A stretch of 64,000 nucleotides of DNA from Acidobacteriota bacterium (GTDB lineage Bacteria; Acidobacteriota; UBA6911; RPQK01; JAJDTT01), in assembly GCA_028874215.1 (NCBI GenBank), contig JAPPLF010000101.1, forward strand, positions 62,001-126,000, in the 5' to 3' direction. Position 1 is the stretch's first letter; the number at the start of each line of letters is the position of its first letter. Under the pieces are notes generated by a model. The model was not told where the DNA came from. It saw only the letters and a list, made by a program, of their open reading frames with translations, and searched no databases. A program made the translations under genes and the position numbers. This document shows positions 1-64,000 of this stretch, piece by piece.

Positions 1-183
1 CTTCAACTCGGGGAATTCGATCAACAACGGAAATCCCGACGTCTCTTTCGCCTGTTCGGCACCGCCAATGTAACGGAAGCGATACCGCGGGCGTTCGACG
101 TCGGCGTCCAGACGACCGATGGGAAACCACCGCCGACTATGCGCCTTGTCCTGCCAAGCCAGATACAAGGTCCTTTCATTCAT
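1..183 (-). CDS. HIRAN-domain protein, N-terminal part (cut by window edge)
   Basis: Sixty-one codons are visible, starting at an ATG at 183 and running off the window. The start MNERTLYLAWQDK followed by RRWFPIGRLDAD and a YIGGAEQA segment matches my memory of bacterial proteins with an N-terminal strand region and a later HIRAN domain, a small module linked to binding of DNA ends or damaged DNA. The HIRAN domain itself would lie outside the window. The start overlaps the stop of a short upstream reading frame by four bases (ATGA), which suggests translational coupling. Recognition rests on recall of the family N-terminus only. Confidence 0.5.
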   Translation of the reverse strand, partial: MNERTLYLAWQDKAHSRRWFPIGRLDADVERPRYRFRYIGGAEQAKETSGFPLLIEFPELK

Positions 184-410
184 CTGAAAATCTCCGACAA
201 TTGTTCGACATTGTAGCGCATCAACTCAATCGCGAATTCTCGGGCTGTCGGCGACATCCAACCAGATCTTTCTCTTGCTCCCCATCTCTTCACCTTCACG
301 ATTCCACTCCGGCAGTACTTCAATGACGGGGTAAGGATCGACTATCCTGGAAACATGGTCCTCGACCACGGCATCCTCCGAGTCCAATCGGTCCTTGACC
401 GCCGGGGGCG
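180..410 (-). pseudogene. Possible short or frameshifted gene upstream of the HIRAN gene
   Basis: Two overlapping minus-strand frames look protein-like. One reads through VEDHVSRIVDPYPVIEVLPE to a stop at 226. The other, from a GTG at 299, gives 39 residues ending ELMRYNVEQLSEIFR with its TGA at 180-182, overlapping the next ATG. Joining the first frame to the second near 235-245 would give one continuous plausible product, so a frameshift or sequence error is possible. No family is recognised. It could also be two chance frames, or the 39-codon frame alone could be real. Confidence 0.25.
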
Positions 411-1325
411 TCAGGGCTGCGCCTGACCACCAACGGACTGCGGACCCTCCCGCTGACTCCGGTAGATCCGGTCCAGCCGCAGGAATTCGCCCCGTGCCCG
501 TTCCGCTTCCGCTTTGCGGCCGGCCCTCGCGTAGGCCCGGGCCAGAGCGAAGTGCATCTCGGGGTCCTCGGGTTTCAGTTGGACTCCGACTTCCAATTCC
601 TGGACGGCTCGTTCGACCTGTCCCGTCTCCAGAAGAACCCGGCCCAGGACCTTTCTGGATGTGAAGAAGTTCGGCATCAGCCCGTGGGCCCTTTCCGCCA
701 GAGGCAGAGCCTCCTGGTACATGCCCTGACGCAGGTATTCCATGGCGATCTGGAGGAGACTCGGCACATGATCGGGATCCTTCTTCAACTCCTGCTGGAA
801 CTGCTGGACCGCCACCTCCGGCTTACTTCCCATGAGGAATGCCCCATAGGCATAGTGCACGTTGGATTCGCCGGGGTAGCGGGATACGAGCTCCTGATAG
901 GCCCGATCGGCGCTTTCTGCTCGCCGGGCCGCCGTCTCGTAGGCAGCCCGCCCCGCCAGCATGACGAGTTCGCGTTTGGCCGGCGGATACTCGGAAGGCA
1001 GATACCGCATCCTCAGGATGGACAGCCCCAGGGCCTCGACCACCTTCGGACTGGTGTTGTTCTGATAGACGAACTGCTGCAACGCCTCGTAGGCCGATTC
1101 GAATTGCTCCATCCGGGTCATCAGGATGGCGCTGTGGAAGCGCACGACTGCCGCGATCTTGTTGATATCGGTGCCGACGATGCGCCCGATGGCGGTGAGA
1201 TCGTCGGGCTCCTCGGCAGCCGTCTGTCCGAACGATCTCGAACCGGCTACGGCCAACAACAACACCAGAAGGGCCGCGGCACCGGGTCTCCTACAACTTG
1301 GAGCTCCTGTCACTGTCCGGTTCAT
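411..1325 (-). CDS. Secreted TPR-repeat protein
   Basis: This 304-residue protein starts with an Arg-containing segment and a hydrophobic stretch (AALLVLLLAVAG), a likely signal peptide ending near residue 34. The rest is helical, with recognisable TPR units in the second half, for example blocks beginning AYQELVSRYPGES, FQQELKKDPDHV and ELEVGVQLKPEDPEMHFALA. TPR arrays are protein-protein docking scaffolds; no catalytic residues are seen. It is divergent from the BNR lipoprotein gene at 1493, with about 170 bp between them. It is one of at least five secreted TPR genes in the window, which tend to lie near CRTAC1 genes. Confidence 0.75.
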   Translation of the reverse strand: MNRTVTGAPSCRRPGAAALLVLLLAVAGSRSFGQTAAEEPDDLTAIGRIVGTDINKIAAVVRFHSAILMTRMEQFESAYEALQQFVYQNNTSPKVVEALGLSILRMRYLPSEYPPAKRELVMLAGRAAYETAARRAESADRAYQELVSRYPGESNVHYAYGAFLMGSKPEVAVQQFQQELKKDPDHVPSLLQIAMEYLRQGMYQEALPLAERAHGLMPNFFTSRKVLGRVLLETGQVERAVQELEVGVQLKPEDPEMHFALARAYARAGRKAEAERARGEFLRLDRIYRSQREGPQSVGGQAQP

Positions 1326-1492
1326 CAGAAGAAGATCGAAATAGAAGGGAAGACACGGTTCGCGCTCAAGTTAGCAAGCATCCCCATGCAGGACAAGTCG
1401 GGCTGCGAAGCCGGATTTCGAGTCAGGTTGTGCCGGGACCGGCGAGCCCATACACTGAACCCCAACGTTCACTTCCTTTCCCCGGAGGAAAC

Positions 1493-2842
1493 ATGGCTTC
1501 ACTGATTCGCCGCATCCCCACCATTATCCTGCTTCTGACTGTCGCCGCCTGCGCGCCGACGGAAACCGCTCAGGACGACCAGGCTCTCGATCCCCAGCGG
1601 TTGGTCCTCAAGGTCGACAAGGAGGTCAGCATCATCAAGCCCGGCCATGAGACCGGCCTGGCCCATGAAATGGTGGGCATGGTCCGCCATCCCGATGGGA
1701 CCATCTACGTGAACACCATGACCCAGGGAACGGGTGAGGCCCTGGGATATTTCAAGAGCACCGATCAGGGCGAGACCTGGGAGCCAGTGCGGCTGAACAT
1801 CTCTGACGCTCCGCCCGGCCAACGTCTGATCGGTTCGGGAGTCACTCGTGACGGACGCCTCTGGCTCCTGCATCAGAGCACCCCGAAAGAGCTATTCGTC
1901 TCCTGGTCCGCCGACGTCGAGACCTGGAACACGACGCCCATCGACTTCCGGCCGCTGGGTTCCCGGGGCATGGAGCATCCGTACGTCTACTGCTACAACG
2001 ACTACAACACCTTTATCGAGAAGCCTGACGGCACTCTGATGTTCTCGGTGGGCTTGCGCTACGACGGCTCCTATTACAAAGACCCGAAGAACCGGATCGA
2101 CGGTCTCATGCGGTCCGATCTGGACTTCGGGGGAGAGACCATCTTCCGCTCCACCGACGGTGGCAAGACCTGGGGGGACGTAACCATCATGCACCCTCAC
2201 GTCACCGAGGTGGGCCACGCCCTGGATCCCTTCGATCCCAACCGGATCCTCTCCATGACCCGTACCCAGCGGGAGCTCCTCCACGGCGAGGATCGGGAGG
2301 CGACCATCCGTAGAACCGGCGCCCCCGACGACATGCCCTCCGACATGCCCTCCATCTACAAGAACGGCCTCCTGATGGGATCGACCGACGGCGGACGGAC
2401 GTTTCATGAGGTGCCGGGCGGCTTGACCGAGTTCTACGGCCACCGGGCGACCATCGTCTGGGGCAGCAACAACGTGGTCGTGGTCGCCGCCAACTTTCAA
2501 CGCAAGAACTCCAGCCGGGTCTTGAGAATCAGCTTGGACGGGGGGCGGACCTGGGTGGACGGGACTGCGGGAGGCACCGGAGAATTCAATCAGGCGAAGA
2601 AGTTCCCACTCCTCACGCCTCCCCTCACCGTCTCCTTCACCAGTCCCATGCTCGAATTGTCGCCCAATCACTTCATGTCGGTCTATGCCTACTGGGAGAA
2701 CGAGTCGCTGAAGCGATACTACGAGGCGCCCAAGAATCCGTGCCCGCAGGGGACCGAAGTCGGAGACTGCCCCTGGTTGGGGCTGCGGGCGGTCTTCTGG
2801 CGCCTGGAGAACGCCCCGCCGGAACCGGCCGAGGCGGGGTGA
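1493..2842 (+). CDS. Sialidase-fold BNR-repeat lipoprotein
   Basis: The ATG at 1493 has a GGAGGA ribosome-binding site six bases upstream, so longer in-frame starts are unlikely. The 449-residue product opens with a hydrophobic segment and a lipobox-like VAAC with Cys20, so it is probably a lipoprotein. At least four Asp-box (BNR) motifs occur: STDQGETW near residue 89, STDGGKTW, STDGGRTF and SLDGGRTW, typical of six-bladed sialidase-like propellers. The Asp boxes show the fold, not the activity. I did not identify a full GH33 active site (Arg triad and Tyr/Glu pair), so the substrate is open. Confidence 0.75.
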   Translation: MASLIRRIPTIILLLTVAACAPTETAQDDQALDPQRLVLKVDKEVSIIKPGHETGLAHEMVGMVRHPDGTIYVNTMTQGTGEALGYFKSTDQGETWEPVRLNISDAPPGQRLIGSGVTRDGRLWLLHQSTPKELFVSWSADVETWNTTPIDFRPLGSRGMEHPYVYCYNDYNTFIEKPDGTLMFSVGLRYDGSYYKDPKNRIDGLMRSDLDFGGETIFRSTDGGKTWGDVTIMHPHVTEVGHALDPFDPNRILSMTRTQRELLHGEDREATIRRTGAPDDMPSDMPSIYKNGLLMGSTDGGRTFHEVPGGLTEFYGHRATIVWGSNNVVVVAANFQRKNSSRVLRISLDGGRTWVDGTAGGTGEFNQAKKFPLLTPPLTVSFTSPMLELSPNHFMSVYAYWENESLKRYYEAPKNPCPQGTEVGDCPWLGLRAVFWRLENAPPEPAEAG

Positions 2843-2977
2843 TCATCCGGAGGGTTCTCCGGAAACGCGGTCCAGCTCCCAGAAATACCTCTCATGGCGC
2901 CTCTCGGAACGAGGCTGCCAAATCCGGGCGTCCCATTCCTCAGTCCTCTCAATAGGGGACTGCTAAAATGGTTTCAA

Positions 2978-4558
2978 ATGAGACGGCCTCTTAGAGCCGG
3001 CATCCTCTGTCTCCTGGTATTGCAGCTCTCCGTCCCGCTGTTCTCCTCGTCGGACGGAAACAGCATGTTCCTGCGCATTCTCGTGGTGCGCAACTTGTCT
3101 TTAGCCGAGCAGATCCTCCAAGAACTTGGCCAGGGTGCATCTTTTGCGGACTTGGCGCGCCAGCATTCCATCGACCGTTCGGCTGCGGACGGCGGCTATT
3201 TGGGAAACATTTCTCCGACACGGATGAACCGGGAGTTTCAACAGGCGGCCCAGGGCCTGGAACCCGGTGCCCACAGCTCCATCTTCCGGTCCGGATACGA
3301 CTACGCGTTGCTTTATCGCATGCCGGCTGACTTCCAGGAGAGGGCTCGCGGTCTGGAGGAACAGGGCGACCGGTTGCGCGAACAGGGGGAGTGGGGCCGG
3401 GCCATCGAGATCTACCGCGAAGCCTTGGACCTGGACCCCAACTTTGCCGAAGCACTGGCCAAGCTCGGCTCTTCGTATGCCCGGGTCGGCAAGGTCGCGG
3501 ATGCCCGTACGGCCTTCTTCCGTGCCTACCGGCTCGCCCCCGATTCGGCCCGGGTCCTATACGGCTTCGGGAAATTTCTGGTTTCCCAAGGTCAATTGCG
3601 GACAGCCGAGGGCCACTTGAGGCGTGCGTCGGATCTGGACCCCGACCTGACCCAGTTGGCAGCCGTCGAGATCTCGGCGGGACAAGTGGAACAGGCCTTG
3701 ATGCGCAGTCCCAGCGATCCCAAGTTGCTTATCCTCAAGTCCCGGTTTTCCTTCGAGCGGGGTGACCTGGAGCTGTCTTCGGCCGTGCTGGACAAAGTGG
3801 ACCGGACTACTCTCGACAATCAAATGAGCTTGAGGCTGGCGGAGCAACTCTTTTGGCTGGCACGCTCCGACGAGGCCCTCGCGCTACTGGAACGACTCAC
3901 GCTCAACCCGGAAGAAAAGGAGGAAGCGGCCCGAATTCTCATCCGGTTCAAATACAACGACGAAGGGGAACGGATATTGAAGCCCCTCTCCGCCTCCTCG
4001 GCCCAGTTGAAATTGGTCGAATTCTATGTGAACCAAAGCCGCTTCCAGGAGGCGAAAGAAGTCCTCGAACGAGTCACGGCACGGAACCCCGGAAACTGGG
4101 AAGCGCGCTACTATCTGGGTTCCACCATGAACTCCCTGGACCAGTTCGACCAGGCTACCGATACCCTGCTCGAGGCCCTGCGGCTCCGACCCGGCCAGGA
4201 GGAAATTTTTCATCAGCTGGCCAGCGCCCATTCCCGGTCGGGCCAGACCGGCAAAGCGTTGGAGTGGTTGGATGAAGGAATCGAGTTGAACCCGGATTCC
4301 TTCCTGCTCCATCTGGAGAAGGGGCGAATCCTGATGAAGGGGAAGGAGGTCAGAGGGGCCCTTGAGCATCTTCAGAAGGCTCTGGCCCAACATCCCGACC
4401 ACGTAGAAACCCACTATCTACTGGGAAGACTCCACCACCGGCTGAAAGACCCCTCCACCGCCCGGACATACTTCGACCGGTTCGACATGCTGCAGAAGAG
4501 AAAGCCCAAGTCGAGCCGCAAGCCGGGAATGAGAAAGATCGACCCGAGCCTCCCATAG
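2978..4558 (+). CDS. TPR protein with N-terminal parvulin-like (PpiC) domain
   Basis: The chosen ATG at 2978 begins MRRPLRAGILCLLVLQ, a good signal peptide; an in-frame start 28 codons earlier would bury it. Residues about 30-115 resemble a peptidyl-prolyl isomerase of the parvulin/SurA class (SFADLARQHSIDRSAADGGYLG then a GYDYALLYRM end strand). The first strand looks shortened, so isomerase activity is uncertain. From about residue 118 to the C-terminus the protein is TPR repeats (DPNFAEALAKLGSSYARVGK and many others). The combination suggests an envelope chaperone or scaffold. It converges on the CRTAC1 gene ending at 4581, only 22 bp away. Total 526 residues. Confidence 0.7.
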   Translation: MRRPLRAGILCLLVLQLSVPLFSSSDGNSMFLRILVVRNLSLAEQILQELGQGASFADLARQHSIDRSAADGGYLGNISPTRMNREFQQAAQGLEPGAHSSIFRSGYDYALLYRMPADFQERARGLEEQGDRLREQGEWGRAIEIYREALDLDPNFAEALAKLGSSYARVGKVADARTAFFRAYRLAPDSARVLYGFGKFLVSQGQLRTAEGHLRRASDLDPDLTQLAAVEISAGQVEQALMRSPSDPKLLILKSRFSFERGDLELSSAVLDKVDRTTLDNQMSLRLAEQLFWLARSDEALALLERLTLNPEEKEEAARILIRFKYNDEGERILKPLSASSAQLKLVEFYVNQSRFQEAKEVLERVTARNPGNWEARYYLGSTMNSLDQFDQATDTLLEALRLRPGQEEIFHQLASAHSRSGQTGKALEWLDEGIELNPDSFLLHLEKGRILMKGKEVRGALEHLQKALAQHPDHVETHYLLGRLHHRLKDPSTARTYFDRFDMLQKRKPKSSRKPGMRKIDPSLP

Positions 4559-4580
4559 GAGGAGGTTGTTAACCCCCGCG

Positions 4581-6263
4581 TCAGGGGGGACTAACAGTCC
4601 CCCCTCCTGCCGACTCGTTGATCTTGTGGTATTGGTTCGGTTGGAGCCCGGACAGCTTGGTCTTGACGCCGCTGGGCCAATGGACCTGCACCCAGTCGAG
4701 AGTTTTGGCTGCGCCCAGACCCAGGATCTCCCGGGGATCGCTGGAGGAGAGGTAGCTTCCACCGGCCCTCTTCAAGCGGCGGCGCTCGACACCTGCGGCC
4801 GACCAGGTGATGAGGGCGCCGACAGCGGTTTGGCCTTGGCTGGGAATCAGATCGAGGCCGACCCAACGGTTGCGGTTGCCTCCCCGGTTCAGGAGCAGCA
4901 CCGGCGGTCCGCCGTTATCGGTGATGATCAGGTCCGGATCACCGTCGTTGTCCAGGTCGCCGGTGGCCAGACCCCGGGCCGAAAACTCGCGAGAGAAGAC
5001 GGCGCCCGATTGGCGGCTCCGGTCGCGGTAGTGGCCGGCGACGTTCTCGAAGTAGAGGAGGGGTTCCCGATACCCCAGGCCCGGGCGGAACTCTTCCACC
5101 ATGTCGTCCGGGTGGCCGTTGGCCAGGAACAGGTCGTCGTCGCCGTCGTTGTCCGCGTCGAAGAAGCGCAATCCCCAACCGCTCAGCAGCCAGGTCAGTT
5201 TCCCCACGTCGGCCGCTTCGTCGGTGAAGGTCAGGTCACCCTGATTCCGGTAAAGGCTGAACACTTCATGGTCGATGTTGGAGACGAAGAGGTCCTGCCG
5301 GCCGTCGCCGTCGTAGTCGGTAGCATCCACGCCCATGCCGGAGCGCGGCTTGCCGCCGTCGTCGAACGCGACTCCGGCCCAGAGGCCCATCTCCCGGAAG
5401 GTCCCGTCTCCCTGGTTCACGAAGAGAAAGTCCGCCACTGTGTCGTTGGCGACGAACAGGTCCAGATGCCCGTCGTCGTTGACGTCGGTGGCCACCACGC
5501 CGAACGCCTTGCCCGGGTGCCCGGCGATCCCTGATTCCCGGCTGACGTCGGTGAAGCGGCCGTTGCCGTCATTGCGAAAAAGATGACTGGAAGTGGGATC
5601 GAAGAGGGTGGGCAGGCAGTAGTAAGTCCGTTTCCGCAGGTGATCGAAGCAGAGCTTGCTGAGGGACTCGTCGTAGCGGACGAAGCTGCAGACGAACAGG
5701 TCCAACCTCCCGTCACCGTTGTAGTCGAACCAGACCCCGCTGGTGGACCAGCCGGGAGCCCGGACCCCCGCATCCCGGGCCACCTCCGAGAAGCTTCCGT
5801 CGCCGTTATTTCGATAGAGATAGTTGGGCCCGTAGTTCGTGACGTAGAGGTCCTGCCAGCCGTCGCCATCGTAGTCGGCCACCGCCACGCCCATTCCGAA
5901 TCGACCCCCTGCCACTCCCGCTGCGTCGGTGACGTCGGTGAAGGTCCCATCCCCGTCGTTGCGGTAGAGGGCGTTCCGGAGCGGCGTCGCAGGAACGTAG
6001 AAGTCGGATTTTCCGCTATTGACCAGGTACAGATCCATCCATCCGTCATTGTCGTAGTCGAAGAAGGCGCACCCCGGACCGACCGTCTCCGGCAAGTGCC
6101 GCTGGGGAGACATGGCGTTCTCGTGAACCCAGCGGATGCCGCTGGAACGGGAAGAGGCTTCCTCGAAGACGATTCCGGGACTGGCGGGTTCTTCAGCCGC
6201 GCCGGTTACGGGAGCGAGCCAAAGCAACGATACGGCAACCCAACTCACCCGGTCTTGGATCAC
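4581..6263 (-). CDS. CRTAC1-family FG-GAP/ASPIC-UnbV protein
   Basis: The 560-residue product has a signal peptide (cleavage near GAAEEP, about residue 24) followed by seven FG-GAP/VCBS-type calcium-loop repeats with D-x-D-x-D-G cores, such as [28 protein letters not shown] and [14 protein letters not shown]. These predict a beta-propeller. The C-terminus (about 470-545) is the ASPIC/UnbV domain, ending with a WPSG motif. The family is extracellular or outer-membrane; its molecular function is not established. It lies 24 bp downstream of another CRTAC1 gene, likely in one transcript. The final codons derive from an intergenic hairpin repeat. Confidence 0.9.
4584..4604. repeat. GGGGGGACT hairpin of the intergenic repeat family, inside a CDS end
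   Basis: A perfect 9-bp stem (GGGGGGACT, loop AAC, AGTCCCCCC) lies between convergent genes. The outer context AGGAGG (4559-4564) and CTCCTG (4605-4610) matches the ends of the modular repeats at 24150 and 30810. The minus-strand CRTAC1 gene reads through it, so its last residues GGGTVSPP are encoded by the repeat. It may also act as a terminator for both genes. Confidence 0.6.
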
Positions 6264-6287
6264 GTACCCTCTCCGGAGATCACGGAC

Positions 6288-8174
6288 TCAACTACCTGAA
6301 TGGGTCGGTCCCTGCCCTTCACGGATGGTGATGATCCGGTCCACGGGCAGATCCGACAGAGTCTGGCTCCGGCCGCTGGGCCAAAGGATTTCCACCGACT
6401 CGACCTGTTCGGCTCGGCCCAGTCCGAAGTGCAGCCGGAAGTCGGAGGAGGAGGAATAGCTGGCTCCGCTGATGACGTCCCCCCGCTGCCGCCGGCCGCC
6501 GGCGGTCACGAAGACGGTGGCCCCGATGGCGTCGCGGGGGCTCTTTTCCCCGCCTACCAGCCGCAGGGACAACCAGTGATGCCCGGTCGTCGAGGCCTCG
6601 TTTCTTAGGACCACCGGCGGGCCGTCGGCACAGTTGAGCACCACGTCGACGCGCCCGTCGTTGTTCAGGTCGCCGAAGGCGGCTCCCCGGGCCGAGACGA
6701 CGACGGCCAGACCGCTCCCCGTGGCGGGAGGGACCACCTCGAAGCGTTCTCCGGCCAGGTTTCGGAAAAGTTGCGGCCGCTGCGAGTAGGTGGTCCCCCA
6801 ATCGTAGGAATCCACGGCCGCATAAATATGTCCGTTGGCCACGAACAGGTCCTTCCACCCGTCGTTGTCATAGTCCAGAAATCCGGTTCCCCACCCCAGA
6901 AAGGGAAATGTAGCCTCGCCCAATCCGACTTGGAAGGTCACGTCCAGGAAAAAATTATCCCCTTCGTTCTTGTAGAGGGTGTTGTGATCGTCTGAGAAAT
7001 TGGTCACATAGAAGTCGACCTGCCCGTCGTTGTCGTAGTCCCCCACCGCCAGGCCCATTCCCGCCTGGGCTTTTGCATATTGGTTGAACGCGAACCCGGA
7101 CGGATAGCTCATGTCCTCGAAGGTCCCGTCCCCCCGGTTCCGGTAGAGATAGTTGGGTTTGGAGTCGTTGGCGACCACCAAGTCCACCCAACGGTCTCCG
7201 TCCACGTCTACGAAGGTGCTGGCGAACCCGTAGTGCCGGTTCGGATCGTCGACGCCGGCGTCGGCCGCGATCTCGGTGAAGGTGCCGTCCCCGTTGTTGC
7301 GAAAGAGGAAGTCGCGGATGCCGATGAGGCCAAGGGGACCGCAAAGGACCTGTTTTCCGCGAAAAGAGCAGGCGTGCTTGGGAATCATGGAAAAGGACCG
7401 GGCCAATGCCTCCTCCGAAAGCCGAATCTCCGGAGCCGTCTCCATCTCCGCTTTCCGGTCCCGCAGACATTCTTCCGGCGGGTTGTCAGCCGCTGCGGGG
7501 CATGGCGGAAACTCCAGGTATCCACAGACGAAGAGGTCCAGATCTCCGTCCCGATCGAAATCTCCGAAGGAAGCGGCCGTTGACCATCCCGGAATCGAGA
7601 TCCCGGCCCGGTCCGTGACGTCGGTGAAGCTCCCGTCGCCGTTGTTTCGATAGAGCCGGTCCTTGCCGAAGTTGGCAACGTGGAGGTCGGGCCAGCCGTC
7701 GTTGTCGTAGTCCCCCACGGCGGCGCCGAAACCCCAACCTTGGTTGGCCACTCCCGCCGTCACCGTGGTGTCGGTGAAGGTGCCGTTCCCGTTGTTGCGG
7801 TAGAGGGCCGCCCTCGGATGTTCCTGCTGGCCACGAACCGCCTCGAAGCTGGAACCGTTGACCAGGTAGATGTCCAACCACCCGTCCCGATCGTAGTCGA
7901 AGAGGGCCACTCCCCCGGACGGGACTTCCATCAGGAACCGCTTCACCTTCGATCCGGCGCTATGCAGGAAACCGTCCAGCCCGCTCGAGGCTGTGGCGTC
8001 GGAGAAGACCACGGGCGCTCCGTCGACGAAACCGCCGGCCGTGATGGGACGCATCATTTCGTCCCGTACGGGGGCGCGCGGAGCTCCGGCCGCCACAGCG
8101 CTTTCGTCCTGGGCGAGAGCCTTCGCGGGGAGACTCAGCAAGAGCAGGGCGATCAGGAGGAAGGATCTTCTCAT
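6288..8174 (-). CDS. CRTAC1-family FG-GAP/ASPIC-UnbV protein
   Basis: The start at 8174 (MRRSFLLIALLLLSLPAKALAQ) gives a clean signal peptide; a longer in-frame extension upstream is low-complexity and crosses a repeat hairpin. The mature part has calcium-loop repeats (LFDYDRDGWLDIYL, VGDYDNDGWPDLHV, FGDFDRDGDLDLFV, FVDVDGDRWVDLVV, VGDYDNDGQVDFYV, FLDYDNDGWKDLFV, FGDLNNDGRVDVVL). A C-terminal ASPIC/UnbV domain has the typical RDAIGATV and WPSG motifs. A Cys-rich insertion between the third and fourth repeats (CPAAADNPPEECLRDRK, then CSFRGKQVLCGP) may form disulphides. The protein has 628 residues and is predicted secreted. Confidence 0.9.
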   Translation of the reverse strand: MRRSFLLIALLLLSLPAKALAQDESAVAAGAPRAPVRDEMMRPITAGGFVDGAPVVFSDATASSGLDGFLHSAGSKVKRFLMEVPSGGVALFDYDRDGWLDIYLVNGSSFEAVRGQQEHPRAALYRNNGNGTFTDTTVTAGVANQGWGFGAAVGDYDNDGWPDLHVANFGKDRLYRNNGDGSFTDVTDRAGISIPGWSTAASFGDFDRDGDLDLFVCGYLEFPPCPAAADNPPEECLRDRKAEMETAPEIRLSEEALARSFSMIPKHACSFRGKQVLCGPLGLIGIRDFLFRNNGDGTFTEIAADAGVDDPNRHYGFASTFVDVDGDRWVDLVVANDSKPNYLYRNRGDGTFEDMSYPSGFAFNQYAKAQAGMGLAVGDYDNDGQVDFYVTNFSDDHNTLYKNEGDNFFLDVTFQVGLGEATFPFLGWGTGFLDYDNDGWKDLFVANGHIYAAVDSYDWGTTYSQRPQLFRNLAGERFEVVPPATGSGLAVVVSARGAAFGDLNNDGRVDVVLNCADGPPVVLRNEASTTGHHWLSLRLVGGEKSPRDAIGATVFVTAGGRRQRGDVISGASYSSSSDFRLHFGLGRAEQVESVEILWPSGRSQTLSDLPVDRIITIREGQGPTHSGS

Positions 8175-8294
8175 CCCGGACTTATTTGACAGAAAGAAGG
8201 TCTCCACCCCGCGCCGACCCCCGCAATGCTGGCCGAAAAAGGGAATTTGGGTACACAGACTTCCCGGCCAACGGTTTCGGATCGGAGATGAAGA

Positions 8295-8314
8295 GGGGGA
8301 CAAGACTGTCCCCC
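8295..8314. repeat. GGGGGACA/TGTCCCCC hairpin repeat
   Basis: GGGGGACAAGACTGTCCCCC forms a perfect 8-bp stem with loop AGAC. The identical 20-mer occurs at 30862-30881. It lies between the DUF1501 gene and the CRTAC1 gene. A second imperfect stem (GGGAA at about 8240 with TTCCC at about 8260) sits beside it, so this may be a two-hairpin unit. It could attenuate transcription within the minus-strand run. Confidence 0.65.
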
Positions 8315-8317
8315 CAC

Positions 8318-9607
8318 CTACGAGAACAACTCGTGGACGAACGTGCCGTTTGTGGCGATCTTGACGGGGCGTCCGCCGGCATGGAACTCCCCTTCCGGGT
8401 CGATTCCCAGAATGCGGTAGACGGTAACCGCCAGGTCTTCCACCGACACCGGCCGGTCGTGGGGATCGGAACCGGTCGGCGTGGTGCTGCCCACGACCAC
8501 TCCTCCGCTGATTCCGGCTCCAGCCAGAGCCACGGAAAAGGATCGTGGCCAATGATCCCGTCCTGCCTGGTTGTTGATGCGCGGCGTCCGTCCGAACTCG
8601 GAGAGGACCAGGACCAGCGTCGTCTCCATCAGGCCGCGGGCCTCAAGATCGTCCAAGAGGGCGCCGAAGGCTTGGTCGAACGGAATGTTGACCTTCTCCA
8701 TCCCAGGTTTGTTGTCGAAGTGCGTGTCGTAGCCGCCCTGGAAGACCGTCGCCACGCGAACGCCCGATTCGATCAGCCGCCGCGCCAACAGCGCTCCCTG
8801 CCCCACCGTGGTGTGCCCGTAGGCGTCCCTCAGTTTCTCGCTCTCCTGGGAGATGTTGAAGGCCTCCTTGGCGGCCGGCGAACTCACCAGGTCGTGGGCT
8901 TTCTGGGAAAACTGATCCATCCGATCCAACAGACCGGATCTCTCCACCTTGCGGAAACGATTGTCCAAGGCGTTGAGCAGCTCCGATCGGGCCCGGGCCT
9001 GATCCAGCTTCATTCCCAGCGGAAGAGTCAGGTCCTTGACCGAGTAGTTCTTCTGGTTGGGATTTCCGGATTGGAAGGGATCATAGACCGAACCCAGAAA
9101 GCCGGCTCCGCCGGAACGGCTGTTCCTGGGAATGGCGACATAGGGCGGAAGGCCTGCCGAGGAGCCCCACTCATGGGCCAGGACCGAACCCAGAGCGGGA
9201 TGAACCAGGTCGTTTCTACGCTTGGTGCCACTGATCACGTATTGCTGGGCGCTCTCGTGGACCGCATCGTCCGAGTACATGGACCGGATCACCGCGTACT
9301 TGTCGAGCCGCTTCGCCGACTCGGGCAACAGCTCGGAGAATTGAATCCCCGGAATCACCGTCGGTATCGTCTTGAAGTAGCCTCGAATCTCCGCCTCGGC
9401 GTCCGGCTTGGGATCCCAGGTGTCGACCTGGCTGTTGCCCCCCGCCTGGAACAGCACGATGCAGTTGAGATCCCTCTTCTTCGATCCCAAGACGCTCTGC
9501 TGCCGCAACAGGCTGGCGAGACTCAAGCCTCCCAGACTCGCCATTCCGATGCGGATGAAGTCCCTCCGCGACGGGCTGCAGGACAACTCCGCAGGATAGA
9601 TTCTCAT
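8318..9607 (-). CDS. DUF1501 protein, Tat-exported
   Basis: The start at 9607 puts a twin-arginine signal (SRRDFIRIGMASLGG, Arg14-Arg15) at the N-terminus; a start 19 codons earlier is possible but unnecessary. The body matches DUF1501, an alkaline-phosphatase/sulfatase-fold family: VLFQAGGNSQVDTWDPKPD near the front, then VFQGGYDTHFDN, LVLVLSEFGRTPRIN and GRDHWPRSFSVALAGAGI, which carry the predicted metal-site Asp and His residues. Length is 429. It lies 14 bp after the DUF1549/DUF1553 gene, the usual partner of this family in Planctomycetota and Acidobacteriota. The substrate is unknown. Confidence 0.9.
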   Translation of the reverse strand: MRIYPAELSCSPSRRDFIRIGMASLGGLSLASLLRQQSVLGSKKRDLNCIVLFQAGGNSQVDTWDPKPDAEAEIRGYFKTIPTVIPGIQFSELLPESAKRLDKYAVIRSMYSDDAVHESAQQYVISGTKRRNDLVHPALGSVLAHEWGSSAGLPPYVAIPRNSRSGGAGFLGSVYDPFQSGNPNQKNYSVKDLTLPLGMKLDQARARSELLNALDNRFRKVERSGLLDRMDQFSQKAHDLVSSPAAKEAFNISQESEKLRDAYGHTTVGQGALLARRLIESGVRVATVFQGGYDTHFDNKPGMEKVNIPFDQAFGALLDDLEARGLMETTLVLVLSEFGRTPRINNQAGRDHWPRSFSVALAGAGISGGVVVGSTTPTGSDPHDRPVSVEDLAVTVYRILGIDPEGEFHAGGRPVKIATNGTFVHELFS

Positions 9608-9621
9608 AGTGTGCGGTATCC

Positions 9622-12261
9622 CTAATGATTGACCAGGAATTCCTGGGAGTTTATCACTGTCCAAAGCAGGTCATCAAGAATCTGCTTCCGTTCCACCCCC
9701 TGGGAACCCATGCTGGCGACGTAATTGGAGGCGAGGTTCCACTCGCGATCGGTCGCCTTGCGGCTGTAGGCGCTCATGAAGACATGATCGTAGATCTCGC
9801 GATCGGACTTGCCCGATTCGAGCAGCTTGGCCACCACATTCTCATCCGATTGGACCTTGTCCATGACCGTGTCGCCGAACCTCATGTGGAGAGCCTGGCT
9901 CAGCGTGGGTTCGTTGGGCCGTTCCTCCAGGCTCAAGCGCTCGGGGTAACCGAAAATGCTCAGGAAATAACCGGCGTAGTCGGGGTAGATGACCTCCTGG
10001 GCCCGGGTTCCCTTGGGACTGACCTGGAAGGAGTGTTCGACTCCGGTGACTTGCGACAAGGCGTCGAGCATGGCCTCGGCGGGAAGAATCCGAATGTTGT
10101 AACGGGTGAACAAGCGAGGATCATCCAGCTTGTTCCGGGGGTTGGGAGAGGATGTCCGCTGGTAGGTCGCGGAATTGAGGATCGCCCGGTGCACCGGCTT
10201 CAAACGAAAGCCGTTGTCGATCAGATGCCGGGCCAATCCGTCCAGCAGAACCTCGTTGGAGGGAGGGTTGGTGGTTCGGAAATCGTCGTAGGGCTCCACG
10301 ATTCCCAGGTTGAAATACTCCCTCCAGATACGGTTGACGATGGACCGGGCGAAATAGGGATTCTCGGGTGAGGTGATCCACGCCGCCAGGTCCTTGCGGT
10401 AGTCCCCGTGGGCTCTCACGGGAAAATCCGGTTCGAAAGGAACTCTGGGCCGCACCGATTTCTTGGTCCGCGGGTGCACAAAATGGGACTTCGGGTCCAG
10501 CCACCAGACTCGGCGGTAGGTCTCGTATCCCCGTTTCTGACGCAACTGTCCGAAAAACGCACTCAAGTCGAAGAAGTCGTCCTGGGTCAGATTCTCCAGG
10601 GGATGGTTATGGCATTCCACGCACTCCATCCGGATCCCCAGGAAGAGGCGGCTGACCGTGGTCGTCACCTGATTGACGTTGGTGACGTCCAGAACCGTAT
10701 TGGACATGGGGGCCCAGAACATGGCCGCAGGATTCCTGGCCTGGTCTCCGGTGCTGGTCAATATCTCTCGAACGAACTCATCGTAGGGGCGGTCTTCGCG
10801 GAGAAAGGTCCGGATGAATCTCTTCAGCAGGCCCTGCGCGCGACTGGGAATGTTTGTCTGGTGGACGCGGAAACTGTCTCCGAGCTTGGTCGTCCAGTAG
10901 ATGGCGTACTCGTCCCGCTCCAGCAGTTCGTCGATCAGGGCCGCCCTCTTGCCGGTCCGGGTATCCGCCAGGAAGCGCTCACTCTCCTCCACCGTCGGCA
11001 GCAACCCGATCACATCCAGATAGACTCGTCTCAGAAACTCCTCGTCGCTGCAGATCTCCGACGGGACCAGATTCAGCTCTTTCCACTGCCGGAGCATGGC
11101 CTCGTCGACGAAGTTGCGAGTCGACAGGGGAGGATAATCGGCCATTGGAGGCTCATCCACGACGCCGACCCGGGCCACCGCGACCCGGCCCATGGCCCGG
11201 ACCATCACGTGAGTCTGGCCGCGCCCGACCGCCTTGGAATCACCCTCCGGCGTCACCTGGACGACGTTGTCGTTTCCCACCTGGTACTTGACCTCCCCGG
11301 TCATGTCCCGCGTGGTTCCGTCGGACAGGGTCCCCAAGACCACCCAGCGCTGGGTGGTCCCCAGGCCGAGGAGTATCCGCTCCCGGGGATAAATGGCGAT
11401 ACCCGTCACCCGAGGTCCGTCCGAGTTGTAACGGGCGCCCTGGTTCAGCCAGCCGGCGATGGTTTCGTATTCGGCCGATTCCAGGGTCAGCCGCTTGCCG
11501 CCACCGTGGGGCACGCTGAAGGTGGGCTTCATCAGAAGCAGGCTCTTTTCCGGGTCTTCCAGATCGACCCGGCGCCCTTCCTCCGCTTCGACGATCATCC
11601 GGTAGTCGGCCTGTGGATCGTAGCCGAACAGCGAGAGCTTGAAGCCGGCCTGTCCGCCGATGGCGCCGTGGCACGTGGGAGTGTTGCAGGACCTCTGAGT
11701 AAAGATGGACAGGAGGTCCTGACTGAAGTTGATGCTCACCTCCGCGGCCTGGTCGGAGACCCGAGCTTGAAGGACGGAGCGGGCCTCCCCCAGTTGCGCT
11801 TCGACCTCGGCGCGTCCCGGCGCCAGAGCCCGGACGACGCCATCGGAACTGATCGAGAGGACCTGAGGTGCGGAGGAGACGTAGCGGCAAAGGAGGCTCA
11901 CGTCGTGGGCCGTCCCGTCGGCGTAGTAACCCGTGACCACAAGTCGTTGGGTCGCGCCGGGATGAGACAGAACGAGGTCCTTCGGCTCCAGGACGATACG
12001 CTTCAGATCGGCTGCCGGGGCGGACAAAACGCTGGCAGCCGGCTCGGTGACTTGAGAGACGTCCGGCTTCGCCGTTTCTCCCCGATTCTCCGACGCAGCG
12101 CTCGGCGTAGCTACCGCCAGACCGAGAAAACCGATCAGACAAAAAGCGGTCAGAACTCTTGCAGCGATCCCCAGAACCCCCGGTAGGATTCGTGCGCACT
12201 TGGGAGTCGCGGCGGATCCGTAGACCGTTTTCATCGTGGCGTTACGGCGTTTGAGGGTCAC
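9622..12261 (-). CDS. DUF1549/DUF1553 protein with cytochrome-like motif and Ig-like domains
   Basis: The 879-residue product has a membrane/signal segment near residues 35-55 and bacterial Ig-like (BIG2) segments at about 88-168 and 285-368. Between them is a CNTPTCH motif (Cys192, Cys197, His198), a CX4CH spacing rather than CX2CH. DUF1549 follows, starting near 383 and containing a canonical CVECH (547-551). DUF1553 forms the C-terminus (RSIVNRIWREYFNLGIVEPYDDFR). The start at 12261 overlaps the previous stop as ATGA, so translation is probably coupled. The family is thought to be periplasmic and works with DUF1501 partners; the reaction is unknown. Confidence 0.9.
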   Translation of the reverse strand: MTLKRRNATMKTVYGSAATPKCARILPGVLGIAARVLTAFCLIGFLGLAVATPSAASENRGETAKPDVSQVTEPAASVLSAPAADLKRIVLEPKDLVLSHPGATQRLVVTGYYADGTAHDVSLLCRYVSSAPQVLSISSDGVVRALAPGRAEVEAQLGEARSVLQARVSDQAAEVSINFSQDLLSIFTQRSCNTPTCHGAIGGQAGFKLSLFGYDPQADYRMIVEAEEGRRVDLEDPEKSLLLMKPTFSVPHGGGKRLTLESAEYETIAGWLNQGARYNSDGPRVTGIAIYPRERILLGLGTTQRWVVLGTLSDGTTRDMTGEVKYQVGNDNVVQVTPEGDSKAVGRGQTHVMVRAMGRVAVARVGVVDEPPMADYPPLSTRNFVDEAMLRQWKELNLVPSEICSDEEFLRRVYLDVIGLLPTVEESERFLADTRTGKRAALIDELLERDEYAIYWTTKLGDSFRVHQTNIPSRAQGLLKRFIRTFLREDRPYDEFVREILTSTGDQARNPAAMFWAPMSNTVLDVTNVNQVTTTVSRLFLGIRMECVECHNHPLENLTQDDFFDLSAFFGQLRQKRGYETYRRVWWLDPKSHFVHPRTKKSVRPRVPFEPDFPVRAHGDYRKDLAAWITSPENPYFARSIVNRIWREYFNLGIVEPYDDFRTTNPPSNEVLLDGLARHLIDNGFRLKPVHRAILNSATYQRTSSPNPRNKLDDPRLFTRYNIRILPAEAMLDALSQVTGVEHSFQVSPKGTRAQEVIYPDYAGYFLSIFGYPERLSLEERPNEPTLSQALHMRFGDTVMDKVQSDENVVAKLLESGKSDREIYDHVFMSAYSRKATDREWNLASNYVASMGSQGVERKQILDDLLWTVINSQEFLVNH

Positions 12262-14669
12262 GGCGTATGCTCCCTCGCAACGACCTGGACGGTAAAGCGG
12301 TGGCTCGAGACGATTCGCCTGCCGACGTCGAACTCGACGTAGACATTCTCGGTGGACTCGATCCCCGTCTCCTCGGCCGCCCGGATGCCCACGCGCAGGT
12401 TCCCCTCCGGATCCGATTCCAGGTGCGCCGAAACACCTTCAGGGGCGTTCGTCAGCCAGACGTCCGGTTTCAAATCCGCCGCCACGGGGATCCGGTTCTT
12501 GATCCCGACCAGGGAGGTCTCTCCCTGCATCACCACAACTTTGTCCCCTTTCGCATCCAGTTCAACGGTCACGGCACCCGGCTCGATGACGGTGAGAGCC
12601 GTTTCGGCGACGGGCCGGCACGGAAAATTATACAGCTCGGTGATGCCGCCCATGGAGTCCATGGCTCTGCCGACTGCGGTGATTCCTTCATTTCCAACGA
12701 CTTCGCCCAACACGCGAAAGGGGTAAGTCCCAGGCGGCACCTGGGCATCGGCGCGAATCGTGAGCAGCCGTTCCGGCACCATGAAGGTGGCTCCATCTCC
12801 CCCCGGCTCGACGACCTCATCGGCGCGAAACCGATGCTCCTCGGTGGTCACTCCCGGCGGAAGCCCCTCGACCCAGACCCGAACCTCCCCTTCCATTGCG
12901 GCCCCCGGAGGCGGGGCCAGGGCGGCGGGAATAGGATCGTCGGTATGAATCTTGGGGGGCATCCGAATCATGCCCACCACCATGTTGCTCTCTCCCCCCT
13001 GCTCCACGGTGAAGTTGGACAGGGAGATCGATTGGAGCCCGAACTGCGGAGAGACGACGAGGAGAAACCCCGGCTCCTCCGACTTCACATGGAGACGGTA
13101 GTCATACCCGGGACCGCCCCGGCCGACCCGGTCCGATACGGAGATGACGACCCTCTCGTCCCGTTCGGGGATGTAGTACAGGTTGCTGTCGACACTTCCG
13201 GTGTAGAACCCGCGGCCGTGCGTCAGATCGTCACTCTCCGCCAACAGTTTTCCGTCCGTATCGAACAGGCTGACGACGGTGTCGATACTCGGCGAGAGGA
13301 GCTGGTAGGCGTTGGTGTGAATCCGTAGCGGCATGCCCTTCTTGGCGTCGAGGGCATAGAAATCCTTGTCCTGACTCAGCTCCGTCACCTCGCGCCGCTC
13401 CAGCCTGCCGTTGACCACCAGGTTCTTGCCGGCGGAAAAAGGCAATTCCTGCGGTTCGTCGCGCCGGTCATTGGACTCGATTTCCGCGACCTCCTCTGAC
13501 GGGGTGATCTCGAAATACCTGGGATCCGCGATCCCGCTCTCGTCCTCCACAAAAAGGGACCAGATGCCCAGGGGTTCCTTCGGCAGTTGGAACTCGACTT
13601 CCATGGCTTCGGCTGCTCGACGCAGGATCTTCCCCTCCACCCTGGGAATCTCCGACGCGGTGGAATAATCGTCGGCAAATCGGACGTCCATGGTCCAGGG
13701 AATCGTCAGGGTGACATGCTCCCCCCGGCGGGTCGGTGACAAAAAGACCTCTTCCACCTGCTGCAAGCCCTGACCCGAGAGCCGGACCGTGACCCGGCTG
13801 CCCGCGCGGCCTCCCAGAGGCGAGACGTGGTCGACCAGGGGGATTCGGGAGACCCGCAGGACGTAGCCGTTGTTCTTGGTGAAACCCCACCCCCGTACGC
13901 CCCGGAAAGAATCGACCTCGATGAAATAGGTGCCGTCTTTCTCGAACGTGTGGTCGATCAGCGAGTTCACATCGAAGTCGGAGCGATCGTCGTTGAAGAC
14001 CAGTTCTCTCCCGGTTTCGTCTCGCAGGTTGAGATAGCTCTCGAACATGGAACCGTACTGGATGCTCCGAACTTCGAAGATCCAACGGTCCCCCTTCTTC
14101 ACCTGGAGAGAATAGAAATCGCGCTCCTTCTTCTCCATGGTCCCGTAGATCTCACAGGGTGGAGAGATGGCCTGAGCACCGGCGAGGGTTTCGTTGGGCT
14201 CCTGTTCAGGAACCGGATCGAATTGCCCCACCGTGAACCAGAGGGCGGTGGTGTAGCCGTCCTTGGTCCTGGCCCTCAAGATGTGCTGTCCCAGGGGGGC
14301 ATCCCTGGAGATCCGGATCGTTCCCTCGATTCGTTCCGCCGTCGCCTTGGTCAAGGTGAAATCGAGGTCGTCGCAATCGAACTCGACCGATTCGGCATTG
14401 GAGAGCATGTCTCCGAGAAGTACGACCTCGACCTGGGCGCCGGCCTGGCCCCCGATGGGACGCATGGCTTCCAGGTGGGGAAGGCGAACGCCCTTGTCAT
14501 TGCCGTGGGCATTCCCGGCGACGAGCACCGTCAGGAAGGCCAAGACTCCGAGTCGCTGTCTGACAGAGGGCAAAGGACTGTCTCCCTTGAACTTGAGGCT
14601 CTCTCGCGATCCGGATCTCCGGCTCTGGAATGTGGCCGTTCTCTCCGGGGCGGAGAACTCATCGGACAC
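12258..14669 (-). CDS. Secreted protein with PPC (pre-peptidase C-terminal) domains
   Basis: This 803-residue protein has a hydrophobic segment near residues 42-56 (LGVLAFLTVLVAGNAHG), so it is probably exported; the N-terminal 38 residues before it are unusually long and the true start may be internal. Two PPC-type beta domains are visible, one around DFYSLQVKKGDRWIFEVRS and one around KDFYALDAKKGMPLRIHTN. No protease domain is present. It is first in the minus-strand run and overlaps the DUF1549/DUF1553 gene by four bases. It probably contributes substrate or surface binding to that system. Confidence 0.8.
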   Translation of the reverse strand: MSDEFSAPERTATFQSRRSGSRESLKFKGDSPLPSVRQRLGVLAFLTVLVAGNAHGNDKGVRLPHLEAMRPIGGQAGAQVEVVLLGDMLSNAESVEFDCDDLDFTLTKATAERIEGTIRISRDAPLGQHILRARTKDGYTTALWFTVGQFDPVPEQEPNETLAGAQAISPPCEIYGTMEKKERDFYSLQVKKGDRWIFEVRSIQYGSMFESYLNLRDETGRELVFNDDRSDFDVNSLIDHTFEKDGTYFIEVDSFRGVRGWGFTKNNGYVLRVSRIPLVDHVSPLGGRAGSRVTVRLSGQGLQQVEEVFLSPTRRGEHVTLTIPWTMDVRFADDYSTASEIPRVEGKILRRAAEAMEVEFQLPKEPLGIWSLFVEDESGIADPRYFEITPSEEVAEIESNDRRDEPQELPFSAGKNLVVNGRLERREVTELSQDKDFYALDAKKGMPLRIHTNAYQLLSPSIDTVVSLFDTDGKLLAESDDLTHGRGFYTGSVDSNLYYIPERDERVVISVSDRVGRGGPGYDYRLHVKSEEPGFLLVVSPQFGLQSISLSNFTVEQGGESNMVVGMIRMPPKIHTDDPIPAALAPPPGAAMEGEVRVWVEGLPPGVTTEEHRFRADEVVEPGGDGATFMVPERLLTIRADAQVPPGTYPFRVLGEVVGNEGITAVGRAMDSMGGITELYNFPCRPVAETALTVIEPGAVTVELDAKGDKVVVMQGETSLVGIKNRIPVAADLKPDVWLTNAPEGVSAHLESDPEGNLRVGIRAAEETGIESTENVYVEFDVGRRIVSSHRFTVQVVAREHTP

Positions 14670-14784
14670 GAAACATTCTAGCCCATCGCAACGAATTCTG
14701 CTCAGCGCACAGTCTTCCTGCTGGATTCAGGTCATGGTTTTGATGGCGGCAAACGGGACTGATAGGCTACCCGCGAGAGGCCCG

Positions 14785-15612
14785 ATGGCGGCGCAGAACG
14801 ACAGAGGAAATCCAGGTCGAAGATTTCGGGGCAAGGTGGCCCTCGTGACCGGCGGGTCCCGGGGGATCGGCCGGGCGGTGTCCCTGCGCCTGGCTCGGGA
14901 AGGAGCCCGGGTCGGGATCAACTTCGTGAGCAACGAGCCGGCCGCCGCCGAGACCGTCGAGCATGTGAACCGGCTGGGATCGAAGGCCGAGGCGGTGCGA
15001 GCGGACGTCTCCGATGGCTCCGCAGTCCGGGCCATGGTCGACCGGATCCTGGAGAGGTTTTCCCGCATCGACGTCCTGGTCAACAACGCCGCCATCGTAC
15101 TCGACGGTGACGTGACCTCATACGCCTCCGATGACGACCTGGAGCGGGACCTGGAAGCCATGTGGGGCGTCAACGTCCGGGGCATCATCAACTGCACGCG
15201 CGCGGTCCTGCCACAGATGCAAGAGCGGCGTTCCGGCGCCATCGTCAACATCTCGTCCATTGCCGGCTATGGCAACATCTCCCCGCTCAGAACCTTCTAC
15301 AGCGCGACCAAGGCGGCCGTCATGAACCTGACCAAACGCTTCGCGCTGGAACTGGGTCCGGACAACATCAACGTCAATTCCGTGGCTCCCGGCCTGGTCC
15401 GTACCGACCTGCTTGTGCAGCAAACGCCGCCAGGGGAGTTGGATCGGGTCATTGAAGAGTTCGCTGGACGCAGCGTGCTGGGAAGGATCGGCGAACCCGA
15501 CGACATCGCCGCTGCGGTGGCCTACCTGGCCTCCTCCGAAGCCCGCTTCGTGACCGGACAGATTCTGACTGTCGACGGCGGGCGGATGGACTACCTGAGC
15601 TCTTCCGGATAG
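14785..15612 (+). CDS. SDR-family oxidoreductase (3-oxoacyl-ACP-reductase-like)
   Basis: The ATG at 14785 has GAGAGG four bases upstream and is preferred over earlier in-frame ATGs at 14734 and 14743. The 275-residue product has the NAD(P)-binding TGGSRGIG at residues 22-29, the NNAA motif, and an intact catalytic Ser/Tyr/Lys set in ISSIAGYG and FYSATKAA (Tyr172, Lys176). The C-terminus has the usual PDDIAAAVAYLAS and GQILTVDGG segments. Substrate cannot be inferred. It converges on the ceramidase-like gene, with five bases between the stop codons. Confidence 0.9.
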   Translation: MAAQNDRGNPGRRFRGKVALVTGGSRGIGRAVSLRLAREGARVGINFVSNEPAAAETVEHVNRLGSKAEAVRADVSDGSAVRAMVDRILERFSRIDVLVNNAAIVLDGDVTSYASDDDLERDLEAMWGVNVRGIINCTRAVLPQMQERRSGAIVNISSIAGYGNISPLRTFYSATKAAVMNLTKRFALELGPDNINVNSVAPGLVRTDLLVQQTPPGELDRVIEEFAGRSVLGRIGEPDDIAAAVAYLASSEARFVTGQILTVDGGRMDYLSSSG

Positions 15613-15617
15613 GGCGG

Positions 15618-17057
15618 CTACGCCAGCTTCCGAATCAACGCCGACACTCTATCGACGACGATCTCCTCGGCATCGGGGCGCGGCGCGACCGGCACGCCAT
15701 AGGATTGGAAGAGCAGGTCCGGCACGTGGTAGATCTCCCCCAATTGCCAACCGCCTTCGGGATAGTCCACTTTGCGGGGCAGGTAGCTGACGGAGCTGTT
15801 GGTGTATCCCAAGGGAAGTGTGTGCTTCAGAGGTGATCGCTCCTTGATGGCCAGTCCCGTCTCGAAGAAGATCTCCATGTTCATGCCCACCAGGACGATG
15901 TCGTTGACCCGGATGGCCTGCGCTTCCAGGTCCAGCGTCGGATGGTCCGCTTCGGCGGCCGCCAGCAGGTTTTCGGACCACTCGGCAAACCGGGCCGCGA
16001 CACGAATCTCCCACTGACGGGCATTTCCGGCCTTCCGCCGCTCCAGCTCGGCGCTCCACTGGTCGCGGATCCGGCCGGCCTCCTCGGGGGTGGGGAGATT
16101 TCCGAATTCGAGCCCGATGGTCTCTTCAACGGCCCCCAGGTAGGTGCAGGTGTCCCCCTGCGCGGACCGCCAGGGCCGGAACAGGATGTTGGGAACGTTG
16201 CCGAGGGGGATCCGGTCTCCCGGCTCCAGGTGGGTACGAATCCCGCTGGCGACCCGCAGGGCTTCTCCCCCCAGCGCCATTCCGATTCGCCCCTTCACGT
16301 CACGGCAATCGACCTCGTAGCCGATGCCGGGGCGGGGATTGATATTTCCGCCGCACGCCTGCAGGAATATCGCCGTCGTACCCAGGCACTTCTCGAGCAC
16401 CTCTCGCGCCGGACCCGGAAAGTCGGTCGAGGCCACCATGGAACGCGGCCCCACCGTGACCGGATGGCAGCCGTAGCTGAACAGGACCGCGATGGGGTTG
16501 CCGTTCAGATCGTCGACCCGGACCACACCCACAGATGTGTCGATGGGGTGATCCGGCACTTCGCCCAGCACATCCCGGCCGTCCGTCCCGGTCTCCCGCC
16601 GGTAGATGCCGATGTCGCTCTCCCCCCAGCCGGCGCCGATCCGCGCCGGTTGGAGACGGGAATCGGCCTCCTGGACCGCCTCGACGAGCCAATCACTAAG
16701 GTTGTCCCGGTATCGGGACTTCAGCCGGATCTGCTCATCGGTGTCGGGAACCCATTTGGGCAGGCAGGGCGAGCTGTGATTGTGGCTCAGATTGAGCATG
16801 ACGTTGGCCGCGGGGACACCGATGGCGTTTCCCATGCGCTCGCGCATCGCCAAACCCTCGGAAGGAGAGAACACGGCAAGATCCAGGGCGGCGATGGCCA
16901 CCTTGGTAGCCTGGTTCGACAGCACCAGGACGGTTCCCGTCAAGTCGCTCTCGATGGCCTGAATCGGACTCGAGAACAGCCTCAGCCCTCCCATGGCCGT
17001 GCCGATCTCGGGGTTGATCACCCTGCGGGCGACACCCGCGTAAAGTGTTGACGACAT
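15618..17057 (-). CDS. Neutral/alkaline ceramidase-like hydrolase
   Basis: The 479-residue product matches the N-terminal catalytic domain of neutral ceramidases: GVARRVINPEIG at the start, the metal-site SHNHSSP, SYGCHPVTVGP, STDFPGPAREVLE and FLQACGGNINP. The usual C-terminal domain of classical ceramidases is not obvious, and no signal peptide is seen, so this belongs to the shorter cytoplasmic relatives whose substrate may not be ceramide. GGGAGA precedes the ATG at about eight bases. The gene is divergent from rhaM. Confidence 0.8.
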   Translation of the reverse strand: MSSTLYAGVARRVINPEIGTAMGGLRLFSSPIQAIESDLTGTVLVLSNQATKVAIAALDLAVFSPSEGLAMRERMGNAIGVPAANVMLNLSHNHSSPCLPKWVPDTDEQIRLKSRYRDNLSDWLVEAVQEADSRLQPARIGAGWGESDIGIYRRETGTDGRDVLGEVPDHPIDTSVGVVRVDDLNGNPIAVLFSYGCHPVTVGPRSMVASTDFPGPAREVLEKCLGTTAIFLQACGGNINPRPGIGYEVDCRDVKGRIGMALGGEALRVASGIRTHLEPGDRIPLGNVPNILFRPWRSAQGDTCTYLGAVEETIGLEFGNLPTPEEAGRIRDQWSAELERRKAGNARQWEIRVAARFAEWSENLLAAAEADHPTLDLEAQAIRVNDIVLVGMNMEIFFETGLAIKERSPLKHTLPLGYTNSSVSYLPRKVDYPEGGWQLGEIYHVPDLLFQSYGVPVAPRPDAEEIVVDRVSALIRKLA

Positions 17058-17274
17058 GACTTGAATCTCCCTTCGGACGTGACGAAAAGACGCAAATTGG
17101 TTAGCCGGGGACTCTCACGGCGCCGAAAGTATATGACGAATATGCGCTATTCTTCAGTCTGCTTCCGGTGTTTTTCCGGCCGAATCGCCAAGGCGCAAGT
17201 TGAGATAGACTGACTGGACGGAGTCCTGAACGGGAGCCGGTCCACGAACGTTGCCACACACTGGGATGGGGACG

Positions 17275-17583
17275 ATGGAACGTATCGCTTACATTATGAG
17301 ACTGAAGCCGGACAGGGTTCAGGCCTACAAGGAGGCCCACCAGCAGGTCTGGCCTGAGTTGATCGAGGCGGGGAACAGAGCGGGAATCAGGAATCACAGT
17401 TGTTTCGTCCGAGGAAATACTGTGATCATCTACCTCGAAACCGAGGACTACGCGGCAGCCGCCCGAGAGCTATCGGAGAAAGACGTCGTCAAGCGCTGGA
17501 ATGCGTACATGGCAGATTATTTCGACGGCAGCATCCAGGCCCGGCAGTCGGAACCCTGGGAAGAAGTCTTCCACATGGATTGA
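17275..17583 (+). CDS. rhaM: L-rhamnose mutarotase
   Basis: The 102-residue protein has the length and motifs of RhaM, which interconverts the alpha and beta anomers of L-rhamnose. With the start at 17275 (preceded by GGGGA), the catalytic Tyr18 and His22 (YKEAHQQVWPE) fall exactly at the positions known for the E. coli enzyme. HSCFVRGNTVIIYLE and WNAYMADYF are also typical. No other rhamnose catabolism genes are adjacent, so it may serve L-fucose or another sugar, or act with distant genes. Confidence 0.9.
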   Translation: MERIAYIMRLKPDRVQAYKEAHQQVWPELIEAGNRAGIRNHSCFVRGNTVIIYLETEDYAAAARELSEKDVVKRWNAYMADYFDGSIQARQSEPWEEVFHMD

Positions 17584-17645
17584 TGCCGGCGCCCCAAAGA
17601 GGAACCGGCGCCTCCCAACCGGCGGATATCCGGGTGAATCGATGA

Positions 17646-19247
17646 CTAGTCCGGGACTTTGACCTCGAAGAGGGCTTCTCCGGCCACGTTCGCGTCGGCG
17701 ATCCGATCCTCGACTTTGATCTCCAACCGGTAATCTCCCGGATCCAGCGACTTGAGGTCGAACACCTGAGCGACCAGCACCCGGTCGGCATAGGGCACAA
17801 TTTGATTCTGTCCGGGAGCGCTCAGGATCGCCTTTCCTTTCCGATCCCAGATCCTGGCATGGATGCCCAGGTCCGGAGCCTCGCTGGCGCCGTCGACGGC
17901 GTAACCGTAGATCTCGAAATAGGTCCCCAGCGGATCACCCGGCTGAAACTCCCCGTCCATGGAAGGGTAGACTTTCCAGCCCAGCGGCGTGACGAAGGGT
18001 GCGGTGACCGTTTCCCCCTGCGCCGGGACGATGTAGTCGGCCAAGGTCACCGAGGAGAGATTCAGATTGCTGGGAACCTTCATGGGAAGACCCAGCCGAC
18101 GCTGGATCGCGCCCATACGGCCGCTCTGTTGGTCGCGGACAATGACGTTGAGTTTGTAGATCCCGGGAGAAACGGGAAGCTTTTTCTGGAAATAGACATC
18201 CCGAGCAACCCGTTCCTGTTCGCTGCGAAGATCCCGGTAGATCGATTCCTCGAACTCATGGACCATCCGGCCCCCCATTGCCGTAATGGATCCGTACAAT
18301 TCGACGGTGGCGCGGCGCGTTCCGTCAGCCAGGTCCTCATAACTCAACTGCGAACCGGGAACCACGACGGTGATCGGCACCAGGAAGGTATTCGGATTCA
18401 GCACCTGGTAGGAGTCGGTCACCTGCATGGCAAGTTCGTCGTAGGTAACCCGCGTCTGTACCGCGGTCCGGAGATCGTCGAACTTGATTTCGGGCGGTCG
18501 TTGGGCCTGGAAAAAAGTTTCCAACATCCGGAAAGGACTCGAAGAGGTCCGGTGGTGTCCCTCCCCCTCGAACCCCGTAGTTCGCATCAGATCCCTGGTG
18601 ATGAACCGCCCGGGCCGGGTTTCCGCACCGATCATTTCGTAGAACGTCCACCCGCCCGCCGGCACATTCATCAGGGCGTCCTTCTCCTCGGGACGCAGGG
18701 CCAACTGGAAGTCGCCGGTCTGGGACCGGTCCACGAACTCCAGATCGACTCCCTGGCCAATTCCCGGCATCTGGTTGTAATGCCATCTCTCATAGGGAAA
18801 GGTTCGAGTCCGCCCTCCGCCCTCGGACAAAGGCCGGAAATACATGGCGCCTGACGTATACCGCTCGCGGCTCTGGGGCTCTCCGAAAATGATGTAGATC
18901 CGGCCCCGGTCCGTTCTCCATCCGGAGACGCCGGCATAGTGGAAATGATCGTTGGCGAAGGCGATCCGCCGGTAGTGCTCTTCCTTGAACTCGTTCTCCC
19001 GTGTCGAGCGGTCCGGATCTCTCCGCCGCCAGAATTGTTCGATGAAGTTTTCCTTCTCCACGGCGGTCGTCAGATTTTGGAAAGTGCTCTTCTCCTCCTC
19101 CGCGATGATGTAGAGGACGTCCTCCTTCAACCACTTTTCAAAGGGATCGACCTTCTCTTCCTGTTGTTGGGAGATCGCATGCGGCGGGAAAACCAGGAAG
19201 GAGAGTGCGAAGGCCAGGAAACGTCTTGCTGGTTTCGCCTGAATCAT
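17646..19247 (-). CDS. GWxTD-domain secreted protein
   Basis: A signal peptide (about residues 1-26) is followed by a GWxTD domain, with the name motif GWRTD at 109-113 in DRGRIYIIFGEPQ context and the upstream QFWRRRDPD segment. The remainder of the 533 residues is beta-rich and ends with immunoglobulin-like strands (LDPGDYRLEIKVEDR). The family is common in Acidobacteriota and its function is unknown. A clear paralogue, 549 residues, lies at 43804-45453. Confidence 0.88.
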   Translation of the reverse strand: MIQAKPARRFLAFALSFLVFPPHAISQQQEEKVDPFEKWLKEDVLYIIAEEEKSTFQNLTTAVEKENFIEQFWRRRDPDRSTRENEFKEEHYRRIAFANDHFHYAGVSGWRTDRGRIYIIFGEPQSRERYTSGAMYFRPLSEGGGRTRTFPYERWHYNQMPGIGQGVDLEFVDRSQTGDFQLALRPEEKDALMNVPAGGWTFYEMIGAETRPGRFITRDLMRTTGFEGEGHHRTSSSPFRMLETFFQAQRPPEIKFDDLRTAVQTRVTYDELAMQVTDSYQVLNPNTFLVPITVVVPGSQLSYEDLADGTRRATVELYGSITAMGGRMVHEFEESIYRDLRSEQERVARDVYFQKKLPVSPGIYKLNVIVRDQQSGRMGAIQRRLGLPMKVPSNLNLSSVTLADYIVPAQGETVTAPFVTPLGWKVYPSMDGEFQPGDPLGTYFEIYGYAVDGASEAPDLGIHARIWDRKGKAILSAPGQNQIVPYADRVLVAQVFDLKSLDPGDYRLEIKVEDRIADANVAGEALFEVKVPD

Positions 19248-19296
19248 CTTGAGGTTTCCATTCTACCCCAACCGGACTCAGAGGTCTGGAGCAGAG

Positions 19297-20973
19297 TCAT
19301 TCCCGGCCCAGACCCGAAGCCAATTGCTTCAGCGCGGCTCTGGTCTCAATGATCTGCCGTTTCAGGTTCTCCTTGTGCCTGACAGCCTGGTGATCGCTTC
19401 TCTTCCCTGGTTGGGCCAGATCCTCTTCCAGCTCGTTCAGGTAGCTGCGACATAGCTCGAGGTAGTGTTCGGCCGTTGCCGGGTTGTGGAAGCCCGCACC
19501 GTTCACTCTGACGTAGACCGGCGTCGTATGGGCGACTTGGGTGTGGGCGGCATCGGTCCGGGCGGCGACCCAGATCCCACGTTGCACCGGCAACTCCATC
19601 TCGATCGAGAGCAATTCTTCACTCTGTCCCGGCTCCCCCGCAGAGACTTTCTTCAGCGTTTCGGAATGCGCTACGATTTCCAGTTGACGCAAGGGGATTT
19701 GAGACGCCTTCCCGTAGGCTTTGGCCGAGATCCTGATTGCAGTGCCCGATTCCACATCCAGCGTCGCGCCGGGAAGCCGGTCATTCACCGTAAACTCCAG
19801 CATCGGTCCGCTGGTCACGAAGGTGTGGCCTGCCTTGACGCCCTGCAGCCAGCGCTCAAACGAGAGTCCGTCGCCGGTATAGGTGTAGAACCGGGCGTCG
19901 CCGATCTGCGAACACCCCTCTTCAAGGCCGAAGCGAGGTCCTCGCCCACACCAGGGAAAGTCGGAGCCACCCAGCGCCGTAAGCCGGTATCCGAGATCCA
20001 GGAAATGGTAATAATGCTTCAACGCCAGCGGCCCTTCCTTGGGACAGAACTGCATCACCTCGAGAAAGTCGAGCTTCCCTCGCAATACGTTGAGTGTCAT
20101 TCCACGATAACCGTGAAAGGTCATCGCCTGATGGGCGAAGCCGGTAATGCCTCCCAGCTCGTGGACTTGGTCGAAAACACGGCCGTAGTCGTAGTAGTCG
20201 TCCCGAAATCGGACGAACTCTTCCGCCCCGAGCGAGATGGTGTGACCGATCTCGGGCGTCCGGGGGCCTTCCTGGCCGGACGAGAGGATAGTGTCCCCTT
20301 CGCGGTAACGGCCCCGGCTGCCCCAAGCATATTGAGAGTAGTAAGTGGCCCAAAAATCCCCCATCTGGAGAAGGTGCGCCACATGCACATCCTCTGCGGC
20401 CGCCCAGCGCAGAATAGCCGGATCGTCGCGCGGCGACCGCCGCAGGTGAATGTGATCGTCCCCCGAGTACCAGCCGCGCTGGGGCATGTCGATCCATCGC
20501 TCCAACTTGTACTCTCGGGAAAGGCGCTCGCCCGGATTGAGATCGAGCTTCACGGTTTGCGGGACGAACTCGTATCCCTTGGACAGCTTGAGCGAATACG
20601 ATCCCGGGGGCAGTTGCGCGTCGAAAGAACCGTCGACGTAGAAGGAGCCGTCGGGCTGGAGCAGATACCCTTCCGCGCGACCGTAGCGTCCGTACATGAC
20701 TGCAATGGCGGCGTCCGGGATGGGGATCGCAGATTCCGAGACCGCCAGGGCGCCCGTGACCCGGGGAGTGTTGCCGTCCGAGTCCTTCAGCAAGACCCGC
20801 ACCGGCGTGGGTTGACCGGTGCCGGCATCGAGGACCCGAACCGAAAGCGAAGCATCGCGGCTCGAGCGAGCGCAGTAAATGAGGCCGAACACGAAAAGCG
20901 CTGCACAGACGAGCCGCCGAACCGGAAGAGACATGAGACCTCGCGCGGTTTTCAACGGGACCTCCAATGCCAT
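19297..20973 (-). CDS. CehA/McbA-family PHP metallohydrolase, exported
   Basis: Residues about 19-36 form a signal or membrane segment, followed by a beta-sandwich and then a PHP-type domain with GDDHIHLRRSPRDD (His174, His176) and later GFAHQAMTFHG and LTALGGSDFPW. This matches CehA/McbA hydrolases, a group containing carbaryl and other ester/amide hydrolases, but substrate is unpredictable. The start is uncertain: ATG at 20973, TTG at 20955 (with GGAGG five bases before it) and ATG at 20934 are all in frame. Up to 558 residues. Confidence 0.82.
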   Translation of the reverse strand: MALEVPLKTARGLMSLPVRRLVCAALFVFGLIYCARSSRDASLSVRVLDAGTGQPTPVRVLLKDSDGNTPRVTGALAVSESAIPIPDAAIAVMYGRYGRAEGYLLQPDGSFYVDGSFDAQLPPGSYSLKLSKGYEFVPQTVKLDLNPGERLSREYKLERWIDMPQRGWYSGDDHIHLRRSPRDDPAILRWAAAEDVHVAHLLQMGDFWATYYSQYAWGSRGRYREGDTILSSGQEGPRTPEIGHTISLGAEEFVRFRDDYYDYGRVFDQVHELGGITGFAHQAMTFHGYRGMTLNVLRGKLDFLEVMQFCPKEGPLALKHYYHFLDLGYRLTALGGSDFPWCGRGPRFGLEEGCSQIGDARFYTYTGDGLSFERWLQGVKAGHTFVTSGPMLEFTVNDRLPGATLDVESGTAIRISAKAYGKASQIPLRQLEIVAHSETLKKVSAGEPGQSEELLSIEMELPVQRGIWVAARTDAAHTQVAHTTPVYVRVNGAGFHNPATAEHYLELCRSYLNELEEDLAQPGKRSDHQAVRHKENLKRQIIETRAALKQLASGLGRE

Positions 20974-21028
20974 CGTTGGGCCATCGTCAGACTACCTCGT
21001 TCCTCCTTATTGTGATCCGTTTGTCAAC

Positions 21029-21739
21029 TTAAGGACCGGTCCGGTTTTGGCGTCCATGTACGATCCACTGGGGAAGGTGCAGAATCAGATCGTTCATGAC
21101 CCGCTCCGTGTTTTCCACATAGATCTGTACCTTGCCCTCATAGGCCTCACCACCTTCATCACCAACCAGATCCGTAACCCCGCGCAAAATGAGACATCGG
21201 ACCCGGTTTCGGTTGGCCACCCAGGCGATTGCGCCCGATTCCCAGTCTCCCGCCACTGCGGCGTATTTGGACTTCAAGTCTGGAATATTTTCCGGCATGA
21301 GATCCCGATCTGCGGATACCAGAACGTTTCTCAACACGGGATGGGGATAGGGTTCGCTCAACCACGAAAGATCGATCTCCGTCGAATAGTCTCGGATCGC
21401 TTCCTCCGCATCCACCATCTGCTCGACAATGTCATAGACGACCGTCCGCTCGACCAGCACGACGGTGTTCTTTTCAACTTCCCCTTCAAACCCGCCACAG
21501 GTGCCCAGATTCACGATCAGATTTGGAGACCAACGGTCGATCACGTATTGCGCAGATGACGCCGCAGAAATCTTGCCCCATCCACCGTGAAAAAAGATGA
21601 CGGACTGCCGGTCATCTCCAAGGTCAAGGTCCGTCTTAAACCATTCGCCAAAAGGAGATGCTTGGGGGACAGCCTCGGGGAGTATTCTCCTGACGGCTTT
21701 CCATTCAATATTGGCTGAGATGATCACAAGAACGGTCAC
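21029..21739 (-). CDS. MTA/SAH nucleosidase-like protein (PNP/UDP superfamily)
   Basis: A GTG at 21739 with AAGGAG eight bases upstream gives a 236-residue protein, VTVLVIISANIEWKAVRR at its start. A longer frame from 22198 lies antisense to the toxin-antitoxin genes and is not credible upstream of 21739. The nucleosidase fold is shown by VNLGTCGGFEG, DWESGAIAWVA (ribose-binding Glu) and RGVTDLVGDE (Asp predicted to protonate the base). It likely cleaves a purine nucleoside such as methylthioadenosine or S-adenosylhomocysteine; exact substrate is not certain. Confidence 0.8.
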   Translation of the reverse strand: MTVLVIISANIEWKAVRRILPEAVPQASPFGEWFKTDLDLGDDRQSVIFFHGGWGKISAASSAQYVIDRWSPNLIVNLGTCGGFEGEVEKNTVVLVERTVVYDIVEQMVDAEEAIRDYSTEIDLSWLSEPYPHPVLRNVLVSADRDLMPENIPDLKSKYAAVAGDWESGAIAWVANRNRVRCLILRGVTDLVGDEGGEAYEGKVQIYVENTERVMNDLILHLPQWIVHGRQNRTGP

Positions 21740-21799
21740 GGGAAGCTCCTTGCTGTATTTTCGGAACAACCTTGAAATTCTGACTATATCAGGCGGGTT

Positions 21800-21814
21800 A
21801 GAAGGGGACAGTCC
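21800..21814. repeat. AGAAGGGGACAGTCC direct repeat, left copy
   Basis: The 15-mer AGAAGGGGACAGTCC here is identical to 22496-22510, so the two copies enclose the RelB/YafQ-type pair. A 14-base inverted copy occurs at 52506-52519. The core GGACAGTCC can form a small hairpin and is related to the GGGGGACA hairpins elsewhere in the window. Confidence 0.6.
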
Positions 21815-21859
21815 TATTCTCACGCACGCACGCGCAGCAATCGTTCGCCGGCGTCCTTC

Positions 21860-21889
21860 TTGACAGGAAGAGATTCTTGTAGCTACATT
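21860..21889 (+). promoter_or_regulatory. Candidate promoter and operator of the RelB/YafQ-type operon
   Basis: TTGACA at 21860-21865 is a perfect -35 box. A -10 candidate TACATT lies at 21884-21889, spacing 18. It overlaps the perfect 10-bp palindrome TGTAGCTACA at 21878-21887, and AGCTAC is repeated at 21892-21897. RelB-type antitoxins bind palindromic operators over their own promoter, so this is the likely autoregulatory site. Confidence 0.5.
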
Positions 21890-21917
21890 GAAGCTACCCG
21901 ATAGAAGGGAATCGAAG

Positions 21918-22175
21918 ATGAGTTCAGACACCGTTGTACGCGCTCGAATCGACAGCAACACCAAATCACGTGCGACCGAGGCGCTACGGGCTATGGGCTT
22001 GACCGTCTCGGATGCTATTCGGCTCCTGTTGTTGCGGGTGGCGGACGAGAAGCGACTGCCCTTCGCCATCCAAGTCCCCAATTCGACGACCCTCAAGGCC
22101 ATGAAGGAATTGGACGTCGGCAAGGGCCAACGTTTCGACAGCGCCAAGGAACTATTCCGAGATCTCGACATCTGA
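21918..22175 (+). CDS. RelB/DinJ-family antitoxin
   Basis: The 85-residue protein begins MSSDTVVRARIDSNTKSRA and continues ALRAMGLTVSDAIRLLLLRVADEKRLPF, the ribbon-helix-helix pattern of RelB/DinJ antitoxins. The C-terminal segment (SAKELFRDLDI) would bind and neutralise the toxin. ATG 21918 is preferred over an in-frame ATG at 21888 because it fits family length and has a GAAG-type site upstream. The toxin gene starts one base after the stop. Flanking 15-bp direct repeats suggest recent acquisition. Confidence 0.9.
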   Translation: MSSDTVVRARIDSNTKSRATEALRAMGLTVSDAIRLLLLRVADEKRLPFAIQVPNSTTLKAMKELDVGKGQRFDSAKELFRDLDI

Positions 22176-22176
22176 C

Positions 22177-22449
22177 ATGTTGATCCCGGTTCGCTCATCG
22201 CAGTTCAAACGCGATGTGCGAAGAGCCAAGGCGCGAGGCAAGGACTTGGCGAAGCTACGGTCGTTGCTGTCCTCGTTGATCAAGCAGGAACCTTTGTCCG
22301 CGCGGCACCGCGTCCATCCGTTACGGGGAATTTGGAAAGGTTACCGCGAGGCGCATCTCGAACCGGACTGGCTCGTGATTTGCCGTGTTGAGGGCGGCGA
22401 ATTGCACTTGGTCCGTACCGGGACCCACTCCGATCTCTTTAGGGAGTAG
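22177..22449 (+). CDS. YafQ-family mRNA interferase toxin
   Basis: The 90-residue protein has the YafQ/RelE-fold signature: SQFKRDVRRAKARGKDL at the N-terminus, HPLRGIWKGYREAHLEPDWLVICRV in the core and GTHSDLF at the C-terminus. The histidines and aspartate used for ribosome-dependent mRNA cleavage in YafQ have counterparts here (the His in HPLRG, EAHLEPDW and GTHSDLF). It directly follows its antitoxin, in the usual order for dinJ-yafQ. Confidence 0.9.
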   Translation: MLIPVRSSQFKRDVRRAKARGKDLAKLRSLLSSLIKQEPLSARHRVHPLRGIWKGYREAHLEPDWLVICRVEGGELHLVRTGTHSDLFRE

Positions 22450-22493
22450 TGCGGACTTCTCGAAAACCTCCGTTTGGATTGGGCAAGCGCTCG

Positions 22494-22557
22494 CCAGAAG
22501 GGGACAGTCCCGATTTCGGTCGCAGGGGGGGACTATTCAGTTCCCTGCTGCTTCTGG
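22494..22557. repeat. Compound hairpin repeat with CCAGAAG/CTTCTGG arms
   Basis: Outer arms CCAGAAG (22494-22500) and CTTCTGG (22551-22557) enclose two smaller inverted repeats: GGGACAGTCCC next to the left arm, and CAGGG with CCCTG (22522-22546) on the right. It contains the right copy of the AGAAGGGGACAGTCC direct repeat. The element fills most of the gap between the toxin gene and the M81 peptidase gene and resembles REP-type intergenic units. Confidence 0.6.
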
Positions 22558-22634
22558 TTTACTTGCTCCGGGGGTTGGACAACCATCGCTCTCAGACGTC
22601 CGGTCCTCGTACCTGCCGGAGCGAATCTTGAAGT

Positions 22635-24149
22635 ATGAGCCAATCGTCTCGAATCGCCCTCGGCACAATCTTCACCGAGTCCAATCACCTCGTCGGCACG
22701 TTCACCGATTTGGCCTGCTTCAATAGAACAGAGCTGCGCCGGGGACAACAGGTCTTGGAGTCGACGGACGGAGTCGTCGGGGGAATCCTGGCCGGATTGA
22801 GGGAACGTGGCGCCGAAATCGTGCCGCTGCTGGTGGCCACCGCCGTCCCGGGGGGCATCCTGAGCCGGGAGTGCTACCTCAAGCTGAAAACGGAGCTGCT
22901 GCAAAGATTGCGGGATTCCACGCCGGTCGACGGAGTGCTACTCCCCTTGCACGGCGGCGCTGCGGTCGAAGAGATCGGGGACCTGGAAGGGGATCTGCTG
23001 GAGGCCGTGCGTAACGTCGTGGGACCGGAGATTCCCATCGTCGGGACGCTCGATCTGCACGCCCACGTCAGCGAGAAGATGGTCGAATGCACCGAGGCCC
23101 TCCTGGCCTGGGAAACCTATCCCCACCGCGACACCTACTCCACCGGAGTCCGCGGCGTCCGGATGCTGCTCGACATCTTGGACGGGAGGGTTCGGCCGGC
23201 CATGGCAATGGCCAAGGTGCCGGTCATCGTGGGCGGGATCATGGGCTCCACGGAAGGTTCGGCTCCCTTCGCCGAGGTGATGCGCTTCGCCAAGGCCATG
23301 GAGCGGCAACCCGGCGTCCTCTCCACAAGCACGTTCCTGGTTCAGCCTTATCTTGATCTTCCCGGGATGGGGGGAGGCGGCCTGGTCATCACCGACGGCG
23401 ACCTCTCCATGGCCGCCGAGTTGGCCACACAGATCGCGGAGATGTACTGGGAGCGCAGATTCGATCTGGAACCTCAAGTCCGGACTCCGAGTGAGGCGAT
23501 CGCCCATGGCTTGGAGTTGGAGGGAGGGCCCATCCTGCTGCTGGAAACCGCGGATTCCGTCGGAGGAGGCGCCGCCGGGGACAGCGTGGCCACGTTGCGC
23601 GCGCTGTTGGAGAACCCGGTTTCGGTGCCCGCCCTGGTGCCCGTCGTCGATCCGGAAGCCGCAGCCAAGTGCCACCGGGCAGGAGCCGGCTCGGAAATCG
23701 ATCTGACTCTGGGTCACAAGGTGGATCCGCGCTGGGGGCGGCCCATCCCGGTGACCGGACGGATCGAGCGGCTGACCGACGGAAAATTCGTCTATTCGGG
23801 CGGCATCTGGGGAGGCCAGGTCGCCGAAATGGGTCCTTCGGTGCGGTTCCGGATCGGCTCGGTGGAAGTGCTGATCTGCACCTACCCCACCTACGATTGG
23901 GCGGACGAGCAATACCGGTCGGTGGGTATGGATTCGCGCAGCGCCAAGTTCATCGTGGTCAAGAATCCCATGAACTACCGTGTCGGCTATGAGGGAAAGT
24001 TCACGGAGGCGCTGGTGCTGGATACGCCGGGACCGACTCCGGCGGTCTTGCGTCACGTTCGATTCAAGGAACTCATGGGCCCGTATTTCCCGGCGCAGGA
24101 GGGGATTCCCGGGCTTCGGCCGGTTGTCCTCCGCCGGGAGCCACGGTGA
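22635..24149 (+). CDS. M81-family metallopeptidase (MlrC-like)
   Basis: The 504-residue product matches the M81 family, named for microcystinase C. Visible motifs are GTIFTESNHLVGTF at the start (Glu15, His18), DGVLLPLHGGA, IVGTLDLHAHVS and WETYPHRDTYSTGVR, which together carry predicted metal ligands, and a C-terminal domain beginning near YPTYDWADEQYRS. No signal peptide is present. Only some members degrade microcystin-type peptides; most act on unknown amide substrates. The downstream Gfo/Idh/MocA gene is about 100 bp away, separated by a hairpin repeat. Confidence 0.9.
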   Translation: MSQSSRIALGTIFTESNHLVGTFTDLACFNRTELRRGQQVLESTDGVVGGILAGLRERGAEIVPLLVATAVPGGILSRECYLKLKTELLQRLRDSTPVDGVLLPLHGGAAVEEIGDLEGDLLEAVRNVVGPEIPIVGTLDLHAHVSEKMVECTEALLAWETYPHRDTYSTGVRGVRMLLDILDGRVRPAMAMAKVPVIVGGIMGSTEGSAPFAEVMRFAKAMERQPGVLSTSTFLVQPYLDLPGMGGGGLVITDGDLSMAAELATQIAEMYWERRFDLEPQVRTPSEAIAHGLELEGGPILLLETADSVGGGAAGDSVATLRALLENPVSVPALVPVVDPEAAAKCHRAGAGSEIDLTLGHKVDPRWGRPIPVTGRIERLTDGKFVYSGGIWGGQVAEMGPSVRFRIGSVEVLICTYPTYDWADEQYRSVGMDSRSAKFIVVKNPMNYRVGYEGKFTEALVLDTPGPTPAVLRHVRFKELMGPYFPAQEGIPGLRPVVLRREPR

Positions 24150-24233
24150 GGAGGAGCGGCGGTTTCCTAACCGCCGAACTCCGATGGGGCAACTCGGCGA
24201 CGAAGACCGGGCGATTGGAAATCGCCCCTCCTG
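24150..24233. repeat. Paired-hairpin intergenic repeat (copy D)
   Basis: A left hairpin CGGCGGTTTCCTAACCGCCG (24157-24176; 8-bp stem, loop TCCT) and a right hairpin GGGCGATTGGAAATCGCCC (24209-24227; 8-bp stem, loop GGA) are separated by 32 bp. AGGAG and CTCCT flank the pair. Both hairpins recur together in a three-copy array at 56842-57088, and the left one alone at 30810. Confidence 0.9.
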
Positions 24234-24248
24234 GAAAGGCACACGAAA

Positions 24249-25334
24249 ATGGCATTAGAGACAGCACCATCGGTCCGGGTGGGATTCATCGGGGCGGGAA
24301 ACTGGGCGCAGACCAATCACATGCCTGTCCTGCAGGCCCGAGACGACGTGGTGTTGGGGGGTGTCGCCACACCCACCAAGGAATCGCGGGACCTGGCGGT
24401 GCGACGATTCGGCTTTCCCTACGCCACGGACGACTACCGGGAACTGCTGGAACAGCCCATCGACGCGGTGGTGATCGCCTCGCCGCACGGATTCCACTAC
24501 GAGCAATCCAAGGCCAGTTTGGAGTCGGGCCGTCACGTCCTCGTGGAGAAGCCCATGGCGCTACGGGCCGCGGAGGCCTGGGACCTGGTGGAGACGGCAA
24601 ACGCGCGCGGGTTGGTGCTCTCCATCCCCACCGGCTGGCACTACGTCCGCATGGTGGCCGCCGCCAAGGAAAAGATGGATCAGGGGGCGGTCGGCGAAGT
24701 TGAGTACATCGTGTGCCACATGGGCTCGGCCCTGCGGGCGCTCTACATGGGACAGAAATGGCCCTATCCCATGGAGGACATCCCCGACCCGGAAACCTTC
24801 TACAGCGACCCCGATCTCGCCGGCGGCGGGCAGGGATACTCCCAGTTGTCTCACAGCGTGGCGCTCCTGTTCTGGCTCACCGGTCTGCGAGGCAGCGAGG
24901 TGTTCGCCTACATGAGCGGAGCCGGCGCTCCGGTCGAGATGTACGACGCCATCGTGGCCAAGTTCGACAACGGCTCCATCGGCACCATTTCCGCCGCCGG
25001 TACCCAACCCTCCAGCAAGCCCAAGCACGAGATGGACATCCGCATCTACGGCAGCGAGGGGGAGCTAAGTCTCGATCTGTTTCATGAGCACCTGACCATC
25101 CACCGCAACGACGGCGGAAGTTTCGAGCTGGAGGTCGAGCCGGGGGAGGGAGACTACGCCTGCGACGGCCCGCCCAACCGGTTCATCGATCTGATTCTGG
25201 GCCGGAGCCGGGAGAACTGGTCGCCAGGAGAGATCTCCGCGCGCACCATCGAGCTGCTGGAGGCCGCCTACCGGTCGGCGGCCGGCGGCCGTTCGGAACG
25301 AGTGGTCCTCGACGCATCCAGGGGTTCACCCTGA
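24249..25334 (+). CDS. Gfo/Idh/MocA-family oxidoreductase
   Basis: The 361-residue protein has the N-terminal NAD(P)-binding fold (VGFIGAGNWAQTNHMPVL), the SPHGFHYEQSKASLESGRHVLVEKPMA segment with the conserved EKP lysine, and the C-terminal sheet domain (YSQLSHSVALLFWLTG, with the family His). Members oxidise or isomerise sugars, inositols or related compounds. No substrate-specific neighbour is present. It follows the M81 gene on the same strand after a hairpin repeat. Confidence 0.9.
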   Translation: MALETAPSVRVGFIGAGNWAQTNHMPVLQARDDVVLGGVATPTKESRDLAVRRFGFPYATDDYRELLEQPIDAVVIASPHGFHYEQSKASLESGRHVLVEKPMALRAAEAWDLVETANARGLVLSIPTGWHYVRMVAAAKEKMDQGAVGEVEYIVCHMGSALRALYMGQKWPYPMEDIPDPETFYSDPDLAGGGQGYSQLSHSVALLFWLTGLRGSEVFAYMSGAGAPVEMYDAIVAKFDNGSIGTISAAGTQPSSKPKHEMDIRIYGSEGELSLDLFHEHLTIHRNDGGSFELEVEPGEGDYACDGPPNRFIDLILGRSRENWSPGEISARTIELLEAAYRSAAGGRSERVVLDASRGSP

Positions 25335-25392
25335 TCGTGTCGAGACCGCGATACGAGGCCCGGAATTTTGCGATCGGGGCCGGTGCAACGGA

Positions 25393-25776
25393 TCACAACA
25401 CGCTTGCGACATCCGCCCGCGCAAAATCCGCTCCAACAAACAACAAGGGACAGTCGTACGTCTTCGCGACTGCATACGCGAAACAGTCGCCAAAGTTCAG
25501 ACCGGCGGGATTCATTCCTTTACCCCATTTCGCGTAGGCATCAGCCACCTGCCGCGCCACCGGCAGCGAGACCGTTGCAGTCTCCACGCCGAGTCCATCG
25601 ATAAGCCCGGCCATTTCCACTCCGAGGCCCCGCCGCTCGGCAACGATCAGTGCTTCGGCTACCGTTGCAGCGGAAATCATGATCCGGTCGTTTGTCGACA
25701 AGGCCTCTGTGCAGGCCGGCGCCTCCGGTTCGTTCAGCAGGATCGCCATCAGGGCCGATGTATCGACTGCGATCAT
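25393..25776 (-). CDS. vapC: VapC-family PIN-domain toxin
   Basis: The 127-residue PIN-domain protein carries the acidic metal site Asp5 (MIAVDTSAL), Glu41 (ATVAEALIV), Asp97 (NFGDCFAYAVAK) and Asp117 (FVGADFARAD). VapC toxins are Mg2+-dependent RNases, often cutting tRNA or rRNA. Its start overlaps the antitoxin stop by four bases, giving the classic antitoxin-toxin order on the minus strand. It converges on the Gfo/Idh/MocA gene. Confidence 0.92.
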   Translation of the reverse strand: MIAVDTSALMAILLNEPEAPACTEALSTNDRIMISAATVAEALIVAERRGLGVEMAGLIDGLGVETATVSLPVARQVADAYAKWGKGMNPAGLNFGDCFAYAVAKTYDCPLLFVGADFARADVASVL

Positions 25777-26036
25777 TTCGGCAGGCCGTTCTCGTCGTAG
25801 AGAAAATCCTGACTGCGGGCTGCGCTCGCGCCATCGGTTCGTTTACTCGCAACGGCGGCCTGAATCGCACCAATCACCTTGCGCCGCCCCTTGGCATCGG
25901 GCCGCCGCAGCACCGGCACCAGCATGACCGTCGCATGGCCATGACGGGTAAGCACCACTTCGTCGCCCGCCTCTGCACGGCGGACAAGTTCAGTCAATTG
26001 CCCTTTCGCTTCGGTGACGGAAATCCGCATCGGCAT
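25773..26036 (-). CDS. Phd/YefM-type antitoxin partner of VapC
   Basis: About 87 residues with the Phd/YefM fold: RISVTEAKGQLTELVRRAEAGDEVVLTRHGHATVMLVPV. The C-terminal half, which would wrap the toxin, is basic and ends DFLYDENGLPK. Starts at 26042 (TTG), 26036 (ATG) and 26030 (ATG) are in frame; 26036 is chosen for the first ATG, without a clear ribosome-binding site. The next 280 bp upstream hold no recognisable gene. Confidence 0.88.
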   Translation of the reverse strand: MPMRISVTEAKGQLTELVRRAEAGDEVVLTRHGHATVMLVPVLRRPDAKGRRKVIGAIQAAVASKRTDGASAARSQDFLYDENGLPK

Positions 26037-26324
26037 GCTCAAATATGGACTATTGGATGGTCCATTTCAAGGAGGCCGGCGCGCGAAGGCTGCTCGGACG
26101 GATGACCCCGGATCGTCCTGCACCAGATGCGGCGTTTCTGGATCACCAACATCCCCCTAGGCTATCTTCCGCGGATCCTCACTGGGCCCATCCCGGGAAA
26201 GTATCTCCTTGTTGAGTCAATGAAAGGAATTCAGGACGATTATTAGTATGTAAATTCGAGAACTTGCAGCCACCAGCGGTACCCCGTAGAATTTGTTCAC
26301 TGCGCGATAATCAGGACTTGTTCG

Positions 26325-26711
26325 ATGACTGAGCAACGGCCCAAATCATTTGCGGCGCGTGCCAAGGACGCCCGGTGGGGGAAGGATCTGAGACCCTACT
26401 TCGCCTACCGCGACCTGGGGATCAAGGAGGCCACCGATGGCCGGGTGCTGGCCCACGTCATACGGGCCGAGCAACCGTGCGGGGGGCCTATGGGCTACCA
26501 CTCCCACGACCTGGAATTCCAGATGGTCTACCTGATCCAGGGGTGGGCGCGGCTCTACTTCGAAGACATCGGCGAGATCCGCGTGGAAGCGGGCGACGCC
26601 TGGTACCAGCCGCCTGGAATCAAACACGAGGTGCTGGAATACTCCGACGACTGGGTGGTGCTGGAGATCACCATGCCGGCGGAGTTCGAAACCCACGACG
26701 AATCGCGTTAG
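26325..26711 (+). CDS. Single-domain cupin protein
   Basis: The 128-residue protein has cupin motif 1 (YHSHDLEFQMVYLIQGWARL, His59, His61) and motif 2 (DAWYQPPGIKHEVLEYS, His101). Gln66 replaces the usual metal-binding Glu of motif 1. Cupins of this size bind a metal and often act on small organic acids or sugars, or are simple sensors. No operon partner is present, and the next gene converges. Confidence 0.85.
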   Translation: MTEQRPKSFAARAKDARWGKDLRPYFAYRDLGIKEATDGRVLAHVIRAEQPCGGPMGYHSHDLEFQMVYLIQGWARLYFEDIGEIRVEAGDAWYQPPGIKHEVLEYSDDWVVLEITMPAEFETHDESR

Positions 26712-26728
26712 CCCGAATTTCTCTCCTT

Positions 26729-28819
26729 CTATGGCGCCGAGGACTTCACCTGCTCGATCTGCGCCAGCAGGTCCAGGGCCACGGCATCGTCCGGTTTCAC
26801 CTTGAGCAGGCGGCGGAGCACGTCCTCGGCTTTCCCGATTTCGTTTCCCCGAAGGCGGGTCATGGCAAGGTTGATATAGGCGGGCCTGAACTCGGAGTCG
26901 GCCCGGATCGCCCCCTCGAACGCGCGGCCCGCGTCTTCGAACCTGCCCTTTCGCAAGAAGACCGTCCCCCTGTTGTTCTGGGCGCTGGCGTATTCGGGCC
27001 GCAGCCGTAGCGCCCTGTCGAAGGACGCCAAGGCGTCGTCGAGCCGGCCCGATTCCAGAAACGCGTAGCCCTGGTTATGGTGGACCTCGGCGGAATCCGG
27101 CCGCATGCGCAATGCCTTGCCGTAGGCCGAGACCGCTTCCTGAAATCGCTTCATCTGCAGATAGGCGTTGCCGAGGTTGACCAGGGGTTGCGGGGCCTCG
27201 ACGTCGATCTCATGGGCCTTCCGGAACGCACGAACAGCCTCGGCGTGCAGACCCTTTTTCAGCAGCGCATGGCCCAGGTTGCTCTGGACGTCGGCTGACC
27301 AGGGAGCCAATCGCCCGGCGGTGCGGTAGCTGTCTATGGCCTTGTCGATTTCCCCCGCCTTCAAGCGCATCGCGCCGAGATTGTTGTGGCTGTCCGCGTA
27401 GTCGGGATTCAGCCGGAGGGCCTTTTCGTAGGCCTCACGCGCCTGGTCCAATTTCCCCTCTTGCTCGTAGAGAAGCCCGAGGCTGTTCCACGACTGGGGC
27501 GTGTCGTGGCCCTGCTCCAGCAACTGGTGCTGATAGTAGACCGCCGCCTGGTCGTTGAGTCCGGCCCTTCGGAATGAATCGGCGATCATGGTGTAGTCCC
27601 GGGCGAATTCCATGCCGATGGATTTCCCGGGAAAGGGAAAGGCGGCCCGGACCAGTTCTTCTTCAGACCGAGGGGTGCTTTGAATGTCCCGGATGATCTG
27701 GCGGGCCGGAACTCTGCCCCGGTAGATCTTGACGATGTTCCCGTCCCGATCCAGAAGCATGGACGTGGGAACGGCCAGGTCGCGTATCTTTTCGAACAGG
27801 AAGCGATTCACCAGGTTGTACGCCGCGATGACGTCCTCGTCGGCAAGCAGCACCGGGAAGGGGAACTCCTCCTCCCGGGCATACTCCAGCACCTTTGCGC
27901 GGTCCGCGGGATCATCGACGGAGATGGCCAGAATCGCGGCGCCGAGGTCTCGCAGATCGTCCTGATGTGATCGCAGGTCCCGCAGTTCTTCCCGGCAAGG
28001 CGGACACCAGGTCGCCCAGAAGTTCAGCAACACCCGGCGGCCCCGGTACATGCCCAGGGAATGATGCCTTCCGTTCAAACCGGGCAACCGGAACTTGGGT
28101 GCGGCAAGTTTCTCCAGCAACCAGGTTCCGCTGTACAAAGGAGGATCCCCAGCGGGCGCTTCCCCCCCTTCGTCCGGCCTGGGGTCATCTTGCGGGAGAG
28201 ACCGAAACGGAATGGTCTCCGTCCTGTCCCACCCCTCTACGATCACGATCCTGTGGTTGGCCGGAAGATCGCGAACAGTCTGGACATCCCCGCTGGGCCA
28301 CTCGATCCTGACCTTCCGGATCCCGTCCTGGTTCCCCAGGCCGAACCAGACCCGGCGGGAGCTCTGGGACAGGAAGCCGGATCCGATCTTGACGAATTTC
28401 GACCTGGAGCCGGCGCCGGTCTCGATGGTGATCTTCGCTCCGACGGCGTCCCTGTTGCTGCGGGTGCCCCTGAGGTCGAAACTGGCCGCGTTGTAGCCGC
28501 TCCCGGCATGGTTTCGCATCAGCCGGAGTTGCGGCGAATTTCGATTCTTGAGGATGAGGTCCAGGTCGCCGTCCTGGTCGAGGTCGCCCACGGCGAAGGC
28601 CCGTCCATCTTCGGGGAAGTCCAACCCTGTGATGCCCGAGGCGTCGGCGAAGGTTCCGTCGCCACAGTTGATGTAGAAGTTATTGGTCTCGCGCGCACTC
28701 AGGGAACCGCCCTGCCGGATCAGCAGGTTCACCGCGTCCCATCCGTTCCGGTATTCGGAACCGATTCGCGCTCCGCACGGGGCCGAAGCCACAGCAGATT
28801 TCGATGGCGATTGCGACAC
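26729..28819 (-). CDS. C-terminal part of FG-GAP/UnbV-thioredoxin-TPR fusion (split by TGA)
   Basis: A GTG at 28819 gives 696 residues, but the same frame continues upstream without interruption to the TGA at 28841-28843 that ends the neighbour. Domains: a final FG-GAP repeat (about 48-100), ASPIC/UnbV (about 107-195, with WPSG), a TlpA-like thioredoxin domain with WCPPC at 271-275, and TPR repeats from about 420 to the end. This part alone has no signal peptide, so it would be cytoplasmic if translated separately. It is better read as the second half of one about 1350-residue envelope protein. Confidence 0.85.
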   Translation of the reverse strand: MSQSPSKSAVASAPCGARIGSEYRNGWDAVNLLIRQGGSLSARETNNFYINCGDGTFADASGITGLDFPEDGRAFAVGDLDQDGDLDLILKNRNSPQLRLMRNHAGSGYNAASFDLRGTRSNRDAVGAKITIETGAGSRSKFVKIGSGFLSQSSRRVWFGLGNQDGIRKVRIEWPSGDVQTVRDLPANHRIVIVEGWDRTETIPFRSLPQDDPRPDEGGEAPAGDPPLYSGTWLLEKLAAPKFRLPGLNGRHHSLGMYRGRRVLLNFWATWCPPCREELRDLRSHQDDLRDLGAAILAISVDDPADRAKVLEYAREEEFPFPVLLADEDVIAAYNLVNRFLFEKIRDLAVPTSMLLDRDGNIVKIYRGRVPARQIIRDIQSTPRSEEELVRAAFPFPGKSIGMEFARDYTMIADSFRRAGLNDQAAVYYQHQLLEQGHDTPQSWNSLGLLYEQEGKLDQAREAYEKALRLNPDYADSHNNLGAMRLKAGEIDKAIDSYRTAGRLAPWSADVQSNLGHALLKKGLHAEAVRAFRKAHEIDVEAPQPLVNLGNAYLQMKRFQEAVSAYGKALRMRPDSAEVHHNQGYAFLESGRLDDALASFDRALRLRPEYASAQNNRGTVFLRKGRFEDAGRAFEGAIRADSEFRPAYINLAMTRLRGNEIGKAEDVLRRLLKVKPDDAVALDLLAQIEQVKSSAP

Positions 28820-28840
28820 GACCTGCCGCCAGAGGAAGCT

Positions 28841-30790
28841 TCAGAGGTCCTTCGTGTCTTCGTTGGTGATGAAGCCGTTCACCACGTACAGGTCTTCATG
28901 ACCGTCGTTGTCGAAGTCGAAGAAATCGCTGCTCCAGGCCCACCGTCCCAACTCCACGTCCGCTTGTGCGCCGACCTCCTCGAACGTGCCGTCGCCCCGA
29001 TTGGAGAACAACGAGTTGCCCTTGGCATGCCGTTGATAGTTTTGGACCTCTTCCTGCGGCCGCTGGCTCTGAAACTGCCGCAACGAAGTGATCCGCTGAC
29101 CTGCCGACGACCACATGTTTCCCACGTAGAGGTCCAGTCGGCCGTCGTTGTCGTAGTCCTCCCAGGCCGCGCTCATCCCCGCTCCGATGTCCTCCACTCC
29201 CGCTTCCCGGGCCACGTCGGTGAAGGTACCGTCACCGTTGTTCCGGTAGAGGTTGTTGCGACCGAAGTCGTTGGCGACGTACAGGTCCGGGTATCGGTCG
29301 CCGTTGTAGTCACCCCACGCCGCGGCGAAGCTGTAACGCAGATTGTTCCGGTTCATTCCGGATTGGAGGGTGACGTCGCGGAACGACCCATTCCCCTGGT
29401 TCCGCAAGAGGATGTTGGGGGCGCCGTTGTTGGCGTCATGGTAGGGAAAGGGATAGTTTCCCAATTCCTCCTGTCCCCGCCAAAAGGCGTATGAACAGAC
29501 GTAGATGTCCAGGTGTCCGTCCCGGTCGTAGTCGGCCAAGGCGGCGGACACTTTGCTGCCGTCGGTGTCATCGATGGCCTCGAACCCGGAGTCGCCGGCC
29601 AGGCTGAACCGGCCGGAACCGTCGTTTTGAAACAGCAGTGAGCTGGTCCCGATGAGGATCAGGTCCGGGTCCCCGTCGTTGTCCGTGTCGGCCAGGAAAC
29701 TGGAGGCCGTGTTGTCCAGGACGTCGACTCCCGCCATTTCCGTGACGTCCAGAAAGGTGCCGTCTCCCTCGTTGCGAAACAGCAGATTGGGCAGGCCCGC
29801 CGGCTGGGAGACATGGAAATCCTCGTCGCCGTCGCCGTCGATATCGGCAATTGCGACGCCGTTGTGACCATAGACATCCATTCCGGCCACATAGTCGAGG
29901 ACTCCCTGCCAATACTCGACTCCTTGAAGCAACTGCTTCCGGTAAGAATCATTCTTTCCCAGCGCTTGATGCGTGACCTCCGTGAAGGCGCTTCCGGCAC
30001 TTCTCGCCCGCGACGCGGCAAGGACTTTCAGCCGCGAGAGTTCCCAGCGGCCCGTTCGGTCCTTTTGCCAACTGAGTTGCCAGTCCCCCTTCCACTGCAA
30101 GGATTCGCCATCCTTGCCCTGACCGACGATGGTGTAGATGACGTCGCTGACGACGGATGATCCTGGAAACCGGGGCGATTCGATCCTCGTCACCTTGAAT
30201 TTCACATCACGGATCCGGACGGCTTCCCGCAGGAGCCTGGCGATCTCCGACGGGAACGCCGCAGCCGTGACACGCTCCTCGCCGGCCGGCTCGCCGCGGA
30301 GAATCTCCAACCCCTCTTCGGACTTGACCTTCCGGGTGGCGGCCGGCTCCAGCGGCGTCCCCTTGAATCCGGAGCTCAACAGCCCGGAAGGAAACGAATC
30401 GGAATCCGGCGTGTCCTTGAGCGCAACGGCCAGCTTCTCGAGCCGGCTCTCGATTTCGACGTCCAGTTCTTCCGTATCCCATTCGTCGGAGCCTTCCGGA
30501 ACCTTCTTCAACGCTTCTTCCACATCCCCGAGCGGAAGATTCCTGGGAGGGATGGTGTACTCCTCTGTCCAGACGTTCCGGGTAAAAGATTCAGTTCGTT
30601 CTTTGAAGAAATAGAGAGTTCCGGCTGCGAGAATGGCGCCTAGGACCGCCAAGCCCAGGTAGAGGCTCCTGGGCCTCCGGTCCGGGGACGGTTTCTTCGG
30701 AGCAGTTCGAGAGCTAGTCTTCCCCGAGGTCCTTCGAACTCGTTTTTTCTTTCTCGGTCGGCGCCGCGAGCCTCGGCCTTTCCGGGCCAT
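28841..30790 (-). CDS. N-terminal part of the split FG-GAP protein, membrane-anchored
   Basis: The 649 residues begin with a very basic stretch (about 1-40) and a single transmembrane segment (LYLGLAVLGAILAAGTLYFF), so it is probably a bitopic inner-membrane protein rather than a cleaved one. A mixed region to about 300 precedes FG-GAP repeats ([84 protein letters not shown]). It stops at TGA in TNEDTKDL; the codons after it read SFLWRQVV, which I recall as conserved in full-length relatives. The two halves are probably one gene interrupted by a point mutation or base-call error. Confidence 0.85.
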   Translation of the reverse strand: MARKGRGSRRRPRKKKRVRRTSGKTSSRTAPKKPSPDRRPRSLYLGLAVLGAILAAGTLYFFKERTESFTRNVWTEEYTIPPRNLPLGDVEEALKKVPEGSDEWDTEELDVEIESRLEKLAVALKDTPDSDSFPSGLLSSGFKGTPLEPAATRKVKSEEGLEILRGEPAGEERVTAAAFPSEIARLLREAVRIRDVKFKVTRIESPRFPGSSVVSDVIYTIVGQGKDGESLQWKGDWQLSWQKDRTGRWELSRLKVLAASRARSAGSAFTEVTHQALGKNDSYRKQLLQGVEYWQGVLDYVAGMDVYGHNGVAIADIDGDGDEDFHVSQPAGLPNLLFRNEGDGTFLDVTEMAGVDVLDNTASSFLADTDNDGDPDLILIGTSSLLFQNDGSGRFSLAGDSGFEAIDDTDGSKVSAALADYDRDGHLDIYVCSYAFWRGQEELGNYPFPYHDANNGAPNILLRNQGNGSFRDVTLQSGMNRNNLRYSFAAAWGDYNGDRYPDLYVANDFGRNNLYRNNGDGTFTDVAREAGVEDIGAGMSAAWEDYDNDGRLDLYVGNMWSSAGQRITSLRQFQSQRPQEEVQNYQRHAKGNSLFSNRGDGTFEEVGAQADVELGRWAWSSDFFDFDNDGHEDLYVVNGFITNEDTKDL

Positions 30791-30809
30791 GACGCAGATT
30801 ATATGGATG

Positions 30810-30888
30810 GGAGCGGCGGTTTCCTAACCGCCGATTCTTGGAATTGTGGAGAGACAGGAATGGGGGACAAGACTGTCCCCCCTCCTGG
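30810..30888. repeat. Chimeric paired-hairpin repeat (copy E)
   Basis: The left hairpin is the CGGCGGTTTCCTAACCGCCG type, as in copy D. The right hairpin (30862-30881) is instead the GGGGGACAAGACTGTCCCCC type seen at 8295. The ends are GGGAG and CCTCCTGG. It lies in the divergent gap between the membrane FG-GAP gene and the cytochrome-like FG-GAP gene and would be in the 5' leader of the latter. Confidence 0.85.
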
Positions 30889-30902
30889 CTACCATCTCGA
30901 GC

Positions 30903-32471
30903 ATGACGTCGCGTGGTCAGTCGGCCGGCTGTTTCCCGGTTCTCTGCCTGAGTCTCTTCTTGCTCAGCCCCGCCCGGCCCTCCGCCGGCGGGGTCTCATC
31001 CGAACTCCCCCAGCCCACGGATGCGGAAGCCTTGGGAACGAAGATTCGGCAGGCGTGTACCCAGTGCCACGAATGGACGCCCCCGGAGATCCTCCCCAAG
31101 AAGGAATGGCCCGGCCTGATTCAGAGGAAGTTCAAACTGGCCAACATCACCCTCCTGCAATCCCACAACAAGCCGATCTGGGACGTCGACGCCCTGCAAG
31201 TCGCCTCCTACTTCCGGTCGAAGGCGCCTGACCGATTGGACACGCCGCGTTGGACGGCAAAGCGTGGGGGGCCGGAGCTCAAGTTCGACCGCCGACTCTT
31301 GCCGGGCAGGAAGGTTCGCGGTCTCCAACCCGGAGCAGCCAATGTCCGGCTCCTGGAACTGTTTCCGGATCTGGAGGGCCCCGAACTGGTGGTCAGCGAC
31401 ATGATCTCCGGGTGGGTGAGCTGGACCGATCCCGATGACGGTCAAATGGACCTCCGACCCATCGCCAAACTCACCAATCCCTGCCATGCGGAGGTCGTGG
31501 ACCTGGATCGGGATGGAAGGACCGACCTGCTGATCGCAGATCTCGGATGGCCCAAGCCGACCGACCAGCGAACCGGATCGGTGGCTTGGCTCCGGCGGAC
31601 CGGGAAGCGTGAATTCGAGGTCCACCGTCTGGCTACCGGGATCGGCAGGGTCGCCGACGTCCGGGCAGCAGACTTTGACGGGGATCAGGACGTGGACGTC
31701 ATCGTCGCCGAGTTCGGATGGAGGACCGTAGGGGGCATTCACTATCTGGAAAACGGGTCCGGTCCGGAAAAAGCCTCGAAACTCGGAGCCGGAGATTTCA
31801 GGTCCGTGGAACTGGATGACCGGGCCGGCGCGATTCACATTCCCATCGTGGACCTCGACCGGGACGGAAGGACCGACTTCATTGCCCTGCTCTCGCAGGA
31901 ACACGAAGCGGTGGTCGCGTTCCTCAATCGGGGACCGGGGACCTTCGAAAAGAAAACCCTCTTCGTCGCGCCTCACCCGCACTGGGGCTCGAGCGGGCTC
32001 GAAATGGTCGATCTGGATCAAGACGGGGACCTGGATGTGCTCTTCACCCACGGAGACACACTGGACGCCATGGCGGAGATGAGGCCCTACCATGGGCTGT
32101 CGTGGCTGGAGAACAAAGGCGACCTTTCCTTTGTCCATCACCCCGTGGACGTCTACTACGGCGCTCTCCGCGCCGAAGCGGGGGACCTGGACGGAGATGG
32201 CGATCTCGACCTGGTGGCAGCTTCCTATTTCCCCAATCTGACCGAGGAGGTGCGCCGTCGATACAATCTTCCGGGAGTGGTCTGGTACGAACAGACCCGA
32301 CCCGGGTCCTTCCAACCCCGCTCTTTGGCCGATATTCCGTGCGACTACATCACCCTTGAGCTGGGTGACATCGACGGAGACGGCGGCACCGACATCATCC
32401 TGGGAAACTTCGGCCAAGCCAGGGAAGGAGTGGACTGGGAGCTGGTCCAGATCTGGCGGCAGCGGCCGTAA
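30903..32471 (+). CDS. FG-GAP-repeat protein with N-terminal c-type cytochrome motif
   Basis: The start at 30903 is chosen because the preceding in-frame codons lie in a hairpin repeat; it gives a signal peptide (FPVLCLSLFLLSPARPSAGG). Residues about 52-57 carry a single CTQCH haem motif, and the next 60 residues resemble a small cytochrome-like domain. FG-GAP loops follow (VVDLDRDGRTDLLI, AADFDGDQDVDVIV, IVDLDRDGRTDFIA, MVDLDQDGDLDVLF, AGDLDGDGDLDLVA, LGDIDGDGGTDIIL). No ASPIC/UnbV domain is seen, unlike its neighbours. Length 522. Confidence 0.82.
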   Translation: MTSRGQSAGCFPVLCLSLFLLSPARPSAGGVSSELPQPTDAEALGTKIRQACTQCHEWTPPEILPKKEWPGLIQRKFKLANITLLQSHNKPIWDVDALQVASYFRSKAPDRLDTPRWTAKRGGPELKFDRRLLPGRKVRGLQPGAANVRLLELFPDLEGPELVVSDMISGWVSWTDPDDGQMDLRPIAKLTNPCHAEVVDLDRDGRTDLLIADLGWPKPTDQRTGSVAWLRRTGKREFEVHRLATGIGRVADVRAADFDGDQDVDVIVAEFGWRTVGGIHYLENGSGPEKASKLGAGDFRSVELDDRAGAIHIPIVDLDRDGRTDFIALLSQEHEAVVAFLNRGPGTFEKKTLFVAPHPHWGSSGLEMVDLDQDGDLDVLFTHGDTLDAMAEMRPYHGLSWLENKGDLSFVHHPVDVYYGALRAEAGDLDGDGDLDLVAASYFPNLTEEVRRRYNLPGVVWYEQTRPGSFQPRSLADIPCDYITLELGDIDGDGGTDIILGNFGQAREGVDWELVQIWRQRP

Positions 32472-32509
32472 CCTGCGGAACTCCCGCATAAACCAACGAT
32501 TGTCGTACC

Positions 32510-34219
32510 ATGACTCCGATGCATCCCATGGGATGGACCCTGGCGTGGAGCCGACTATTCATTCCGGTATTGGCTGTCCCTTTCATTTGGGTCTTGAGCG
32601 CCCCGTCCGAAACAGCCGCCCGCGGGGAGGATCCGGGATCCATTCGATTCACCGACATCGCATCCAGATCGGATATTCGCTACCATTCCAATAACGACTT
32701 CACCGGGCGCAAGTACTTTCCCCAGCCCATGTGCGGCGGCGTCGCCATCTTCGACTACGACGGCGACGGCAGGCTGGACATCTTCTTCACCAACGGCGCC
32801 AAGTTGCCCGAAGTCGAGAAGACCAACCGCTCGTTTCACAACTGCCTCCTGCGCAACCTGGGCGGAGGCAGATTCGAGAACGTCACCCGGCAGGCCGGCC
32901 TGACGGGGGCCGGATTGGGCTACTGTTTCGGGGTGACCGCCGGCGACTACGACAACGACGGCGACCGCGACCTGTTCATCGGCAACGCCGGACCCAACAC
33001 CCTGTATCGAAACAACGGCGACGGGACGTTCAGCGACGTGACCATCGGGTCGGGCCTCGACGACAAGCCGGAAGACCTGTTGAGCGTGGACGCCGCCTGG
33101 TTCGACTACGACCAGGATTCCCTGCTGGACCTGTTCGTCTCCCAATACACCTATTGGAACGCCAAAACCGACAAGCCGTGCCTGTTTCCCGACGGCACTC
33201 CGTTCTACTGCAGTCCCAAGACCGTCCGGAGTGTTTCCAACACGCTCTACCGGAATCTGGGCGGCGGGAAATTCACCGATGTCTCACGCGAGGCGGGCCT
33301 CGACAACGCGTTGGGCAAGGGCATGGGGTTGGGAATTGCCGATTTCAATCAGGACGGCCGTCCGGACGTGTTCGTCGCCAACGACACGGTGCAGAATTTT
33401 CTCTACCTGAATCAGGGCGACGGAACCTTCCGGGAAGCTTCGTTTTTCCTGGGCGTCGCCTACAAGGGTTCGGCGGTGGCCGGCTCGGGCATGGGCGCCG
33501 ACGCCAAGGATTTCAACAATGACGGGCAGGTCGACATTTTCTACAACGACCTCAGGAATCAGCTCCACGGGCTCTTTCAGAACCGGGGCGGGCGGTTTTT
33601 CGAATATGTCAGTTACCGGACTCAGGTGGCCAAGCTGAGCCGCAGCTTCACGGGCTGGGGCAGCGGGTTCATCGATTTCGACAACGACGGTTGGAAGGAC
33701 ATCTATTCGGCCAACGGGGGCCTGGAATACCTGAGTCCCGACACCGCCCAGCACGACACCATGCTGCGGAACCTGGAGGGGACGGCCTTTGCCGATGTCT
33801 CCGAGAGCCTGGGCAAGGATTTCATGCGCATCGCCTACCAGCGCGGTTCATCCTTCGGAGATCTGAACGATGACGGATTCCTGGATATCGTCGTTACGTC
33901 GCTGAACCAGATGCCGAGGATTCTGCAAAATTCGGGCGGCAACGGAAACCACTGGCTGATGCTGGATCTCCGCGGCCGGGCCAGCAACCGGGACGCCATC
34001 GGAGCCTCCGTCCTGCTGCGGACGGCCTCGGGACGGACCCTTCACAACCTTGTTTCCTCGACGGTGGGCCTCATGTCCTCGCCGGACCGTCGGGTTCATT
34101 TCGGTTTGGGGAAGGAAGAAGGCGTCGAGTCTCTGGAGATCCGCTGGCCGTCGGGCAAGGTTCAGGTATTGAACGGCGTCCAACCCGACCAGATTCTCAG
34201 GGTCGAGGAGCCGGACTAG
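32510..34219 (+). CDS. CRTAC1-family FG-GAP/ASPIC-UnbV protein
   Basis: The 569-residue protein has a signal segment (RLFIPVLAVPFIWVLSAP) and calcium-loop repeats including IFDYDGDGRLDIFF, AGDYDNDGDRDLFI, WFDYDQDSLLDLFV, IADFNQDGRPDVFV and FIDFDNDGWKDIYS. The C-terminal ASPIC/UnbV domain has SNRDAIGASV and WPSG. Starts at 32510, 32519 and 32528 are all possible. It follows the cytochrome-like FG-GAP gene by 38 bp on the same strand, and converges with a TPR gene 16 bp away. Confidence 0.88.
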   Translation: MTPMHPMGWTLAWSRLFIPVLAVPFIWVLSAPSETAARGEDPGSIRFTDIASRSDIRYHSNNDFTGRKYFPQPMCGGVAIFDYDGDGRLDIFFTNGAKLPEVEKTNRSFHNCLLRNLGGGRFENVTRQAGLTGAGLGYCFGVTAGDYDNDGDRDLFIGNAGPNTLYRNNGDGTFSDVTIGSGLDDKPEDLLSVDAAWFDYDQDSLLDLFVSQYTYWNAKTDKPCLFPDGTPFYCSPKTVRSVSNTLYRNLGGGKFTDVSREAGLDNALGKGMGLGIADFNQDGRPDVFVANDTVQNFLYLNQGDGTFREASFFLGVAYKGSAVAGSGMGADAKDFNNDGQVDIFYNDLRNQLHGLFQNRGGRFFEYVSYRTQVAKLSRSFTGWGSGFIDFDNDGWKDIYSANGGLEYLSPDTAQHDTMLRNLEGTAFADVSESLGKDFMRIAYQRGSSFGDLNDDGFLDIVVTSLNQMPRILQNSGGNGNHWLMLDLRGRASNRDAIGASVLLRTASGRTLHNLVSSTVGLMSSPDRRVHFGLGKEEGVESLEIRWPSGKVQVLNGVQPDQILRVEEPD

Positions 34220-34235
34220 CGCCGCGGCGGTGGTT

Positions 34236-36134
34236 TTATTCCTTTGAACCGGTCTTCCTGGACCGGTACGCCCTTTCCAGAAGACGTTGGATACTGGGGA
34301 ATCTGGCGGCGGCGGGCCGGGCTCGCTCAAGAGTCTCGATGGCCGGCTCGGTCTCTCCCAACTCCAGGTAGAGAGCGCCCAGCTTGCGCAGATGATTCGG
34401 GTTGTCGGGAGCTCGCTCGACAGCCTTGAGGAAAGCCTCTTTCGCCCCCGGCATGTCCTTCAACAGGTACCGGGCCGTTCCCAACAGTGAATAGGCAAGA
34501 TCGTTGTCCGGTTGCCTTCTGATGCTCCCTTCAGCGGAGGCGCGGGCTTGCTCATAGTCTCCCTTGCGGAGATGGATCTGGCCCCGCATGAGATCGACGC
34601 GCGCGTTTTTCGGTTCCCGGTCGGCCAGGAAGTCCAGGACCTGGAGAACCCGGTCGTGCTCTCCCATCTGAAAATAGGTGTCCCCCAGAATCCAGGCCTG
34701 GCGGGAGTTCAGTTGCGGCCATCGATCCCGGCCCAGAGACTCAAGGACCGGCCGGGCCAGTTCGTGCGCTCCCGATTGCGCCAATGCGTTCGAATAGTAG
34801 ATGGCGTACTTGGGATTGTTGCCATCCAATCGAACGGCCTCTTTGAACTCTGCGGCGGCGCCCGGCCAATCCTGCTCCTGCCAACGCCCCATCCCCTGAT
34901 GGAAGTAGGGCTCGGGATCGGACGGATCCGCCTGCTTCTGGCGCTCGAACAGCTCCGAGGCCTGCGCGATTTGTCCCATCTTGATCAGGTGCTGCCCGTC
35001 CCTGCTGGTCCGCAGCCGCTCGGCGGCGACCCGGTGGCGTTCGGCTTCCTCCTGCCGTCCCAACCGGAAGTACAGGCCGGCCAGAGTCACGTGGCCTTCC
35101 AGGAAATTGGGGTTTTCATCCACCACACTCTTCACGGTTCGGATCGCCTCTTCGATCCGGTTGGAGGAGCTGTAGACGAGTCCCATCTGAAACCGCGCAT
35201 CCGCATCGCCCGGCCGCGTCCGCAGCGCACGTTCGAAGCGGGCCAGGGCTTCCTCATATTGCTGTTCGTTCTCAAAGAGAAAGATGCCGCGGTACAGATT
35301 GGCGTCGTAATCGTCGGGATTGATCTTGAGTTCTTCCAGGAAGGCCTGGTTCGCTGTGTCGTGCCGGTTCATGAGCCGGAGCAACTTCCCGTACGTGGCG
35401 TTCAACGAAGGGACCCGCGGGTCGAGCGCGAGGGCTCTTTCCAAGTGCCTGGCCGCTCCCGGGTAGTCTCCGTTTTCCATCAACTTGCCGCCTCGGCGCG
35501 CCAAACGATTGAGCCAATCTGCGCGCATCTCGGACCGGAACCGCGATGTCGGCCAGTCCGTGTCTTTCAGGGCGTTCTCGACGAGCGGCGTTCCCTCTTC
35601 CGCCCGCCCGTCCTCTTCCAGGGCAACTCCCAACAGATAGGTCAGGGCTGGAGATTGGGACAATTCCATCTCAAGCGGCGACAGAAGTTCGATCATCTTC
35701 CGCCACTCGCCCAGGTTGAAGTGGCAGGAGGCCAGCAACTGAAGGGCTTCCCTGCCCTTCGATCCATCGGCGACGACCTGGACCAGGATCTGCTTGGCCC
35801 TCTCGAAGTCGGCCGTTCGATAATGGGTCCACCCGAGGGCGTATCTGGCGCCCGTCGGGTCAATGAGACCGCCGGATTCAATAGCCGATTCGTATTGGGC
35901 GACGGCATCCTGATACCGGCCGCTCGAAGCGTAGGCGTTGCCCAGCTTGACTCGGACCTCCGCCAGACCGGGGTTACGGGCCAGCAAGGACCGGTACACT
36001 TCGATGGCGCCTTGCAGATCACCGTCCTGTTGGAGTTGAACCGCCCGCCTCAGGGCCTTCTCCGGCTCGCCCTGCGCCAACAGCAGGAAACCCGCAAGTG
36101 CCGCGATTGCCGGGATATGGAGCATGGGGATCAC
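34236..36134 (-). CDS. Secreted TPR-repeat protein
   Basis: A 632-residue protein with a short signal peptide (MLHIPAIAALAGFLLLAQG) and TPR units over nearly its full length, for example YRSLLARNPGLAEVRVKLGNAYASSGR near the start and KAVERAPDNPNHLRKLGALYLELGE near the end. It has no enzyme domain. Its end is next to the CRTAC1 gene at 32510-34219, another instance of the CRTAC1/TPR pairing. Confidence 0.85.
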   Translation of the reverse strand: MIPMLHIPAIAALAGFLLLAQGEPEKALRRAVQLQQDGDLQGAIEVYRSLLARNPGLAEVRVKLGNAYASSGRYQDAVAQYESAIESGGLIDPTGARYALGWTHYRTADFERAKQILVQVVADGSKGREALQLLASCHFNLGEWRKMIELLSPLEMELSQSPALTYLLGVALEEDGRAEEGTPLVENALKDTDWPTSRFRSEMRADWLNRLARRGGKLMENGDYPGAARHLERALALDPRVPSLNATYGKLLRLMNRHDTANQAFLEELKINPDDYDANLYRGIFLFENEQQYEEALARFERALRTRPGDADARFQMGLVYSSSNRIEEAIRTVKSVVDENPNFLEGHVTLAGLYFRLGRQEEAERHRVAAERLRTSRDGQHLIKMGQIAQASELFERQKQADPSDPEPYFHQGMGRWQEQDWPGAAAEFKEAVRLDGNNPKYAIYYSNALAQSGAHELARPVLESLGRDRWPQLNSRQAWILGDTYFQMGEHDRVLQVLDFLADREPKNARVDLMRGQIHLRKGDYEQARASAEGSIRRQPDNDLAYSLLGTARYLLKDMPGAKEAFLKAVERAPDNPNHLRKLGALYLELGETEPAIETLERARPAAARFPSIQRLLERAYRSRKTGSKE

Positions 36135-36245
36135 TTAGACCAGCGACTCGGATACACTATTCTGAGTGGGTGATATGAGTATAAACAGATTCAAATCGAT
36201 GCGGGTCTGGTTTCCGGCAGCGACGCTGACAATTAAGGAGCACAC

Positions 36246-37034
36246 GTGGACCTGGGACTAAGAGGAAAGGTCGCTATCGTCACCGGCGGCAATCGCGGGA
36301 TTGGAAGATGCTGCGCCCTGGCGCTTGCCCGCGAGGGTGCGCGGATCTGCATCACGGCCCGTGACCGGAATCTACTGGACCAGACGGTCGGGGAGATCAA
36401 CGAGGCGGGAGGCGAAGGGTATGCCGTTTCGGCGGACCTGACCACCTTGGAGGCGTGCCGCCGGGTCGTGGACGAGACGGTCGAACAGTTCGGAGGGGTC
36501 GATATCCTGGTGAATTGCGCCGGTGCGGCGCGGGCGCACGACATCCTGGATCTTCCCACCGATCTGATCGACGATGCGCTGAGCCTGAAGAGCTACAGCT
36601 ACCTTCGCATGTCCCAACTCGTGATCCCTCACATGAAGTGGGGCGGCTGGGGACGCATCGTCAACATCGCAGGAAGCGCCGGCGCGAGTCCGGCCCAGGG
36701 CAACATTCCGGTGAGCCTGGCCAACATCACCATCCTCAACATGACACGCGCACTCTCGGACGCGGTCTCGGGGGACGGCATCCTGGTCAATACCATCTGC
36801 CCCGGTTTCACCAACACCCAAAGGGCGCGCGATCTGTTTCAGGCGAAGGCGGACAAAGAGGGCCGCGACGTGGAGGAAGTTCTCAGGGACCTGGGGCGCG
36901 GGCTCCCGGCCGGACGCATTGCCGAGCCGGAGGAAATCGCCGACGTGGTCGCCTTTCTGGCATCGGAGGTCTGTTCCTACATGTTCGGAAGTTCCATCTA
37001 CATGGACGGCGGCGATCGGCGCGGCACGCCGTAG
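36246..37034 (+). CDS. SDR-family protein with degenerate catalytic site
   Basis: The GTG at 36246 has AAGGAG five bases upstream. The 262-residue product has an intact cofactor motif TGGNRGIG (13-20) and NCAGA, and the C-terminal EEIADVVAFLASE segment. At the catalytic position, where Tyr-x-x-x-Lys is expected, it reads VSLAN (156-160), so both the Tyr and the Lys are missing. A group of SDR proteins resembling ketoacyl reductases is known to lack the standard tetrad. It may bind NAD(P) without the usual chemistry. It precedes a 3-hydroxyisobutyrate-dehydrogenase-like gene by 70 bp. Confidence 0.85.
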   Translation: MDLGLRGKVAIVTGGNRGIGRCCALALAREGARICITARDRNLLDQTVGEINEAGGEGYAVSADLTTLEACRRVVDETVEQFGGVDILVNCAGAARAHDILDLPTDLIDDALSLKSYSYLRMSQLVIPHMKWGGWGRIVNIAGSAGASPAQGNIPVSLANITILNMTRALSDAVSGDGILVNTICPGFTNTQRARDLFQAKADKEGRDVEEVLRDLGRGLPAGRIAEPEEIADVVAFLASEVCSYMFGSSIYMDGGDRRGTP

Positions 37035-37104
37035 ATTCACATCGGTCCTGACTTCACGCCGGCCGTGATCCCCGCGAAACAGGGACCGGTAGAAAGGTGC
37101 CGAT

Positions 37105-37983
37105 ATGAGAATCGGATTCATCGGCCTGGGCGCCATGGGGAACCCCATGGCCGCCAACCTGCAGAAGGCCGGATACGAACTGACCATCCACGACATCCGT
37201 CGCGAGCAGGCCCGCAATCTCGAGGATGGGGGCGCCGTCTGGGCGACGAGCCCCGCGGACACGGCCGAGCGATCCGACGTGGTGCTGCTGTCCCTGCCCG
37301 GCCCGGTGGAAGTGGAATCGGTCGTGCTGGGCAACAACGGCGTCTTTTCCGGTCTGGCCGCGGGAGGCGCCTGCATCGACACCAGCACCAATTCGCCGGC
37401 GGTCATGCGCCGCATCGCGGAAGCCGGCGCCTCCAGAGGCATTCAGGTCCTGGACGCGCCCATCAGCGGGGGCATCTGGGGTGCGCGGGATGCCTCGTTG
37501 ACCGTATTCGCCGGTGGAGAAAAGGCAGCGTTCGAGAAGTATCGTCCGCTTTTCCGGTGCATCGGAAAGACCGTGGTCCACATGGGGCCGCTCGGTTCCG
37601 GCCACGCCGCCAAGCTGGTGAACAACCTGATCATGTACATCAACTTCATCGGCGCCTGCGAGGGGATGGCCCTGGGCGTGAAGGCCGGGTTGGATCCGCG
37701 GATTCTGCTCGACGTCATCAAGCCGAGCATGGGCCACAGCACGTTCATGGAAAGGACCATGAAGCTGTCCCTGGACGGCCAACCGCTTCACTTCGTGACT
37801 GATGGGGCGGTCAAGGATCTTCGTCTGTGTGTCGAACTGGGCAGGGACCTGGGCGTGCCGCTGGCGGCGGGTCCGCTGGTGGAAACGCTGGTGACCCGGT
37901 ACCGGGACGCGGGACACGGTCAGGAGGACACCCTCACGTACATCCGTGACTACATGCGGCGGTCAGGCGTCGATTGGGGATAA
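37105..37983 (+). CDS. 3-hydroxyisobutyrate-dehydrogenase-family oxidoreductase
   Basis: The 292-residue protein has the N-terminal GFIGLGAMGNPMAANLQ nucleotide-binding motif, the substrate-binding DAPISGGIWGARDASLTVFAGG, and the catalytic-lysine segment GSGHAAKLVNNL. Members oxidise beta-hydroxyacids such as 3-hydroxyisobutyrate, tartronate semialdehyde or related acids. GAAAGG lies upstream of the ATG. It is probably cotranscribed with the SDR gene, and the pair ends at the hairpin terminator at 38003. Confidence 0.88.
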   Translation: MRIGFIGLGAMGNPMAANLQKAGYELTIHDIRREQARNLEDGGAVWATSPADTAERSDVVLLSLPGPVEVESVVLGNNGVFSGLAAGGACIDTSTNSPAVMRRIAEAGASRGIQVLDAPISGGIWGARDASLTVFAGGEKAAFEKYRPLFRCIGKTVVHMGPLGSGHAAKLVNNLIMYINFIGACEGMALGVKAGLDPRILLDVIKPSMGHSTFMERTMKLSLDGQPLHFVTDGAVKDLRLCVELGRDLGVPLAAGPLVETLVTRYRDAGHGQEDTLTYIRDYMRRSGVDWG

Positions 37984-38002
37984 ACACCCCTCCTTACAAA
38001 AA

Positions 38003-38027
38003 AAGGGCGCCCGCGAGGGGCGCCCTT
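38003..38027. terminator. Bidirectional rho-independent terminator
   Basis: AAGGGCGCCC (38003-38012) and GGGCGCCCTT (38018-38027) form a perfect 10-bp stem with a 5-base loop. On the minus strand the stem runs into a tract of seven T residues, a strong terminator for the TonB receptor gene. On the plus strand the trailing sequence is weaker (ACGTTTTCC) but may end the dehydrogenase transcript. Confidence 0.85.
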
Positions 38028-38052
38028 ACGTTTTCCACAGTAGTGGGATGCG

Positions 38053-41000
38053 TCAGAAATAGACCTTCAAGGCAGTTTGTATCACCCGGCCGAACAACGC
38101 GCTACTGACCCTTCCGAAGGCTGCACTCTGAATATTGGAGCTCGGTCCCCCGAAGTTCGGGTGGTTGAAGGCATTGAAGAACTCGAACCTGAGCTGCAAC
38201 CGCCCCTCTTCGGTGGGTAGCATCGGCAGGGCCCAGTTCTTGATCAGAGCCAGATCCTGGTTGATGATGCCGTCCCGATCGATGATATTCCGGCCGCTGT
38301 TCCCATATGTATTGATGGGATTCAAGGCAAAGGCGGCCGTATTGAACCATTGTTGGATGTCCTGGTTGCCCCTGGTGCCGTTGCGCAACCGGTTCGGCTG
38401 ACGCGCGTTGTACGTGCTTCCCGTGTTGGAGTTGTCGCTGGACATGCCGATCGTAATCGGCAGTCCGCTGTTCAGCGTCGTAATTCCACCAAACTGCCAA
38501 CCGCCCAGGAGATTCCGGATCAAGCCGGACTGTCCTTCCATTTTCGGAAGCAGGTAGTTCCAACTGAACGACAGACGATGTCCCATATCCCAATCGCTTC
38601 GAGCGTTGTTGGTGTCGGTGAGCCGATACGTCGTCACCGACCCAAAGGAATCCCAGTCGGTTGTCTTCGCATAGGTATAGCCCATAAGGAAGCTCAATTT
38701 GGTGCCGGTTTTTCTGAGGGTGACTTGAAGCGCATTGTAGTCGGACATCCCCGCACCGGCATCCTGGATATTGAAGCCGATATTGGGCCAGGGGCGCCGC
38801 TCCTGTTCGAAGGGGGGCGCGCCAAGCTGCGGAAGCGGCCGATTGAGTTCCTGCCTCTGGGACAGCTTCCTTCCCGTCGATCCGACATAGGCCGTCTCAA
38901 GCAGGACTTGGCCCGGAAGCATGTTCTGGATACTCAGGGTCCAGTTCTGCAGATAAGGGCTCCGTCTCTTGCTGGTAATCAGTGAGACGTACCCGATCGG
39001 ATCGCTCATATCCAGAATCTCGTTAAAGTTGTCCGGATCGAATACGGGAGGATCCTTGAACAGTGTGGCGATGTCGATGGGGTTCTTCGGGTCCCGGCTG
39101 ATGGCGTTGTTGATGAATGCATTCTGCGGACCGGAGCTGTCCCAGGCCAGATCGTTACCCGGTGTTTCATCATAGAAGACACCGTAGCTGCCCCGGAGCA
39201 CGAAATTCTGGTTGGCAGTGGGTGTCCAGGCGAACCCGATCCGGGGAGCAAAGTCATTGAAGTCGGTGTCGATGAGACTCCCGGGCCCTCCAAAGATCAC
39301 GCCTCCGCGCGGACGCGTGAAGTCCATGATGTCCAGATAGTTGCCCCCTTCAGGTCCCACCTCCAGAGCCAGCCAGGGGTGCACCTGGTAGCGCAAGGCC
39401 AGGGTCAGGCTGAAATTGGGCGTGACGCGGATGCGGTCCTCGAAATAGGCGTCCCACCACATGGAGACTCGATTCGCTCCGGCCGCCGCGGCGCCCGTGG
39501 AGTTCTCGGGATGTCCCAACAGGAAATCGGCAACGTCGTTCCCGGTAATGATTCCCGAAAATTGGAAGTTCCCCTGGGTCCATGAAGCAGCCAGTTGCTG
39601 TGTGAACCGGTCGATGATGGTCATGCCGAAGGTCATCTCGTGCCGGCCCTGGGTGTAGCTCATGTCGGCCATGTAGTAGAGGTCGTTGTTGACCGGGACG
39701 ATGCAGTTGCCGGCGCCGCCAAAACGCGTATAGCTGACCATGCCTGCAGCCGGGGCATAGTTGCAGGTCCGAGTCGTGTTGATGTTCCGGATGCCGTACC
39801 TCTCCGACCAGATCGGGTCCGTGTCCCGTTCCAGGTTTTGCGCCAGCGACATGATGGCGCGGTTCAATCCGGCCCGCGCATCCAGAACCAGGTTATTGGC
39901 GAATACGTGGGTCCAGTTGACGACGGCATTTCTTCCGTAGAGCGGATACTCGACATTCGCGCCTCTGTTGATTCTGCTGTCGAACAGTTGCGAGTCGGAG
40001 TGGATCACACGGGCAAAGACTTTATCGTTGTCTGTAGCCTGCCAATCTCCACGCCAGATCCATTTCGTGTCGTCCTGGATTCTCGGCGCCGCACCCGTGA
40101 AGTTGTTGGCGGTGCCCGGAAGATTGGGCGCCGGGATCAGTCCATCCTCCATGTACAACCGGGCCCAGGGGTGAATGCGATTGGACGGAATCTGGTTGTT
40201 GGGAAAAGGCTCACCCGTCATCGGGTCAATGACGGGAGTCGACAAGGAAGAAAAATCCCCCTGGAGAAATCTTGTCGGCGGTACGGTGAGGAACTGCGTG
40301 TTGAAACGGCTTGAGTTCAACCCCTCCAAGGAGACGTACCAGAACAACTTGTCCTTCAGTACCGGCCCCCCGACCTCGAATCCCCACTGGTGTTGCCGAA
40401 ACTCTCCGAGTTCCCGGTCAAAAAAGCTTCTGGCGTCCAGGTTGTCGTTGCGGTGAAAGAACCAGGCGCTTCCACTGATCGCGTTGGTTCCCTGTTTGGT
40501 GACGACGCTGACCACGCCCGGGGTCTGCCCGCGGCCCGTGAAAAAGCCCTTCTGGACCTTGAATTCCGAAATGGCGTCGACTTGAACGAGGGCCCCCGGA
40601 GCACCGTAGAAATGCTCCTTGAAAGGAATTCCGTCGAATACGTACGACGTAGAACTCACCCGCGTCCCGGATATGGCCGCGGAGGTCTGGCGAGGACCGT
40701 AAGCCCACTGCGCGACGCCGGGAGCCGAATCGCCGGCCTGCACGCCGGCCTGAATCCCGGCGAGCTGCAGGAACCCTCTTCCGTTCAGCGGCAGTTCCTC
40801 CACCATCTCCTCGCCGATCACGGTGCCCAGCTCGGCGGTTCTCCGGTCGACGACCGTCGCCTCGGCCGTGACCAACACCGTATCGCTGACTTCACCCACC
40901 TGAAGCGTCAAGGTGTGATCCACTACGGCGAACACCTCGAGTTGGATCCCTTCCACCACTGCCTTCTTGAAGCCGGGCATCTCTACACTGAGGGTGTAGG

Positions 41001-41235
41001 AGCCCACCGGCAAAGCGGCGAAACTGAAGACCCCCTGTTCGTTGGAGATGCCGGTTCTGCGGAGGCCCGTCGCCTCGTTGACGGCCTCAACGTCAGCCCC
41101 GGGAACCACCGCGGTGGTGTCGTCCAGCACTCGGCCGGTAATGGTCCCGGACCCTTCCGCCTGGGCCCTGAGACCGCCGGTCGACGCCAGGACGATGGCG
41201 ACCAACAGCACTAGGGCCAATGAATTACGTCGCAT
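38053..41235 (-). CDS. Oar-like TonB-dependent receptor
   Basis: The 1060-residue protein has a signal peptide (about 1-27), a carboxypeptidase-regulatory-like domain (about 30-105; GTITGRVLDDTTAVVPGADV and GVFSFAALPVGSYTLSVEMPG), a plug-like region and a large barrel ending in the aromatic LKVYF. This matches the Oar-type receptors of Acidobacteriota, thought to import large or complex substrates, often glycans. GGGAGG precedes the ATG by nine bases. A sigma70-type promoter lies at 41401-41430, and an IS remnant starts 15 bp beyond it. Confidence 0.9.
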   Translation of the reverse strand: MRRNSLALVLLVAIVLASTGGLRAQAEGSGTITGRVLDDTTAVVPGADVEAVNEATGLRRTGISNEQGVFSFAALPVGSYTLSVEMPGFKKAVVEGIQLEVFAVVDHTLTLQVGEVSDTVLVTAEATVVDRRTAELGTVIGEEMVEELPLNGRGFLQLAGIQAGVQAGDSAPGVAQWAYGPRQTSAAISGTRVSSTSYVFDGIPFKEHFYGAPGALVQVDAISEFKVQKGFFTGRGQTPGVVSVVTKQGTNAISGSAWFFHRNDNLDARSFFDRELGEFRQHQWGFEVGGPVLKDKLFWYVSLEGLNSSRFNTQFLTVPPTRFLQGDFSSLSTPVIDPMTGEPFPNNQIPSNRIHPWARLYMEDGLIPAPNLPGTANNFTGAAPRIQDDTKWIWRGDWQATDNDKVFARVIHSDSQLFDSRINRGANVEYPLYGRNAVVNWTHVFANNLVLDARAGLNRAIMSLAQNLERDTDPIWSERYGIRNINTTRTCNYAPAAGMVSYTRFGGAGNCIVPVNNDLYYMADMSYTQGRHEMTFGMTIIDRFTQQLAASWTQGNFQFSGIITGNDVADFLLGHPENSTGAAAAGANRVSMWWDAYFEDRIRVTPNFSLTLALRYQVHPWLALEVGPEGGNYLDIMDFTRPRGGVIFGGPGSLIDTDFNDFAPRIGFAWTPTANQNFVLRGSYGVFYDETPGNDLAWDSSGPQNAFINNAISRDPKNPIDIATLFKDPPVFDPDNFNEILDMSDPIGYVSLITSKRRSPYLQNWTLSIQNMLPGQVLLETAYVGSTGRKLSQRQELNRPLPQLGAPPFEQERRPWPNIGFNIQDAGAGMSDYNALQVTLRKTGTKLSFLMGYTYAKTTDWDSFGSVTTYRLTDTNNARSDWDMGHRLSFSWNYLLPKMEGQSGLIRNLLGGWQFGGITTLNSGLPITIGMSSDNSNTGSTYNARQPNRLRNGTRGNQDIQQWFNTAAFALNPINTYGNSGRNIIDRDGIINQDLALIKNWALPMLPTEEGRLQLRFEFFNAFNHPNFGGPSSNIQSAAFGRVSSALFGRVIQTALKVYF

Positions 41236-41400
41236 TTCTTTTCCTCCCGATCAGTGGGAAATAGTGAGGCTGAGGGAAACCGCCCGACGTGAATGCGCAG
41301 TTTTCGTCTTGCAGTAGAAGAGCCGACTGGACTGATCGAATCGAACGGATCAGCGTATACGCGGTCGGACATACTTGGTCCCGTAGCCTGGGATGGCGAA

Positions 41401-41430
41401 AGTTTAAGGTATGCCGTCCAGCCATGTCAA
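41401..41430 (-). promoter_or_regulatory. Promoter of the TonB receptor gene
   Basis: Reading on the minus strand, TTGACA (41430-41425) and TAAACT (41406-41401) are spaced 18 bp. The intervening and flanking sequence closely matches a second site at 51149-51178, which has TTGACA and TAGAAT with the same spacing. The predicted leader is about 160 nt and contains a segment (TCAGCCTCACTATT) also conserved in the second copy. Confidence 0.7.
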
Positions 41431-41445
41431 CAGTCCGAGTTCGGG

Positions 41446-42015
41446 GGGGTGCACGACAAAAAAGTGACGACGGATCAAGCTGCAGCCTTGGAATTGGCTC
41501 TCCATTCCCAAGGGTCCTCAAAGCGCCCACTGAGCCGAACACAGCGCAGGGCCATGATCGAATTCGCTCCTGGCACGCTCCAATGCATTCCGGATCGCTT
41601 GAGCCGAGCCCCGATGGCATTCTTGCATCCGGCTTCCACTACTCCGGTGGACGTGCAGAGCCCTTGCGCCTCGAATCGGGCGTAACGCATGCGATGTCGA
41701 TTCTGCTGGAAACAGGTGCAGGCCGCTTTCGCTTCCTCGTTGTGAGCGGCCTCGGTGGCAAGCTCAGATAAGAGGGTCTCGATCCGACCGGCATCGAGTT
41801 CCAGGCAACGTTGTTGCGCCCAATCCTGGGCCAACTGGCGATCAGCGAATAAGTTCCTGGAGAGGGTATGAAGTCGCTCTTTGGCGTGGAAACGATCGAT
41901 AATCTGCACCGCCTCCGGGAAGAGTTCCCCGGTCAGGTTCCAAATCCACTTCGCTCCGTCTCCCAGAACATCTTGCCGTTGCGCTTGCCCCAAACGGCGG
42001 CGTTGAGCCTCAGGC
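41446..42015 (-). mobile_element. ISKra4-type element remnant, copy 1 (5' truncated)
   Basis: The right end GGGGTGCACGACAAAAAAGTGA (41446-41467; shown in part here as GGGGTGCACGAC then GTGA) matches the terminal inverted repeat of the copy at 51194-52336. The 3' half of the transposase is nearly identical to that copy. The left end is missing; the element stops near 42015 next to the end of a CRTAC1 gene. The exact left boundary cannot be fixed. Confidence 0.75.
41475..42015 (-). pseudogene. ISKra4-family transposase, C-terminal fragment
   Basis: The frame reads RQDVLGDGAKWIWNLTGELF, IIDRFHAKERLHTLSRNLF and GVVEAGCKNAIGARLKRSGM, then ends WEWRANSKAAA. These match the catalytic C-terminal half of ISKra4-type DDE transposases. 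The N-terminal half and the DUF6788-like leader protein are absent, so it is not functional. It retains about 20 residues (SEPEAQRRRLGQAQRQDVLG) that are deleted in copy 2. Confidence 0.8.
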
Positions 42016-42026
42016 TCCGAATCCCA

Positions 42027-43667
42027 TCAGCCGGGCTCGTCACAAGCCGGTTCTACAACTTCGTGATAGCGATTGAGTTTAAGGTCCTTGAGCACCGATG
42101 TCTTTCCGCTGGGCCAACGAATCTCAACCCTGAGCGCCGCTTCCCCGTCGGGCACGCCAAAGAGAATGCGCGGGTCATTTTGTGAGCAATAGCTGGAGGA
42201 ACTCCGTACCTCTCTCATCTGCTGAGGACCACCCTTTTTTGAAGACAGAAAGACACGCGTCCCCAGGGCGTCGCCATTGCTGCATGTTCCCTGGAGTCTC
42301 AGGCCCAGCCAGTGATTCCCCAGTTGGTCTCGACGGTAGACCAGCGGTTGATCATCCAGATTGGAGACGACGATCTCGAGACTTCCGTCATTGTCGAGAT
42401 CGACAAATGCCGCCCCGCGTCCAACGGCGGCGGTTGGTGAGGGGAATGCCTGATTCGAAACATCGCGAAACCGGCTGTTCCCAATATTCAAGAACCACTG
42501 ATCCGGCATCGAATAGGGTGGCACGTTGGGGTAGAGATGACCATTCGCGACAAAGAGGTCCACGCGACCATCACGGTTGAAGTCGATGAAACCTGTGCCG
42601 AATCCCAAATAGCTCATAGTGGGTTGAGCTAATCCGGTCTCGCGGGTGCTGTCGATAAAAAAGCCGTTCCCCAGATTGCGATAGAGGGTGTTGTACTCTT
42701 CCGAAAAATTCGTCACATACAGATCCATCCAGCCATCGTTGTCATAATCCCCGGCGTCGACCCCCATCCCCGCTTGCTCTTTTCCGTTGGCATCCACGGC
42801 TACGCCAGCCTGCAGCGCCACATCTTTGAACTGACCCCGGCCGTTATTCTGAAAAAGATTGTTGGGAACCGAATCATTGGCGACATAAACGTCGAGATCG
42901 CCGTCGTTGTCATAGTCGGTGCAGACCACTCCAAGTCCATAGTAGCTGCGGTCGGCAATACCACTCGTTCTACTGACATCCGAAAAGACTCCGTTGCCCA
43001 GGTTTCTGTAAAGGACATCGCGGGAGGCCGGATAGCGCTTCGGCCCGCAATAGGCCGGTCGTCCTTTGAAACGGCAGAATCGGCCGGATGTGGGGGGGGC
43101 AGAGAAGTCGAAGTCCACGTAGTTGGTCACATAGAGGTCGACCCAGCCGTCCCCATCGAGGTCCGCAAAAGCTGCACTGGCACTCCAGGCACTACTGCCC
43201 GTGCCCGAAGCCTGCGTGAAGTCGGTAAAAGTACCATCGCCGTTGTTGCGGTAAAGCCGATTGGGACCGAAGTTTGTGACGTAAAGGTCCGTGTCGCCGT
43301 CGTTGTCGATGTCAGCCGCTGTCCCGCCCATCCCCCAACCCAAATCTGCCACTCCTGCCTCCTTAGCTACCTCTTCGAAGTGTCCGTTGCCTTTATTGCG
43401 AAAGAGAAGGTTAGGAGTCTTCTTTCCGTCTCTCTGGGCTCCATTGACCAAGTAGACATCAATGTAACCGTCGTTGTTATAGTCAAGACAAAGGACCCCT
43501 CCACTCATCGAATCAACGATCAGAGGTTTGTCGGCGTCGCCAGTGATATTTTTTCCCAGGAATCCGAGTTCGCTTGAGACTTCTCTGTATTGATTCGGCT
43601 TGGAGAGAACGGCCATCGGCAGCCACAGAAGCAGGATCACGCCGAGGCTCTTCAGTTTCATCATCAC
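42027..43667 (-). CDS. CRTAC1-family FG-GAP/ASPIC-UnbV protein
   Basis: The 546-residue protein has a signal peptide (MMMKLKSLGVILLLWLPMAV) and repeats such as [83 protein letters not shown] and FVDLDNDGSLEIVV. The C-terminal ASPIC/UnbV domain has NGDALGTRV and WPSG. It is downstream of the GWxTD gene (136 bp gap) in the envelope cluster. The IS remnant abuts its 3' end but does not appear to truncate the domain. Confidence 0.9.
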   Translation of the reverse strand: MMMKLKSLGVILLLWLPMAVLSKPNQYREVSSELGFLGKNITGDADKPLIVDSMSGGVLCLDYNNDGYIDVYLVNGAQRDGKKTPNLLFRNKGNGHFEEVAKEAGVADLGWGMGGTAADIDNDGDTDLYVTNFGPNRLYRNNGDGTFTDFTQASGTGSSAWSASAAFADLDGDGWVDLYVTNYVDFDFSAPPTSGRFCRFKGRPAYCGPKRYPASRDVLYRNLGNGVFSDVSRTSGIADRSYYGLGVVCTDYDNDGDLDVYVANDSVPNNLFQNNGRGQFKDVALQAGVAVDANGKEQAGMGVDAGDYDNDGWMDLYVTNFSEEYNTLYRNLGNGFFIDSTRETGLAQPTMSYLGFGTGFIDFNRDGRVDLFVANGHLYPNVPPYSMPDQWFLNIGNSRFRDVSNQAFPSPTAAVGRGAAFVDLDNDGSLEIVVSNLDDQPLVYRRDQLGNHWLGLRLQGTCSNGDALGTRVFLSSKKGGPQQMREVRSSSSYCSQNDPRILFGVPDGEAALRVEIRWPSGKTSVLKDLKLNRYHEVVEPACDEPG

Positions 43668-43803
43668 TGCCTATTCGCCAATCTCATAGGTGTTCCGCTC
43701 AAAGACCGTGAGGCCCGCCAATAAGCAAGTTTGCTCCCTGCTGTAGGTAAGAGAAAGAATTAGTGGGGTGGCGAAAAGCGGCCCGAAAGCTTTCGGATCT
43801 TGC

Positions 43804-45453
43804 TCAAGACTCGTCTGGCGGGACCTGGAAGCGGGTCCTTTGCAACACCTTCTTCTGCAGGATCCGATCCTCCACTTTCAACTCAAGGTCGTACTTGCCT
43901 GCCCCGAAGCCCTTCAAGCCGAAGACAAAAGCGACAGCTATCCGGTCCCCCAGGACTTCGAAGAGTGCCTGGTCCGCCTGGTTGACCAGCACTTTTCCAT
44001 GGCTGTCTTTGACTTCTGCCAGGATGTCCAGATCTGGGTACGAGCTGGCACCATCGATTGCGAAGTTATACACCTCGAAATACATGCCGAGGGATTCTCC
44101 TGAGCGGAAGTGGTTGTTGCTGACCGGGTAGACTTTCCATCCCAGCGCCGTCACAAAAGGATCCGGCAAGCTGCCCTCTTTGGCCGGAGTGATGAGATCG
44201 GAAAGGACAACCGACGAAAGCGAGAGTTCGTCGCTCATCTTGACAGGAAGATTCAACTTCTTTTCCAGGTAACCCATCTCGCCACTGCTGACGTCCTCGA
44301 CTACGAGACTTAGTTTGTACAGACCAGGCGACAGCGGGATGATCTTCTGGTAGCGCTTGTAGGGGTAGATATAGGCGTCCGAGGGATCCAGTCCCGCGCG
44401 CCGGTCATCGTAAACAGTCTCCTCGAACTCCTGAATGACCCTGCCGGCTGCACTTCTCACGGCACCGTAGAGATTCACGGTGGCGCGCTCCGTTTCCTCT
44501 CCCAGCGATTGGTAAGTCAATTCCGAGACCGGAAGATAGACCGTGATCGGAGCCAGAAACGAAGAATCATTCAACCGCAAGTGCGAGTTGTTGGCTGAAA
44601 CGGGAAACCGTGTGTAGCGGACCCGCGTGTCTACTTGCGCCTTCAAATCAGTGAACTTGATCTCGGGAGGCTTTTGCAGCTGGAAATACCTCTCCAGACG
44701 AAGAAAGGGATTCGCTCCTGCTTTGTGGTAGACGTCGTCGTCCCCGCCGAAGCTTCGCATCAGCTCCGAGCCCCTGATCCGAGAGGCTCTCGTCTCGAAG
44801 CCCATCTTCTCGAACAGGGTCTTCCCACCCCCGGGCATACGCAGGAGGGCATCCTTCTCCTCGGGCCGCAACGCGATCCGGAAGTCGCCTGTCATGGAAC
44901 GATCCACGAATTCGATCTCAATGCCGTTGCCTATCCCCTCAATGTAGTTGTAGAACCACTTTTCCATGGGGTAGACCTGGGTCGCGCCTCCACCCTCCTC
45001 GATCTCCCGATAGTAGGTTGCTCCTGCACCGTATTTGTCGACTGATTCAGGCGGGCCGAAAGTAATGTAGATGCGACCCCGGTCAGTCTGCCATCCGAAC
45101 ACACCCGCATTACTGTAACGCTCATTTGCATAGGCTATACGCCTGTAGTGCTCGACCTTGAACTCGTTGAAGTCCGTGGACGGATCGGGGTCGCGCCGGC
45201 GCCAGAACTGCTCGATAAAAATCTCCTTCTCCTCGTCAGCGGTGAGTTTCTCGAAGACCGATCTTTCCTCGGGAGTCACGATGTAGAAGACGTCTTCATC
45301 GAGCCAATCGGAATAGGGATCTACACTCTCCTCCTTCTGGCGCTGTTCGTCCCGTTGAGTTCCGGGGAGAATGAAGGCGGGCGTGAGAAGGAGTAGAACC
45401 GTGACTGCAACGAGCAGCAGACGCTCTTTGGAATGTCCGGTCTTGCGCAGCAT
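43804..45453 (-). CDS. GWxTD-domain secreted protein
   Basis: The 549-residue paralogue of the protein at 17646 has a signal segment (LLLVAVTVLLLLTPAF), the QFWRRRDPD motif, and GWQTD at 120-124 followed by DRGRIYITFGPPE. The C-terminal half is beta-rich, ending in a Ca-independent Ig-like pattern (FGAGKYDLELKVEDR). Here it lies between a CRTAC1 gene and a divergent TPR gene. Function is unknown; an envelope role is inferred from the signal peptide. Confidence 0.88.
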   Translation of the reverse strand: MLRKTGHSKERLLLVAVTVLLLLTPAFILPGTQRDEQRQKEESVDPYSDWLDEDVFYIVTPEERSVFEKLTADEEKEIFIEQFWRRRDPDPSTDFNEFKVEHYRRIAYANERYSNAGVFGWQTDRGRIYITFGPPESVDKYGAGATYYREIEEGGGATQVYPMEKWFYNYIEGIGNGIEIEFVDRSMTGDFRIALRPEEKDALLRMPGGGKTLFEKMGFETRASRIRGSELMRSFGGDDDVYHKAGANPFLRLERYFQLQKPPEIKFTDLKAQVDTRVRYTRFPVSANNSHLRLNDSSFLAPITVYLPVSELTYQSLGEETERATVNLYGAVRSAAGRVIQEFEETVYDDRRAGLDPSDAYIYPYKRYQKIIPLSPGLYKLSLVVEDVSSGEMGYLEKKLNLPVKMSDELSLSSVVLSDLITPAKEGSLPDPFVTALGWKVYPVSNNHFRSGESLGMYFEVYNFAIDGASSYPDLDILAEVKDSHGKVLVNQADQALFEVLGDRIAVAFVFGLKGFGAGKYDLELKVEDRILQKKVLQRTRFQVPPDES

Positions 45454-45550
45454 GCGTCTTTAGCAAGCTAGTATGCGACGTGGGTGGTTCGTCTTCAAGC
45501 ACCTTTGACTGGTTTGACTGGCAACAGCCGGTGGGGGAGCAAACTCTTTC

Positions 45551-45598
45551 GGCGCCCGAGGCGCCTCCTACATTCGCTCCGGAGGATGGTGCCTCCGG
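45551..45598. repeat. Two adjacent GC-rich hairpins between divergent genes
   Basis: GGCGCC-CGA-GGCGCC (45551-45565) and CCGGAGG-ATGGTG-CCTCCGG (45579-45598) lie side by side in the gap between the GWxTD gene and the TPR gene. They resemble a repeat unit in layout but their sequences do not match the other repeat families in this window. Confidence 0.5.
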
Positions 45599-45645
45599 TT
45601 CGCACAATTGCACGCAGCACCTGTTTCAAGGTATGTAATTAGCCT

Positions 45646-47412
45646 GTGAATTGGACAGGCAAGCTTGCCGTGCTACTCGTCACAACCCTCGCGATCTTTG
45701 CCCCGGGACTGTCGCAGGAGCATTTAGAGACTCGCCAGAAGGCCCTGGAACTTCTCAACCAGAACAAATCGGCCGAGGCCGAGAAACTCTTTCGAGAATA
45801 CCTTGATTCTTACCCGGACGACGCTCAAGCCCTTTACTACCTGGGCGTCAGCTTGCACTTTCAGTCTCAATACAAAGCAGCGATCGAGGTCTTGGAACGG
45901 GTTGTGGCGCTTCGTCCCCAGGTGGACAATCCTCAGTTCGAACCTTCGCGGCTGCAATACTTCCTGAGCCTGCTCCACTTCCAGAATGGGGATTTGGACT
46001 CGGCGCAAAGCAAGCTCGAACCACTCGTCAAAGAAGGCGCCGCCGCACCCGTTTACTTCCTGCAAGGCCGGATGGATTTCGCCAGGAAGGACTACGAATC
46101 CGCCGAGCGGCACATCTCCAGCGCCTTGCAATTGGACCTCCCGGATTCTGCGGAGGTTCACTACCAACTTGGATTAATCTATTCCGCCCAAGGAAAACAT
46201 GATGAAGCCGCGCGCTCTATAGAGGCAGCTCTGGAGCAACAACCCTCAAATCCAGATATTCTTTTCAAGCTGGCCGATACTTATTTTCAACTGCAAGACA
46301 TTCCCCGTGTTGAGGAGTTGTCCCGCGAAGTTCTGGCTGAGGATCCGTCCTCGGCCATGGCGCACTACAACCTGGGCCGTGCGGAGTTTGCACGTGGCAA
46401 TCTGGAGAAAGCTGGCGAGTATTTCGTCCGAGCGACTGAACTGGAGACGCGTCCCCGGTACTTCAATTCTCTGGCCCAGGTGCGGATACAGCTGAACCAG
46501 CCGCAGCGGGCCATCGCTGCACTCAGAGAGAATGTACGCCTGGATCCGGCGACGCCCTCTCCACGGCTTCAACTAGCGGGACTCCTTTTTCAGGCTCTCG
46601 ACATGAACGGGGCCGAGGTGGAATACAAAAAGATCCTCAACATGAACCCCGACAATATGCACGCACTGTTCGGATTGTGCTTTACCCTCGTCGCTCGGGG
46701 GAACGAAACGGCGGCCGTCGAGACGTTTCGCAAAGCCTGGGGGACCGATCCCGGTCTACTGAAGGAGATGATCGTCTCAGCAGTCATATCAGCCCGGGAA
46801 CATCCCGGATACACTCAGATCGCCGGTAGGCTGCTGCGGGCTGTGGCCCCTGCGGCAGCGGAGCACAGCCTCGAATTCATTGTGGCGCGTCAGTACCTGT
46901 CCGCCAATCGAGCCGGGAAAGCGCTGGAATGGATCGACCGCTATCTCTCAAACGGAGCCCCCGACGATCACACCCGTTTGCTCATGGGCTCGGCATTGCG
47001 GATGCTGGGCAGAACGCAGGAAGCTGAGAAAGAGTTGCTGGCTATCAATCAGGCCTCACCGTTGGGGGTGCACGCCCTCTATCAGCTAGCGGTTCTTGAA
47101 GCCCTCTACGAGGAAAACCAGAAGGGCGGGAAAGCCGACGAGTATCTGGATCGTGTGCTGGCGCTGGACTCAGATCATTTTCAGGCTCTCGTGATGAAAG
47201 CCGAACGCCAGATCAAGGATGTCAATCTGGCCGAGGCCGAAAGGCTGCTCAAACATGCTGTCGGCATCCAGCCGGATAGTCCTGAAGCGCACTACGCCTT
47301 GTCCACGCTCTATCGGCGGTCCGGGCGGAATCAGGAGGCTGAAGCAGCACTCAACCAGTACAAGCGGCTCAAGGCGGAGTCTGCCCTGTTTCCGGAACTG
47401 CAGTATCCGTAG
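45646..47412 (+). CDS. Secreted TPR-repeat protein
   Basis: A GTG start gives 588 residues with a signal peptide (LAVLLVTTLAIFAPGLSQ) and TPR repeats throughout (LFREYLDSYPDDAQALYYLGVSL, DPSSAMAHYNLGRAEFARG and others). It is divergent from the GWxTD gene and converges with a TonB receptor gene. The ribosome-binding site is weak, so the exact start is less certain. It probably scaffolds an envelope complex. Confidence 0.85.
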   Translation: MNWTGKLAVLLVTTLAIFAPGLSQEHLETRQKALELLNQNKSAEAEKLFREYLDSYPDDAQALYYLGVSLHFQSQYKAAIEVLERVVALRPQVDNPQFEPSRLQYFLSLLHFQNGDLDSAQSKLEPLVKEGAAAPVYFLQGRMDFARKDYESAERHISSALQLDLPDSAEVHYQLGLIYSAQGKHDEAARSIEAALEQQPSNPDILFKLADTYFQLQDIPRVEELSREVLAEDPSSAMAHYNLGRAEFARGNLEKAGEYFVRATELETRPRYFNSLAQVRIQLNQPQRAIAALRENVRLDPATPSPRLQLAGLLFQALDMNGAEVEYKKILNMNPDNMHALFGLCFTLVARGNETAAVETFRKAWGTDPGLLKEMIVSAVISAREHPGYTQIAGRLLRAVAPAAAEHSLEFIVARQYLSANRAGKALEWIDRYLSNGAPDDHTRLLMGSALRMLGRTQEAEKELLAINQASPLGVHALYQLAVLEALYEENQKGGKADEYLDRVLALDSDHFQALVMKAERQIKDVNLAEAERLLKHAVGIQPDSPEAHYALSTLYRRSGRNQEAEAALNQYKRLKAESALFPELQYP

Positions 47413-47533
47413 CTTGGATCGGGAACGGTTCAACCGCGCAGGCCAGAATGCTTTGCGCCCCTACAGAGCGCTAAAAGCCAAGCTCGCCCGGTGAAGTTCG
47501 AGACTGTAATCATCGGAGGAGAGCAAAGAAGGG

Positions 47534-47563
47534 ACGGACACCGAAGGCACCTTCGGTGTCCGT
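47534..47563. terminator. Strong hairpin between convergent TPR and TonB genes
   Basis: ACGGACACCGAAGG (47534-47547) and CCTTCGGTGTCCGT (47550-47563) are perfectly complementary over 14 bp with a two-base loop, so the real loop probably opens to four to six bases. There is no T tract on either side. Its place between two converging genes suggests transcript termination or 3'-end protection. Confidence 0.6.
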
Positions 47564-47585
47564 GCTCCAGCTTCTCAACGGGGTA

Positions 47586-50500
47586 CTAGAAGATGAGCTT
47601 CAATCCGAATTGGATCCTTCGTGCATCGGTAGCTGTCGTGATCCGCCCGTAGGATCCAGACTCCAAATTGGCGCTTGGTCTTCCAAAGTTGACGTTATTG
47701 AAGATGTTGAAAAACTCTGTCCGGAACTGTACTTTTGCTTCTTCCGAGATTCCTGGGATATTGAAATTCTTGAATAGCCCTAAGTCCTGACCGACAAAAC
47801 CATCGCTGTACAGGAATTGAGCACCCGAGTTACCAAAGGTGCCAGGGGCCGGCAATGAAAAGGCGCCGAGATCAAACCATCGATCCGGTGATCGCTGACC
47901 GGCCGGCAGGTTGCCGTCTCCCAAGCGATTGGGACGCTTGTTGAAGATGGCCTCACTGTTGGCTGGATCCGAGCTTGTAGTTGGGTGGAAGTTGAAACCG
48001 CTCATGAGCGTCGTGATGCCCGACAGCTGCCAACCTCCCAATGCGTGTCTCATGGCTGCGCTTTGGCCTTCAAAAAGAGGCAACTCGTATACGAAGCTGA
48101 AGTTAAAACGGTGCCGCAAATCGAAAGTACTCAAGCCTTTGTCCCGATCCCAGGGCACATAGTTACGGGCTCCCTTACTGTCAAACGAATCAGTATCCAA
48201 CGATTTCGCCCAGGAGTAAGTGGTCAGAAAACTCAATCCCTGACTCAAAGCTTTTCGTAGCGTGAATTCCAGGCCGTGATACCAGGACTGTCCCATGGCA
48301 TGATCCGTGAGAATGAATTGAAAATCAGGCCAAGCACGATTCGCCTGACGGCAGGCCGAATCGCAGGACGGGTCGTTTGCCGTTCGCCCCCCTTCACGCC
48401 AACGTGCGATGGACCGATTGATATTCCACCGCTTCGACATGCTCACACCATGAGAGCCCACATAAGCCATCTCACCAAACAAGCCCCAGGGAAGCATACG
48501 TTGGACGCTCAGGGTCCATATCTGCTGATAGGGATCCGACCGCCTCTGAGGAGTACTCAAGAGTATGAGGGATATGTCTTTTATATCAAACGGATCACCC
48601 GGGGGCGGATCCGGAAAAAGTGTTGAGATTTCGATCGTCGGCTTGTCGGTGTCGCTGAAGAAGGTCTGGACAATACTATTGTTGGGCGAAAGGATAGCGT
48701 CCCACGCCAGTTCGTTTCCGGGCACCTCGTCGTAGAAGATTCCAAAACTGGAACGGATGGCAAAATCCTGAGAACCCCCTGGGCTCCACGCAATTCCAAT
48801 CCGGGGAGCAAAGTTGTTCTTATCGACGTCAATCACGCGTCCGACATCCCTCTCGGCGCGAAAGCCTCCGGCGCCTCCGTTCGCGGCTCCGTCAAATAGG
48901 CCGAGCCGGTCCCCGGTTGTGGAGACCAGCCAGGGGTAGAGCTGATAGCGCAGACCGAGGGTCAGGCTAACGTTGCGGCTGATTTTGAACTCATCCTGGA
49001 TGAAGCTGTTGAACCAGATTCCTTCTTTGTCGACTGCGGGACCGGTCTTGTGACCGATAACTCGATTCGTATGCCCCAGGAGAAAGTCTGCTACCGGATG
49101 CCCGGTGAACTGACCCAAATACTGAAAGTTACCCTGCTGGTTGAAAGTGCCGATCAGCGTGTGACCCTTATCGCGCACCTCGAATCCCCAGGACACGTTA
49201 TGGCGCCCCTTTATCCATGACATGTTGAAGATGTAGTGCCAGTCATTCTGGAAAGGGGCTATGCAGCTGCCTGGCCCACCAAACGTCGAAAAGCCACCCA
49301 TTGACACTCCTGGCACCGCATTGCACTCAGGAACAATGTTAATGTTCCGTATTCCAAATTCCGTCGGCCAGTCGGGATCCGTCAGGGCGTTTGTTGGACT
49401 CCAGTAGCTGATTTCCACCTTATTCAGACCTGCTTTCGCATTGGCTACCAGTGTGGGTCCAAACGAATGAACCCAATCAAAAACCAGATTATGGGCAGTT
49501 AACGGACGCGCCGTTTCTGACCCGGGCAACAAACTTCGATCGTTGACGATACTGTCAATCCCGGACCATCTTCCGAAGAATCTATCCGTCTCCGAGAGTG
49601 CAAAATCCACTCGCGTGATGAATTTGTCATCATTTCTCACGAGACCCGTCTCGCCAATGAGATTGAAGACGTCACCGGGCGGCTGATTGGGCGCCGGTAT
49701 GAAACCGAGACCTATGTATTGGTTGGCAAATGGATGAAACCTGCTCGACGGGATGATATTCCCTGGGAAGGGCTCTCCCGTGGTTGGATCGATCAGGGGC
49801 TCTGCCAAATCCGAGAAATCTCCCTGTAGATGCCGAGACGTGGGGACGATGTTGCGACCGGTCGCGGCCTTTCGTGAGCGAAAACCTTCGTAGCTAAAAA
49901 ACCAGAACAGTTTATCTTGAATCACCGGACCGCCCACCTCAGCTCCGAACTGGTTCTGGAGGAACTCCGGATTGCCGACTGAAAAAAAGTTTCGCGCGTC
50001 CAGATTGTCGTTGCGATGAAACATCCAGCCGGAACCGTGAATTGCGTTGGTTCCCGACTTGGTGATTGCGTTGACGACCGCTGGATTATCGTTTTGACCT
50101 GAGAAGAAACCCCGCTGGACTTTCACTTCAGCCAAAGCATCGAGAGCCGGAAGTTGAGCGGAAGATCCGTAGAAGGGCTCTTTACTCGGGATCCCATCGA
50201 ACATGTAATTGGTCGAGGTCTCCCGCTGACCTGAAATCGTCACGGTGGTCACCCCGCGGCCTATGCGAAAACCATGGGATTCGCCTGCGTTACCGGACTC
50301 TGTAAAGGGGGAACCGTGGGCCCCCGCAGTTAAGCGAGTCAGGCCGACAAAACTTCTCTGATTGATGGGAAGCTCTTTGATCTCCCGTTCCTGCAGTACT
50401 TCACCGATCGCCGGTGTTTCCGTTTCGACACGAGTCACCGCAGCCTGGACGGTCACTTGTTCCGTAACCTCGCCCACTGCCAACGTCACCTGGCGACGGA

Positions 50501-50819
50501 CGTGCGAATCCACCCGAATCTCGATCTGGGTCAGTAGGGCCGTCTTGAAGCCGGGCATTTCGGCTCTGAGGTCATAGACACCTGGTCTCAAATACGGAAG
50601 TCCGAAAACACCCGTATCATCGGTGATCGCTTCACGTTCTTCACCGGTGTCCACATTGGTTACAGTCACTGTGGCCCCTGGAATCACCGCCTCGACCTCA
50701 TCGACGACGGTGCCCGTTATCGTCCCCGTCGTAGCCTGCGATAGAAGTAAAGGAGTGCCTGCTAAGATTAAAATAATTAATAGAGAAGTTGCTTTGAGAT
50801 GTTGTTTGCCAAGTAGCAT
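47586..50819 (-). CDS. Oar-like TonB-dependent receptor
   Basis: The 1077-residue protein starts after GGGGAGG and has a signal peptide (LLIILILAGTPLLLSQ), a carboxypeptidase-regulatory-like domain (GTITGTVVDEVEAVIPGATV to LRAEMPGFKTALL), a plug and a long barrel ending FGLKLIF. It is a paralogue of the receptor at 38053, though clearly diverged. Its upstream region holds a relic of a much closer paralogue of that receptor plus a strong promoter, which may now drive this gene with a long leader. Confidence 0.9.
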   Translation of the reverse strand: MLLGKQHLKATSLLIILILAGTPLLLSQATTGTITGTVVDEVEAVIPGATVTVTNVDTGEEREAITDDTGVFGLPYLRPGVYDLRAEMPGFKTALLTQIEIRVDSHVRRQVTLAVGEVTEQVTVQAAVTRVETETPAIGEVLQEREIKELPINQRSFVGLTRLTAGAHGSPFTESGNAGESHGFRIGRGVTTVTISGQRETSTNYMFDGIPSKEPFYGSSAQLPALDALAEVKVQRGFFSGQNDNPAVVNAITKSGTNAIHGSGWMFHRNDNLDARNFFSVGNPEFLQNQFGAEVGGPVIQDKLFWFFSYEGFRSRKAATGRNIVPTSRHLQGDFSDLAEPLIDPTTGEPFPGNIIPSSRFHPFANQYIGLGFIPAPNQPPGDVFNLIGETGLVRNDDKFITRVDFALSETDRFFGRWSGIDSIVNDRSLLPGSETARPLTAHNLVFDWVHSFGPTLVANAKAGLNKVEISYWSPTNALTDPDWPTEFGIRNINIVPECNAVPGVSMGGFSTFGGPGSCIAPFQNDWHYIFNMSWIKGRHNVSWGFEVRDKGHTLIGTFNQQGNFQYLGQFTGHPVADFLLGHTNRVIGHKTGPAVDKEGIWFNSFIQDEFKISRNVSLTLGLRYQLYPWLVSTTGDRLGLFDGAANGGAGGFRAERDVGRVIDVDKNNFAPRIGIAWSPGGSQDFAIRSSFGIFYDEVPGNELAWDAILSPNNSIVQTFFSDTDKPTIEISTLFPDPPPGDPFDIKDISLILLSTPQRRSDPYQQIWTLSVQRMLPWGLFGEMAYVGSHGVSMSKRWNINRSIARWREGGRTANDPSCDSACRQANRAWPDFQFILTDHAMGQSWYHGLEFTLRKALSQGLSFLTTYSWAKSLDTDSFDSKGARNYVPWDRDKGLSTFDLRHRFNFSFVYELPLFEGQSAAMRHALGGWQLSGITTLMSGFNFHPTTSSDPANSEAIFNKRPNRLGDGNLPAGQRSPDRWFDLGAFSLPAPGTFGNSGAQFLYSDGFVGQDLGLFKNFNIPGISEEAKVQFRTEFFNIFNNVNFGRPSANLESGSYGRITTATDARRIQFGLKLIF

Positions 50820-50926
50820 ACGGTGCCTCCCCTTGACGAAAATCTAGCCCACACAAAGAATCAAAAGGCTAAGGTGACGTTACAGCGTATCAACAGTGGC
50901 TGCCAATAACGATTCCACTCGATCCA

Positions 50927-50998
50927 CTCGAAACTGAAAACCCCCTGGTCGTTGGAAATGCCGGTTCTTCGGAGGCCCGTCGCCTCGTTGACGGCCTC
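50927..50998 (-). pseudogene. TonB receptor relic (carboxypeptidase-regulatory fragment)
   Basis: On the minus strand, 24 codons read EAVNEATGLRRTGISNDQG and then VFSFE, identical to the receptor at 38053-41235 except for one conservative change. The relic is joined directly to leader sequence also shared with that gene (around 51001-51030), so the start codon, signal peptide and first strands are deleted, and the rest of the gene is gone. The intergenic stretch 50820-51193 holds this relic, the promoter at 51149 and no other gene. Confidence 0.75.
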
Positions 50999-51148
50999 TC
51001 GGCGGGGAATAGTGAGGCTGAAGGAAGAATCCCGGCGCAACTCCGCCGTGCTCCTTTTGCTGAAGCGGACTGAATTGGACTGGACGAATAGCAGAGATCT
51101 GCGTATTCAGCATTGAGCATTCGACATCCGCGAACCTGGGATTGCAGA

Positions 51149-51178
51149 ATTCTACGGGATGCCGTCCGCCGATGTCAA
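51149..51178 (-). promoter_or_regulatory. Second copy of the TonB receptor promoter
   Basis: On the minus strand TTGACA (51178-51173) and TAGAAT (51154-51149) are spaced 18 bp, close to sigma70 consensus. GGACGGCAT in the spacer is shared with the promoter at 41401-41430. It points toward the relic and the intact receptor gene at 47586-50819, about 330 bp away. Confidence 0.7.
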
Positions 51179-51193
51179 CAATCCGCGTGCACC

Positions 51194-52336
51194 GGGGTGC
51201 CCGACACGAGAGTGATGCTGATGATGAAAGCCAGAGAACGTCAGCGATTGGGCTTAGACTCTCTGTCAGTTACTATAACTGTCAGGTAGGAGTGTGCCCC
51301 TGTCCCCAGACCGTTCCCCTCAGCGCCAGCTCCAACATCGACGCCAGCGGTTGTTGCAGGCCGTGCTCGAAATCGGCGACCTCCGTCCCGGGTCTCTCGC
51401 GACGCGTTACCGCCGTTGCGGCAAGCCCAACTGTCACTGTGCCCAGCCCGGCGACCGAGGCCACGGACCCAGTTTCTCCTTGACCCGTCGCGTCGGCGGC
51501 AAAACCGTGACCAAGATCATTCCCCCGGGGCCGGCGGTTGAACGCACCCGGGCGCAGATCGCCGAGTATCGTCGATTGCGGAGCTTGGTGAAGGAGTTGG
51601 TGGAGGTCAGCGAGCAGATTTGTCAGGTTCAGCTGGACGCTTCTTCGGCCCGGACGGGCCAAAAAAAGAGCTCCAAAAAACGCTGGCGCAGGAGATCCGG
51701 CAAGAAGTCCGGACCCTGATGGGTCCCCTGGCGGCCGAAGCCTTGGACTTCGAAGCTCTGGAGACCGCCCTCCGGCGCCAAGTCTTGGAGTGGGCGGCCC
51801 GCACGGTGGAAGCGCAGCTCAACCAGGATCATGTGGATTTGGAACCTGACCGGGGAACTCTTCCCGGAGGCGGTGCAGATTATCGATCGTTTCCACGCCA
51901 AAGAGCGACTTCATACCCTCTCCAGGAACTTATTCGCTGATCGCCAGTTGGCCCAGGATTGGGCGCAACAACGTTGCCTGGAACTCGATGCCGGTCGGAT
52001 CGAGACCCTCTTATCTGAGCTTGCCACCGAGGCCGCTCACAACGAGGAAGCGAAAGCGGCCTGCACCTGTTTCCAGCAGAATCGACATCGCATGCGTTAC
52101 GCCCGATTCGAGGCGCAAGGGCTCTGCACGTCCACCGGAGTAGTGGAAGCCGGATGCAAGAATGCCATCGGGGCTCGGCTCAAGCGATCCGGAATGCATT
52201 GGAGCGTGCCAGGAGCGAATTCGATCATGGCCCTGCGCTGTGTTCGGCTCAGTGGGCGCATTGAGGACTTTTGGGAATGGAGAGCCAATTCCAAGGCTGC
52301 AGCTTGATCCGTCGTCACCTTCTTGTCGTGCACCCC
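51194..52336 (+). mobile_element. ISKra4-type insertion sequence with internal deletion, copy 2
   Basis: Terminal inverted repeats are visible: left 51194-51215 (GGGGTGCCCGACACGAGAG, then TGA) and right 52315-52336 (complement GGGGTGCACGACAAGAAGG, then TGA). The 7-mer GTGCACC directly flanks both ends (51187-51193 and 52337-52343), consistent with a target-site duplication. The element is 1143 bp, shorter than a full member, because the middle of the transposase gene is deleted near 51832. Confidence 0.8.
51294..52307 (+). pseudogene. Frameshifting DUF6788 protein/ISKra4 transposase gene, inactivated
   Basis: The first frame (51294-51719, 141 residues) has a zinc-finger-like DUF6788 region, RYRRCGKPNCHCAQPGD. 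It contains the slippery heptamer A AAA AAG at 51662-51668 in the correct phase for a -1 shift, after which the second frame reads KELQKTLAQEIRQEVR and LDFEALETALRRQVLEWAARTVEAQL. A deletion near 51832 then throws the reading off; the catalytic half resumes in another frame (MWIWNLTGELFPEAVQ to 52307). The gene cannot make a complete transposase. Confidence 0.75.
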
Positions 52337-52424
52337 GTGCACCGGTTTCGTTAGTACCTGAAGTGTCCGGTCCATTGAGGGCGAGGTTAGGATGAGCTTT
52401 TACCCCCACAAAGAGGAGGTGGGG

Positions 52425-52499
52425 ATGGAACTGTATCCGCCGAGCGCCGTGGAGCGGACGATGAAGGTGCAGGAAATCATCCTTCGCGAGCGGCGTGAC
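52425..52499 (+). pseudogene. 5' fragment of an IS1202/ISNCY-type transposase
   Basis: After AAGAGGAGG, an ATG opens MELYPPSAVERTMKVQEIIL and then RERRD, which matches my recall of the N-terminus of IS1202-group transposases ahead of their helix-turn-helix. Homology ends at about 52499, where a GACTGTCCCCTTCT repeat core follows. Only about 25 codons survive. Confidence 0.5.
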
Positions 52500-52568
52500 A
52501 ATGATGACTGTCCCCTTCTCTTCGGTCCGCTTACTTGTCGTGAGGCCGGTAGAGAGGTGCGATTGATT

Positions 52569-52883
52569 TCACCGACTGATCACGTCGATAAAAATTCTTA
52601 TGACCACACCTACGAAGGGAACAAGCAGACACCAGGCTATCCATGGGCGACGATGCTTGACGGTGTAAGCAGCGGCAACAAATGTAAGCGGAAAGGCCGC
52701 ATAGACAACTGAGACCCAAATACCATTGTTCCAAACAGCGCTTAGATAGAGGCTGAACGGAGTCGCCAAGACAGCCGCCACGAGAATCAAACCAGGTTTT
52801 GCGGACACGATCCCAAACACAGCCAAGGTCACCGACAAAAAAACGGCGGGCCAGCCTAGCAACAACGGCCACCACTCAAGCAA
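52569..52883 (-). CDS. Small integral membrane protein of unknown function
   Basis: The 104-residue frame encodes about three or four hydrophobic helices (WPLLLGWPAVFLSVTLAVFG, GLILVAAVLATPFSLYLS, VVYAAFPLTFVAAAY, IAWCLLVPFVGVVIRIFID) with short basic turns. The pattern fits a real membrane protein, and the opposite frames do not look coding. No family is recognised. It sits alone in the decayed region between IS fragments and a broken sialidase-like gene. Confidence 0.55.
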   Translation of the reverse strand: MLEWWPLLLGWPAVFLSVTLAVFGIVSAKPGLILVAAVLATPFSLYLSAVWNNGIWVSVVYAAFPLTFVAAAYTVKHRRPWIAWCLLVPFVGVVIRIFIDVISR

Positions 52884-53070
52884 ACCATCCTCCCAACTGG
52901 TGTGATTCTCTACCGACTACGAATCCACCGTGAAAGACTTCCGAATCGTGAGTGTTTCGAAGCTGTTGGGAGCATTATAGCGGACGCTCTGGCGGACGGT
53001 ATTTTGCAGTGCTGGATTGGCTCGATAGGATCCAAACCGAGCACATCCTTTCCAACTGACGGAGCAAGAG

Positions 53071-53780
53071 ATGACGCCCGTTCTCCGCATCCTTTTCTTC
53101 TCGTGGGTAGGCGCCACCGTAGCGACGGCCAGTGCACCGGAGATCATTTCGGTCCGAAAGATCTGGGACCGGGCGCCTCATAGCGCCTTCACCGACCTGG
53201 TCCGCCATCAGGGGAAATGATTCTGCACCTGCCGGGAGGGGGGACGAGGCTACGGCGTCTCCAAATTGGGTGAGACCGCCACCCCCCGGCGAGCATTCCT
53301 CTACTGGACGACCGACGGGATCGAATGGAACTGGATCACGGAGTTCAAGCTCCCCGGCCTGACGCCCGAGGCTCGAAAGACGGCTCCCAGCGAAACCACC
53401 GTCCGTTTCCTGGCGGACGACCGGATGGTGGCTGTGATCCGGCCGGGTTGGGTTGGAAGCAGCCCGCCTCCCTACCGGGAATGGACATTTCACAAGCTGA
53501 AACACCGTCTGGGCGGCCCCAATTTCGTCCGGATACCAGACGGGCCGCGTCCCGGGGGTATCCGCGGGGAACGCCCGTGATCGGCGCCTGGATCCAGGGA
53601 GAGCCCTTCACCGTCCTGGCCAGATTGACCTTGACCGGCTACGAACCTGTGCTCAAGCTGCCCAGCGGCGGCGACACGAGCTATCCGGGGATGGTTTGGC
53701 ACGAAGGACTTCTCTGGCTCAGCTACTATTCTTCCCATGAAGGCAAGACCAGCATCTATCTGGCCACGATCCGCCTCTGA
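53071..53780 (+). pseudogene. Broken sialidase-like (exo-alpha-sialidase family) gene
   Basis: From ATG 53071 (GGAGCAAGAG upstream) the frame gives a signal peptide and APEIISVRKIWDRAPHSAFT, then meets TGA at 53218-53220 where a Trp is expected (QGK-W-FCTCREG). After the stop the same frame continues, but a stretch expected in the family appears deleted between FCTCREGG and RGYGVSKLG. A frameshift near 53530-53575 moves the end (VLARLTLTGYEPVLKLPSGG, SYYSSHEGKTSIYLATIRL) to another frame. Three separate lesions make this a clear pseudogene. Confidence 0.8.
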
Positions 53781-53903
53781 CCAAGGGTCACCCCTTGGGC
53801 CTCTTTCCCAAACCAGGGTTAAGACTCAAGAGAAGCGACCGCAATGAGAGTAGTATCAAATCCAGATGGACCGATACCCGACAAGGCCAATGGAGGAGAA
53901 CCC

Positions 53904-55517
53904 ATGAAGACCGGAAAAGGATTTCCCAGACTGACCCGTTTGATGGCGAAGGGACATGCAGCCTTGCTCCTGCTCCTGCCGGCTCTCCATGGATGTGCAG
54001 GAATGTTCTCCGGCAGCTTGGAAATCACTGCTGCCCAACGGGTGCATCCGGTGCTGATTCGCAATGAACACAATCCCCTGTTGCGACTGACTGTCGAAGC
54101 CCAGGGCGCCGGCCACACCGCCGGATTGTTCCTCTTCAAGCTCAGCGGTACGGACGACCTGAGCGACATCGAGTCCCTGGAGTTGTTCTACTCGGGTAAC
54201 CAGGAGGAATTCGAGGTCGGGAACAGGTTCGGCGATCCCGCTCGACCGGCTGAGCAAGTCGTCTTCACGGGAAATCAGGAACTGTCACCAGGGAAGAATG
54301 TCTTCTGGCTTTCCGTCCGGTTGCGGCCTACCGCCGAGTTAGGAAACAAGACCGATGCCGTCTGCACTTCGGTGAACACCTCCGCAGGAGTGCTGACTCC
54401 CACGGACACGACTCCCGGCGTCCGCAAACGGATCGGCCTGGCCCTGCGCAAGCACATGGACGACGGAGTCCATACCTATCGCATCCCGGCAATCGCCACG
54501 ACTCCCAAGGGCACCCTGCTTTGCGTTTACGACATGCGGTGGCGGAAGTCGCGAGACTTGCAGGAACACATCGATATCGGGCTGATCCGCAGCACCGACG
54601 GCGGCCAGACCTGGGAGCCGCAGCGGGCGATCATGGACATGGGGGAATGGGGCGGGTTGCCGCAGGAGGAGAACGGGGTCAGCGACCCCGGCATCCTCGT
54701 GGACGAGAACACCGGAGAGATCTTCGTCACCGCCGTCTGGATGTGGGGCAAACCGGGCAAACACCAGTGGCGCGACGACGGCTCCGAGCCGGGATATGAA
54801 ATCGGAAAGACGGCCCAGATCCTGATGGTCCGTTCCACGGACGACGGCCTCACCTGGACCGAGCCGGAGAACGTCACCCGGAAACTGAAGAAACCGGAAT
54901 GGTGGCTCTTCGCCCCGGCGCCGAACCGGGGGATTACGCTTTCCGACGGGACCATCGTCATGCCGACCCAGGGGCGTGACGAGACCGGATATCCCTTTGG
55001 AAACATCACCTACAGCCGCGACCATGGCGCCACCTGGACGGTGAGCAACCCGGCCTTCAGCGGAGGCAACGAAACCTTGGCGGTGCAGCTCGGCGACGGG
55101 TCCGTCATGCTGAACATGCGCAACGACAAGCCGGAACCGTACCGGGCCGTCTTTGTGACCTGGGATCTGGGCATCACCTGGATTCCGCACGAAACCAACC
55201 GCAAGACGTTGATCGAACCAAATTGCAACGCCAGCCTCTTTCGATTCGACTACGAGGAAGAGGGGGAGTCGAAATACATCCTGCTGTTTGCCAATCCCAA
55301 TGCGCCCGACGGACGGCATCACCACACCGTCAAGGTCAGCTTCGACGACGGCATGACCTGGCCCGAGGATTACCAGATTCTGCTGGACGTGGGCCGGGGG
55401 CGAGGGTATCCCGGCATCACCCGGATCGACGACCGGCACGTGGGGATCGTTTACGAGGGAAGCCGGTCGGACCTGGTCTTCGAGAAGCTGTCGCTGGATG
55501 AACTGCTGAAGCGGTGA
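53904..55517 (+). CDS. GH33-type exo-sialidase, lipoprotein
   Basis: ATG 53904 follows GGAGGA by six bases. The 537-residue product has a lipobox-like ALHGC (Cys31) and an N-terminal sialidase beta domain (about 40-175). The catalytic domain has YRIP (192-195), the next Arg in VYDMRWRKSRDLQ, Asp boxes STDGGQTW (230-237), STDDGLTW, SRDHGATW and SFDDGMTW, and the C-terminal GIVYEGSRSDLVFEKLS. These features fit a true GH33 sialidase releasing terminal sialic acids at the cell surface. It lies just downstream of a broken relative. Confidence 0.88.
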   Translation: MKTGKGFPRLTRLMAKGHAALLLLLPALHGCAGMFSGSLEITAAQRVHPVLIRNEHNPLLRLTVEAQGAGHTAGLFLFKLSGTDDLSDIESLELFYSGNQEEFEVGNRFGDPARPAEQVVFTGNQELSPGKNVFWLSVRLRPTAELGNKTDAVCTSVNTSAGVLTPTDTTPGVRKRIGLALRKHMDDGVHTYRIPAIATTPKGTLLCVYDMRWRKSRDLQEHIDIGLIRSTDGGQTWEPQRAIMDMGEWGGLPQEENGVSDPGILVDENTGEIFVTAVWMWGKPGKHQWRDDGSEPGYEIGKTAQILMVRSTDDGLTWTEPENVTRKLKKPEWWLFAPAPNRGITLSDGTIVMPTQGRDETGYPFGNITYSRDHGATWTVSNPAFSGGNETLAVQLGDGSVMLNMRNDKPEPYRAVFVTWDLGITWIPHETNRKTLIEPNCNASLFRFDYEEEGESKYILLFANPNAPDGRHHHTVKVSFDDGMTWPEDYQILLDVGRGRGYPGITRIDDRHVGIVYEGSRSDLVFEKLSLDELLKR

Positions 55518-55547
55518 TCCGAGTCCCGCCGATCCGGGAATCGGTCC

Positions 55548-56774
55548 CTATCGGATGGGTTGGAGGTTCCAATAGGTCAGGGAGCGCCAGACCCATTCCA
55601 AAGGCCCGTAGCGGAACCGCTTGACCCACCAGGAAGAGGCAACGAGCTGAACGATCCAGACCGCCAGGACGATGGCCACCTGCTCCGTCCTCTCGACGCT
55701 CCCGAAGAGTCCGAAGCCGTGTCCGTAGAACAGCGTGGTGCAGAGGAGAGTCTGGAGCAGGTAGTTGCTCAACGCGGTGCGTCCGACCGCCGAGACGGAC
55801 TGCGAGAGCGGCCCACGCAGATCTGATTTGCAAATCAACATCACGATGCTGAGGTAGCCCAGGCTCACCGGAACGCTCCCCCAATAGTTGTACTGGCTTC
55901 CGATGAATTGGCAATCCAACGACCAGTTCCTGGCGAAATTGTGAACCAGTCCGTAACTCGACAGGATCCACCCCAATGTCAGGCCCGCGGTGGCCAGACC
56001 GAAGTAGAAACGGCTTGAGCGGGCAGCCGTCAGGACTCCCCACTTGAAGAGCGCCATTCCCACCAGCATCAGTCCCCCGATTCGCCAGAGCCCCCACAAC
56101 AGAAACCCCTTGGTTTGCAGAAAGAGTGCCGTGCCGACTCGCTCCTCCATCTGTTTCAACCACCCCGACCGGTAAGCCGCCACCTCCTCCTGGACCAGTT
56201 CCGCCGACGGCTTCCAGTTGTCCGTCATTTCGGCGATCGCGTCGGGCGGGATATACGCCAAAGACAGACCCGTGAACAGAAAAATGGCGGACGCGATCAG
56301 CACGCTGCACAGGCCCAGTGTCAGCAAGGTCCTGGGGGCCAGATTGCGAAATGGGAAGACCACCAACGCGCAGAGGGCATAGGAGACCAGCACGTCGCCG
56401 GCCCAGAGCAGATAGGCGTGCAGGAGCCCGATCACCAACAGAATGAACGTCCTGCGATAGTGAATGCCCGCGGAGCTCGTCCCGCGGGCTTCCGCCCGTG
56501 ACGTCATCAACACGATGCCGGCGCCATAGAGGATCGTGAACAGCGTCATGAACTTCTGGTCGGCCAGCACGTGGCTCAAGATGTAGACCCAGCCATTGAC
56601 ACCGCTCAGATCCCCATAGGCCGTGGGGTTGAGGTAGGCGGCCGAAATCATCGAAAAAACCTGGATGTTGATGATCAGAATGCCCAAGAGGGCGAACCCG
56701 CGCAGCAGATCCAGCGAGGGGATCCGTTCTCGACGCCGGGTTGGCCTCAGTGACTCTCTTGGTCTTCCGGTCAT
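55548..56774 (-). CDS. DUF418-family integral membrane protein
   Basis: The 408-residue protein begins with a basic segment and then LDLLRGFALLGILIINIQVFSM, the typical DUF418 start. About eight to ten hydrophobic helices follow, and the C-terminus has FRYGPLEWVWRSLTYWNLQPIR, the family's closing motif. The role of DUF418 is not known; YeiB is an example. It converges on the sialidase gene. A longer overlapping frame on the same strand is a shadow. Confidence 0.9.
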   Translation of the reverse strand: MTGRPRESLRPTRRRERIPSLDLLRGFALLGILIINIQVFSMISAAYLNPTAYGDLSGVNGWVYILSHVLADQKFMTLFTILYGAGIVLMTSRAEARGTSSAGIHYRRTFILLVIGLLHAYLLWAGDVLVSYALCALVVFPFRNLAPRTLLTLGLCSVLIASAIFLFTGLSLAYIPPDAIAEMTDNWKPSAELVQEEVAAYRSGWLKQMEERVGTALFLQTKGFLLWGLWRIGGLMLVGMALFKWGVLTAARSSRFYFGLATAGLTLGWILSSYGLVHNFARNWSLDCQFIGSQYNYWGSVPVSLGYLSIVMLICKSDLRGPLSQSVSAVGRTALSNYLLQTLLCTTLFYGHGFGLFGSVERTEQVAIVLAVWIVQLVASSWWVKRFRYGPLEWVWRSLTYWNLQPIR

Positions 56775-56841
56775 TTTGGAACCGCGTTGGGCTACACGTA
56801 TTGTGCTGCAATCAAGTCTGACCTATTCTCACCGTGTCCGC

Positions 56842-57088
56842 GGAGCCGCGGTTTCCTAACCGCCGAACTCCCTAGTAGCAGAGCGGCGACGGAAGAACAG
56901 GCGATTGGAAATCGCCTCTCCTCATGGGGAGCCGCGGTTTCCTAACCGCCGAACTCCGATGTGACAACTTGGCGACGAAGGCCAGGCGATTGGAAATCGC
57001 CCCTCCTTGGAGCGGCGGTTTCCTAACCGCCGGACCGCCGAGCACCACAGCGGCGACCGAAGAATGGGCGATTGGAAATCGCTCCCTT
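56842..57088. repeat. Tandem array of three paired-hairpin repeats (copies A, B, C)
   Basis: Copies lie at about 56842-56922, 56928-57007 and 57009-57088, each near 80 bp. Each has a left hairpin around TTTCCTAACCGCC and a right hairpin around GGCGATTGGAAATCGCC, and begins GGAG. In A and B the left arm reads CCGCGGTT instead of CGGCGGTT, shortening the perfect stem to six base pairs; C keeps the full form. The array occupies most of the 333-bp gap 56775-57107, which has no gene. Confidence 0.9.
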
Positions 57089-57107
57089 CATTTTCTCAGG
57101 AGGTTTT

Positions 57108-57629
57108 ATGAGCAACGACGCTGACCAAACCCCCATCGACTTTGCCGCCCTGGCCGCTCCGAATGAGGAGCACACTCGGTTGGAGGCATTTGTCGGCAAG
57201 TTTACAGCCGAGGTCAAGATCTGGATGGGTCCGGGCGAACCCATGGTCACCACCGGCGTCATGACCAACAGCATGGACCTGGGGGGACGCTTTCTGCGGC
57301 AGACCTACCAGGGTGATGCCGTTGAGGGTCCCTTTCCCAGCTTCGCCGGGCGGGGCTACTGGGGATACAACAAGACCGACCAGCGTTGGGAGGGATTCTG
57401 GATCGACACCGGCTCGACCGTCATGCAGTTCGAGCACGGCCAGGTCGACGAATCCGGATCGGTTTGGACCTTGACCGGAGAGATGACCGATCCGATCACC
57501 GGACAATCCATGGTCAAGAGTTCCGTCATCACCCTGATCGACCCGGATCACCATTCGATCGAAATGTATTACGAGACCCCGGAGGCAAAAACCAAGGGGC
57601 TGGAGATCCATTACAGGCGATTGCGTTGA
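57108..57629 (+). CDS. DUF1579-family protein
   Basis: AGGAGG lies four bases before the ATG. The 173-residue protein matches DUF1579: EHTRLEAFVGKFTAEVKIWMGPG, GGRFLRQTYQGD, GYWGYNKTDQRWEGFWIDTGST and a final strand EIHYRRLR. This is a lipocalin-like single-domain fold of unknown function, cytoplasmic by lack of signal. The hairpin array upstream ends 10 bp before the ribosome-binding site. Confidence 0.88.
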   Translation: MSNDADQTPIDFAALAAPNEEHTRLEAFVGKFTAEVKIWMGPGEPMVTTGVMTNSMDLGGRFLRQTYQGDAVEGPFPSFAGRGYWGYNKTDQRWEGFWIDTGSTVMQFEHGQVDESGSVWTLTGEMTDPITGQSMVKSSVITLIDPDHHSIEMYYETPEAKTKGLEIHYRRLR

Positions 57630-57737
57630 AACCCCATTCTGGATTGAGCTAGCCCCAGCTTCTCATCACCGGGACGGCAGTCGGGAATTTTACAGCACTT
57701 CAAGAAGATGCTACCGCTACTGTGCTAACCTCGGAGG

Positions 57738-58046
57738 ATGATGCCTCGTAGAGGATCCACGCACACCGGGCCCGCACGACGTGGCTCCGTCTGGCGCGCC
57801 TGGATCGTCATCCTGACACTGGCAGTCGCCGGTGCCGCATTCGCTGGGGCCATCTGCCACGACGAGCACGCAGCCGGCCACGACTGCGTGGCCTGCCAGC
57901 TCCGGCACCAGCCCGCCGCCGAACTTTCCGGATCCTTGCAGATCGGTTTCTCGGACGTTTCGGCGCCGCTGGAGCAGACTGGCGACGGCGGATGGATCTC
58001 ATCCGGTCATTTCCGCAGCCTCTCCGCCCGCGCACCCCCCGCCTAG
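57738..58046 (+). CDS. Small Cys/His-rich membrane-anchored protein
   Basis: The 102-residue product has one N-terminal hydrophobic segment (AWIVILTLAVAGAAFAGA) followed by CHDEHAAGHDCVACQLRHQ, a likely metal-binding cluster. Its layout resembles short DUF2946-like proteins found beside metal-related TonB receptors. It precedes such a receptor gene by 245 bp, a gap with no other gene. The start may be the second ATG at 57741, which has better spacing from GGAGG. Confidence 0.6.
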   Translation: MMPRRGSTHTGPARRGSVWRAWIVILTLAVAGAAFAGAICHDEHAAGHDCVACQLRHQPAAELSGSLQIGFSDVSAPLEQTGDGGWISSGHFRSLSARAPPA

Positions 58047-58291
58047 TTCCCATTACACGTTTAGTTCGCCTTTAGTACCGCCATCGCCGGCGACACCGCC
58101 CGTATCGGTGGAGCATGCAAATGCGCCCCGTGCGACCGATGTCTTTCCCGGTGCCGCGCGGGCCCGCGACTTCCGGTGTCCCCTGGAGGAATTCTCCCCG
58201 GGGTCCGGCGGTATGGCAGGTCCCACGCGGTTTCCATTCACGACGGTGGCGGATCAGTGAACCGTAAAAACTCAGGAAGGGAACAGGAAAG

Positions 58292-60781
58292 ATGTACCGA
58301 AAGGGAATGGGAAAGATATTCCGAGCAATTTTGACATGTCTTGTGGCGGCCGTGGTGGCCGCCGGCGGCAGAACGCCGCTGCTGGCCAACGAAACCGGCA
58401 CCGTGCGCGGAACGGTGACGCTGGAGGAGAACGGGGACTTCATCCGCGGCGCGGTGATCGTCGTCGTCGGCTCCGGCGCCTCCGCACTGACCGACAAACG
58501 GGGAAGGTTCAAGGTCGACGACGTGCCCGCCGGCGAGTACGAGGTCCTCGCGCAGCGGGAGCATCTGACCGCGGGCCGGCAGACAGTGATCGTCGAACCC
58601 GGCCGGACGGCGACGGCGAACTTCGTGCTGAGCCTCTCGCCCTTGCAGGAAGAGGTGACCGTGACGGCCTCGCCGGGCGGAACCGAGACGGCGCTGGAGG
58701 CGTTCAACGCAGTGTCGACGGCCCATGCGTTCGATGTCATCCGGGAGTCGGCCGGCGATCTTGCCGTTGCGCTCGAGCGCGAACCCGGCATCGCGGTCCG
58801 CAGCTTCGGACCTGGAGCGAACAGGCCGATCATCCGCGGGTTCGATGGTGACCGGGTGCTGATCCTGAAGGACGGGATTCGTACCGGCGACCTGTCGGGC
58901 GAGTCGGCTGACCATGGCGTCGCGGTCGATCCCTACGGCGCAGAGCGAATCGAAATCGTGCGCGGGCCGGCGACATTGTTGTACGGCTCGAACGCGGTCG
59001 GAGGGCTCGTCAACGTGATCTCGCCGCACGCAAGCTATCGCGAGTCGCTCTTCGATGGCACGCGGTCGCAGTTTGGCGCCGATCTGGGAAGTGCAAACGG
59101 GCAGGCAGGCGCCAACTTCGGACTGCAGCACGCGCGGAACGGCGTCCATTTCTGGGCCGGCGGCAGCCAGCGGCGCACCGGCGATTACGGAAGCCCCGCG
59201 GGGACCGTCGAGAACTCCGCAACCGAGTCAAGAAACGCGCGGGCCGGTGTCGGCTGGTCGGGCGACCGGCTCTTCGCCAGCGCCGGCGTGACGCTGAACG
59301 ACGGCCGCTATGGAGTGCCTGTCGCCGGCGAACTCCACTCTCACCACGGCCACGGAGAGGAGCACGGCGGGCACGAGGACGACCACCACGAGGAGGAGTC
59401 CGGCGGACACGAGGACAACGAACACGGGGAGACCGATATCGCGCTCGACTGGCAGCGTCGCGGGCTGCACGTCGACTTCGGTTTCCAGAATCTCGCCAAC
59501 CCCGTCGTCGAGGGGGTGCAACTCAGCCTGAACCTCATCGACTGGAACCACAACGAACTGGAGATCGAGGGCGGCAGCGAACGCGTCGGCACCGTTTACG
59601 AAAACCGCACGTTTATCGCCCGCGCCGACGTTTTCCAGCGGCAGACAGGCCGTCTGTCGGGGAGGTTCGGCGCTTGGGCCCGGGTACGTGACTTTGAGGC
59701 CGCAGGCTTCGAGGCGCTGGCGCCGCGGACCGATCTGGGGTCGTTCGCGGCCTTCGCCTACCAAGAGCTGAGCCTGGGGCGATTTCGCCTGCAGTTCGGC
59801 GGTCGGATCGATCGGGACAGCTACCAGGTGGCGGAGCGAACCGGCGGCCATGCGCATGACGACGAGCATGGCGAAGAGCACGACGACGAGCACGGTGACG
59901 AGCACGACGACGAGCATGGCGAAGAGCACGACGACGAGCACGGCGACGAGGACCACGACGACCACGGTGACGAGCACGACGACGAGCACCCTCCGGTCGT
60001 GGCGCCCGACCCGCGTGACCGCGATTTCGTGGGGGCGTCGGCGTCGGTCGGACTTCATACGCGACTCGGCGGCGGCAACACCCTGGTCGCCAACCTGACC
60101 CGTTCACACCGCGCTCCGGCCATCGAGGAGATGTACAACTTCGGCCCCCACGTCGGCACCCTCTCCTTCGACATCGGCAACCCGGATCTCGACCCCGAGT
60201 CCACCCTCGGCCTCGACGTGAGCCTGAGGCACCGGAGAGATCGCGTCCGTGGCGAACTGAACTTCTTCGTGTACGACATCGGAAACTTCATCTTCGGAAA
60301 CCGTAGCGGCGAAGTGATCGACAACCTGCCGGTGTTCGACGTCCTGCAGGGCGACAGCCGCTTCGTCGGATTCGACGCGAAGGGCAGCATCCGGTTCGCC
60401 GGAAGGGCCTGGGCCACGCTTGGCCTCGGGCGCGTCGACGCGAATCTGACGGGAACCGGCGAAGCGCTGCCGCGTATTCCGCCCTTTCGCGGCACGTTGA
60501 GCTTCGACTTGCCGTATCGCGGATTCACCCTGAATCCGCGGTTTGTGTTCACGGCCAGGCAGGGCGATGTCTACCGCGGGGAGACCCCAACGGACGGCTA
60601 CACCCTGGTCGATCTGCGGGGGTCATATATCTGGCCACGGGAGCGCACGGCTCACATCGTGTCGTTCACGGTCAGCAACGTGACCAACAAGCTGTATCGG
60701 AACCACACGTCGTTCATCAAGGATCGGATTACGGAGATGGGCCGCGGGGTCAGGGTGAGCTACGGGTTGCGATTCCACTAG
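58292..60781 (+). CDS. Metal-type TonB-dependent receptor with His-rich loops (ZnuD-like)
   Basis: The 829-residue protein has a signal peptide (about 1-32), a carboxypeptidase-regulatory-like domain (about 33-112), a plug with FGPGANRPIIRGFDGDRVLIL and IEIVRGPATLLYGSNAVGGLVNV, and a barrel ending GVRVSYGLRFH. Two His/Asp/Glu-rich segments lie at about 350-380 and 522-566, probably surface loops. This matches receptors for zinc or similar metals such as ZnuD. AGGAAAG precedes the ATG. The 3' end overlaps the converging CRTAC1 gene by 32 bp. Confidence 0.88.
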   Translation: MYRKGMGKIFRAILTCLVAAVVAAGGRTPLLANETGTVRGTVTLEENGDFIRGAVIVVVGSGASALTDKRGRFKVDDVPAGEYEVLAQREHLTAGRQTVIVEPGRTATANFVLSLSPLQEEVTVTASPGGTETALEAFNAVSTAHAFDVIRESAGDLAVALEREPGIAVRSFGPGANRPIIRGFDGDRVLILKDGIRTGDLSGESADHGVAVDPYGAERIEIVRGPATLLYGSNAVGGLVNVISPHASYRESLFDGTRSQFGADLGSANGQAGANFGLQHARNGVHFWAGGSQRRTGDYGSPAGTVENSATESRNARAGVGWSGDRLFASAGVTLNDGRYGVPVAGELHSHHGHGEEHGGHEDDHHEEESGGHEDNEHGETDIALDWQRRGLHVDFGFQNLANPVVEGVQLSLNLIDWNHNELEIEGGSERVGTVYENRTFIARADVFQRQTGRLSGRFGAWARVRDFEAAGFEALAPRTDLGSFAAFAYQELSLGRFRLQFGGRIDRDSYQVAERTGGHAHDDEHGEEHDDEHGDEHDDEHGEEHDDEHGDEDHDDHGDEHDDEHPPVVAPDPRDRDFVGASASVGLHTRLGGGNTLVANLTRSHRAPAIEEMYNFGPHVGTLSFDIGNPDLDPESTLGLDVSLRHRRDRVRGELNFFVYDIGNFIFGNRSGEVIDNLPVFDVLQGDSRFVGFDAKGSIRFAGRAWATLGLGRVDANLTGTGEALPRIPPFRGTLSFDLPYRGFTLNPRFVFTARQGDVYRGETPTDGYTLVDLRGSYIWPRERTAHIVSFTVSNVTNKLYRNHTSFIKDRITEMGRGVRVSYGLRFH
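59855..59989 (+). repeat. In-frame 24-bp tandem repeat encoding a His/Asp/Glu loop
   Basis: About 5.6 units of 24 bp encode HDDEHGEE or HDDEHGDE alternately. Units 1 and 3 are nearly identical to each other, as are 2 and 4, giving a 48-bp higher-order period. The fifth unit is degenerate. The repeat lies within the TonB receptor and is in frame with it. Confidence 0.9.
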
Positions 60782-62561
60782 CACTGGTCTCCCAATCCCG
60801 TTTCCTCACATCCGCCCATGGGAGTTCGGGAGGGGGGCGCCCCCCAACCGGCCCCGCCAGCAACTCCTGGCCACGAACCTCCGGCACCAGGGTCTCCACG
60901 CACTGAATCGCACCGCCCGAAGGGAGCGTCTGCACGATTCCGCTGGGCCAGGTGACGCGGACTTCCAGGATGGATGAATGTTCCGCCAACCCGAAGTGGC
61001 AGCGCACGTCGTTGGAGGAGAGGTAGCTGGAGACCCGGGAGACACGGGCGAACTGACGCTCTCCCGAGTCCAGCGTGATCCGGATCTCTGCGCCGATCCC
61101 TTCGGAGTTCGAGCGGCGGCCCTTCAAGCGGAAGCTGATCCAATTGGCGCCAGTGGTTTCGTTGCGGAGTATCTGCACCCGCCGGTCCATGTTGACAACC
61201 ACCAGGTCCAGGTCGCCGTCGTTGTCCAGGTCTCCGAAGGCGGCTCCCCGGCCGGCATGGGGGTCTCCAAAGGGACGGCCGCTTCCGGGCGAAAAGTCAA
61301 TGAAGACATCGTCCGAGTTCCTGAGCAGCAGGGGCGGCTGGAGGTAGCTCAGTGTCGAATTGGTGGACTCGATGGTGTCCATGACGTGCCCCTGAGCGAC
61401 GAAAATGTCCTTCCGGCCGTCGTTGTCGGCGTCGAAGAAGAAGGTTCCCCAGCCCGAGTAAGGCCGGGTGGCCACGGCCACGCCGGAGCGTTTCGAAACG
61501 TAGTCGAAGGCCTGTCCCGAGAGATTGCGAAACAGGGCGTAGGTCTCCAGCGAGAGGGTCGTGATCAGTACGTCTGGCCAGCCGTCCCGGTCGTAGTCCT
61601 GGAAGTCGATGCCCATCCCGGCGAAGGTGTTTCCGTCTTCGTCGAAAGCCAGTCCCTTGAGCAGCGCTTCCTCCCGAAAGGAGCTGTTCCCCTGATTCAG
61701 GAAGAGTGATTGCGGCACCCCGTCGTTGGCCACGACGATGTCCGGCCGGCCGTCGCGGTCGAAGTCGTTGAAGGCGGCGCCCAGACCCTTGCTCGGATGG
61801 TTTCCGATGCCGCTGCTCCGCGTCACGTCGGTAAAGGTCCCGTCGCCGTCGTTCCGATAGAGCAGGTTGGAAATGGCGGGAAAGCGCTGGGGGTCGCAGT
61901 ACGCGCGCAGCTCGGAACGGCCGCAGAAGATGTCGTCGAAGTCCCACTGCACGTAGCGGCAGACGAACAGGTCCAGGTCGCCGTCGCCGTCGTAGTCGAA
62001 GAATCCGGCGCTGCTGGACCAGCCGCCGCCGCTGACGCCGGCGGTCCCGGTCACCTCGCGGAAGGTCCCGCCGCCCTGGTTGCGAAAGAGCTGGTTCGAG
62101 GGGTAGTTGGTGACGTAAAGATCGGGACGGCCATCGTTATCGTAGTCCCCCACCGCGACACCCATGGAATAGCCGCGTCCGCTGACTCCGGCCTCTTCAG
62201 TGGCATCGCTGAATCTCCCGCTTCCGTTGTTTCTGTAGAGCCGGTTCCAGTAGTCGGGCGTGGACTTTTCCGGAGTCGATCCCGGGACCATGCCGGCGGT
62301 CAGCCTGGCCCCGTTCAGCAGGTAGATGTCCAGGAGCCCGTCCCCATCGTAATCCAGCAGCGCGACTCCCGAACCCATGGTCTCCAACAGGAACTTTTTG
62401 GGAGTGCCGGATGCACGGTGAACAAACGGGACTCCGGCGCTCTCCGAAACGTCGACGAACATCGGCCAGCCGGGAGAAGAGCCCTCTCCGGCGAGGAGGG
62501 GATTTCCTGCGCTGGTGAACAGGATCAGGATCGCGAGTGTCCAGGTGCGGACCAGTAACAT
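60750..62561 (-). CDS. CRTAC1-family FG-GAP/ASPIC-UnbV protein
   Basis: The 603-residue protein has a signal peptide (VRTWTLAILILFTSAGNPLL) and repeats including [84 protein letters not shown] and [14 protein letters not shown]. The ASPIC/UnbV domain has SEGIGAEI and WPSG. A C-terminal extension of about 45 residues beyond the usual domain end is rich in Gly, Pro and Arg and its last part overlaps the receptor gene antisense. It is divergent from the TPR gene at 62692. Confidence 0.9.
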   Translation of the reverse strand: MLLVRTWTLAILILFTSAGNPLLAGEGSSPGWPMFVDVSESAGVPFVHRASGTPKKFLLETMGSGVALLDYDGDGLLDIYLLNGARLTAGMVPGSTPEKSTPDYWNRLYRNNGSGRFSDATEEAGVSGRGYSMGVAVGDYDNDGRPDLYVTNYPSNQLFRNQGGGTFREVTGTAGVSGGGWSSSAGFFDYDGDGDLDLFVCRYVQWDFDDIFCGRSELRAYCDPQRFPAISNLLYRNDGDGTFTDVTRSSGIGNHPSKGLGAAFNDFDRDGRPDIVVANDGVPQSLFLNQGNSSFREEALLKGLAFDEDGNTFAGMGIDFQDYDRDGWPDVLITTLSLETYALFRNLSGQAFDYVSKRSGVAVATRPYSGWGTFFFDADNDGRKDIFVAQGHVMDTIESTNSTLSYLQPPLLLRNSDDVFIDFSPGSGRPFGDPHAGRGAAFGDLDNDGDLDLVVVNMDRRVQILRNETTGANWISFRLKGRRSNSEGIGAEIRITLDSGERQFARVSRVSSYLSSNDVRCHFGLAEHSSILEVRVTWPSGIVQTLPSGGAIQCVETLVPEVRGQELLAGPVGGRPPPELPWADVRKRDWETSASGIATRSSP

Positions 62562-62691
62562 GGGAAGCTCGCTTTCGCCGGTCCCCCGGCGGACCCGGCC
62601 GTCGCCATGATAACCGGACCCGGATTTCCCGGCGTCCGGTGGGATGGACCGCGCCCCCGTAGTAGACTGGCCCGGACCGCCACGTTAAAGG

Positions 62692-64000
62692 ATGCCAGAC
62701 CTTTCGGTTCGTCAAGTCTCTTCCTTTTTGATTCTGGCCGGACTCCTGCTCTGGCCGGGGCAGCGCGCCCTCCCTTCCCCGCCGCCCCCGAGTGACCGCT
62801 TGGACGAGGCCCGCACGGCGCTGGCACGGGGAGACTTTTCCCAGGCTCGATCGGTTCTCGAACACCTGCTGACACAGGAGCCGGAGAACGCCGGCGCGCT
62901 CATTCTGCTGGGGAAGACCCTGGTCGAGTCCGGTCGGCACGGCGAAGCAGCCGGTCCCTTGGAGAACGCTCTGAAACGGGTCCCCGACTCTGGTGAGGCT
63001 CTTTTCTGGATCTGGCGGGCCAAGCAGAAGACCGGCCCTCCCGAGGAGTCGGACCCCTATTTCTTCAGGGCCCTGAAAGGGGCGGCCACGGACCCCGTCC
63101 TGTATGAACTGGCGGAGGAGGCGTACGGGAGAGGCCTCTACCAGGAAGCGATCCAGGCTCTCCGCCGGATTCAGGACCCGGACCGACTGGACCAGCCGCA
63201 CGCCCCCCTGCTGGCAGCTTGTCTCCACGCGAGAGGCGACGTCAAGGGCGCCTTGGACGTTCTGGAGCAAGCCGTGGCGAGAGACTCCAGCGGTCAGACC
63301 CACTTCTCTCTCGGGTACTACTTGTTCCAGGCGGGACGGATCGAGGAGGCCGCGAAGCATCTTCGACGAAGCCTCGACCTGGTTCCCACTTCAGCCAACT
63401 CCAGGTTCTACCTGGCCAAGATCCGCGAGAGCGAAGGAGATTTGGGGAAGGCGGAAGAGATTTATCGCGAGATCGTGGACCTGCGCCCAAATCATTCCCA
63501 TGCTCATGCAGCCCTGGGCCGCCTGGCTCTGAAGGACGGCAGGTTCCAGGAAGCGGAAGAACTGTTGCAGCACAGCATTCGTCTTGACCCGGATTACCGC
63601 CAGGCCCACTACACCCTGGGCCTCTTGTACAACCGGACAGGAGAGACTGAGAAGGCACGAGTGGAACTTCAAAAATCGGAGGAACTGCGGCAGGCCGAGG
63701 CGAGACCCGCGGACAGCCTGCTGATTCGAGATACCGGCTCCGACGAGATGCGGCGCCTGGACTCGGACAATCCCGTCTTCCAGACGTTTCGTCGAGGGGT
63801 CGAATCCCACAAACGGGGGGACCACGCCGAAGCGGAAGCGGCTTACCTCGAGGTCGTCCGGGTAGCGCCCGGTTTCGCGGAAGCACAGATGAATCTGGGA
63901 CTGCTTCTGCATGATGGGAATCGATTGGAGGCAGCGATCGCACGGCTTCGGACCGCCATCCGCCTGGACCCCAGACTGCCGACGGCCCACTTTTTCCTGG
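62692..64000 (+). CDS. Secreted TPR-repeat protein (cut by window edge)
   Basis: From ATG 62692, preceded by AAAGG, 436 codons are open to the window end. A signal peptide (VSSFLILAGLLLWPGQRAL) is followed by TPR repeats: ALARGDFSQARSVLEHLLTQ, ALGRLALKDGRFQEAEELLQ and LGLLLHDGNRLEAAIARLRT among others. The opposite strand frames over the same stretch are shadows. It is divergent from a CRTAC1 gene, with about 130 bp between, another case of the recurring pairing. Confidence 0.88.
   Translation, partial: MPDLSVRQVSSFLILAGLLLWPGQRALPSPPPPSDRLDEARTALARGDFSQARSVLEHLLTQEPENAGALILLGKTLVESGRHGEAAGPLENALKRVPDSGEALFWIWRAKQKTGPPEESDPYFFRALKGAATDPVLYELAEEAYGRGLYQEAIQALRRIQDPDRLDQPHAPLLAACLHARGDVKGALDVLEQAVARDSSGQTHFSLGYYLFQAGRIEEAAKHLRRSLDLVPTSANSRFYLAKIRESEGDLGKAEEIYREIVDLRPNHSHAHAALGRLALKDGRFQEAEELLQHSIRLDPDYRQAHYTLGLLYNRTGETEKARVELQKSEELRQAEARPADSLLIRDTGSDEMRRLDSDNPVFQTFRRGVESHKRGDHAEAEAAYLEVVRVAPGFAEAQMNLGLLLHDGNRLEAAIARLRTAIRLDPRLPTAHFFL

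Follow-up and report, generated by a model that had tools for sequence, protein, structure and literature searches.

The analyzed window comprises 64,000 nt of contig JAPPLF010000101.1 (assembly GCA_028874215.1, positions 62,001-126,000); all coordinates below are within this window. It includes a five-gene stretch composed of an Oar-type TonB-dependent receptor (receptor 1, 38053-41235, minus strand), a CRTAC1/UnbV protein (42027-43667, minus), an exported GWxTD protein (43804-45453, minus), an exported TPR protein (45646-47412, plus), and a second Oar-type receptor (receptor 2, 47586-50819, minus). Pfam and NCBIfam matches confirmed these identities, which an earlier note had proposed along with export signals for every gene, and hydrophobic, signal-peptide-like N-termini were indeed read from the sequence of all five proteins, including receptor 2, for which the automatic signal scan had placed the start too late. 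Elsewhere, the window encodes a second GWxTD protein (17646-19247, minus) with no receptor or UnbV gene within 8 kb, a probable selenoprotein (26729-30790), and, near the five-gene stretch, a BNR sialidase-like gene (53844-55517, Pfam).

Both receptors combine an N-terminal CarboxypepD_reg extension (PF13620; 68.7 and 70.8 bits for receptors 1 and 2, respectively) with an OMP_b-brl_4 barrel (628.6 and 674.1 bits, cut-off 30), and receptor 1 also matched PF00593. The Pfam Plug model PF07715 did not score on either of the two. A profile built from nine receptors matched TonB-dependent receptors in the PDB (5fr8, E 2.2e-11), with profile positions 133-323 aligning to the N-terminal part of 5fr8, and a TonB-box-like stretch, SDTVLVTA, was identified by eye in receptor 1. 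A sigma-54 promoter pattern preceded only a minority of receptors, neither of those in the window among them, and showed no excess before GWxTD, UnbV, or TPR genes.

The UnbV protein at 42027-43667 carries a signal peptide, six FG-GAP_3 repeats, and an UnbV_ASPIC domain (Pfam), and matched the structure of human CRTAC1 (9etn, E 2.2e-29). The window as a whole is dense in this family, with six UnbV domains where ~0.5 would be expected from the 46 found in the 5.7 Mb genome. CRTAC1 genes also recur beside TPR genes at 2894/4581, where the TPR protein at 2894 bears a PpiC-type rotamase domain as well; at 32510/34236, a pair adjoining receptor 1 (CRTAC1 at 32510-34219, plus; TPR at 34236-36134, minus; Pfam); and at 60750/62728 (CRTAC1 at 60750-62561, minus; TPR from 62728 to past the window end, plus), a pair whose ortholog adjoins the module in another genome. 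Both the density and the repeated pairing had been pointed out in the earlier note, and multi-copy UnbV and TonB-receptor paralogs were previously noted in Solibacter (PMC3174227).

The GWxTD protein scored 110.8 bits against TIGR04514 (cut-off 28), its motif reading GWQTDRG. Its predicted structure consists of a conserved GWxTD domain (~residues 32-262) followed, in the C-terminal half, by two Ig/FnIII-like sandwich domains resembling the biofilm scaffold RbmA. Comparison of the GWxTD domain model (pLDDT 84.5, pTM 0.79) with solved structures yielded no convincing match (best Foldseek E 0.31, best VIA Z 2.7), and this predicted domain may represent a new fold. Its invariant residues include the stretches FIEQFW, DRG.IYI, and EFVD. 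We know of no assigned function for GWxTD domain proteins, and a search of the open literature found no paper containing the word GWxTD.

The UnbV, GWxTD, TPR, and receptor 2 genes form a block (42005-50922) that is 98% identical to a sister species against a background of 84-94%. This near-identity extends to third codon positions (97.6-98.7% vs. 72-87%), indicating that the four genes moved together recently. Receptor 1 lies outside this cassette, its copies being 89-90% identical in sister genomes G001 and G002 and 96% in G003. Two near-identical, inverted remnants of an ISKra4-family transposase (NCBIfam) flank the four-gene part, at 41446-41993 (minus; repeated over 41446-41949) and 51833-52336 (plus, with IS-associated sequence from ~51300). 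Between the cassette and the second of these lies what is left of a receptor-1-like gene, its 5′ end together with sequence upstream of it (50929-51200, minus), recognized from a 94% direct repeat of 41019-41088 and from upstream similarity. A composite transposon formed by the ISKra4 remnants was ruled out by the arrangement in G001, where receptor 1 directly adjoins UnbV with no remnant in between, and which marks the remnants as recent and incidental.

Across the genome, GWxTD genes were located near UnbV genes and near these receptors 3-6 times as often as expected. Within 10 kb, 11 of 18 GWxTD genes had an UnbV gene (2.7 expected) and 8 of 18 an Oar-type receptor (2.5 expected), while 21 of 46 UnbV genes had a receptor (6.3 expected). 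This pattern recurred in other families of the order, in which GWxTD regions (309 kb) included 14 receptors, 17 TPR, and 8 UnbV genes vs. 0, 5, and 2 in control regions (292 kb). In-genome control regions had been picked away from UnbV and receptor matches, and their zero receptor count was set aside. Association of these genes by chance is excluded, and the module proposed in the earlier note does recur at neighborhood frequencies above expectation. It is not a fixed operon, since gene order and strand differ among copies; for ten of the 18 GWxTD genes in this genome, the surrounding 10 kb lack an Oar-type receptor. Co-evolution of GWxTD with the neighboring receptor was weak once near-duplicates were removed (Mantel r 0.16, p 0.02), and an apparent signal with UnbV or TPR vanished when near-identical copies were removed, indicating that module partners reassort. 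GWxTD genes number 13-24 per genome in the genus.

In other Acidobacteriota, 59 of 79 GWxTD loci have a CarboxypepD_reg/probable beta-barrel gene directly downstream on the same strand. This barrel of 600 aa, recognized by no Pfam barrel model and apparently plugless, was single-copy and beside GWxTD in all eight genomes tested, each of which harbors 55-120 other CarboxypepD_reg matches; in some genomes it adjoins a PDZ-bearing sensor kinase and a sigma-54 regulator. The genome of the window retains one barrel of the Bryobacterales kind, with no GWxTD gene next to it. Outside the order, UnbV and TPR genes are mostly not beside GWxTD and are thus not core parts. Phylum-wide, the best-conserved association joins GWxTD to an outer-membrane barrel, rather than CRTAC1 to a receptor.

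Taken together, these results lead us to favor, at a likelihood approaching but short of even, the view that the five genes represent a single copy of a recurring acidobacterial envelope module, in which an outer-membrane CarboxypepD_reg barrel and a dedicated GWxTD partner have been expanded, in this lineage, into horizontally exchanged receptor modules. At the center of this module would be a barrel with an N-terminal CarboxypepD_reg domain (here the Oar-type TonB-dependent receptors) in contact with an exported, non-lipidated GWxTD protein, which would present two adhesive domains of Ig-like type along with its conserved alpha/beta domain. The Ca-type beta-propeller of CRTAC1/UnbV may recognize cargo, the TPR protein may scaffold it or hand it over in the periplasm, and TonB energy would drive the cargo, most likely inward. 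Multiplication of the module within the lineage and its passage as a cassette between species would be expected if the systems differ in ligand. More doubtful, albeit plausible, is the broader proposal that GWxTD and CarboxypepD_reg-bearing outer-membrane barrels constitute an undescribed two-part outer-membrane machine of Acidobacteriota, present as one copy with the 600-aa barrel in many genomes and, in the order of the window, as numerous versions that are exchanged horizontally and work with TonB receptors, CRTAC1, and TPR proteins.

We regard a role in protein export as rather unlikely, albeit deserving of attention. Oar-type receptors would then bring CRTAC1 and perhaps GWxTD, their neighbors, to the cell surface, and GWxTD or TPR proteins would escort them through the periplasm. 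Myxococcus Oar is required for secretion of the protease PopC, and a role in TonB-dependent secretion is proven for Oar-subclass receptors extended at the N-terminus by PF13620 (PMC6434023); PopC secretion nonetheless persisted after PF13620 deletion, so that sharing this domain proves little. The CRTAC1 and GWxTD proteins have signal peptides without a lipobox (the pattern was detected in 0 of 18 GWxTD, 0 of 21 UnbV, and 0 of 30 TPR proteins) and would thus have to reach the surface by some other route, and no significant hydrolase enrichment points to nutrient uptake, yet UnbV does not track the receptor across the phylum. The earlier note had instead suggested a SusCD-like surface capture, and its outline of a recurring envelope set, in which exported GWxTD, TPR, and CRTAC1 proteins accompany a receptor of the outer membrane, was borne out. 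The parts that define SusCD were not: the scanned genes included no SusD beside a receptor, the single match in the genome (PF07980) being on another contig, and no lipoprotein partner. A SusCD- or PUL-like system importing glycans or peptides caught by CRTAC1 and cut by nearby enzymes hence appears improbable, despite the CarboxypepD_reg domain of the TonB receptor, the BNR sialidase-like gene close by, and the BNR_2 (9) and laminin-G-like (5) genes among 116 GWxTD neighbors, neither of which was in the top 25 of 117 controls. Against the hydrolase logic, BNR and sulfatase families showed, genome-wide, no significant excess near GWxTD, UnbV, or receptors (BNR near GWxTD: 5 of 18 vs. 2.7 expected). 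The earlier note also stated that VCBS/UnbV proteins of Bacteroidota are often neighbors of SusCD-type receptors; our open-literature search found no paper with both UnbV and SusD.

The lack of significant co-location of these sulfatase and BNR families also argues against the absence of any shared function, i.e., paralogous secreted families simply accumulating in the same variable islands. The variable gene order, reassorting partners, and ISKra4 remnants are compatible with such accumulation, but exchange of the four-gene block as one unit and the one-to-one GWxTD-barrel pairing in other acidobacterial genomes already disfavor it, and we give it little credence. Least probable of all would be eukaryote-like surface proteins (CRTAC1, TPR, and Ig-like) that are anchored by the receptors and mediate contact with a host animal: sponge-associated Poribacteria are rich in TPR, VCBS, and UnbV domains (PMC3909097), and the GWxTD Ig domains are similar to RbmA, but soil and groundwater Acidobacteriota have the same proteins.

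An envelope module centered on GWxTD and a barrel would matter in part because TonB receptors with CarboxypepD_reg are greatly expanded in Acidobacteriota, as reflected in the match counts of the eight genomes above. The one-to-one pairing of GWxTD with an outer-membrane barrel offers a concrete experimental handle in the form of a small operon, and GWxTD and UnbV, two domain families lacking an assigned function, gain a testable context.

Compared to known systems, the module resembles SusC/SusD of Bacteroidota in its TonB receptor with a carboxypeptidase-like N-terminal domain and its many paralogous loci, but differs in having no SusD-family or lipidated partner and no significant hydrolase enrichment. 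Myxococcus xanthus Oar likewise has a PF13620 N-terminal domain before a TonB-receptor barrel, whereas the receptors of the window are left unscored by the Plug model and are accompanied by GWxTD, CRTAC1, and TPR proteins, companions that the excerpted text of PMC6434023 does not mention for Oar. The GWxTD protein shares with other members of its family (TIGR04514, PF20094) the signature motif, at a score far over the cut-off. Finally, the FG-GAP propeller and UnbV_ASPIC domain are those of CRTAC1/ASPIC-UnbV proteins, although the copies described here are bacterial and lie within receptor modules.

The stretch at 38053-50819 is bounded by two Oar-type TonB receptors (receptor 1, 38053-41235, minus strand; receptor 2, 47586-50819, minus), each with a CarboxypepD_reg domain and an OMP_b-brl_4 barrel, and encodes between them CRTAC1/UnbV (42027-43667, minus), GWxTD (43804-45453, minus) and TPR (45646-47412, plus) proteins. 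Domain searches and sequence reading agree on this gene content, as an earlier note had listed it, and a profile built from nine such receptors matched TonB-dependent receptors of known structure. A BNR-repeat neuraminidase-like gene with a BNR_assoc_N domain (53844-55517, plus) adjoins the module. Elsewhere in the window (6288-14669, minus), a UnbV gene lies beside DUF1501 and PSCyt2/PSD1 (DUF1549/DUF1553) genes, families typical of Planctomycetes.

Across the genome of origin, a 5.7 Mb draft in 113 contigs that its nearest relatives mark as acidobacterial, with 46 UnbV domains, 18 GWxTD and ~42 OMP_b-brl_4 receptors, these families co-locate more often than uniform placement predicts (distance limit, 10 kb), bearing out the recurrence proposed from the window. 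UnbV was found near 11 of the 18 GWxTD genes (2.7 expected), a receptor near 8 of the 18 (2.5 expected), and a receptor near 21 of the 46 UnbV (6.3 expected). Sulfatases and BNR proteins, also large families, showed no significant excess near GWxTD, UnbV or receptors, so the clustering does not reflect a general tendency of genes to gather in islands. In other families of the order, 309 kb around GWxTD genes (genomes G006, G008, G009, G011 and G014) contained 14 receptors, 17 TPR and 8 UnbV, against 0, 5 and 2 in 292 kb of control regions from G008 and G009 picked irrespective of content. Gene order and strand differ among module copies, and several GWxTD genes of this genome have no receptor or UnbV nearby, which makes the module a loosely associated set and not an operon of fixed layout. 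With near-duplicates removed, co-evolution of GWxTD was weak with the receptor (r 0.16, p 0.02) and absent with UnbV and TPR, which argues for exchangeable parts.

Scanning GTDB genomes with the 18 GWxTD proteins yielded 80 loci, nearly all in Acidobacteriota. Of these, 79 had sufficient sequence, and in 59 of them GWxTD is immediately followed, in the same orientation, by a gene for a ~600-aa CarboxypepD_reg protein; its probable C-terminal barrel ends in phenylalanine and is covered by no Pfam barrel model. In eight genomes searched whole, each with 55-120 CarboxypepD_reg matches, this protein has a single full-length copy, always beside a GWxTD gene. Eleven loci have a PDZ-bearing PAS histidine kinase, usually accompanied by a sigma-54 response regulator, immediately next to the pair or to GWxTD on its own. 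The genome of origin has a CarboxypepD_reg barrel, a HisKA_7TM/PAS sensor kinase (weak PDZ match) and a sigma-54 response regulator on contig C68 (L169:7436-13661) without GWxTD; the same trio flanks GWxTD in some Bryobacterales. Sigma-54 promoter-like sites (0-1 mismatches) precede 3 of its 32 Oar-type receptor genes (L200, L210 and L225; 0.07 expected by shuffling), and a second test likewise showed a receptor excess. Across the phylum, genomes mostly have 0-2 GWxTD copies; outside the order the number reaches 10 at most, and this genus has 13-24. Parsimony suggests that the GWxTD-barrel pair is old and that, in this order, GWxTD may have been multiplied and brought together by recombination with Oar-type receptors, UnbV and TPR. 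At one further locus of the genome of origin, an AAA-ATPase_like/PDDEXK_9 gene (L012:12068-13615) immediately follows GWxTD.

The GWxTD protein is exported, and none of the 18 copies has a lipobox. Its N-terminal domain, with ~30 invariant residues among 39 sequences, is predicted by AlphaFold to be helical/beta (pLDDT 84.5, pTM 0.79 when modelled alone), and nothing in the PDB resembled it convincingly (at best, E 0.31 with Foldseek and Z 2.7 with VIA, the latter at rmsd 3.3 over 46 residues). Two predicted Ig/FnIII-like sandwiches follow. Their many structural matches include RbmA, GH2 enzymes and the Wzt carbohydrate-binding domain (8dky Z 9.8, rmsd 2.9, 105 residues); such folds are common and not indicative of function.

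Part of the stretch moved recently. Block 42005-50922 is 98% identical to its counterpart in a sister species (L019/L022, apparently from genome G002). Third codon positions are equally similar (97.6-98.7%, vs 72-87% for genes elsewhere in the window), and the block's GC3 (0.60-0.70) is below that of its surroundings (0.75-0.83); UnbV, GWxTD, TPR and receptor 2 were therefore exchanged as one group. Draft-assembly error might produce such identity, but the block is present in independent assemblies. Receptor 1, outside the cassette, is 89-90% identical in sister genomes G001 and G002. Two near-identical inverted ISKra4-family remnants (41446-41993 and 51300-52336, 9.9 kb apart), multi-copy in G002, surround the block; as creators of the module they are ruled out by G001, which lacks them in the interval from receptor 1 to UnbV.

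A separate feature is a probable selenoprotein at 26729-30790 (minus), where an FG-GAP gene (28841-30790) and a UnbV-redoxin-TPR gene (26729-28819) form a single FG-GAP/UnbV/redoxin/TPR frame interrupted by one TGA (28841-28843; NEDTKDL-U-SFLWRQVV). The TGA and downstream SF[LF]WR[QH]VV are conserved in two near relatives (L022, L023) and in a 39% identical homolog from another family (L154), all four copies having a predicted hairpin shortly 3' of the TGA, a pattern typical of bacterial selenocysteine codons. The window copy has the loop AGGUC, which also occurs in the SECIS of E. coli fdhF. Its hairpin is not more stable than shuffled sequence, Rfam has no match at the site, NCBIfam has no model at cut-off for the protein, and no cysteine homolog was seen among the loci compared.

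The abundance of the module's families in Acidobacteria has been reported (PMC3174227); in the open-access literature searched, neither the module nor the GWxTD-barrel pair was found described. We propose that GWxTD would be a dedicated partner of an outer-membrane barrel bearing CarboxypepD_reg, which in expanded modules would be an Oar-type TonB transporter, with CRTAC1 recognizing cargo and TPR acting in the periplasm. We lean slightly towards import of that cargo, for the sole reason that TonB receptors normally import; export has to be taken seriously too, since PopC secretion requires Myxococcus Oar, which belongs to the same subclass (PMC6434023). The SusCD-like capture role suggested in the earlier note fits less well: SusCD systems are defined by a lipoprotein, whereas no such partner was found here, and the hydrolases expected of them are not significantly enriched near modules, judging by sulfatase and BNR counts. 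We class the module among Oar-type TonB receptor loci, with an apparently undescribed set of partners.
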